In this document: in pieces, positions 1-32,418 of the stretch | Layout of the letters: the number at the start of each line of letters is the position of its first letter | How positions within the stretch are numbered: position 1 is the stretch's first letter | DNA from: Bacteroidota bacterium | GTDB lineage: Bacteria; Bacteroidota; Ignavibacteria; Kryptoniales; JAKASW01 | Length of the DNA stretch: 32,418 nucleotides | Reading direction: 5' to 3' | Assembly: GCA_023381615.1 (NCBI GenBank) | Contig: JAMCQL010000013.1 | Location: 67,869-100,286, forward strand | Program-made: the position numbers and the translations under genes | The notes under the pieces: generated by a model | The model's input: the letters and a program-made list of their open reading frames with translations, nothing else | Database searches by the model: none | Told to the model about the DNA's origin: nothing

Positions 1-271
1 ACGACATTAAAGTCAGGTAGCTCATTGCCCATTGAACACGGTTTTCGCCAATGACGGCGACATGATCGCGCTCTTGAATCCCTAAATTCCTGAGCGCCGC
101 TCCGAATCGCAGGACATTTTCTAGGAGCGAGCCATAAGTCACTTTGGGAATCGGCGTATCGTTCAAATCCTCAAGCGCGAGTTTGTTCGCATACTTGCGT
201 GCAGATTCGAGGAGCATGTGCTGAACAGAATTGACGCGAGGCACCTCGAAGAACGGAATATCTTTTTTCAT
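1..271 (-). CDS. AMP-forming acyl-CoA synthetase (FadD-like), N-terminal fragment
   Basis: The gene starts at ATG 271-269 and runs off the left edge, so only about 90 residues are visible. The translation begins MKKDIPFFEVPRVNSVQHML and contains KVTYGSLLENVLRFGAALRN followed by LGIQERDHVAVIGENRVQW. This is the typical N-terminal start of adenylate-forming (ANL superfamily) long-chain fatty-acid-CoA ligases: a YxxL block, then a G(I/V)xxGDxVAIxxENRxEW-like block. These enzymes activate fatty acids to acyl-CoA with ATP. A purine-rich AAGGA lies about 10 nt before the ATG. The AMP-binding P-loop and catalytic motifs lie outside the window, so substrate class and integrity cannot be judged. Confidence 0.8.
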   Translation of the reverse strand, partial: MKKDIPFFEVPRVNSVQHMLLESARKYANKLALEDLNDTPIPKVTYGSLLENVLRFGAALRNLGIQERDHVAVIGENRVQWAMSYLTLMS

Positions 272-773
272 TTTCTCAATTCCTTTTTGTCAGTTTCGCC
301 TCAGTGTTTTCTATTTGTAAACGAATTAACCTAGAAATGTCATTAGAATTCTAATGACAAATCTGGGCTAATCGATTTTGTGCATGCCACGACCGGCAGT
401 TGGGTCGGGCCAAACCGGAGAGCGAAGCTCTTTCATGGTTCTCCCGGATTTGTTTGGGCTTAAGAACGAGAGTTATCTGAAAGAGACGGGGTTTAAACCT
501 GTCTTTAAATTTGTTTCCAGAAGGCAAAGCAGAATGAATTTCGTTCTTTTTTCCTTATGAATCAATTTGGTTCTTCAGCAAAACCGGGCTTCCCCGGGAA
601 AAACTCCGGAAAACACAAAACGGACCACGGTGATGATTCTCCCACCGCCCCAGACATAAAAAATTGGCTGTTCAAATTCGTCTGTCCGACAGCCTTCGTG
701 CTTATGTCGGCAAGATTTCATATTTTATCTGCGGAATCAAAACGAGAACCAATTAACAATCCGGAGAAAGAAT
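272..773. other. 502-bp gap between divergent fadD-like gene and ispE; no convincing gene
   Basis: The gap carries two short open frames (378-560 and 557-796) with no recognisable motif and no good ribosome site, so I do not call them genes. It does hold structure: a 22-nt perfect palindrome at 338-359, an imperfect inverted repeat at about 410-458 (CCAAA-CCGGAGA pairing with TCTCCCGG-TTTGG, with an AGAGC/GCTCT hairpin inside) and a short AGAC/GTCT hairpin at about 484-504. The promoters of both flanking genes must lie here, but I could not identify them. Confidence 0.5.
338..359. repeat. 22-nt perfect palindrome
   Basis: The half-site TGTCATTAGAA is followed at once by its exact reverse complement TTCTAATGACA, with no spacer. 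The right half plus AATC (349-363) recurs as an identical 15-mer at 24159-24173 beside trxA. It could be two ends of a repeat element lying back to back, or an operator for the divergent pair fadD-like/ispE. The recurrence next to an unrelated gene favours the first reading. Confidence 0.7.
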
Positions 774-1613
774 TTGAAGATCCTCGCCCCCGCTAAAATC
801 AACATCGGACTACGTGTCGTGCGGAAACGCTCAGATAGGTATCACGATATCGAGACGATTTTCTACCCGATCCACCTTGCCGACGAACTTGAGATTTCGA
901 AATCGGATAAACACGAGTTCTATTCGAACATCGACCTTGAAGCCGATGCTAACTTGTGTCTCAGGGCTTTGCATTTTTTCTGCGAGCGGACAGGAATACA
1001 CGCCGAAGTAAAAATGATACTAAGGAAAAATATTCCTATCGGCAGCGGACTTGGCGGAGGAAGTTCGAATGCCGCCGCGGTTCTCGTTGCACTTCAAGAA
1101 CTCTACGGCAAGCCGCTCAGCGAAATAGAACTTATCGATATCGCCGGACATTTGGGAGCCGACGTCCCGTTTTTCCTAAAAAGAATCCCGGCTTATGCAA
1201 CGGGAAAAGGTGAAGTGATCGAGCCGCTAAAGTACAGGGTCGAGAAATTCATTTTGACCGTGACACCTGACGTTTCTGTTTCAACAGCGCTCGCTTATTC
1301 GCTTGTAACTCCGACTGGCGCCAAAGAGAAGTCTCTCCGTGAATTGCTTCTCGAGCTTGGAAGCAATTACTCGAACTATCGTGGTATCATAGTAAATGAT
1401 TTTGAGACTCCTGTATTTGAAAAATTCCCCGTCATCGGTCAAATCAAATCGGAGATGTATTCGCAGGGCGCGGTATTTTCGCTGATGTCCGGAAGTGGAA
1501 GCAGCGTTTACGGCTTCTTCGAAACGGAAAATAGCGCCATTAAGGCTTTAGAGTCTCTCAAGGAAAAATTCAAACTGCGAGCAGGCGACATAACGCCTCC
1601 GGTGAGCAGGTAA
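774..1613 (+). CDS. ispE: 4-diphosphocytidyl-2-C-methyl-D-erythritol kinase (IspE)
   Basis: IspE phosphorylates the 2-hydroxyl of CDP-methylerythritol with ATP in the cytoplasmic MEP pathway to isoprenoids. The 279-residue length fits the family. The N-terminus KILAPAKINIGLRVVRKRSD carries the family PAKIN block. Residues 87-104 (IPIGSGLGGGSSNAAAVL) are the GHMP-kinase glycine/serine-rich ATP loop, and the late stretch FSLMSGSGSSVYGFF is the usual C-terminal GHMP motif. The start is TTG at 774, chosen because GGAGAAAG lies just upstream and translation enters the conserved lysine/PAKIN block at once. The gene stands alone on the plus strand; a MITE begins just after its stop. The call is secure. 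Confidence 0.96.
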   Translation: MKILAPAKINIGLRVVRKRSDRYHDIETIFYPIHLADELEISKSDKHEFYSNIDLEADANLCLRALHFFCERTGIHAEVKMILRKNIPIGSGLGGGSSNAAAVLVALQELYGKPLSEIELIDIAGHLGADVPFFLKRIPAYATGKGEVIEPLKYRVEKFILTVTPDVSVSTALAYSLVTPTGAKEKSLRELLLELGSNYSNYRGIIVNDFETPVFEKFPVIGQIKSEMYSQGAVFSLMSGSGSSVYGFFETENSAIKALESLKEKFKLRAGDITPPVSR

Positions 1614-1617
1614 TTAT

Positions 1618-1723
1618 TAAAGGGCACCTCTAAAAATCATTAAAATAATCCGTGGGAATCCGTTTTATCCGTGTCATCAGTGGCCTATTTTTTCACAAAC
1701 ATAGTTTTTAGAGGTGCCCTAAA
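1618..1723. mobile_element. 98-bp MITE with 15-bp terminal inverted repeats and a 4-bp target duplication
   Basis: GGGCACCTCTAAAAA (1622-1636) is repeated exactly inverted at 1705-1719 (TTTTTAGAGGTGCCC). The element is flanked by TAAA on both sides (1618-1621 and 1720-1723), which looks like a 4-bp target-site duplication. It contains no open frame. Its interior holds the phrase GTCATCAGTGGCCTATTTTT (1673-1692), a near copy of which occurs at 30232-30251. It sits 4 bp after the ispE stop and its paired ends could also fold in RNA. A related end occurs at 32291-32307. Confidence 0.75.
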
Positions 1724-1984
1724 GAAAGTCATACTGAATGAGCGCCAAAGGCGCCATGGCGCATTCCCATTTAGCATAATTGAGCGACACTCGTTTCAGC
1801 ATCTACACCTTCCTCCTGTCTTATGATTATCAGATTCCGAAACAAGCCCGCATTGGAGCGCTGCGGTCCACGTTCGGAATGACTGAACATGTCCTCTATG
1901 CAGTCTATTCAATAGCGGCTATTTCTTAACTATATCACAACATTCAAAAAACAACAGCTTAACATTCGGCGAATAAATTAGTGC
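1724..1984. other. Intergenic stretch between MITE and phosphoesterase; nested repeat debris
   Basis: I see no gene. GCGCCAAAGGCGCCATGGCGC at about 1742-1762 is self-complementary in places. AGATTCCGAAACAAG (1832-1846) and GTTCGGAATGAC (1872-1883) form an inverted pair (ATTCCGAA/TTCGGAAT) separated by 25 bp. A short open frame on the minus strand (1919-2155) overlaps the phosphoesterase start and is taken as spurious. Confidence 0.45.
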
Positions 1985-2959
1985 GTGGAATCGAAAAGCA
2001 TAATCCAGCCGGTATATAGAATCGCGCATATCTCGGACACTCACATAAGTCCGGAGTACAACAGACAAAACATCGCCAAATTGAAGAATCTTCTCACTTA
2101 CATTACAGATGAGGGTTACGATCACGTTGTCATAACCGGCGACATCGCGGGACACGGTGAGGAACGCGACTTTAGATCCGTCAGACGATTGTTGAAATCT
2201 TTCGGCTTGCTGGAATATGAAAAGCTAAGCGTCACAATCGGGAATCACGATATCTTCGGCGGCGTCCACAGAGCAGAAGATTTATTTTCATTCGGGAAAC
2301 ACTGCCAGACCACTGTTTATAACAGAAAGCTTGACTTGTTCGAGCGGACGTTCAAAGAAACTTTCCCGCAGAAAGCTTACGCCGGAGAAAAGCTATTCCC
2401 ATTCGTGAAAATTGTGGGACCGCTTGCTTTAGTCGGGATTAATTCAATCCGGGAATTTCACCCCTTCCTTAACCCTTTCGGCTCAAACGGGAAAGTCTCA
2501 GATGAACAACTTGAATCGGTGGAAAAAATCTTGAGCCACCCTTCTCTCGACAAGCTGAAGAAAGTCGTTCTGATTCACCACCACTTCAGCAAATACCAGC
2601 CCCATGCTGAATCTTTGATTAACAAGTTCTATCACTCATTCGAATCACGAACGTTAAAACTGCACGGAAAGAAAAGAGTCGAAGAGACATTTAAGAGATG
2701 TGGTGTTGAAGTGGTCATGCACGGACATACTCACGTCGAGGAAGTTTACGAGAATTCCGGAATCATCTACTCAAGCACGGCTCTCAACACAGTTAAAGCA
2801 AAATCGGATAGTAAAGAAGACAACCTGACCGGTCAACTGAAATTCAATGAGATCTCAATTTCGAATGATGGTGGAGTTGAGATAAAAAAACGCAGAGTAA
2901 ATATCCCACAAAAGGGGAATTCGTCCCGGACTTTCGACAGAAAGGTTTTTGTGAAGTAA
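1985..2959 (+). CDS. Calcineurin-like metallophosphoesterase
   Basis: This 324-residue protein carries the full metallophosphoesterase signature in order: D18-T-H20 (RIAHISDTHIS), GD in VVITGDIAGHGE, GNHD in VTIGNHDIFGG, the histidine run VVLIHHHFSKY and the final GHTH in VVMHGHTHVEE. These residues bind the dinuclear metal centre in the family. There is no signal peptide, so it is probably cytoplasmic; the substrate (cyclic nucleotide, phospholipid headgroup or other phosphoester) cannot be read from the sequence. The GTG at 1985 is used because a TAG stop lies 4 bp upstream in frame and the first metal motif follows at residue 18. The ribosome site is poor. The gene converges on the DUF5683 gene, leaving only 3 bp between stops. 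Confidence 0.9.
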   Translation: MESKSIIQPVYRIAHISDTHISPEYNRQNIAKLKNLLTYITDEGYDHVVITGDIAGHGEERDFRSVRRLLKSFGLLEYEKLSVTIGNHDIFGGVHRAEDLFSFGKHCQTTVYNRKLDLFERTFKETFPQKAYAGEKLFPFVKIVGPLALVGINSIREFHPFLNPFGSNGKVSDEQLESVEKILSHPSLDKLKKVVLIHHHFSKYQPHAESLINKFYHSFESRTLKLHGKKRVEETFKRCGVEVVMHGHTHVEEVYENSGIIYSSTALNTVKAKSDSKEDNLTGQLKFNEISISNDGGVEIKKRRVNIPQKGNSSRTFDRKVFVK

Positions 2960-2962
2960 ATC

Positions 2963-3880
2963 TCAGAAGTGAAGAGCTAAATTCACTTCTGTTTGATATC
3001 CCATTCCTTGCGGCAGCGGGGACATCCCAACGCTAGTCTGAACAAACTTGTTGTGGCTGTGCGCCCAGAGCGCCGCTTCAATTGCCGAGACGAAATGGTT
3101 TACCAAAACGACGCCGACTGCGGTTGAAGCAACTGCGTATAAATAATTAGCCTGGCCGCGCTGATCCATATAATAGCCGCTGTGAGGAGTGTCTCTTTCA
3201 AGGTCTTGAAAATTAACAAAAGTGGGATTCTCATCGTCCCACCCCTGCCTGAACTGGGGATACTTGCCGATGAGTTCGTAGTACTGTTGGTTTCCATGAA
3301 TTGGCAGGAGGTGAGAGAAATATCCCCCTAATGCACCTTCAACTTTATTCAGGTAACTCCAATTGACTTTATTCCATGGAGCGGGACCGCCGGTGTTAAC
3401 CACCATCAGCGGCGCGTACTGGTTCGCTGTCGCTGGATCAGGTGACTGATTGATTTGCTCAAGCTGCGCCAAATTCTTTTGAATCCATGTTGCGTACTGG
3501 ACAACGCTCCAATGTTCGTTCGTATAATTTGCGGCTGCCGTCCCGTCCGCATAAGTTTGGAAAAAGTTTGTCTTCTCATTACCCTTATTCGTCCATACTA
3601 CGTCCACAACCCATCCGGCAACTTCCACGGCAAAGAACGCGGCTGCCTTGAGATAATTTTTATTGTAAGCCTGACCAGCGCCGGGAATTATCAGCGAGAA
3701 TAAACCGGCTTTCAAAGCCGAGCGCGTCTCAAACATCGCAAGCGAATCTTCGTGACTCATAGAAGGCGCCGATGCAAAAAGATCGTGAGAGAGAACTCCC
3801 GTCAGTTCTTTACTAGGCTTATTTACCTGCGCATTTGCCGCGACCGCCATCGCGAAAATCAATAACAGAATCTTGTTCAT
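2963..3880 (-). CDS. DUF5683-like membrane protein with signal peptide
   Basis: The 305-residue protein starts MNKILLLIFAMAVAANAQ, a clean signal peptide. It carries a hydrophobic block at about residues 54-92, ALKAGLFSLIIPGAGQAYN followed by YLKAAAFFAVEVAGWVVDV. The phrase S-x-x-x-PGAGQ-x-YN plus an adjacent membrane segment is what I associate with the DUF5683 family of FCB bacteria, whose function is unknown. A second hydrophobic stretch lies near the C-terminus (ASTAVGVVLVNHFVSAIEAALWAH). The start codon overlaps the stop of the upstream gene as ATGA (3877-3880), so the two are almost certainly translationally coupled and this is the last gene of the T9SS block. I infer an envelope role from context only. 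Confidence 0.75.
   Translation of the reverse strand: MNKILLLIFAMAVAANAQVNKPSKELTGVLSHDLFASAPSMSHEDSLAMFETRSALKAGLFSLIIPGAGQAYNKNYLKAAAFFAVEVAGWVVDVVWTNKGNEKTNFFQTYADGTAAANYTNEHWSVVQYATWIQKNLAQLEQINQSPDPATANQYAPLMVVNTGGPAPWNKVNWSYLNKVEGALGGYFSHLLPIHGNQQYYELIGKYPQFRQGWDDENPTFVNFQDLERDTPHSGYYMDQRGQANYLYAVASTAVGVVLVNHFVSAIEAALWAHSHNKFVQTSVGMSPLPQGMGYQTEVNLALHF
2964..2991. terminator. Hairpin at the convergent gene ends, possible bidirectional terminator
   Basis: CAGAAGTGAA (2964-2973) pairs perfectly with TTCACTTCTG (2982-2991) around an 8-nt loop. It lies directly after the phosphoesterase stop and inside the last codons of the minus-strand gene. The thymine tracts on both sides are weak, so termination is plausible but not certain. 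Confidence 0.45.
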
Positions 3881-6800
3881 TGCTGTCTCCCGAAATCTAC
3901 TATATCAAACGAGAATGTCAAGCCAAAATACATTCTCCATTCTTTACCATAAGTGGCTACAGTCTTGAACTGCGGCACGTTTTGGACAAATTTGTCGAAG
4001 CTGTAGGCTGCGTCAAAGAAAATAGCTGTCGGAAAACTGTAGAACGAAAAGCCGCTCATTCTCAATTCTGTTCCCATGTCCTTCTTGAACCTTGTGTTGA
4101 GCGGGGTTCCGTCCCAACCGTTCCCTATGTCGCCGTAAACGGAAAGATAAACGTCGCTCAGGTAAAATTGGAAAAATTGTTTGTTGACGTCTCTGAAGAG
4201 AGGATATCGGTAGGCCAAATTCAACGCGAGCATTCTATTGCCGCTGATCGCATAGAAAGGATAACCTCTCATCCCAACCAACCCGCCCGCATAAAAGTCG
4301 AAGAAGTTGTTGATGGTCGCACCGAACGTGTAGCCGATCTTCAACTTAGCGGCAAGCGCATCATCGCGGCGAAACAACGGGAATGCGAAATAATTCATGA
4401 AGTCAGCTTGAACAAAATTGAACGGTTCGTAAATCGGAACGAGCACTCCATTTTCAAACTGATAATTTCCGTCTGCGTTCAGTTTGTCGAGCGCGCCGGT
4501 GATTCTCAAATGCGCTCTCACCCCAAGGGGATTGATCCATGAATTGCGCGAAGGCTCAATGCCGTCAAAATCGAATTGGGCGTAGAAAGACCTGCCGAGA
4601 AAATACACGTCTCCGGAAGACGAAACGTAAGCACCAAGTTCAGGAAGTATAAAACCCGAGACTGTCGAAGTATACCTGTCGAAAGTGAAACCGAGCGACA
4701 TGTCGAGCGCGGGCGACAAGATTTTTCCGCTGAAAGCGGCGTCGACTTCAACCAGATCATAGTTCACACCAACCCCGATTGTATCTGCTCCGAGTCCGAT
4801 GCTCGCATTGGTCTGCCGCGTCAAGTTGTACACCGAAAGCGTGAACTGCGGATATATTCCGAGCGAAGAAAGACCGGGAATTTTGTCGTTGTAATCCATC
4901 TGGAAGAAAATATCGCGCTCGAGAAGTTTGTTTATCGTCGCGCCTCCAAAAATGTCGTACTTTCCCACAACATCCGTCGAAGCAAAATAGACGCCGGCTT
5001 TCAGTTCGTCTAAGAAGCTGTTGTGAGGGTTATAATTATCGAACAAAAGTACAGGATAAAAAGACATGCTCGTCGTAACACTTTTGTACGGCTCCGATTT
5101 GTAATCAGGTATTACCTTGTCATTGTAGTGTCTCAAATTTTCCGGTAAGCTGTTTTCGGTCGATGCGAAAAGTCCATTGGATCCTGCGGACGGCGGCGGG
5201 TCGATGCCTACATTGTACGCTGGCGGATCAGGTACCGGAGAAGCCGAAGCGATCTCCGAAATTTTGTAGCCATTCCATTGGTACGAAGAATAAACAAGGT
5301 CGCCGTTCTTCGAAACCGCCGGCATGAATGCGCCGCCGAGAACGTTTGTCAAAGCAACTGTCGAGTCATTATATAAATTGGTTCTGTAAATATTGAATAT
5401 TCCACTCCGGTCAGAGCAATAGACGACACTGCTGTCGTTATCAGTGAAGAGCGGGTCGCGCGAATCCTGATAAGCGGGAGTAACAAGCTTCACCGAGCTG
5501 TCGGCGAAACTGTATATGCCGATTTCTCTCGACGAGTTGATCGAGTAGCTGAACACAATCTTAGAACCGTCCTGAGACCAGCGCGGCGAATATATCTGCT
5601 CTCCGCTTTTGTAATCTGTAAGTTTATGAATGTGTGAAATTTTGTTTTGAGACAGATCAATGTCCGCACTGTACAAGTTCAAAGTCCCGTCACTCCCTGC
5701 AACAAAAGTGATTTTCTTGCTGTCGTTGGAAAGAGAAGGATACCTCGCCCTCAACCCGTATGTCAATCTGACTTCCCTGTCGTTCTTGGTGTCATACGAA
5801 TAAATATCGTACAGGCTGTACCAAAATTTGTTGAGGCGCGTTTCCTTGGAATAGACAAGATAACGTCCGTCGTTTGACCACGAGAGCTCGCTTGCAACAC
5901 CGTCGACAACTTCTTTCTCCGTGCTGTCGGCAAGGTTATAAACGTAAAGCGACGATGTGCCGAAAAAATCGCGATGCTTGTTCGAACAGTAAGCGATCTC
6001 ATTTCCGTCAGGCGAAAAAACAGGGAAAAGATTCGCAAATCCTACGTCCCTGATGATTTTTCCCTGATGCAGGCTTTCCTCAACTTTTGCCGCCTTGGCT
6101 CCGTATGTCTCTTCAAGAAAATTTTTCCATTCAAGATAGACCTGTTCGGCGGATTTGTTCAGGACTTTCTCGAATGCGTAATTGATCGACACCGCGTCCA
6201 CTGAACGCATGGCATCGGACAGTCTTCTCAGCACATCTGGGCCGTATCTTCCGGCAAGATAATGAACAAATGCGAAACCGGCGTTGTAAGTCGATTCGTT
6301 GCCGAGGCTCGTTTTTCCGAATCCGCCCATCTCATCCAGCGTCAGCATCTTGTGGTTCAAAACGTACATTCGCAGAATCATGTCGCGATGCGTATCCCAA
6401 GTGTCGTAATTGACATGAGGAATATTGTACTGCGCGACTCCCTCGGCAAACCACGCCGGGATAACAATACCGCTCACCGGATAACTTACCACCACATTCG
6501 GATAACCGTAAAGAACATCTGGTCTGCGCTCCGATTCGTAGCCTAACCACTGAAGGTAAATAGCGGGGACATGCCTGCCGAATTTCGTTGCCGTATTCAT
6601 TTCAATCTCGTGAGTAAACTCATGAGTGACCACGTTTCGCAGCCAATCGTGCGTTCCGCGAAGCTCAAAATCCAGCGACGACGCCCAGATGTTGATCTTG
6701 TTGTCGAAAAAGTAGGTTTCTCCGTTGGAATAGTCGTCTGTATCCCAGATTACAAACGAGACTTTCTGGTCGGGCTCATGGTGGTACAACTTTGTCAGAG

Positions 6801-7002
6801 ACCCGTAGATTTCCTCCGCGATCTTCGCGACAAGCTGAGCGGTGCGCTCTTCGCCGGGATGATAATCCACCAGAAAATGTTTAGTTTCGATCGTGCGCCA
6901 GTTCAGTTCCGGATGAATGTAATCATCCTGCGCAAAAGCAAGGCTGGAACAAAGTAACAAAGTAACGAAGTAACAAAGTAACAAAGAGAAGAAAGGAGGC
7001 AT
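3877..7002 (-). CDS. Gluzincin-type peptidase / beta-propeller / outer-membrane barrel fusion
   Basis: I take ATG 7002 as the start (1041 residues), because translation gives a compact signal peptide ending SLAFAQ|DD. An open frame reaches back to 7071, but that stretch is repeat-derived. In 7002 numbering, residues 127-131 are HEFTH in VVTHEFTHEIEMN, and E187 lies in PAWFAEGVAQY. This HExxH plus WFxEG arrangement is that of gluzincin metallopeptidases (M1-like 'peptidase MA' domains). A long stretch of PD40/TolB-type propeller blades follows (FSPDGNEIAYCSNK, WSNDGRYLVYSKE, WSQDGSKIVFSYS). The last ~390 residues are aromatic-rich beta strands with GGLVGMRGYPFYAISGN, resembling the RGY/F motif of Omp85/BamA barrels. 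It probably displays a peptidase at the surface or periplasmic face. The gene overlaps the DUF5683 gene by 4 bp. It is often the sort of protein labelled only 'TolB-like'. Confidence 0.8.
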   Translation of the reverse strand: MPPFFSLLLCYFVTLLLCSSLAFAQDDYIHPELNWRTIETKHFLVDYHPGEERTAQLVAKIAEEIYGSLTKLYHHEPDQKVSFVIWDTDDYSNGETYFFDNKINIWASSLDFELRGTHDWLRNVVTHEFTHEIEMNTATKFGRHVPAIYLQWLGYESERRPDVLYGYPNVVVSYPVSGIVIPAWFAEGVAQYNIPHVNYDTWDTHRDMILRMYVLNHKMLTLDEMGGFGKTSLGNESTYNAGFAFVHYLAGRYGPDVLRRLSDAMRSVDAVSINYAFEKVLNKSAEQVYLEWKNFLEETYGAKAAKVEESLHQGKIIRDVGFANLFPVFSPDGNEIAYCSNKHRDFFGTSSLYVYNLADSTEKEVVDGVASELSWSNDGRYLVYSKETRLNKFWYSLYDIYSYDTKNDREVRLTYGLRARYPSLSNDSKKITFVAGSDGTLNLYSADIDLSQNKISHIHKLTDYKSGEQIYSPRWSQDGSKIVFSYSINSSREIGIYSFADSSVKLVTPAYQDSRDPLFTDNDSSVVYCSDRSGIFNIYRTNLYNDSTVALTNVLGGAFMPAVSKNGDLVYSSYQWNGYKISEIASASPVPDPPAYNVGIDPPPSAGSNGLFASTENSLPENLRHYNDKVIPDYKSEPYKSVTTSMSFYPVLLFDNYNPHNSFLDELKAGVYFASTDVVGKYDIFGGATINKLLERDIFFQMDYNDKIPGLSSLGIYPQFTLSVYNLTRQTNASIGLGADTIGVGVNYDLVEVDAAFSGKILSPALDMSLGFTFDRYTSTVSGFILPELGAYVSSSGDVYFLGRSFYAQFDFDGIEPSRNSWINPLGVRAHLRITGALDKLNADGNYQFENGVLVPIYEPFNFVQADFMNYFAFPLFRRDDALAAKLKIGYTFGATINNFFDFYAGGLVGMRGYPFYAISGNRMLALNLAYRYPLFRDVNKQFFQFYLSDVYLSVYGDIGNGWDGTPLNTRFKKDMGTELRMSGFSFYSFPTAIFFDAAYSFDKFVQNVPQFKTVATYGKEWRMYFGLTFSFDIVDFGRQQ
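6951..6986. repeat. 8-bp tandem repeat (AAAGTAAC)n inside a signal-peptide coding region
   Basis: Four consecutive octamers, AAAGTAAC, AAAGTAAC, GAAGTAAC and AAAGTAAC (6951-6982), are followed by a partial unit. On the minus strand they encode the hydrophobic core LLLCYFVTLLLC of the signal peptide of the gene ending at 3877. Because 8 is not a multiple of 3, gain or loss of one unit would shift the downstream frame. Confidence 0.9.
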
Positions 7003-7055
7003 GCTTGACGTTCGCGAATTCTTATAAGTGCCGCTTCGTGGGAAGTATAGCTTTA

Positions 7056-7087
7056 CTTTGTGCCTTTGCATCTTTGTGTCTTTGTGC
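7056..7087. repeat. Second 8-bp tandem repeat, (CTTTGTGC)n-like
   Basis: The units are CTTTGTGC, CTTTGCAT, CTTTGTGT and CTTTGTGC. They lie in the 64-bp spacer upstream of the fusion gene, after the M6-like gene stop in transcription order. The far-upstream ATG at 7071 falls inside this array, one reason I reject it as the true start. Confidence 0.85.
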
Positions 7088-7135
7088 CTGCTATTTATCA
7101 GTGGGTTACTTTTCGGCTGGGACTCGAGAACAACT

Positions 7136-10100
7136 TCACTTGACGACTGCTATTTTGATAATTGCCACGTCTCGTTCTTTTGATGACACTGCTTCCACTC
7201 TCGCGAAATAGACTCCGCTTTGTACGCCGCTCGCATTCCAGTCCACTTCATTTGCCATACCGCCGGTTCCGCTGGTTTGAATGTCGGCGACTTTGTCGCC
7301 GGCGAAGCTGAATATACTAATTGACACCCGCGCATTGTCCCGCAAGTAGAAATGTATTTTCGTCAGACCGTTCGTCACCGGATTCGGCCAGTTGTAAACT
7401 TGCGAAGTCGGCATCAAATTCTGCGCGGGCGGCGGCGGCTGACTCTGGAGCGGCTGCGTCACGGAATTCAAATGATAATTATCATGGAGAAGATTTCCCC
7501 AGACGACTTGGCTTGGAGAGATTCCTTTGAATGTCCAGCTGTACAAATACCCATCGAGACCGATTGCGGCGAGATACAAATTCCCGCCGGGATCGTAAGC
7601 GACAGCAGGACTGCCGGCGAGCGCGCCGCCAACACTCAGGGGAAAGCCCGGTAAGATTTGTCCTGTGGCGCCTGTGAAAGCGTAAATCTCTCCGCCTTTG
7701 GTTCCGAATATCACTTCCGGTTTTCCGTCACCATCGAGATCCGCAACGACGACAGAACCCGTAATCCGGTTTGCGTCAGACGGAAGGACTTCACTTCCCA
7801 CTGTTGTTATCGGGAAGTGATTGAGAACCGCGCCGGTGTATGAGATCGCGTAGACTTTCGTCTGAGTTGCGAAAATGATATCGCGGTTCCCATCGCCATC
7901 GAGATCGGCGATGACAGGACCTGAAGTAATCGTGTCACCGGGAAAAACGGAGAAGACTTTCTGCGGTGTGCTCCCTGTACTGTCGAGATAAACGAAGTGT
8001 GAAGTGAGTTCAACAATAACAGGACTTCTCTCAGGCGACAAGCTTGCGTAAGATATGGCAATAGGAATTGACCCAACAGGGATTGGGTGAAGCGGCGGCA
8101 TATTGGAAGAAGATTGAATGACGTTATCTACGTTAACGGAATAGACGCCGTATCCTGGAACATTCAGATAAATTCTACTCGTATCGATGGCAGCAAACCG
8201 CGGAAGGATCGATGAAGCGCTTTCTGCAGACGATGATCCTGTGCCCGACGCGTGTAACGGAAGAGGCATGGAGTAGAAACCCAAATATTTCCCGGATGTA
8301 GTGAATGCCGTCCACGCCGCCTGATAATTCGACGGGAACGAGAGTATCTTGCTTCCGAGAAGAAGCAGCGGTCCGCCGGCTCGAGGGTTAGGGGACGGCG
8401 ATTTCGTTGAAAAGATCGTGTCCGCAGTTCCATCATGGTTATTGTCTCTGTCAACAAGTCCATAAAACACAGAGTCGTCCATCGCATAGATCGTGTTCGA
8501 AGCCGCATTCTCGGAAGAAACAATCGGCTGAAACGCTCCGCCTACTTTCGAGAAAAGTCCGGTCGAATCAAATCCTGCGGAAGTCCCGTCCATGTTGAAG
8601 GCGTAAAGCGAGTCGCCGTTGTTGGCGATCACCTGCAATCGTCCGTCGGCGCTGATATGTCCAAACACCGGTGAAGAGTTCACGGTTGCGTCGTGGATAT
8701 TCTTAGGAAAACTGGCGGTTGGCTGGATGTTCGAATCGCCAACTCTTACGTCAAAAGTCATAGCGCTGTCGGCGCCGCTGAAATTTGTGATGTAAACATG
8801 CGAATTGGCGCCGCTGTAACTGTTGGAATTCGGCAGCGAAGTTGGGGTGAACTGGTTCGTATAAACAACCGCAGGATTGCCCTTGAACCAAAAATCGTAT
8901 GCGGAGCCGTCGTAATAATAAAAACCGGTGAAAGTCTGAATAAGCATTCCAATCTGATTTGCGCCGTGAGCCTCCATCAGCGCGACGCCCCTGTGATCCG
9001 GGTTGGCGTTTACCGTATTCGTCGCGATGTTTTGATTTATCACATTATCATCTATATGCCAAATCAAAATTCCGCCGTAATATTTTATTCCGTTACTTAT
9101 ATCTCCGGGGAGTGCCCAGTCATACTCGTCGACGTCCGTCACAACGCCGTTTATTCCTTTGATCTGTGTGCCGTCGAAATAAGTCGTGTCGTCATCGAAA
9201 CTGATGGTACTGTAATTACCTTTATAAAAAGTCGTTATGTTCTCACCGTTGTGCTCTGCATCCCGCTCGCGATTCTCTATCAAGAAATATTCGCTTCCGC
9301 TGATCGGAACTTTGAGAACGGAGTACTTCCCCGTCTCATTCGCGTAAAGCTGGTACGTCGTCGCTGTTGACGGCGAAACCTCGACCGGCGTCACCCAGCC
9401 GAGATACATTTTCTCCCATGCCGACGGTTCCGGCGGGAAAATTCCGCCGTACGCAAATATCGCTTGCCCATCCATCAGACCAAACCTGCCGATTCCGGTG
9501 ATTCCTGTTTGCGAATCGAACAGATCGGGCAGACCGAGATAACTTCCGAAGCTTGCGGCGAGGAGTCCGTTGGTCCCGAGCGTTAAGTTTATCTGTAATG
9601 CTCCTGTCGCATCATAAATTTGGTAGGACTCACTCTCCGGCATGATGATGGAATTCGGGATATTGAAACTGCCGTTGTCAACGGGCTGACCGCTGTAACT
9701 TGCGCCGAACATATTGCGCAGGCTCTGTGCATTTAAATAAAGCGACGGAATATCGAACGGTCTCGGATCGTAGCCGAGCGTGGAAGTGAAATCAATGTCG
9801 CGGCCGGAACCGGCGTGGAATATCACGAAACACTGGAACTGGCTGAAGTCGAAATTCTTATAGATCGAATCTGCCGCGTGCCACGAATCCCGATACAGAA
9901 GTCCAAGATTGTTTGCGTTCAATGTCCCGGTTTTCGGAGACGAATAATACTTCATCTGGTGCGGAAGCGTAATGACGGAATCGAGCACCACGTAATTTAC
10001 GTTGAGCTTCCCTCCGGAAACTTTGCCGAAATAATTCTTTAGAAATAGGAGGTGATTCTCGAAGTAAGCTTTGTCGTGCGGCGGCGCGTCAAGTCCGGCG

Positions 10101-10318
10101 CCCTGCGACATTAGGAATTGTCCGTTGCCGCTGGTCAAGCTGTCATTGTCGGATTGGAACTGTACCATGATCGCAAGAACATTCACAGTGCCCGCCGCCA
10201 AAATTCTATTCGGGCGAGTGCTCTGGAATGCCGCGAGAGGATGGCTCAGTTCCGGTCCACGGGATCCCGTGGATGCGAAAAGCAGCGCCGCGTGTCCAAT
10301 GGATCCTACGGACAACAT
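7136..10318 (-). CDS. M6 immune-inhibitor-A-like protein with T9SS sorting domain; catalytically degenerate
   Basis: The 1060-residue protein has the M6-family layout. The N-terminal region has NVLAIMVQFQSDN, the middle has SYLGLPDLFD, GIGRFGLMDG and SAWEKMYLGWV, and FG-GAP-like repeats follow (VIADLDGDGNRDIIFAT, VVADLDGDGKPEVIFGT). The last ~80 residues (VYNWPNPVTNGLTKIHFYL ... GVYFARVEA) are a type A T9SS C-terminal sorting domain. In M6 enzymes HEFGH precedes the LGLPDLYD block; here residues 255-259 are ASFGS, so both zinc histidines and the catalytic glutamate are absent. It should bind rather than cut. The ATG at 10318 has no ribosome site; a CTG at 10354-10352 would add NFKFPAVAAAI, giving a better signal peptide and an 11-nt overlap with porV. 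Probable PorV/PorU client. Confidence 0.88.
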   Translation of the reverse strand: MLSVGSIGHAALLFASTGSRGPELSHPLAAFQSTRPNRILAAGTVNVLAIMVQFQSDNDSLTSGNGQFLMSQGAGLDAPPHDKAYFENHLLFLKNYFGKVSGGKLNVNYVVLDSVITLPHQMKYYSSPKTGTLNANNLGLLYRDSWHAADSIYKNFDFSQFQCFVIFHAGSGRDIDFTSTLGYDPRPFDIPSLYLNAQSLRNMFGASYSGQPVDNGSFNIPNSIIMPESESYQIYDATGALQINLTLGTNGLLAASFGSYLGLPDLFDSQTGITGIGRFGLMDGQAIFAYGGIFPPEPSAWEKMYLGWVTPVEVSPSTATTYQLYANETGKYSVLKVPISGSEYFLIENRERDAEHNGENITTFYKGNYSTISFDDDTTYFDGTQIKGINGVVTDVDEYDWALPGDISNGIKYYGGILIWHIDDNVINQNIATNTVNANPDHRGVALMEAHGANQIGMLIQTFTGFYYYDGSAYDFWFKGNPAVVYTNQFTPTSLPNSNSYSGANSHVYITNFSGADSAMTFDVRVGDSNIQPTASFPKNIHDATVNSSPVFGHISADGRLQVIANNGDSLYAFNMDGTSAGFDSTGLFSKVGGAFQPIVSSENAASNTIYAMDDSVFYGLVDRDNNHDGTADTIFSTKSPSPNPRAGGPLLLLGSKILSFPSNYQAAWTAFTTSGKYLGFYSMPLPLHASGTGSSSAESASSILPRFAAIDTSRIYLNVPGYGVYSVNVDNVIQSSSNMPPLHPIPVGSIPIAISYASLSPERSPVIVELTSHFVYLDSTGSTPQKVFSVFPGDTITSGPVIADLDGDGNRDIIFATQTKVYAISYTGAVLNHFPITTVGSEVLPSDANRITGSVVVADLDGDGKPEVIFGTKGGEIYAFTGATGQILPGFPLSVGGALAGSPAVAYDPGGNLYLAAIGLDGYLYSWTFKGISPSQVVWGNLLHDNYHLNSVTQPLQSQPPPPAQNLMPTSQVYNWPNPVTNGLTKIHFYLRDNARVSISIFSFAGDKVADIQTSGTGGMANEVDWNASGVQSGVYFARVEAVSSKERDVAIIKIAVVK

Positions 10319-10343
10319 TATTGCCGCGGCGACTGCTGGGAAT

Positions 10344-11501
10344 TTAAAATTCAGTTTTTGTGCCCCAATTTAGAGATAAAGAGAATCGCAGCTGGTTAGA
10401 TAGCGGATTGTTTTGATCAAAAGTCGAAATGTAACTGAAATCGAAGCCGTAAATGTCATAGCGTATACCGGCGCCGAATGTCAAGAAGTTTCGTCCGCCA
10501 AAGTTCGGATTTTCCTTGTAGTAACCCATGCGAAGCGCAATGAGTCTCGGATTCCCGTACCAATATTCGGCTCCCATGCTAATGATGATTCTTTTCAAAC
10601 CGCTTCCGTCGCCCCATGTCGTAATTAAGGCTTCAGGCAGTGGATCGACATTGGTAATCGGATAATATGTGGTATCAAACGACGTTGGGTTTATGTTCAT
10701 CAGAGAATCTGTTCTTACGCGGACCATAGTTCTGCTTGCATCAAAGACTAAATACAAATTGTTGAATTCGCTCTTTAAGAGATGAAGCGAGATGCCGAGC
10801 CTGAGATTTGTCGGAAGCGGATCTGCCTGCGCCTGATCGATGTAATAGAGCTTCGGACCAAGGTTGCTTAACGCAATTCCTAAGCCAAGTCTGTCATCGA
10901 AATTGCCGACCAGCGGCAAATCCAGGTGTTGCGGACGATACAACAATCCCAAATCGAAACTGACATCAGAGGCAATTCCTTTTCCGACTTCTTGCTCCGT
11001 TCCGAACGGCGCAAGCTGACTTCTTATGTATCGGAAGTTTGCCCCTAGACCAAGTCCGCTGGAAATCTGCGTGCCGTAGCCCAACGTTATTGCAAACTCG
11101 AACGCATGCCACGTACTGACGACGATAGGACCATTTGAAAGTGTCTTATTAAATGTTCCAAGGTTGAAATAAGTTAAGCTTGCTGCGAAGTTTCCATCCC
11201 AATCTTCCAGGTAATGCCGGTAGCTAAGAAAATCGTAGCTCAAATCGGAGCCGAATTCCGGAAGCCACGGAGCGTGCGTAAGCCCGATTTCATCTCCTCT
11301 TAGAAAGCCAAGGCCGCCTGGATTCCAGAAGAGAGCCGATGCATTGTCTGCTAAACCAGTGCCAGCCTCTCCCATACCCGCTGCGCGGGCGTCAGGAGAA
11401 ATTAAAAGGAATGGCACCGCAGTTTCACCTTGCGCAAACGCACCTGAGCTTAGTGTTAATACGGCAGCCGCCATAACCACCGCAAATAATGTTACTTTCA
11501 T
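10344..11501 (-). CDS. porV: T9SS outer-membrane protein PorV
   Basis: PorV (LptO) is a FadL-like outer-membrane barrel that collects CTD cargo from the T9SS translocon and hands it to PorU. The 385-residue protein starts with signal peptide MKVTLFAVVMAAAVLTLSS ending AFAQ. The family signature follows: PFLLISPDARAAGMGEAGTG, LADNASALFWNPGGLGFL. The rest is alternating amphipathic strands (GLGLGANFRYIRSQL, NFLTFGAGIRYDIYGFDFSY) ending in an aromatic residue (KTEF), as barrels do. GAGGAG lies about 10 nt before the ATG. It is 62 bp downstream of porU and very close to the M6-like gene, consistent with one transcript. PorQ is a related alternative, but the length and the porU neighbour favour PorV. 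Confidence 0.9.
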   Translation of the reverse strand: MKVTLFAVVMAAAVLTLSSGAFAQGETAVPFLLISPDARAAGMGEAGTGLADNASALFWNPGGLGFLRGDEIGLTHAPWLPEFGSDLSYDFLSYRHYLEDWDGNFAASLTYFNLGTFNKTLSNGPIVVSTWHAFEFAITLGYGTQISSGLGLGANFRYIRSQLAPFGTEQEVGKGIASDVSFDLGLLYRPQHLDLPLVGNFDDRLGLGIALSNLGPKLYYIDQAQADPLPTNLRLGISLHLLKSEFNNLYLVFDASRTMVRVRTDSLMNINPTSFDTTYYPITNVDPLPEALITTWGDGSGLKRIIISMGAEYWYGNPRLIALRMGYYKENPNFGGRNFLTFGAGIRYDIYGFDFSYISTFDQNNPLSNQLRFSLSLNWGTKTEF

Positions 11502-11563
11502 CGATCTTCACTCCTCATTTATGGTCTTATTATAAAAGGTTGCGCGGAAACTTTCTACACATA

Positions 11564-14500
11564 TCATCGCACAACCGCCATCTTTCCGAGCGCTTCACTC
11601 GTGTAAGCACCATCAACCGTTGACACGATCACTTTGTAAAGATAAACTCCGTTCGCAAGCCGGTCGCCTTCCTCATCAAGTCCATTCCAATCGACCTTCA
11701 CAAAAGTATCGGTTATTCCGTACGATTTAATAGTCTTGATCAGTCTCCCACTTATTGTGAAGACTTTTATCGTCACGTTGACGGGCGCGCCAGCGCCTCC
11801 GGCAGCGGAACGCTGGAATGTAAATGAAGTGCTGCTACTGAACGGGTCGGGATAATTGTAAACATTCTGTATCGACAATTGCTCAGATGATTCTACGTCG
11901 AAGCTGACGCTCGCTTGGGAAGGGTTGTTGAAAACGTCAAAGGCTCTTACCGTAACGCTGTGTTCTCCAAACCCGAGCCGCGTGGTAACCGGATATGTAA
12001 CTGTACCATCTTGATATGAATTCAAATTGCCCACGTAATACGGCGCAAGATCCACGGACTGCTGCCCGTCAAAAACCGCCTGCAAGCTGTGTCCGACCGC
12101 TACATCCGAGAGATTTATTCCGTTGGACGAATGCAAATCAACAATCAAGGTCGGTTTTTCGGAGACAACATCTCCATCCCTGAAATTCTTCGAATCAAAA
12201 TAAATATTGACTTGCGGACCTTTGTGATCATTTGTAACGTTCGTTGCTGTCCCGCCGACAATGACATTTCTTGTGTATCCCGATCCATCGGAGCCGTTAG
12301 TCTGAAAATACAATTCGATTTTGCCGGCGTTGTTGCTGTACGAAATATCCGTGGGAATCACTGTCTTAGCTTCAAATCTGCCGTTCTGGACGGAGACTTC
12401 GCCGCGATAAAGTATCGAACCGGGAAACATATAAGTCTTTCCCCATTCTGGTACAAGCACAGGCTGGTCTGAATCGAAAACTGTAAGCAGCCCCGTTCCG
12501 CTCAGATCACTCCAGACCGTCATGTCAGGGTGATAAACTGTTCCTTTAATGTCGAGTTTGTCGAGCGCGCGAATCTGCGTTACCTGTACGAGCGATTTTC
12601 CATTCAAGCTGTCGATCGTTGCCTGATATTTCGGCATTGCTATGCGGACGGTCGGATCCCCGATGTATTGGTACTTGATGTCGTTCAGCGAGTATACGGA
12701 CTGTTTTGTTTGGAAGACAGCGTCGCCAATTCTTTCCGGATTGCGCTGCGAGTCTCTGACAAAAAGATGTTGAAACAAAGTTTGGTTGAAGTAAGCATTG
12801 AGGTCGGAAAAAACAATTCTCGTCGAGCTGACAACTCCTATTGCGCCGCCTTGCGCCCAGCTCGTCAAAAGTTCTGCCCCGCTTTGGGCCTGCGGGTCAT
12901 CATCGCGGGCAAAGTCGCAGGTAGCCGCGACAAACAAACTCAATCTTGTCAAGTTTGTCAGTTGCGGGATAGTGACGGAGTTTTGAAAAATATGTGTGTA
13001 TGACCAAAGATCAGGTGCGCCGTGCCCGACAAAATCTACGACAAGCGTCCCTTGGTTGATCTGATTTACAATATCTGCCGCCGCTTCGGGCTTGCGTCGT
13101 CCTTCGGTGGAAATCGTCGTCGGATAAAGCGCGAGGTAAATCTTCCGCTTATCGAGCTCACTCGGAGTATAATTCTGTGCGAGGTCATCAACTTGTGAGG
13201 TGTGCAGGTCGTAATCGTTGCCGCCGCCGCTGGTCGGTCCGTCGTCTCCAATAAATGTTACGAGATTTTTCCAATCGCTGTAGTCGGGCTTCGATTCATA
13301 CTGGATTATCTTATTCACAATAGTAGTTGCCTCATTGACGCTTCTCGCAGGCAATCTTCCTATTGCCATGGAGATTGGTGTCTGTGTGAGCGGCGCTGAA
13401 AACTGGACGAAATAATCGTCGGTGCTGTATGTTCCTATTTGAGACAGCGATTCAGTCGACTCGTACGGGGGTACATATTCCGGAACGTTTGCAACTTTGT
13501 TCTTATAGTCGTACGTTCCACCTCCGAAAAGAACAACGTAAGATGGAGTTGTCTGGTAAGTGGAGTACGCGTATTTCAGGAAATCGCGTATCGCCGTCGG
13601 ATCGGGAATTCCGCATCCAAATTCATTATAAATAGCTGTGGTTGGCACAACGACGGTTTGCAGTCCATCAAAACTCTGTTTAAAATCTTTCAACTGGTTC
13701 GCCTGAGATAGAAATTCAGGGGGGGAAATTATTATCAAGTTTGCGCCAGCTGTCAGTCCATGGAGATCGGAGTTTTGAACAGCTGAGATATTATCAACTG
13801 ACAAATAGCCGCTGTCTCCAACAGCGAAGAATTGCTTTCTTGCGCCGGAAACCGCCTGAATGCCAAACGAGACGGTTCCGCCGTTTATCGAATCCGGTTG
13901 TATCAACGCCGCGTTTGCAAAATTAGTCACGTCGAAAACTCGCACGTTGCTGCTCGAAAAATTTTGCACGGAATAATAAACGTTTGCGTTGGTGTCGGGC
14001 GCATAAAAGTTCAGCACATCGCTGTTTGATTGGAACTTTCTTTTGTAAAGTATTTCGTACCAGTCAACGTATCCGCTCGCCGAAGGAGAAGTGGAACTGT
14101 ACACGATCTTCAAAGCGCTTCTTTGGTCCACAAGATTGCCGCTCCCGACAAACGTTTGTGGCGGAACCGGAAAGGCGTAATAGCCCTGATCGTAGCTGTA
14201 ATCAACCGTCCCAACAGGAATGGTACCAAGCATAGCTCCGGTTGAGTTCTCAAATACCTGAAAATAATTGTATTGGTTGCTTCTCGCAATTACGCGGACA
14301 CGGTAAGTTATATTCTGAGTCGAATCGAGGCCGTAGAGCTTGTTGACGTAAATCGTATTATTAGACCCAGGATTATTGGGAGTCGGAAGTTGGAGCTTTG
14401 CACCAAACCAGTCCTTACCGGAACTAAGCAAATTGTATACCTCATCCTCCTGAAATATCCCCGAAGTAAAATCATTTGGTTTATAGTAAGAGGAAGATTG

Positions 14501-15544
14501 CACGCTTTGAATAACTTGCATCCTCTTCCCCGGCTGTCCGCCGAACGTCATGAAATAGTAATTTGATTCCGTGTAATGGTTGATGTAATGGGAAAATGTC
14601 TTCGTCGCCGGATTATACGACCATTCGCGCGGGGACTTTCCGTAAAACAGGATGTAATCTTCCGGATCGAACTTATTATTTCCGTTTGCATCGTAAACAT
14701 AAATCGCGTTTTCCGTAAGATCGTTCGGACGCGCGGCATTAGGATCCTCCGGCAGCTCAGTTCCACCGTTGTTAAAAATTCTTATTGTGTTCAGCTGAAT
14801 GTTGTCAACAGGCACTCCGGCGGTTTTCAACGCGGAGTAAGTCAACTTGTAAATTCCGCTGTGAGAAACCGCTAGTTTGTACCATGTTCCTTGCGCCAAC
14901 ACGCTCGAAGCCAGCGTCTTCATCAGCCGGGATGGCGTGCTCACAACAGCATTTTTCACTTGCGGATAGTTCACCAAAGCTCTCGAAAGCAGCGGATCAC
15001 TGGCGACACTCTGGCTCGAGACACCGCTGCCAATAGAAGAAACTTGCAGTACGACCCTGCTTAATATCTGGTACGAACCGGCGACGCTGTCGTACGAAAA
15101 CGGATAGACTCTGATTCTCGAAACGAAGTGCTCGCGCTGGATGTACGGCAAGTCGAACGAAACGAATGGAGAAACGGGCTGTAAATTTCCTGAAGATGGA
15201 ATGTTCGGGCTTCGAAGAGGCGGAAGCAAAGAAACGGTCTTGTAATCAACCTGAAGGACTTGCACTTGAATTTGTTTGGAGAAAACTCCAACCAGGACCG
15301 GTATGAATTGTCTTAGATAGTTGCCATTCGAGTTGAATTCCGGTACCGCGCCTCTGAACGAAAGATTAAGATAAGAAGACCCATTGATGTTAACCGTGTC
15401 GGCGCCGAGAGAGTCAGGTGTAACTTCGATCGTTACCGATTGTCCTGACTGCGACAAGACTTTAACATCCTGCGCGGACGATACCGCCGCAAGAAGCAGA
15501 ACAAAAATTCCTATTTCGATTATCTGTCTTTTCACTCTTCTCAT
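11564..15544 (-). CDS. porU: T9SS sortase PorU (C25 gingipain-like peptidase)
   Basis: PorU removes the C-terminal signal of T9SS cargo at the cell surface and links the cargo to the membrane anchor. The frame is open from 15610, but I choose ATG 15544 (1326 residues) because the first 22 codons would be encoded by a terminator hairpin; from 15544 a signal peptide follows (RRVKRQIIEIGIFVLLLAAV ... SSAQ). The gingipain dyad is intact: the histidine in DFVGHGAPDLW (codon 13024-13022) and the cysteine in AATCDFARDDD (codon 12919-12917). The C-terminus holds a FlgD/CTD-like domain (VYNYPDPFSSSTSFTFQ, KTIKSYG, NGVYLYKVIV). No clear ribosome site is seen, common in this group. It heads the block porU-porV-M6-like-fusion-DUF5683. 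Confidence 0.92.
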   Translation of the reverse strand: MRRVKRQIIEIGIFVLLLAAVSSAQDVKVLSQSGQSVTIEVTPDSLGADTVNINGSSYLNLSFRGAVPEFNSNGNYLRQFIPVLVGVFSKQIQVQVLQVDYKTVSLLPPLRSPNIPSSGNLQPVSPFVSFDLPYIQREHFVSRIRVYPFSYDSVAGSYQILSRVVLQVSSIGSGVSSQSVASDPLLSRALVNYPQVKNAVVSTPSRLMKTLASSVLAQGTWYKLAVSHSGIYKLTYSALKTAGVPVDNIQLNTIRIFNNGGTELPEDPNAARPNDLTENAIYVYDANGNNKFDPEDYILFYGKSPREWSYNPATKTFSHYINHYTESNYYFMTFGGQPGKRMQVIQSVQSSSYYKPNDFTSGIFQEDEVYNLLSSGKDWFGAKLQLPTPNNPGSNNTIYVNKLYGLDSTQNITYRVRVIARSNQYNYFQVFENSTGAMLGTIPVGTVDYSYDQGYYAFPVPPQTFVGSGNLVDQRSALKIVYSSTSPSASGYVDWYEILYKRKFQSNSDVLNFYAPDTNANVYYSVQNFSSSNVRVFDVTNFANAALIQPDSINGGTVSFGIQAVSGARKQFFAVGDSGYLSVDNISAVQNSDLHGLTAGANLIIISPPEFLSQANQLKDFKQSFDGLQTVVVPTTAIYNEFGCGIPDPTAIRDFLKYAYSTYQTTPSYVVLFGGGTYDYKNKVANVPEYVPPYESTESLSQIGTYSTDDYFVQFSAPLTQTPISMAIGRLPARSVNEATTIVNKIIQYESKPDYSDWKNLVTFIGDDGPTSGGGNDYDLHTSQVDDLAQNYTPSELDKRKIYLALYPTTISTEGRRKPEAAADIVNQINQGTLVVDFVGHGAPDLWSYTHIFQNSVTIPQLTNLTRLSLFVAATCDFARDDDPQAQSGAELLTSWAQGGAIGVVSSTRIVFSDLNAYFNQTLFQHLFVRDSQRNPERIGDAVFQTKQSVYSLNDIKYQYIGDPTVRIAMPKYQATIDSLNGKSLVQVTQIRALDKLDIKGTVYHPDMTVWSDLSGTGLLTVFDSDQPVLVPEWGKTYMFPGSILYRGEVSVQNGRFEAKTVIPTDISYSNNAGKIELYFQTNGSDGSGYTRNVIVGGTATNVTNDHKGPQVNIYFDSKNFRDGDVVSEKPTLIVDLHSSNGINLSDVAVGHSLQAVFDGQQSVDLAPYYVGNLNSYQDGTVTYPVTTRLGFGEHSVTVRAFDVFNNPSQASVSFDVESSEQLSIQNVYNYPDPFSSSTSFTFQRSAAGGAGAPVNVTIKVFTISGRLIKTIKSYGITDTFVKVDWNGLDEEGDRLANGVYLYKVIVSTVDGAYTSEALGKMAVVR

Positions 15545-15550
15545 AACAAT

Positions 15551-15594
15551 AAAAAAGCCGAATGCTGTGCACGCCTTTTGCACCATCATTCGGC
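15551..15594 (-). terminator. Rho-independent terminator or attenuator in the porU leader
   Basis: On the minus strand GCCGAATG (15594-15587) pairs with CATTCGGC (15564-15557), with a possible inner GTGC/GCAC stem, followed by six thymines (15556-15551). It lies 170 bp after the stop of the LPP20-like gene and only 6 bp before the porU ATG. It can therefore end the upstream cluster, but any transcript of porU starting upstream must also cross it. Confidence 0.75.
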
Positions 15595-15765
15595 AAAAAA
15601 GGCTCCTCAAAGGTCTACAGCAACTACAGCAACTTCAACTTTAAACCTTTAACGAACCTTCGCTAATTTTTCCTTTTTGAGAATATAGCAGGAAAGGTAT
15701 GCTCTGTCAAGGAATCAGAAAGCGAAAAGAGCAATCTTTCGGACTCTGTGAGTAAAATCGCAATG

Positions 15766-17142
15766 CTATTTCGGTGAGTTTTTCGCCTTTCCAAGCATTT
15801 CGGCAAGTTGTGATTGCGGCAATTTCAACGAAACCACCGCCTTGTCGACCGCTTCGGCTTTCGTCTTTCCCAATCCTTTCGCGTTCGCCGTAAGACTCCC
15901 AACGACACCTTGCGATTTGGAGTCGACTAGTTGAACCAGCATTGCAACATCCTGGACCACCATCGTTCCGCCCATTCCCTGCATGCTTCCTCCGTCGGTG
16001 GAACTCAGGTCAACTTTAATGGTAAAAGGTGCACCGCTTTGGAGAATCGCCCCGTTCTTCTGCAGAATATCAGCGAGCTTGTTCCGCAGACTCTTTTGAG
16101 CGGAGCTGCTCCCAACCCCCGTCAACTCGAGGTAACATCTCAACTCCGGCATTACTACACTGTAACTGAATGACACCGAAGTGTTTTGGTTTAAAGCTTT
16201 GCGTAATTCAGATCCAACTTTCGCAAGATCGACGCAAGCAACGACAGTTCCCTTTGAACCTTCTCTTAGCCCTTCGGCTTCAGATAGGAATTTGTAGGAA
16301 GCAAAACCTTTATCGCCTGTAAAGACTTTGTCAATCAGTTTACCTCCGACTTTGAAAGAGACCGGCAATCCTTTGAGCGCCTTCTCATCGCCGCCATCCC
16401 GCATGAAAGCCTGAACCACAAACGGTTCATTAAAAAGTTTTCCCAAATCCTGGGTCTGGTTGTCACCGGAAATTTTCTTCAAGAAGATTTTCTCCAGCAA
16501 GTTTTTCAAGCTCAAGTCAATCGACTCAGGCATTATCTCCTGCGGAACCTCATAATGAGTCTGCGAAAGCGCGTTGTAGAAAACCACTTTCGGAAACAGC
16601 GGCTCTATGAACGTGAGTTCGTCGAGATACTTGTTCACCGCCATTCCTATCTCGCCGGATTTCGAAAGCTCATCTGAGGACTGCAGTTTCGTTTTCGCAT
16701 CATTTACAATACCGTCGAGTTCCACTTTCAAGGTGTTTAGAAACGATTCCTTTTCCAAAACAGCAAGCGCGTAAGTTGTATTGTCATTCTTTGCAACATA
16801 AATCTCTGCAATCTCCAATCCGGTCAGCGGCATTGACTCGACAACGCTCTCTGTTCTGCTTTCAAGATTGGATGTTACGAGTTCGCTGTCTCCGATCCGC
16901 GAAGCTTTTTGCACGACGGAAAAGTCTGCGGAGACTGCGACTTTCAGTTGCGCCGCCACTTCACGGCGGGCAACCTGACGTGCCTGCTCAAGCGCGTTCG
17001 CATCGGTTCCAGCGGCGCTTCCTATCCCGACCCAATAAAATTCCGTCGGATAGTGAATATCTTTTCCTGCCGTCACCCACTTGGGAACCTGAGAAAAACT
17101 TTCCGCTGCGACCAACAGCAGCAGCAATATTAACTTTTTCAT
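15766..17142 (-). CDS. LPP20-like secreted envelope protein
   Basis: The 458-residue protein starts MKKLILLLLLVAAESFSQ, a signal peptide without a lipobox cysteine. Right after cleavage comes VPKWVTAGKDIHYPTEFYWV followed by GIGSA, then DANALEQARQVARREVAAQL with KVAV. This P-x-W ... Y-x-x-G-x-G ... A-x-x-x-A-x-x-x-A-x-x-x-L pattern is that of the LPP20 domain. The central region (VNKYLDELTFIEPLFPKVVF) resembles a helical linker. The C-terminal part (NKLADILQKNGAILQSG, ending with a repeat of the A-x-x-A-V-x-x-A helix) looks like a second copy of the same fold. The start is 3 nt from the stop of the upstream gene and follows GCGGAG, so the pair is coupled. Periplasmic location is inferred; function unknown. 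Confidence 0.75.
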   Translation of the reverse strand: MKKLILLLLLVAAESFSQVPKWVTAGKDIHYPTEFYWVGIGSAAGTDANALEQARQVARREVAAQLKVAVSADFSVVQKASRIGDSELVTSNLESRTESVVESMPLTGLEIAEIYVAKNDNTTYALAVLEKESFLNTLKVELDGIVNDAKTKLQSSDELSKSGEIGMAVNKYLDELTFIEPLFPKVVFYNALSQTHYEVPQEIMPESIDLSLKNLLEKIFLKKISGDNQTQDLGKLFNEPFVVQAFMRDGGDEKALKGLPVSFKVGGKLIDKVFTGDKGFASYKFLSEAEGLREGSKGTVVACVDLAKVGSELRKALNQNTSVSFSYSVVMPELRCYLELTGVGSSSAQKSLRNKLADILQKNGAILQSGAPFTIKVDLSSTDGGSMQGMGGTMVVQDVAMLVQLVDSKSQGVVGSLTANAKGLGKTKAEAVDKAVVSLKLPQSQLAEMLGKAKNSPK

Positions 17143-17145
17143 TTT

Positions 17146-18387
17146 CTACTCTCCGCTGTTTTCGATGCTCATAAGCATCAGCTTACGATTGAGATTAATT
17201 CTCTTGAGCTTTGCGCCGGCATCTTTCAAGTCTTTGTTCGAATCGAATGCCTTAGAAAGTTCACGGAAAAACCGCGAAGTGTTTTCGACATTTTTTTGCC
17301 AGACGATGTAATCAACCGTCTTTTCCGTTACGGCGATTTGCTTGCGCTGGTTTGTCAGTCCTTTCAGCACTTCGTCAACCGCATCTGAAATGACGTAAGG
17401 GTCTTCAAACTTTCCGGTTATTTTGAAAATCAATTTGTACTGCTGCCCGCGTGCAATATCGTCTTTCCAGTATGCGCTGATCCTGCTCAGCACTTTGTCG
17501 ACGGCGTCGTTCATTGCCTCTTCTATAACTGCCGCGTCCGAAACATTCGGACGTTCGGGACTGTAACCGGTTTCGGTGCCAAGAAGACGGGCAGTTGTCG
17601 TCTCATAAGCACGGCATCCTACGACGCCTTTTTTTCCGTATGTTCCCTGCTCTACCTGAACATTATAAGTGATGTACACGTCGGCGCCGATTGAAAGGGC
17701 GAGCTGGTACGCGATATCATCTTCGACTCCTTTCAAACCCGCTTGTGCTGATGAAAGCTCAGAAATGTTCTGCATTTGCTCCGGAACCTGAACGTCATAC
17801 TTGCGCGCCGTCAGAAAACTCTCAATCACTTCCGCTCCCTTTTTAACATTGGGGTCTTTCTGAAGGAGGTCAATCGGACTGGTGCCTTTTGGGGCTTCCG
17901 GCAAAACCATTATAAATGGATTCCCGATTGAAGCGGATAACCTTTCGCGCGAAGCTATTATCCCTTGACTTGCTAAGTCCTGTGTCAACTTCTCCTTGTT
18001 GATTCGAACGAGTTTATCCACCTTCACACCGTCTTTCGTTTTCACTCTTGCGATGACCTCATTTCCGAAAAAAGTTATGTATTGCTCGATATTCTTCGAA
18101 TCAAAAAAAGTTTGCTGAATTTCTTCAAACGAACTCTTTTCGCGCTGAGTCTGCAAAACCGGATCAGTCATATCGTAGAGGACAAAGTAGACCGCCGCCT
18201 TTTTCGCGTCCTGCTCAGCCGCGTCCACATTAGGACCGATTCCCGTTGCTTTAAGAGCGATTTCAGTCGGAGAATAAGTTTCAATAAAAGTGGCCTGTCT
18301 CGAGACCGGAAGATTTCCCTGCCCGAAGGCTGCGACAGGAATCGAGGATACAAATAGCAGCAGCACTCCAAAAATTTTCTTAATCAT
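17146..18387 (-). CDS. FlgT/DUF6175-like secreted protein
   Basis: I use ATG 18387 (413 residues): CGGAG lies about 9 nt upstream and translation gives signal peptide MIKKIFGVLLLFVSSIPVAA ending FGQ. The N-terminal domain (IALKATGIGPNVDAAEQDAK, KAAVYFVLYDMTD) has the G-x-G-x(6)-A-x-x-D-A-x-x-x-A pattern of FlgT-N/LPP20-type folds. The middle (NPFIMVLPEAP, GAEVIESFLTARKYDVQVP, ALSIGADVYITYNV, ETTTARLLGTETGY) resembles the TolB-N/CsgG-like module that also occurs in FlgT. The last ~120 residues (ARGQQYKLIFKITGKFEDPY, RISAYWKDD) may be another alpha/beta repeat. I recall the family name DUF6175 for similar proteins but could not check it. An open frame extends to 18438 without better support. 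Confidence 0.65.
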   Translation of the reverse strand: MIKKIFGVLLLFVSSIPVAAFGQGNLPVSRQATFIETYSPTEIALKATGIGPNVDAAEQDAKKAAVYFVLYDMTDPVLQTQREKSSFEEIQQTFFDSKNIEQYITFFGNEVIARVKTKDGVKVDKLVRINKEKLTQDLASQGIIASRERLSASIGNPFIMVLPEAPKGTSPIDLLQKDPNVKKGAEVIESFLTARKYDVQVPEQMQNISELSSAQAGLKGVEDDIAYQLALSIGADVYITYNVQVEQGTYGKKGVVGCRAYETTTARLLGTETGYSPERPNVSDAAVIEEAMNDAVDKVLSRISAYWKDDIARGQQYKLIFKITGKFEDPYVISDAVDEVLKGLTNQRKQIAVTEKTVDYIVWQKNVENTSRFFRELSKAFDSNKDLKDAGAKLKRINLNRKLMLMSIENSGE

Positions 18388-18443
18388 TTTCAAATCTCCG
18401 TTTATTTGGCAAAAAGCAAATGAGCTTCCCGCCTTCACAAATT

Positions 18444-20237
18444 TCAGTAATCAATATCTTTTGCGGACAAGAAAGCGAACGGGTCGACTGACAAACTTGG
18501 TAACGCATAAGAAAGTCCGATAGAGAATGAAGCGCCGGTGAAACTCAGATCCTTCACACCGCCAAAAAACGGATTCGAAGAAATCTGGTCGGTAATATCG
18601 AATTCTTTATCGTAGCCCTTGAACTTGACCGTGGCTCCGATGGGAGATATGCCGAATTTATATCCGGCATTGAGAGAAAAAGACCAATCGGGATTTAAAA
18701 GATATTCAAGCCCAAGATCGACTTTGACCCCGGGCGCATAGAACTTCATATTCTCAGGATAACCCGAGACGGCGCTGCTGGTGTATGTAAGATCTAGATA
18801 ATCGACTCCTCCCGCAGCTTCGAAATTAAAGTTCGCTCTGCCCGCCCAGAATTTTTTCATAATCCCCAAATACGCGCTGCCGACAAAAGGCGAGACACTC
18901 AAGCCGGACAATGCAAGCTCATCGACCGTTGCAACCGGAAACCCCATCGAAAGGTCGAGGTTTAAGAAAAGTTGTCTTGAGCGAAGCAGCTTAGCAAGGT
19001 TGTAGTTGAAATTCATGTCCACGCCAAAACCGGACTTTACATCTGACGAAAAGATGAAGCCGTGTCCGCCGTAAAAAGCATCATAGGATTCAGGCATGAC
19101 CCCGGTTTTACTTGCAACTATCAAAGCAAAAGAAGAGTAGCCTATTGCGGGCGCCGCGTAACGCGGAAGCGTCATAAAGAAAAACTTTGGCCTGAGAGTT
19201 ATGTCAATGCCAAGCTGCGGATGTTCCAAAAGAATAGTCCCGCGCTCAATATCTGAGCCGATGAATCTCCTCAGCCTCGAGACGCTGTTGGCATCGGCTC
19301 TGTTGTCCTGAACTTCCCAGACTCTATAAAATCCTATCTTGTGCGAGCTAATTTTTCCGCTATCGTCTTCTTGCTGCTCGACGACATCGTATCCGTCATC
19401 GAGAACAATCCCTTCCTTTGCGCCAAGAGCCGCGTCTGCGTATGATCCGTCAACGCTCAGCACTTCAGCGGACAACTGGAAGTCAGGGATCTTTTTCATT
19501 TCAACCGCAAGATTTCTTGCCCATGTGTTGACCGCCATGATTCTCGCATACTCATCGCCGGAGACACTTCTCTTCTTGAGCTGGTAAGAATCTTTTTCAT
19601 TCGCAGAAGCAGTTCCTTCTTGAATCGTGGAGACACCTTTCAGCCAGACGGCGCTCGCTTTATCTTGACCGCCGACGGCAATCCTGTACCAAAGAATGTA
19701 TCCTTTGATCGTGGCGTTGGCTCCTTTTTGCTCAAAGCTGGTGACAACAGGCAGATATAGATATGCCGAGTTCATCACTTTCAAAATATCATCACCAGTT
19801 AATCCTGATCCCTTCATCTTGTCTACCGCCGCGCGAGCAATGTCTTCTTCCTTGAGATTTCCTTTTGCGCGTTCCTCCGCCACGGCTGAAACAACTTGCG
19901 TGATTTTCGGAACCAAAGTCTCATCGAGTGCCGATGCGATGTTGGATGGACTTAGGTCTGTCTGATTTGCCTTTTGAACAAATCCCTCAACTGCAGATTG
20001 AGACAACTGGTTGTAATCGAATCTTGAAATCTTGATAAAATAGTCGAGCCGATTATTGATAATCCTGACCAGCTCATCGTCGTGCTCGCCCTTGAAAAGG
20101 ACAGCCCCAAGAGAAGTAACCGACTTCCTTTCATATTTTCTGTCCTGTGCGTGCAGATTGGAAATGACTAAAAGTACCGAGAATGCAAACGCCATCAATC
20201 TCAGTGATATAAGATTTCTGTTAAGTCCGGTATACAT
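18444..20237 (-). CDS. Large outer-membrane protein with N-terminal soluble region and C-terminal beta-barrel
   Basis: ATG 20237 is preferred (597 residues): AAAGGGAAACGGTT lies before it, and the signal peptide is RNLISLRLMAFAFSVLLVIS with NLHAQ. Residues ~10-290 after cleavage are soluble and mostly helical (FVQKANQTDLSPSNIASALD, EERAKGNLKEEDIARAAVDK), with an acidic patch VVEQQEDDSGK. From about residue 345 the pattern is alternating strands with aromatic girdles (GFGVDMNFNYNLAKL, LFLNLDLSMGF, LDLTYTSSAV, WSFSLNAGYKFGISPIGA, GASFSIGLSYALP), as in small outer-membrane barrels. I do not recognise a named family. It sits centrally in the LPP20-like cluster, so it could be the membrane anchor for the other four products; that is inference. 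Confidence 0.65.
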   Translation of the reverse strand: MYTGLNRNLISLRLMAFAFSVLLVISNLHAQDRKYERKSVTSLGAVLFKGEHDDELVRIINNRLDYFIKISRFDYNQLSQSAVEGFVQKANQTDLSPSNIASALDETLVPKITQVVSAVAEERAKGNLKEEDIARAAVDKMKGSGLTGDDILKVMNSAYLYLPVVTSFEQKGANATIKGYILWYRIAVGGQDKASAVWLKGVSTIQEGTASANEKDSYQLKKRSVSGDEYARIMAVNTWARNLAVEMKKIPDFQLSAEVLSVDGSYADAALGAKEGIVLDDGYDVVEQQEDDSGKISSHKIGFYRVWEVQDNRADANSVSRLRRFIGSDIERGTILLEHPQLGIDITLRPKFFFMTLPRYAAPAIGYSSFALIVASKTGVMPESYDAFYGGHGFIFSSDVKSGFGVDMNFNYNLAKLLRSRQLFLNLDLSMGFPVATVDELALSGLSVSPFVGSAYLGIMKKFWAGRANFNFEAAGGVDYLDLTYTSSAVSGYPENMKFYAPGVKVDLGLEYLLNPDWSFSLNAGYKFGISPIGATVKFKGYDKEFDITDQISSNPFFGGVKDLSFTGASFSIGLSYALPSLSVDPFAFLSAKDIDY

Positions 20238-20381
20238 AACCGTTTCCCTTTTTTTAAGTATTAGCCGCAAACCTATGAGATTTGAGATCCTAATTTTATA
20301 AATGCTACGAAATTCACGATTATCAGGAACAGGCCGCACACTTAGCGCATGCAAACAGCCTATTCGGAGACCCAGAAGAGA

Positions 20382-21134
20382 CTATTGTGCCGGCATTCGC
20401 GCCAAGACGTAATACAAATTTTTGCTGTTATCTTTCCAACGCTCAGCTATTTGGAAATGCCGAAGTTCAACAGATATTCCTTCGTTTCGAATCTCTTGCC
20501 CGGAGTTTTCATCGATCTTCTGAAGTGCTTGGGTAGATACACGAATATTAAATCCCAAATTCCTCCGTGCCATTTTTTCGGCGGTTTCCCAAGAGCTTGA
20601 TTCGTAGAAATAATTTGGTGAAACGCCAATGGCATAGATGTATCCTGGTTTCTCCGGCAAAGACTCGACCCATGAAGGAGCCTTTTGGGAAAATGATGCC
20701 ACAACCTTCATCGAATCTGCAAGAAGGCTGTCACCGTCTGCCGCGAGCGAGATCACGATTCCTTTTCCGTAAAACACATCCACTCGCTTTACATTAGAAG
20801 GAATTCCGGCGAGACGAGACGAATCGACGTCTTCGCTGTAATCATTTCCCATCCAATAAACGCCGGCTTCGGTTTCCCAGAAGGACTCGCCTCCTGACAA
20901 CTTCGTGTACGATTGCATTACTAAGTTCTTGTAAGCGTTGGAAAAAGCCTGAGAGGCAGAAGAGTCCTGATAAAAAGAAGGATTAGCGTATCCAACTGCC
21001 GCGCTGCGAAATTGAATATCTCCCTGTTCGATAAACCATCTCGGGTAAACTTGCGCATGAAGTTCGAGACTTGCGCCGAACAGTAACAAGGATCCCGCAG
21101 ACAGTAGAAAGACAACCATTTCTCTGCCTCTCAC
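20382..21134 (-). CDS. Secreted protein with two LPP20-like stretches
   Basis: The 250-residue protein has signal peptide VVFLLSAGSLLLFGASLELH ending AQ. Two related segments follow: YPRWFIEQGDIQFRSAAVGY with the helix SASQAFSNAYKNLVMQSYTK, and later APSWVESLPEKPGYIYAIGV with the helix SSWETAEKMARRNLGFNIRV. Both show P-x-W ... Y/A-x-G then a long amphipathic alanine-rich helix, the LPP20 pattern. The frame opens with GTG 21134 (MRGRE); an internal ATG at 21119 has AGAGG 7 nt upstream, but choosing it would remove the basic n-region, so I keep GTG with low certainty. It is 19 bp after the lipoprotein gene. Confidence 0.7.
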   Translation of the reverse strand: MRGREMVVFLLSAGSLLLFGASLELHAQVYPRWFIEQGDIQFRSAAVGYANPSFYQDSSASQAFSNAYKNLVMQSYTKLSGGESFWETEAGVYWMGNDYSEDVDSSRLAGIPSNVKRVDVFYGKGIVISLAADGDSLLADSMKVVASFSQKAPSWVESLPEKPGYIYAIGVSPNYFYESSSWETAEKMARRNLGFNIRVSTQALQKIDENSGQEIRNEGISVELRHFQIAERWKDNSKNLYYVLARMPAQ

Positions 21135-21153
21135 CTTAATGGCATTTTACTTT

Positions 21154-21729
21154 CTAATTGGGGCCTTGTTCCTTCTTGAACTTTTCGTACTTGTCGACTT
21201 CGTCATTCAATTCTTTGAAAGATTCAGAAGCTCTGAACCTCGTGTACATTTGGTCGTTCTTTTTAATCTGTTGCAGGAACGCCTGATTGGCTGCGCCAAT
21301 AGGATACTCAACCAGAACGTATGCTCTCCAAAGCTTTCCATCCCTAACCTGCTTTTGATATTTGATTCTGCTCCCGGAGAGTGTCGTAGAAACCACGGTC
21401 TTCTCGGCTTGAGTAAACATCTGAAGTAACTGTGCATCTTCTCCCGTGCCAGTTTCTTCTGTGAACTTTTTCTGCAAGCCTTGAAGTCTTGTCTCTATCT
21501 GCCTTCCGATTTCCGACCGTCCGCCGGTAACAGCTTTGTCGATCGCCAACTGAAGATCCTGAGAGACTTGAGTATTTGCCGCGTAAAGGAAATTCGGATC
21601 TTGCGGGACGTTCGTGAACCAATCGGGGACGTCACCGGTATCCGCCGACTGCATTGCCTGTTTAGATCCGCCGCATCCGGCAAGGACTACCGCAAAAAAT
21701 AGAACGAGTAATGAAGCTGCGTAACGCAT
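21154..21729 (-). CDS. Outer-membrane lipoprotein with LPP20-like domain
   Basis: The first gene of the cluster encodes 191 residues beginning MRYAASLLVLFFAVVLAGC. The lipobox LAGC at residues 16-19 predicts lipidation at C19, and the following GGSKQ lacks an aspartate at +2. The mature part has VPDWFTNVPQDPNFLYAANT, then the helix LQLAIDKAVTGGRSEIGRQI, a lysine/glutamate-rich middle and VRDGKLWRAYVLVEYPIGAA, together the usual LPP20-like order (P-D-W-F ... A-x-x-x-A ... LWRAYVLVEYP). The C-terminus is a charged helix (FKELNDEVDKYEKFKKEQ). An ideal ribosome site, AGGAGG, lies 6 nt before the ATG. It probably anchors the complex of LPP20-like partners in the outer membrane. Confidence 0.8.
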   Translation of the reverse strand: MRYAASLLVLFFAVVLAGCGGSKQAMQSADTGDVPDWFTNVPQDPNFLYAANTQVSQDLQLAIDKAVTGGRSEIGRQIETRLQGLQKKFTEETGTGEDAQLLQMFTQAEKTVVSTTLSGSRIKYQKQVRDGKLWRAYVLVEYPIGAANQAFLQQIKKNDQMYTRFRASESFKELNDEVDKYEKFKKEQGPN

Positions 21730-22148
21730 GACTAACCTCCTAATTTGTTTTCAGAGAACTATGGTTTTATTTGCGCAAAAATGCTGCCATCATTTCACAC
21801 ATCGAAGCACGATCGACTTAGTTATGACTTATAAACGAACTTCGAATTCAATATAAAAACATAGAGTGAACTTCTCAAGCATAGTAAACGACCATCGCCA
21901 TAGGCGGTGGCTTTCTTTCGACCCCCTCTTTTTCTCCCCCTTGACAAGGGGAAAACGTCCCGTCCCGACTTTGTCAGGAGGACAGTAGGGGCCAATAAAC
22001 CGGCAAAGCAATTTGTACATAACCACCGGAAAAGACGGTGGGCTTCCATGTCAGACTAAAAAGTATTACCTCAAATCCCACAAAAAGCTACGAACCATAA
22101 ATACATCTATTATACGATCAAATAATTGAAGCTACTGCCCTATTCTCT
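21730..22148. other. Repeat-filled gap upstream of the LPP20-like cluster
   Basis: The promoter of the lipoprotein gene should lie in the first ~100 bp, but no clear element is seen. Positions 21892-22041 hold a hairpin-bounded element described separately. Short minus-strand frames at 21822-22049 consist of translated repeat sequence and have no gene-like motif. Confidence 0.5.
21892..22041. mobile_element. Hairpin-bounded repeat element, possible IS200/IS605-type PATE/REP
   Basis: CCATCGCC-ATA-GGCGGTGG (21892-21910) forms an 8-bp stem (one G-T pair). CCACCG-GAAAAGA-CGGTGG (22023-22041) forms a second stem in the same orientation; both are followed by GGCTT(T)C or CTTTC. The interior has the palindrome CCCCTTGACAAGGGG (21937-21951) and no gene. 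Paired subterminal hairpins of this CCACCG/CGGTGG type resemble the ends recognised by IS200/IS605-like transposases and RAYT proteins. The assignment to that class is inference. Confidence 0.5.
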
Positions 22149-22216
22149 TCAGAATTTCACTCGCTCCACGATGATGTCCCGAAACATAGCCCAATCGCCC
22201 ATCAAGCTACAAAAAG

Positions 22217-22429
22217 GATATTTAAACGAGTTTACCCATTTTGATTACGATCGACAGGACCTCGTGGAAATCGACATAGGATCTAACTCAAGTTGTAAGA
22301 TAAGCCTACTAAGATCATCACGAATCAACCACCCCTTTATCCCCTCCTTGTCAAGGAGGGGACTAAGGGGAGGTCAAGACCAAATTCTCAAATCTCATGG
22401 CATTTTGGGTAAACTCGTCGATATTTAAA
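22217..22429. mobile_element. 193-bp MITE with 12-13-bp inverted ends and 10-bp target duplication
   Basis: The direct repeat GATATTTAAA occurs at 22217-22226 and 22420-22429. Between them the element begins CGAGTTTACCCA (22227-22238) and ends TGGGTAAACTCG (22406-22417) plus TC. It encodes nothing recognisable. Its interior carries a C-rich palindrome at 22332-22370. The flanking repeat belongs to the codons F-K-Y of the interrupted DUF962 gene, so the empty site can be rebuilt. Confidence 0.85.
22332..22370. repeat. Two-tier C/G-rich palindrome
   Basis: The inner stem CCCCTCCTTG-T-CAAGGAGGGG (22341-22361) is perfect. The outer stem CCCCTT (22332-22337) pairs with AAGGGG (22365-22370). The same design, with different bases, occurs at 24075-24119. 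It lies inside the MITE. Confidence 0.75.
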
Positions 22430-22733
22430 AACAGCCGGCTTGTTCTTTTCAAAGAAAAAATGCCCAACCCAAGCGAATCCATACCCGAATATTGGCATCG
22501 CGACAAGCCATCTCCAGTCAATTGACGACAGAAAAGCAAGAAAAGACACCAGCACAAAAGTACTTCCAATAAAATGAAGTCTTCGGCACCAAGTCGTACT
22601 ATGCTCGGATAGATAGAAAGGATAAAACTGCGAGAAATTTTCAAAATGTGCGCTCACCTGATTCTGTGGCCGACGGAAGAATTTACGAACGGAACTACAA
22701 CAAATCCAGCTTGAGAAGATGATCAAAAGGAAG

Positions 22734-22809
22734 TGGCGTCCCCAAGGGGATTTGAACCCCTGTTACCGCCGTGAAAGGGCGATGTCCTAGGCCACTAGAC
22801 GATGGGGAC
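22734..22809 (-). tRNA. tRNA-Glu (UUC)
   Basis: The minus strand gives a full 76-nt cloverleaf starting GTCCCCATCGTCTAGTGGCC. The acceptor is GTCCCCA/TGGGGAC, the anticodon loop CTTTCAC carries TTC, the T-arm is CAGGGGTTCAAATCCCCTT (with the loop TTCAAAT), the discriminator is G and CCA is encoded in the DNA (22736-22734). The broken DUF962 gene follows 7 bp later. Confidence 0.97.
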
Positions 22810-22820
22810 GAATGAATTTA

Positions 22821-22839
22821 AAATCGTAATTTTCGATTT
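22821..22839 (-). terminator. Weak hairpin downstream of the dienelactone hydrolase gene
   Basis: AAATCG (22821-22826) pairs with CGATTT (22834-22839); on the minus strand TTTAAATT follows. The stem is only 6 bp and A/T-rich, so it is a weak candidate for termination before tRNA-Glu. Confidence 0.3.
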
Positions 22840-22913
22840 ACAATTTGCGAAGTGCTCTCTTCGGCGATTAATTTAGAATTCGCCCGCTAAATTTCCAAAC
22901 AGGTTCGAAGTCG

Positions 22914-23666
22914 TTAATGCTTCAGATGTTTATCCAGAAATGCGTAGATATTCTTCCACGCGATCTCTGACTGCGCTTCATTGTAACCGAATGTGTTGTT
23001 CGGATTCATGAATGCATGGTCGACGCCGGGATAAATGTGCAATTCAACCTGCTTGCCATTTGCTTTCATGGCACTCGTAAATTCTTTTGCCATGTCCGGA
23101 GTGTAAGTCTTATCCTTTTCGGCAAAGTTGCATAGAACCGGACATCCGATCTTATCCACGGATGATTTCGAGGCGTCGACTTTTCCGTAATCAATTACAC
23201 AAGCCGCCAGTTTCGGAAGATTCACGGCAGCCTGGAATGAGTACGAGCCTCCCATGCACCAGCCGATGACGCCGATCTGGGACGAGTTCACGTTATCCAT
23301 GGTTGACAAATAACCGAAAGCGGATTTCAAATCCGTGACGGCACGTTCTTTCGGAACCGACATCATCAGCTTGTATGCTTCCTGCGGATTCGAAGTGAGT
23401 CCGCCGCGGTACAGATCGATCGCAAGTGCAACGTATCCTTTGCGAGCAAACTCTCGTGCGTTCTCTCGTATCCAATCCGTCAAGCCCCACCATTCATGAA
23501 TCACGATGAGCGCCGGATGCTTTCCGCCGCTGCTCGGCATTGCGAGATAGGCTGAGACGGTGTCAGAGCCGCTCGGATACCTGACGATCATGGTCCTTAT
23601 ACCCGCGGCATTAGCCAAAGAGCTGAACGCAAACACAGCAAATGCAAAGACAATAACCTTCCTCAT
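22914..23666 (-). CDS. Secreted dienelactone hydrolase family protein
   Basis: The alpha/beta-hydrolase has 250 residues with signal peptide MRKVIVFAFAVFAFSSLANA. After it come HPALIVIHEWWGLTDWIREN (oxyanion region), GYVALAIDLYRG, the nucleophile elbow GWCMGGSYS with C137, the acidic residue region CNFAEKDKTYTPD and the catalytic histidine in YPGVDHAFMNP. The Cys-Asp-His triad with GxCxGG is diagnostic of dienelactone hydrolases, which open lactone rings or cleave small esters. Cytoplasmic family members lack the signal peptide; export suggests a periplasmic esterase role. GGGAGGAG lies just before the ATG. It follows the glutaredoxin-like gene by 25 bp, perhaps on the same transcript. Confidence 0.9.
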   Translation of the reverse strand: MRKVIVFAFAVFAFSSLANAAGIRTMIVRYPSGSDTVSAYLAMPSSGGKHPALIVIHEWWGLTDWIRENAREFARKGYVALAIDLYRGGLTSNPQEAYKLMMSVPKERAVTDLKSAFGYLSTMDNVNSSQIGVIGWCMGGSYSFQAAVNLPKLAACVIDYGKVDASKSSVDKIGCPVLCNFAEKDKTYTPDMAKEFTSAMKANGKQVELHIYPGVDHAFMNPNNTFGYNEAQSEIAWKNIYAFLDKHLKH

Positions 23667-23691
23667 TTTTCTCCTCCCGGAGTTTTGTGTT

Positions 23692-23946
23692 TTACGAGTT
23701 GATGCCCAGTTCTTCGGCCAAGGTGCTCAACGGCGGATTGAAAAAATACTTCCCGTCGGCATCGATCGTCGGTATCACCCGTCTTCCGCCGCTCATTTTA
23801 ATTACAAAAGCTTCGGCATCGGAATTTTTATCTATATCAATCTCATCATATTCGATTTTATGCGAGTCCAAGAATCTCTTCGCATTCCTGCAATCCGGAC
23901 ACCATGAAGTCGTGTAGACTTTCAATTTGTTTTTCGGTTTTACCAA
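23692..23946 (-). CDS. Glutaredoxin-like (mycoredoxin-type) redox protein
   Basis: The 84-residue protein has the glutaredoxin fold pattern: LKVYTTSWCPDCRNAKRFLD with active site C16-P-D-C19, IEYDEIDIDKN, RRVIPTIDADG with the cis-proline before T, and ending NPPLSTLAEELGI. The CPDC site and the NPP-L-x-x-L ending resemble mycoredoxin/NrdH-like proteins of non-glutathione bacteria, which reduce mixed disulfides with low-molecular-weight thiols. The start is TTG 23946, with AGGAG 10 nt upstream. It lies between trxA and the dienelactone hydrolase. Confidence 0.85.
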   Translation of the reverse strand: MVKPKNKLKVYTTSWCPDCRNAKRFLDSHKIEYDEIDIDKNSDAEAFVIKMSGGRRVIPTIDADGKYFFNPPLSTLAEELGINS

Positions 23947-24074
23947 TCGCTTTCAACTCCTGTTTTCAGGTTAACCATATAAACATTAACGACGAGTAGA
24001 AAAGTTCTCTTAATCCCAAATTGTTCGTTAGACGAGTTGAATTAGGAGTAAGTTCTTTCACTGCTGGTAATTAA

Positions 24075-24119
24075 CCTCTCCCTAACCCTCTCCTATCAGG
24101 AGAGGGAAGGGTGAGGTCG
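24075..24119. repeat. Two-tier C/G-rich palindrome between trxA and the glutaredoxin-like gene
   Basis: The inner stem CCCTCTCCT-ATC-AGGAGAGGG (24086-24106) is perfect; the outer stem CCTC-T-CCCT pairs with AGGG-T-GAGG. It ends GAGGTCG, like the GAGGTCA end of the copy at 22332-22376. The surrounding 231-bp gap (23947-24177) holds no gene. Confidence 0.75.
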
Positions 24120-24158
24120 AAGTGGTTGTCACATTCCAAGTTGCGTTGAATGAAAGAG

Positions 24159-24173
24159 TTCTAATGACAAATC
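24159..24173. repeat. 15-bp repeat shared with the palindrome near the left edge
   Basis: TTCTAATGACAAATC is identical to 349-363. It ends 4 bp before the trxA stop codon. The flanks also look alike after the match (TGGGCTA versus CGAGTTA), suggesting the ends of one repeat family. Confidence 0.6.
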
Positions 24174-24177
24174 CGAG

Positions 24178-24507
24178 TTAGTTTCGTTCCAAGACTCTGG
24201 TAATCTTATCAACGAGCATCGACTTCGGCACAGCCCCGACAAGCTGATCGGCGACTTTTCCATTGTTGAAAATTAGAAGAGTGGGAATGCTCATGATCCC
24301 AAACGCCGTCGCGATATCTCTATTGGCGTCGACATCCAGTTTCGCTACTTTCACCTTGCCGTTATATTCCTTTGCAAGCTCCTCGACAATCGGCGCAATT
24401 ATTCTGCACGGCGCGCACCACGATGCCCAAAAATCCACGAGCACCGGCAAATTACTCTTCATGACTTCCGTTTCGAAATTCTGAGAACTAACTACAACTG
24501 GTTTCAT
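24178..24507 (-). CDS. trxA: Thioredoxin
   Basis: A standard 109-residue thioredoxin: PVLVDFWASWCAPCRIIAPI with active site W30-C31-A-P-C34, KVAKLDVDANRDIATAFGIM, the cis-proline in SIPTLLIFNNGK and the closing GAVPKSMLVDKI helix. It reduces cytoplasmic disulfides with electrons from thioredoxin reductase. AGGAAC lies before the ATG. It follows dnaE by 29 bp without an obvious terminator, so co-transcription is likely. The active site is WCAPC rather than the commoner WCGPC. Confidence 0.96.
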   Translation of the reverse strand: MKPVVVSSQNFETEVMKSNLPVLVDFWASWCAPCRIIAPIVEELAKEYNGKVKVAKLDVDANRDIATAFGIMSIPTLLIFNNGKVADQLVGAVPKSMLVDKITRVLERN

Positions 24508-24536
24508 CTGATAAGTTCCTTTTGAAATTCTTGTTT

Positions 24537-27500
24537 CTAAGAAATTAGTCTTACGTTTTCTTTCCCGAATAAATTAAAAAGCGCATCCACAAACTGCCTG
24601 CTGGGAACAACGCTGTACGTATTTGACCTGTATATCTTTGGTTTCGATTCTCCATTTGTAACACTAAAGAATATCGAACAATTCCCGCGGTTGTAACTCC
24701 CGAGCATTTGCTTAAAAGAAAAGAGAAGTTCCTTTGAGCGATCGCTCGAATCAACCGAGACCGCTATACTTTTTGTCAATCTCCCTGCCGCCTCTTCAAG
24801 CGGATAAGCCTCGCTAACCATGATGCGCACCGAGTCGCCGTTGGATTCCGCTTTCCCCGAGACGAGAATTATCGAATCGGGAAACAAAATGTTCTGGTAC
24901 TTGGAATACGCATCCGAGAAAAAGATCAACTCGCCTTTGCCCGTAAAATCTTCGAGCTGCACGAATGCCATCGTATTTCCCTTCCGGTCGATCTTTCTTC
25001 TTACATCCACGACGATTCCCGCCGCTTTTGCACCGGCTCCTTCCACTACAGTGGTCGCATCTCCGAGCCTGACGCTGGTAAATGAATTGCACTCCTGCTC
25101 AAATTTCAGAAGCGGGTGGCCTGAAATGTAGACTCCGAGGAGCTCCTTTTCACGATTCAGCTTTTCACCCTGACTCCATTCTTCGACTTCGGCAAGCGAA
25201 GGATAAGTCACAAGTTTTCTCTGCTCTCCGTCCAGCAAGTCAAAAAGCGAGGATTGCGAACTCGATTTGCTTTCCTGCGTCGACTGACCGAACTGTACAA
25301 TTTTCTCAAAAGAATTGTAGAGTTGAGAGCGCCTATGGCCGAGCAAATCGAACGCGCCTGCCTGAACCAGACTTTCAAGTGCACGCTTATTGACGGCTTT
25401 CAAATCGACACGCGAGACAAAATCAAATATATTTTCGAATTTTCCGCCCTCGCTTCTGGCACGATTGATCTCTTCGGCGGCGCCGACGCCGACATTCTTT
25501 ATCGCGCTGAGTCCGAATCGCAGTCTCCCTCCGCTAACCGAAAATGTCGCGTAACTTTCATTCACGTCCGGGCCAAGCACCATTATTCCCTGCTTCCGGC
25601 AATCGTCGAGCAAAAGCGTCATCTTGTTTAGGTCGCCGATTTCACTGGTGAGCGTCGCCGCCATGAACTCGGCAGTATAGTAGGTTTTTAGATATGCAGT
25701 CTGGTATGCGAGCACGGAATATGCCACGCTGTGTGACTTATTAAATCCATACGAAGCGAACTTGTCGATCAAGTCGAATATTTCACCGGCAAGTCTCTTG
25801 TCTATGGAATTATTCACAGCGCCTTCGACAAAAAGTTTTTTCTGCTCCGCCATCAACTCTTTGTCTTTCTTCCCCATCGCCCTGCGCATCACATCCGCCT
25901 GAGCAAGAGTGAAGCCCGCAATCTCACTCGCGATCTGCATCACCTGCTCCTGATAAACAATGACCCCGTAAGTCGGATGCAGTATCTGTTCCATCTTCGG
26001 ATGCAAATACTCGATCGGCTTCCTGCCGAACTTCCTATCGATGAAGTCGTCGATCATGTCCATCGGGCCGGGACGGTATAAAGCGTTCATCGCAACGAGG
26101 TCGTCAATCGAAGTTGGTTTCAGTTTCTTGAGATATTCCTGCATTTTGGAACTTTCAAACTGAAACACGGCGACCGTCTGTCCGGCAGCGAAAAGTTCAA
26201 AAACCTTTGGATCGTCGTAGGGAATTTTATCGAGATCGACTTCCTTGCCATGATTTGCCCGAATCATGCTGAGCGTCCCCTCGATAACCGTTAATGTCCT
26301 CAAACCGAGGAAATCCATTTTGAGCAGACCGATTTCCTCAAGGCTCTTGTACTCGTACTGGGTAATCACATCGGTCGATGGCGTCTTATAAAGCGGAACA
26401 TATTCCGTAATTCTGCTCGGCGCAATCACAACGCCTGCGGCATGCGTGCCAACGTTGCGGTTCGTTCCCTCGAGTACAAGCGCATATTCGATAAGTTGTT
26501 TTATTTTCGGGTCGTTGCTCTCCTTGACCCAGCGAAGTTCGGGAATCGTATCGATCGCTTCCTGGAGCGGCGTAACGCGCCCGAGTATCACCGGAATTTG
26601 CTTCGTGATCGAATCGATAGTCGAAAGCGGAATGCTGAGAACTCTGCCGACGTCTTTTAAGACAGCCCGCGACGAGAGCGTTCCGAATGTAACGATCTGG
26701 CAGACAGACTCCGCACCATATTTTTCCTTGACGTAATTGATAACGAGATCACGTTTGTTATCGGCAAAGTCCACGTCGATATCGGGCATCGACACGCGAT
26801 CGGGATTCAAGAATCTTTCGAAGAGTAATCCGTATTGAAGTGGATCAACGTCTGTAATTCCAAGCGAGTAAGAGACAATGCTTCCCGCGGCGCTTCCTCT
26901 TCCGGGACCGACCCTGACTCCCATCTCACGCGCGCTGTTGATGAAATCCTGCACGACAAGGAAATATCCGGCAAACCCCATTTTCTTGATGACCCGAATT
27001 TCATGATCGAAACGCTTCTGAATTTCCGGAGTGACTTCCTTGTATCTTTTGTGCAAACCCTCCCGCGCGAGTTTTTCGAAGTATTCTTCGGGATTTGACA
27101 CGCCTGAGTTTTCCGGAATCGGAAAGCGAGGCATTAAATCCTGCTTCAGTTCCAGCTTCAAGTCGCATTTCTCGGCAACCTCAAGAGTGTTCTCGATTGC
27201 TGCCGGACCAAAGTCATAATCCGCAAACGCTTTTTCCATCTCCTGAGGACTCTTGAAATAGAATTCCGGAACTTTATATCGCAGCTCCGTCGGATCTTTC
27301 GTTCCGTTGCTTGACTGTGAAATATTCAGAAGGATGTTGTGTGGGACAGCGTGCTCGCGTCTTATATAATGTCCGTCATTTACCGCGACCAACTTCGCAC
27401 CGATCTCCTTCGCGATCTTCGGCATGGCTTCGAGAACGCGCTTCTCTTCGTCGAGTCCGTGATTGTGTACCTCGAGATAGTAATCATCGCCGAAGAGTTC

Positions 27501-27974
27501 TTTGTACATCCGCGCGGCTTTTCTCGCGCTTTCGATGTCGCCGTTCACTATCGGCTCGGAAACCGGACCGCTCAAACAACCGCTCAGGACGATAAGCCCC
27601 TCGCGATTTTCCTTTAAGAGTTCGAAATCAATTCTCGGCTTGTAATAGTATCCTTCGAGGTGGGCGAGTGAAACGAGCTTCACAAGATTTTTATAGCCGG
27701 TATAATTTTTTGCAAGAACGGTTAAATGATTGTAGCCGTTCTTCTCATTTCTTTTCCCCTTGGCGATGTACATTTCACAGCCGACTATCGGCTTGATCCC
27801 GGCTTTCTTTGCATGTTTATACAGCTCAACCGCACCAAACAAAACTCCGTGATCTGTCAGCGCAAGCGCGGGCATTTTGAATTCCACGGCTCGCTTGATC
27901 ATATCGTCGATCTGTGAAGCACCGTCGAGCAGACTGTAATGTGAATGATTATGTAAATGAACAAACTGTGGCAT
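24537..27974 (-). CDS. dnaE: DNA polymerase III alpha subunit (DnaE)
   Basis: The 1145-residue replicative polymerase subunit opens with the PHP domain (MPQFVHLHNHSHYSLLDGAS, ALTDHG, GCEMY, LSGCLSG, VNDGHYI). The palm follows with GRGSAAGSIVSYSLG and the catalytic acidic motif MPDIDVDFADNKRD (D398, D400, D402). Then come the fingers (YQEQVMQIASEIAGFTLAQA, FNKSHSVAYSVLAYQTAYLK), tandem HhH (LGPDVNESYATFS) and an OB-fold (AAGIVVDVRRKIDRKGNTMA). The PHP metal-ligand positions I can pick out by eye look retained, unlike in E. coli, so PHP-based proofreading is possible. The start is 2 bp after the stop of the lipoprotein gene. The C-terminal part (KSIAVSVDSSDRSKELLFSF) matches the usual DnaE1 tail. 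Confidence 0.97.
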   Translation of the reverse strand: MPQFVHLHNHSHYSLLDGASQIDDMIKRAVEFKMPALALTDHGVLFGAVELYKHAKKAGIKPIVGCEMYIAKGKRNEKNGYNHLTVLAKNYTGYKNLVKLVSLAHLEGYYYKPRIDFELLKENREGLIVLSGCLSGPVSEPIVNGDIESARKAARMYKELFGDDYYLEVHNHGLDEEKRVLEAMPKIAKEIGAKLVAVNDGHYIRREHAVPHNILLNISQSSNGTKDPTELRYKVPEFYFKSPQEMEKAFADYDFGPAAIENTLEVAEKCDLKLELKQDLMPRFPIPENSGVSNPEEYFEKLAREGLHKRYKEVTPEIQKRFDHEIRVIKKMGFAGYFLVVQDFINSAREMGVRVGPGRGSAAGSIVSYSLGITDVDPLQYGLLFERFLNPDRVSMPDIDVDFADNKRDLVINYVKEKYGAESVCQIVTFGTLSSRAVLKDVGRVLSIPLSTIDSITKQIPVILGRVTPLQEAIDTIPELRWVKESNDPKIKQLIEYALVLEGTNRNVGTHAAGVVIAPSRITEYVPLYKTPSTDVITQYEYKSLEEIGLLKMDFLGLRTLTVIEGTLSMIRANHGKEVDLDKIPYDDPKVFELFAAGQTVAVFQFESSKMQEYLKKLKPTSIDDLVAMNALYRPGPMDMIDDFIDRKFGRKPIEYLHPKMEQILHPTYGVIVYQEQVMQIASEIAGFTLAQADVMRRAMGKKDKELMAEQKKLFVEGAVNNSIDKRLAGEIFDLIDKFASYGFNKSHSVAYSVLAYQTAYLKTYYTAEFMAATLTSEIGDLNKMTLLLDDCRKQGIMVLGPDVNESYATFSVSGGRLRFGLSAIKNVGVGAAEEINRARSEGGKFENIFDFVSRVDLKAVNKRALESLVQAGAFDLLGHRRSQLYNSFEKIVQFGQSTQESKSSSQSSLFDLLDGEQRKLVTYPSLAEVEEWSQGEKLNREKELLGVYISGHPLLKFEQECNSFTSVRLGDATTVVEGAGAKAAGIVVDVRRKIDRKGNTMAFVQLEDFTGKGELIFFSDAYSKYQNILFPDSIILVSGKAESNGDSVRIMVSEAYPLEEAAGRLTKSIAVSVDSSDRSKELLFSFKQMLGSYNRGNCSIFFSVTNGESKPKIYRSNTYSVVPSRQFVDALFNLFGKENVRLIS

Positions 27975-27976
27975 AA

Positions 27977-28603
27977 TTAATTCATCCGGATCGGATAAAG
28001 GTTAAACTGCGTTACCGTAAAATTATCGAAAAGCGTTCGGTAATAAAGCTGCACATTATCAAAAGGGCTGTAAATCTCAATTGTGTGCCAGCCCGCCGAG
28101 ACGGAGACCCATGGCGGGACATAGTTCACTTGATTGCCGTCAAACTTAAGAAGCGGCCGCGCCGTGCATCCGTAGCAGTTCAGCGAAAGCATCGGAGTGA
28201 AAGAATACCGCGTGCTCTTCTCCTGGAAAGCGCTGAAAAATGTCCGCCCGTCAACATTGAGATGATTGCTGCCGATCTCGAACGAGACTGAATCTCCGCC
28301 GCTAAAATAAACCGGAAGACCGCGCACCCACATACTTGCGCCGATAACGTCAACGTAATACCAACCCGGCGAAATTCCGTCTGCTAATCGCAGTGATACT
28401 CCCGGTTGAAGCGCAATCCTGTTCGAACCGCTCAAATCAAAATCCACATTAATTCCCGAATCAAAAATCAAAATTGTTTTAGTCGTATCATTGGCGCCAA
28501 GCTCGAACCCGCCCGGCACTTTCATAAGATGAATACTTGCCGACGGCTTCAGCAGCGCGCACGACGAGAAAGCAATCGCAAATACAACGAATGCGAGTTT
28601 CAA
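27977..28603 (-). CDS. Putative lipoprotein of unknown function
   Basis: The 208-residue protein begins MKLAFVVFAIAFSSCALLKP. The segment F-S-S-C at 12-15 is an acceptable though not ideal lipobox, with C15 as the lipidation site. The mature part is mainly beta (TTKTILIFDSGINVDFDLSG, SRIALQPGVSLRLADGIS) and repeats PGWYYVDVIGAS and SAGWHTIEIYSPF, a 'W(Y/H)xx(D/E)(V/I)' pattern seen in carbohydrate-binding or PEGA-like beta domains. A CYGC motif is present (SLNCYGCTARP). Start is TTG 28603 with AAGGAAA upstream. I do not recognise a family. It is 2 bp upstream of dnaE, so the two probably share a transcript. Confidence 0.7.
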   Translation of the reverse strand: MKLAFVVFAIAFSSCALLKPSASIHLMKVPGGFELGANDTTKTILIFDSGINVDFDLSGSNRIALQPGVSLRLADGISPGWYYVDVIGASMWVRGLPVYFSGGDSVSFEIGSNHLNVDGRTFFSAFQEKSTRYSFTPMLSLNCYGCTARPLLKFDGNQVNYVPPWVSVSAGWHTIEIYSPFDNVQLYYRTLFDNFTVTQFNLYPIRMN

Positions 28604-28642
28604 ATTAATTTCCTTGACCGGAATCTGCCCACTCTCAAGCGA

Positions 28643-30061
28643 CTAACCGAGATTCAGAGCAAGCAGTTTCGGTTCGGTCATTTCCTCGATGGCGTATCGA
28701 ACGCCTTCGCGGCCGAAACCTGAGTCCTTGACGCCTCCATAAGGCATATTGTCGATTCTGTACGTCGGATAATCATTTATTATCACACCACCAACTTGAA
28801 TTTCGTCAAATGCTTTGAAAATCTTCCTTGAGTCGTTCGTGAAGATTCCCGCCTGAAGCCCGAAACGAGTGTCGTTAACTTTTCTAATTGCCTCATCAAA
28901 ATCGGAATAAGTTTCCAGAATCGCAACCGGCGCGAACGCCTCCTCGCAATAAAGCATAGCATTCGCCGGGACATTTTCAAACACTGTCGGCTCGATAATA
29001 TTTCCGTGCTGTTTTCCGCCGGTCAGCACCTTCGCGCCGGCATTTTTTGCTTCCTCAATCCACTTGTAAGCCCGATCGGCTTCAACCGAATTTATCATCG
29101 GCCCGACCACCGTATCGTCGTCGAGCGGATTGCCAACCTTCAGCTTTTTCGTTTCTTCCACGAATGCATCCCTGAATTTCTTGTGGATGCTTTCATGTAC
29201 ATAAATTCTTTGGACTGAGATGCAAATCTGACCGGCGTTTGAAAAAGCGCCGATGGCAAGCCGTTTGATCGTGAAATCAAGATTTGCATCGGGCTCAACC
29301 ACAACTGCTGCGTTCCCGCCGAGCTCGAGCACAACTTTCTTCTTTGGCGCCTTAGATTTCAAATACCAGCCTACACGCGGGCTTCCCGTAAAGCTCAGCA
29401 TTTTCAATCGAGGATCGGTAGAAAGTTTTTCTGCAACTTCATTGCTGCACGAAACGACGTTGACGGCGCCGTCAGGAATTCCCGAATTCGACAAAACCTC
29501 TGCAAGCAAAACCGAAGTAATCGGCGTTTGCGGCGGAGATTTATGGACAACGGTATTTCCGGCGGCGAGTGCGGGAGCAATTTTATGCGCGACAAGGTTT
29601 AGCGGAAAATTGAACGGTGTTATACTTGCGATTGGTCCAATCGGATAACGCCTGACGATGCCCCAACGCTTTTCAGAGCCCGCCGCGAGATCGAGCGAGA
29701 CGACTTCGCCGGGAATTCGCTTGGATTCCTCTGCGGCAATGGAGAAAGTCAGCATCGCCCTGTCAACTTCACTGCGTGTGTACTGAATAGGTTTGCCGGA
29801 TTCGAGCGTCATAGTTCGCGCGATTTCTTCCTTTCTTTCGCGAAGCTGATTTACAACTTTCTCAAGAATTTCCGCGCGTTTATACGAAGGGAGTTTGCGT
29901 GCAATTTCAAACGCCCTGTCAGCGGCGTCAATGGCATACTCCATCTCAGCTTCGCCCGCCTGAGAAACTTCTCCGACAGTCGTGCCGTCGTAAGGATTTA
30001 CAACTGCCGAAACCGTTTTCGTCTCAACCCATTTCCCGCCGATAAGCAACCTATACTTCAT
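28643..30061 (-). CDS. NAD(P)-dependent aldehyde dehydrogenase
   Basis: The protein has the aldehyde dehydrogenase signature: ITPFNFPLNLVAHKIAPALA, AGNTVVHKSP (cofactor lysine), SFTGSPRVGWYL, VLELGGNAAVV with the general-base glutamate, and the nucleophilic cysteine in FSNAGQICISVQRIYV (codon 29224-29222). The end has NMPYGGVKDSGFGREGVRYA with IEEMTEPK, which resembles lactaldehyde/GapN-like members. It oxidises an aldehyde to the acid; the substrate is not readable. The frame opens with GTG 30067, but I prefer ATG 30061 (472 residues), which has AGGG about 9 nt upstream. It is 39 bp upstream of the lipoprotein gene. Confidence 0.93.
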   Translation of the reverse strand: MKYRLLIGGKWVETKTVSAVVNPYDGTTVGEVSQAGEAEMEYAIDAADRAFEIARKLPSYKRAEILEKVVNQLRERKEEIARTMTLESGKPIQYTRSEVDRAMLTFSIAAEESKRIPGEVVSLDLAAGSEKRWGIVRRYPIGPIASITPFNFPLNLVAHKIAPALAAGNTVVHKSPPQTPITSVLLAEVLSNSGIPDGAVNVVSCSNEVAEKLSTDPRLKMLSFTGSPRVGWYLKSKAPKKKVVLELGGNAAVVVEPDANLDFTIKRLAIGAFSNAGQICISVQRIYVHESIHKKFRDAFVEETKKLKVGNPLDDDTVVGPMINSVEADRAYKWIEEAKNAGAKVLTGGKQHGNIIEPTVFENVPANAMLYCEEAFAPVAILETYSDFDEAIRKVNDTRFGLQAGIFTNDSRKIFKAFDEIQVGGVIINDYPTYRIDNMPYGGVKDSGFGREGVRYAIEEMTEPKLLALNLG

Positions 30062-30159
30062 CTCCACATCCCTAACACGGACGAGCCGGAACTAAGTCCC
30101 GTGACAATTTATTTGTATGTCGGGATGGCGCAAAGCGCTCACCGGCAAGAGCAATAGCA

Positions 30160-30253
30160 CACTGATGACACGGATTCTCACAGATTCTATTATCCATTTT
30201 CTTTTGATCCGTGTAAATCAGTGTTATCGGCGTCATCCGTGGTCTATTTTTTC
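30160..30253. repeat. Intergenic inverted repeat sharing a 22-bp phrase with the MITE at 1618-1723
   Basis: CACTGATGACACGGAT (30160-30175) pairs, with one bulge, with ATCCGTGTAAATCAGTG (30207-30223). GTCATCCGTGGTCTATTTTT (30232-30251) matches 1673-1692 with two differences. The 294-bp gap between the aldehyde dehydrogenase and proS holds no gene; short frames on both strands are read through this repeat. Confidence 0.6.
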
Positions 30254-30361
30254 TTTCCATCTTGTGCAAAAGTTCAGTCATAAGCGCCTATATCCCGCTC
30301 TTCCAACGATACTTTAGCATCACAATACACGCAACACGACATTCGCCTGCTTGATTTAAAA

Positions 30362-32074
30362 TCAGTTCTTCAAAAACTTCAGAACTTCATTGACAATTTG
30401 AGCGCTCGCGATCACTTTCCGCTCGCCGCTCTTTCTGAATTTCAGTTCAATATTTCCCTGCTTCAAATTGCGCTCGCCGACAATCACCTGCACCGGCATC
30501 CCGAGCAAGTCTGCATCTTTGAATTTGAAACCCGGACTCACACCTTGCCTGTCGTCGTAAAGGACTTGAACGCCAGCTTTTGAAAATTCGTCGAAGAGTT
30601 TTCCTGCGGCTTCAACGACTTCCTTGTTGTCCATGTTCACGGAAATTAAGTGGACGTCGAACGGTGCAATCGATTTATCCCAAATGATTCCGTTGTCGTC
30701 GTGATTCTGTTCTATGTGACAGGCAATAATTCTCTCGACACCGATCCCATAACTTCCCATCACGATCGGCTTTTCTGCACCGGTTTCGTCGAGATAATTT
30801 GCGTGGAGCGAAACGGAATACTTCGTTCCGAGTTTGAAAATGTGGCCGATCTCGATAGCGTTCACGATTCGCAGAGTATGACTGCAATTGGGACACGGTT
30901 CGCCGGCTTCAATCGTGCGCAAGTCATAATAGCCGTCAATCTTCACATCGCGCTTGAAGTCGATGTGAGTAATGTGGTAATCATCTTTATTCGCGCCGCT
31001 GATCAGCTCGTTCGCATCTTCGAGGCGCTTGTCGGCAATGATTTTAAACTTTGTCAGGCCGATCGGACCTATCGAACCCGCATTCGCGCCGGTGTACTTG
31101 GCGAGATCTTCGGTATCCATTGCGTACGCAGTCTTACCGAGTGCGGCTGTCAACTTCGCCTCGTTGAGCTGGTCATTGCCGGACATAAGGACGAGCACAG
31201 GCGAATCATCCACCTTATAAACGAGCGATTTTGCCAAACGCTCGCTGGATATCTTCCCGAAGGGTCCTTTGGACAGAAATTCCGCGAGCTGGTCGATGGT
31301 CTTGATGTTCGGAGTATAAATCTCCTCGAGCTGCATCGACCCGTCAAGTCTGCCGAGGGGCTTTATCGCGCTCGATGCAACTTCAAGATTCGCCGCATAG
31401 CCGCAGTTGTCGCACAGGGCGCAAGTGTCCTCACCGTCCGGCGACTCGACCATAAATTCCTGCGAGCCTGTTCCGCCCATTGCGCCGCTCGACGCGCCCA
31501 CAATGAAAAATTTCAAACCGGTTCGGGAATAAATTTTCTTGTACGCTTCTTTGTGGAAATCATAGCTCTTGTCGAGCTCATCGAAGCTTCTGTCGAAGCT
31601 GTACGAGTCCTTCATGAAGAACTGGCGGCTGCGGATTACACCTGAACGCGGACGAGGCTCGTTTCTGAACTTCGTCTGGATTTGATACCATATCTGCGGC
31701 AAATCGCGATAAGATTTTATGTTGTCTTTCGCGATCGTCGTGAAAATTTCTTCGTGAGTCGGCGCGAGAACGAGAGGACGATTCTTCAAATGGAACATCG
31801 TGTCGCCGAACGCCGCCACTCGTCCCGTCTCTTCCCAAATTTCAATTGGGTTCAAAGCAGGAAGATGAAACTCCTGAGCGCCTATCGCATCCATCTCTTC
31901 CCGAATTATCTGCATCACTTTTTGCATCACCCGCCACCCGAACGGAAGCCACGAATAAATTCCGGCGCCAAGCGGTCGGATCAGTCCGGCTCTCATCATA
32001 AGGCGGTGGCTTGCCATAGTCGCGTCTGCGGGATTTTCTTTCAATGTTGGAAGAAAGTAGGTACTCAGTCTCAT
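30362..32074 (-). CDS. proS: Prolyl-tRNA synthetase (bacterial type with INS editing domain)
   Basis: ProS charges tRNA-Pro. The 570-residue length fits the bacterial type. Class II motif 1 lies near GAGIYSWLPFGWRVMQKVMQ, motif 2 is KFRNEPRPRSGVIRSRQFFM followed by KDSYSFD, the THEE loop is LAPTHEEIFTT, and motif 3 is GSYGIGVERIIACHIEQ. The region from roughly residue 225 to 405 is the INS domain that hydrolyses mischarged alanine (YKVDDSPVLVLMSGND, GPIGLTKFKIIADKRLED). Cysteine pairs flank it (CALCDNC and CPNC). The anticodon-binding C-terminus has VQVLYDDRQGVSPGFKFKDA. GGAGACAATTG precedes the ATG. A hairpin lies 20 bp upstream. Confidence 0.97.
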   Translation of the reverse strand: MRLSTYFLPTLKENPADATMASHRLMMRAGLIRPLGAGIYSWLPFGWRVMQKVMQIIREEMDAIGAQEFHLPALNPIEIWEETGRVAAFGDTMFHLKNRPLVLAPTHEEIFTTIAKDNIKSYRDLPQIWYQIQTKFRNEPRPRSGVIRSRQFFMKDSYSFDRSFDELDKSYDFHKEAYKKIYSRTGLKFFIVGASSGAMGGTGSQEFMVESPDGEDTCALCDNCGYAANLEVASSAIKPLGRLDGSMQLEEIYTPNIKTIDQLAEFLSKGPFGKISSERLAKSLVYKVDDSPVLVLMSGNDQLNEAKLTAALGKTAYAMDTEDLAKYTGANAGSIGPIGLTKFKIIADKRLEDANELISGANKDDYHITHIDFKRDVKIDGYYDLRTIEAGEPCPNCSHTLRIVNAIEIGHIFKLGTKYSVSLHANYLDETGAEKPIVMGSYGIGVERIIACHIEQNHDDNGIIWDKSIAPFDVHLISVNMDNKEVVEAAGKLFDEFSKAGVQVLYDDRQGVSPGFKFKDADLLGMPVQVIVGERNLKQGNIELKFRKSGERKVIASAQIVNEVLKFLKN

Positions 32075-32090
32075 TCAATTGTCTCCAGGA

Positions 32091-32109
32091 TAAAAGAGCT
32101 TTTAGCTCT
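32091..32109 (-). terminator. Short hairpin between tRNA-Arg and proS
   Basis: On the minus strand AGAGCT-AAA-AGCTCT (32109-32095) is followed by TTTA (32094-32091). It probably ends the tRNA-Arg transcript. The 6-bp stem and short T-run make it weak, and it lies just 20 bp upstream of the proS ATG. Confidence 0.45.
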
Positions 32110-32154
32110 CAGCTGTTAGCGTTTAGGATTTAGGGTTTCGAATTTCCTTGCTTG

Positions 32155-32228
32155 TGCCCCTGGCAGGACTCGAACCTGCGACACAGAGTTTAGGAAACTC
32201 TTGCTCTATCCAACTGAGCTACAGGGGC
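32155..32228 (-). tRNA. tRNA-Arg (CCU)
   Basis: The minus strand gives a 74-nt cloverleaf beginning GCCCCTGTAGCTCAGTTGGA. The acceptor GCCCCTG pairs with CAGGGGC, the anticodon stem GAGTT/AACTC encloses TCCTA with anticodon CCT (loop TTCCTAA), the T-arm is GCAGG-TTCGAGT-CCTGC and the discriminator is A. CCA is not encoded (CAA follows), unlike in the tRNA-Glu gene. Confidence 0.96.
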
Positions 32229-32290
32229 GTGAGCACACAGACAATTTATTTTTTGAAGCGAACATTTCCAATCGGGTTCGAAATCTGTAT

Positions 32291-32307
32291 AGGGCATCTC
32301 TAAAAAT
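32291..32307 (+). repeat. Left end of an element related to the 1618-1723 MITE
   Basis: AGGGCATCTCTAAAAAT matches 1621-1637 (AGGGCACCTCTAAAAAT) with one difference. No inverted partner is present before the window ends 111 bp later, so this copy is either longer than the 98-bp MITE (for example a full insertion sequence) or a lone end. The rest of 32229-32418 has no supported gene. Confidence 0.55.
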
Positions 32308-32418
32308 GTAATCAAGGGAATTGACAAGCACAAATCTCAGAGACGGTTACAAACTGGAGCGGCATGAGCCATGTTCCAGTACTTGCCTTGTCTAATTGTG
32401 GCTCACGCTTTTGTCTTC

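Follow-up and report, generated by a model that had tools for sequence, protein, structure and literature searches.

M6i, an M6-like protein encoded directly after porV in a Bacteroidota genome, is near certainly a pseudopeptidase, and among 296 genomes of the phylum it is found in exactly the same ones as a second protein, MA_PD40, that keeps an intact peptidase motif. We favour the reading that M6i is exported and serves, without catalysis of its own, as a subunit of a T9SS accessory module linked to PorV; M6i would hold a client in its dead cleft, with MA_PD40 as its partner; on the evidence below, this account is somewhat better supported than not. All window coordinates refer to the full 32,418-nucleotide stretch that was analysed (GCA_023381615.1, contig JAMCQL010000013.1).

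An M6-like protein of a named family

The M6i gene (7136..10318, minus strand) encodes 1,060 residues in a full-length frame with zero internal stops. The product is differentiated into an M6-like region (~60–530), a propeller/FG-GAP region (~540–960) and a T9SS type A sorting domain (~977–1047), as assigned by ORF calling, Pfam and NCBIfam. Matches exceed the Pfam cut-offs for FG-GAP_3, FG-GAP and Por_Secre_tail, and the sorting domain (residues 977–1047; 7178..7390, minus strand) is recognized by TIGR04183 (28.5 bits, cut-off 23) and PF18962 (33 bits, cut-off 27). The initial annotation's description of a full-length gene with FG-GAP repeats and a T9SS sorting domain therefore holds. The best family assignment is the NCBIfam equivalog NF052323 (864.1 bits, cut-off 600), matched by 17/17 aligned members and named 'T9SS-dependent M6-like inactivated metalloprotease'. 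M6i is thus a new instance of an already named family and, because that name includes the inactivation, the pseudopeptidase itself is not new. The M6 domain model TIGR03296 scores 64.8 bits (E = 1.1e-17), below its cut-off of 110.8. PF05547 went unmatched in the window's genome and in the controls alike; a non-match of this model does not show absence. The same genome encodes SprA, PorV and PorU, and M6i would be exported by the T9SS to act at the cell surface.

Structural searches point mainly to the propeller. An AlphaFold model from 17 sequences has a mean pLDDT of 66, with residues 265–284 below 50. The top Foldseek match is PorZ (5m11, E = 6.5e-12), with a TM-score of 0.15–0.19; the matches listed are propellers, and there is no M6 structure among the 50 listed for this model of pLDDT 66. 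Of two PDB sequence searches, one gave no match and the other a single chance match (E = 0.2). Upstream of the first ATG the frame stays open (KLNFKFPAVAAAIMLSVG...; window 10319–10354, minus strand), and the extension resembles a better signal peptide. The true start could be a CTG at 10352–10354, which overlaps the stop codon of porV.

Replacement of the zinc site

At the HExxH position M6i reads ASFGS (residues 255–259; codons 9542..9556, minus strand), inside the interval 9540–9560 where the initial annotation had located the replacement. Alignment of an M6i profile (17 sequences) to a profile of M6 peptidases from relatives (6 sequences) by hhalign (99.9%, E = 4.7e-31, model positions 101–548) agrees, setting A-S-F-G-S exactly beneath the H-E-Y-G-H of a relative's M6 peptidase. 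The flanking motifs that had been picked out, LGLPDLFD, GIGRFGLMDG and SAWEKMYLGWV, are all present, as are the retained G262 and D265 of HxxGxxD.

The replacement extends across the family and is not chance. We aligned 164 M6i rows, three of which lack the motif columns; removing six rows shorter than 850 aa and six duplicates left 152. HExxH occupies the motif columns in 0/161 rows of the alignment and in 0/152 of the distinct rows of at least 850 aa. Small residues stand in for the motif: position 255 has A, S, N or G, while 256 is mostly S or N and 259 S, N or T. Around them the fold signature persists, with N250 and G251 invariant across the alignment, D265 (which we take to be the third metal ligand) kept in 152/152 distinct rows and M282 (presumably the Met-turn methionine) in 145/152. 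HExxH was present in 13/13 M6 peptidases read from relatives; a search of 61 relatives had given 15 matches above the TIGR03296 cut-off, of which G058:C51 and G031:C31 were left out.

A tree of 32 M6i and 12 HExxH-bearing proteins (one of the latter, L234, below the cut-off) sets M6i apart on a branch with 100% SH-aLRT support, in a calculation that raised long-branch warnings. This topology fits a single loss of the zinc site, which is ancient. The initial annotation had named observations that would speak against a maintained pseudopeptidase: orthologues at the same locus with HExxH together with a frame or substitution pattern of recent decay, or an alternative HExxH in the window protein; none of these was found. 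An HDNYH (HDxxH) at residue 945 of the window M6i lies in the propeller part and is not an M6 site, and in the 164-row set the one alternative HExxH belongs to the L125 protein, whose HEMAH (residue 139) is in a different part of the chain. By its sequence, then, M6i is not an active M6 peptidase.

Constraint on the former active site

To compare regions we divided M6i into eleven segments, with boundaries chosen by us, and computed mean column entropy over 152 sequences. Residues 241–310, holding the dead site and Met-turn, have the lowest value (1.07 bits), followed by residues 161–240 (1.82 bits); the sorting domain stands at 2.01 and the propeller at 2.75 to 3.29. Within the genus, pN follows the same gradient, at 0.05–0.13 for residues 245–310, 0.13–0.18 for 60–310 and 0.23–0.31 for 560–960. 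Over residues 60–310, pS is 0.70–0.83 in the ten same-genus comparisons that cover the region. Because synonymous sites are mostly saturated within the genus (pS ~0.6–0.9), we give mainly pN and pS rather than dN/dS; the dN/dS check proposed earlier could be computed in 4/10 of these comparisons, saturation of pS applying, and gave omega of 0.056–0.074. The uniform absence of HExxH (0/161) and the gap between pN and pS bear out the suggestion of a maintained pseudopeptidase instead of decay. Purifying selection on M6i is thus focused on the former active site, a pattern that could reflect binding or purely folding.

Organization of the porV locus

Genes of the window's T9SS row run on the minus strand in the order porU, porV, M6i, MA_PD40, DUF5683. 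PorU, the T9SS sortase (11564..15610; NF033707, 961 bits), has intact Cys and His motifs (ATC, GHG). PorV, the T9SS outer-membrane shuttle (10344..11501, minus strand), lies directly upstream of M6i, as had been noted; it matches PF19572 at 106 bits (cut-off 27) and the NCBIfam PorV/PorQ family at 286.6 bits (cut-off 90), and falls just below the cut-off of the PorV equivalog model (248.5 against 250 bits). MA_PD40 (3877..7071, minus strand; assigned from Pfam, NCBIfam, alignment and model) is followed by a DUF5683 protein recognized by Pfam (2963..3880, minus strand), the last gene of the row, found in the corresponding position at many loci of this class.

This arrangement recurs with few exceptions. 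We compared 157 M6i loci (six duplicate loci left out), in three of which the contig ends upstream. PorV is directly upstream of M6i in 152/154 loci with room to tell; in the other two (L188, L192) PorV is found elsewhere in the genome. MA_PD40 directly follows M6i in 134/157 loci by a distance rule of −150 to +900 bp; the contig ends in 4, and in 19 the rule finds none, although in 5 of these 19 (L199, L200, L204, L208, L209) the gene is further off or overlapping in the same stretch. PorU is absent from the fetched stretch in 16/116 M6i loci, seven from family f42 and nine from f35; the tie is thus to porV and not to porU. For f42, PorU was located elsewhere in five of the seven genomes (G126, G171, G178, G182, G312), G279 and G328 being outside the search. 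Named carriers are metagenome-assembled genomes and isolates of Ignavibacteria, Melioribacteraceae and Stygiobacter (Stygiobacter electus, L093, among them), and one Balneolaceae bacterium.

Some further features of these neighbourhoods are recorded here. One locus (L048, genome G060) has two tandem PorU genes upstream of porV (10282–14400 and 14563–18606). Upstream of porU in the window, 15766–21134 (minus strand) holds four consecutive ORFs of 458, 430, 636 and 250 aa, with no NCBIfam match at E ≤ 1e-5 and none above 60 bits in loci L031–L080. The T9SS row is preceded by the housekeeping genes for DNA polymerase III alpha (24537–27974, minus strand) and proline–tRNA ligase (30362–32074, minus strand).

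MA_PD40 and its joint presence with M6i

MA_PD40 combines a Peptidase_MA-like domain, bearing HEFTH (residues 150–154) and WFAEG, with a TolB-like PD40 propeller in the middle of the protein. HExxH is intact in 131/131 distinct sequences and WxxEG, presumably a third ligand of gluzincin type, is found in at least 130 rows. Peptidase_MA_2 was matched by 15/15 members at E ≤ 0.01 (best 2.4e-7), the window protein scoring 16.9 bits, below the curated cut-off of 32.4. There is no match to a T9SS sorting domain, and all NCBIfam matches are under their cut-offs. MA_PD40 looks like a peptidase of a type other than M6. In a model of mean pLDDT 68, long antiparallel strands run from about residue 670 almost to the end and are probably an outer-membrane barrel; the Foldseek matches listed for MA_PD40 are led by propellers and did not confirm it.

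Across 296 genomes of the phylum, M6i and MA_PD40 are both present in 115, either alone in 0 and neither in 181. M6i was counted in 110 genomes over the NF052323 cut-off and in five at 358–408 bits (G257, G069, G073, G061, G065), these after their syntenic genes had been seen; MA_PD40 presence means a match at E ≤ 1e-40. Loci were drawn from 14 M6i genomes, including the window's own, and from 100 of the other 101; the one left out, G208, is closely related to several f35 genomes. Where the two genes are apart, both persist: in 12/12 M6i genomes chosen for absence of MA_PD40 at the locus, it is encoded elsewhere (E ≤ 2e-104), and in M6i-lacking genomes it was found in 0/12 (best E = 3.4e-30). 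The targeted search took in 12 of the other 14 rule-negative loci; G071 was covered by the 296-genome search and G052 was left out.

Shared ancestry was addressed with a FastTree PorU tree of 160 rows (130 with M6i, 30 without), on which presence changes 10 times, giving 8 independent pairs on supported branches. The tree holds only genomes with PorU, MA_PD40 was not separately scored in every positive (for example, G052, G026), and one label served both traits, so the count gives the number of independent events only. Joint presence in part reflects linkage, since adjacent genes can be gained or lost together, and only the unlinked lineages speak clearly; even so, shared ancestry and linkage do not explain all of it. 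One genome without M6i, G006, also has no close match to PorV or MA_PD40, through joint loss or an assembly gap. Among 16 genomes of the class that lack M6i, PorU is over its cut-off in all and PorV follows PorU in 14/16, so M6i is not needed for the T9SS as such.

These distributions bear on whether M6i is simply T9SS cargo of the ordinary kind: a surface or adhesion protein, conserved and non-catalytic, that happens to be encoded in the porU–porV operon and has neither a special role in the secretion machinery nor a functional tie to MA_PD40. In favour of this, the sorting domain of M6i is a plain type A one and the protein has FG-GAP repeats, M6i-lacking genomes of the class keep PorU and mostly PorV, and four f35 genomes keep SprA without M6i. 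A cargo gene is not expected to stay directly after porV across many families, however; the presence of M6i equals that of MA_PD40, which has no sorting-domain match, even where the genes are unlinked; and the best-conserved segment of M6i is the dead site, not the propeller. We regard plain cargo as unlikely, while giving it appreciable weight.

M6i in genomes without detectable PorU

Nine f35 genomes (G307, G246, G154, G277, G215, G314, G165, G128, G109; loci L121–L127, L129 and L132) contain M6i, with PorV directly upstream, and MA_PD40, but have no PorU match at E ≤ 1e-20. PorZ gave no match in eight of the nine and a weak one in G314 (E = 4.6e-5). The translocon protein SprA is over its cut-off in 9/9, and their M6i proteins keep a sorting-domain-like C terminus. 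In four other f35 genomes (G196, G269, G292, G326), all of genus g102, SprA is present while PorU, M6i and MA_PD40 are undetected; the same genus includes G128 and G314, both of which have M6i and MA_PD40. M6i and MA_PD40 thus outlive PorU in some lineages and, where they disappear, are lost jointly while SprA remains. The nine genomes have a T9SS with SprA and PorV in which the PorU sortase is undetected.

The nine genomes led us to reject M6i as a PorU-dependent part, and they weigh heavily on the related proposal that it is a structural member of the PorU attachment complex, a PorZ-like carrier presenting a glycan or lipid anchor to PorU. PorZ resembles M6i in having a sorting domain and propellers, and differs in having no M6 domain; one study (PMC8545088) describes PorZ as a component of the T9SS attachment complex and reports that its sorting domain is retained. 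The first Foldseek match of M6i is to PorZ, and most loci place its gene in an operon with porU and porV. The TM-score of that match is just 0.15–0.19, though, and the PorZ N-terminal propeller (PF21544) is not among the Pfam matches of M6i. PF21544 was matched in 191/296 genomes, among them the window's own and 105/115 of those with M6i, on which ground M6i as a replacement for PorZ was also rejected. With nine M6i genomes having no PorU match, and eight of these no PorZ match either, the attachment-complex proposal appears largely refuted, and we rate it very improbable.

Equally improbable, in our judgement, is that M6i retains an unrecognized enzymatic activity independent of HExxH, with a site near, for example, D265, D283, H168 or D423. 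H168, D265, D283, W420 and E348 are invariant in the 152 distinct rows, and D423 is kept in 149. The M6 profile with HExxH, however, has equivalents of both H168 and the WHID strand, which therefore look structural; no activity resting on them is known to us.

Recent decay of an active enzyme in the window's genome, to which the ASFGS replacement and two interrupted copies in relatives might point, was rejected and has a negligible probability, given 0/161 rows with HExxH, low pN and a full-length frame in the window. The interrupted copies, one split into two ORFs (L041:8324–10866, G001) and one with an early stop (L193, G279), may be assembly errors or real losses.

A proposed role for M6i

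The initial annotation suggested a binding or structural surface protein. That generic assignment stands, and it can perhaps be narrowed to membership of a PorV-linked T9SS module with MA_PD40. In our preferred account, M6i would be exported to the cell surface and act there as a subunit, itself non-catalytic, of this accessory module; the module would not depend on the PorU sortase. A protein, peptide or glycan would be held by the propeller of M6i and by its remodelled cleft, in which small residues occupy the metal position. Selection protects the dead cleft more than any other part, which makes binding at that site the likeliest role of M6i. MA_PD40 would be an envelope protein and, with its gluzincin-type site intact, the obligate partner, performing the chemistry or else processing or positioning the bound client; it is the likeliest catalytic partner of M6i. 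The partnership would resemble the pairing of an inactive with an active peptidase in MPP alpha/beta, and not the action of a lone adhesin. Both partner and mechanism are here read from conservation and genome context.

More tentatively, and with rather less confidence, we suggest that the pair may constitute an undescribed, obligate two-protein T9SS module, in which M6i captures a surface client and an envelope-anchored gluzincin–propeller–barrel protein, MA_PD40, processes or clears it. Such a module would be tied to PorV and independent of PorU, and genomes that lack PorU and PorZ but retain SprA would still keep both proteins or neither. Some points count against our preferred account. An Omp85-like build would put the peptidase domain of MA_PD40 in the periplasm, whereas M6i is expected at the surface; and the module is not needed for the T9SS as such, four f35 genomes having SprA without M6i.

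A literature search, run without bioRxiv and most subscription papers, listed no title on the NF052323 family, its operon rule or its pairing with MA_PD40; the operon rule and the pairing may be new. A dead-protease family that was named but unexplained thereby gains a context: a seat beside porV, MA_PD40 in 115/115 genomes and survival in nine genomes with PorU undetected. If the proposal is true, Ignavibacteria, Balneolaceae and related lineages have an accessory T9SS component that genomes of the usually studied T9SS groups lack, and a bacterial exported pseudopeptidase paired with an unrelated active peptidase becomes open to study. Should the partnership prove untrue, the M6i locus would still offer a clear case of a pseudoenzyme that is ancient and strictly retained.

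Comparison with known systems

At the protein level M6i is the same as the NF052323 family, whose library row gives no partner, operon rule or function. It is homologous to the M6 peptidases (TIGR03296), which are InhA-type enzymes, and keeps their GLPDLxD motif, Met-turn, and ENR and WHID strands; where they have the HExxH zinc histidines and catalytic Glu, M6i has lost both histidines and the Glu. The metzincin pseudopeptidases ADAM22 and ADAM11 offer a parallel, having likewise lost the zinc motif and kept the Met-turn, and acting by binding. A published account (PMC11266112) describes ADAM-family pseudopeptidases that bind with the Met-turn kept, and the pairing of inactive with active subunits in MPP. 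The same account places the ADAM22 partner on the domain surface and not at the pseudoactive site, which is a caution for a reading of M6i that has the client bound in the cleft. These systems are eukaryotic, belong to other peptidase families and have no T9SS. For the proposed pairing of M6i with MA_PD40, the precedent is the M16 pairs such as MPP alpha/beta, in which an inactive protein partners an active peptidase; in MPP the two are homologous, but MA_PD40 seems to belong to a peptidase type different from that of M6i.
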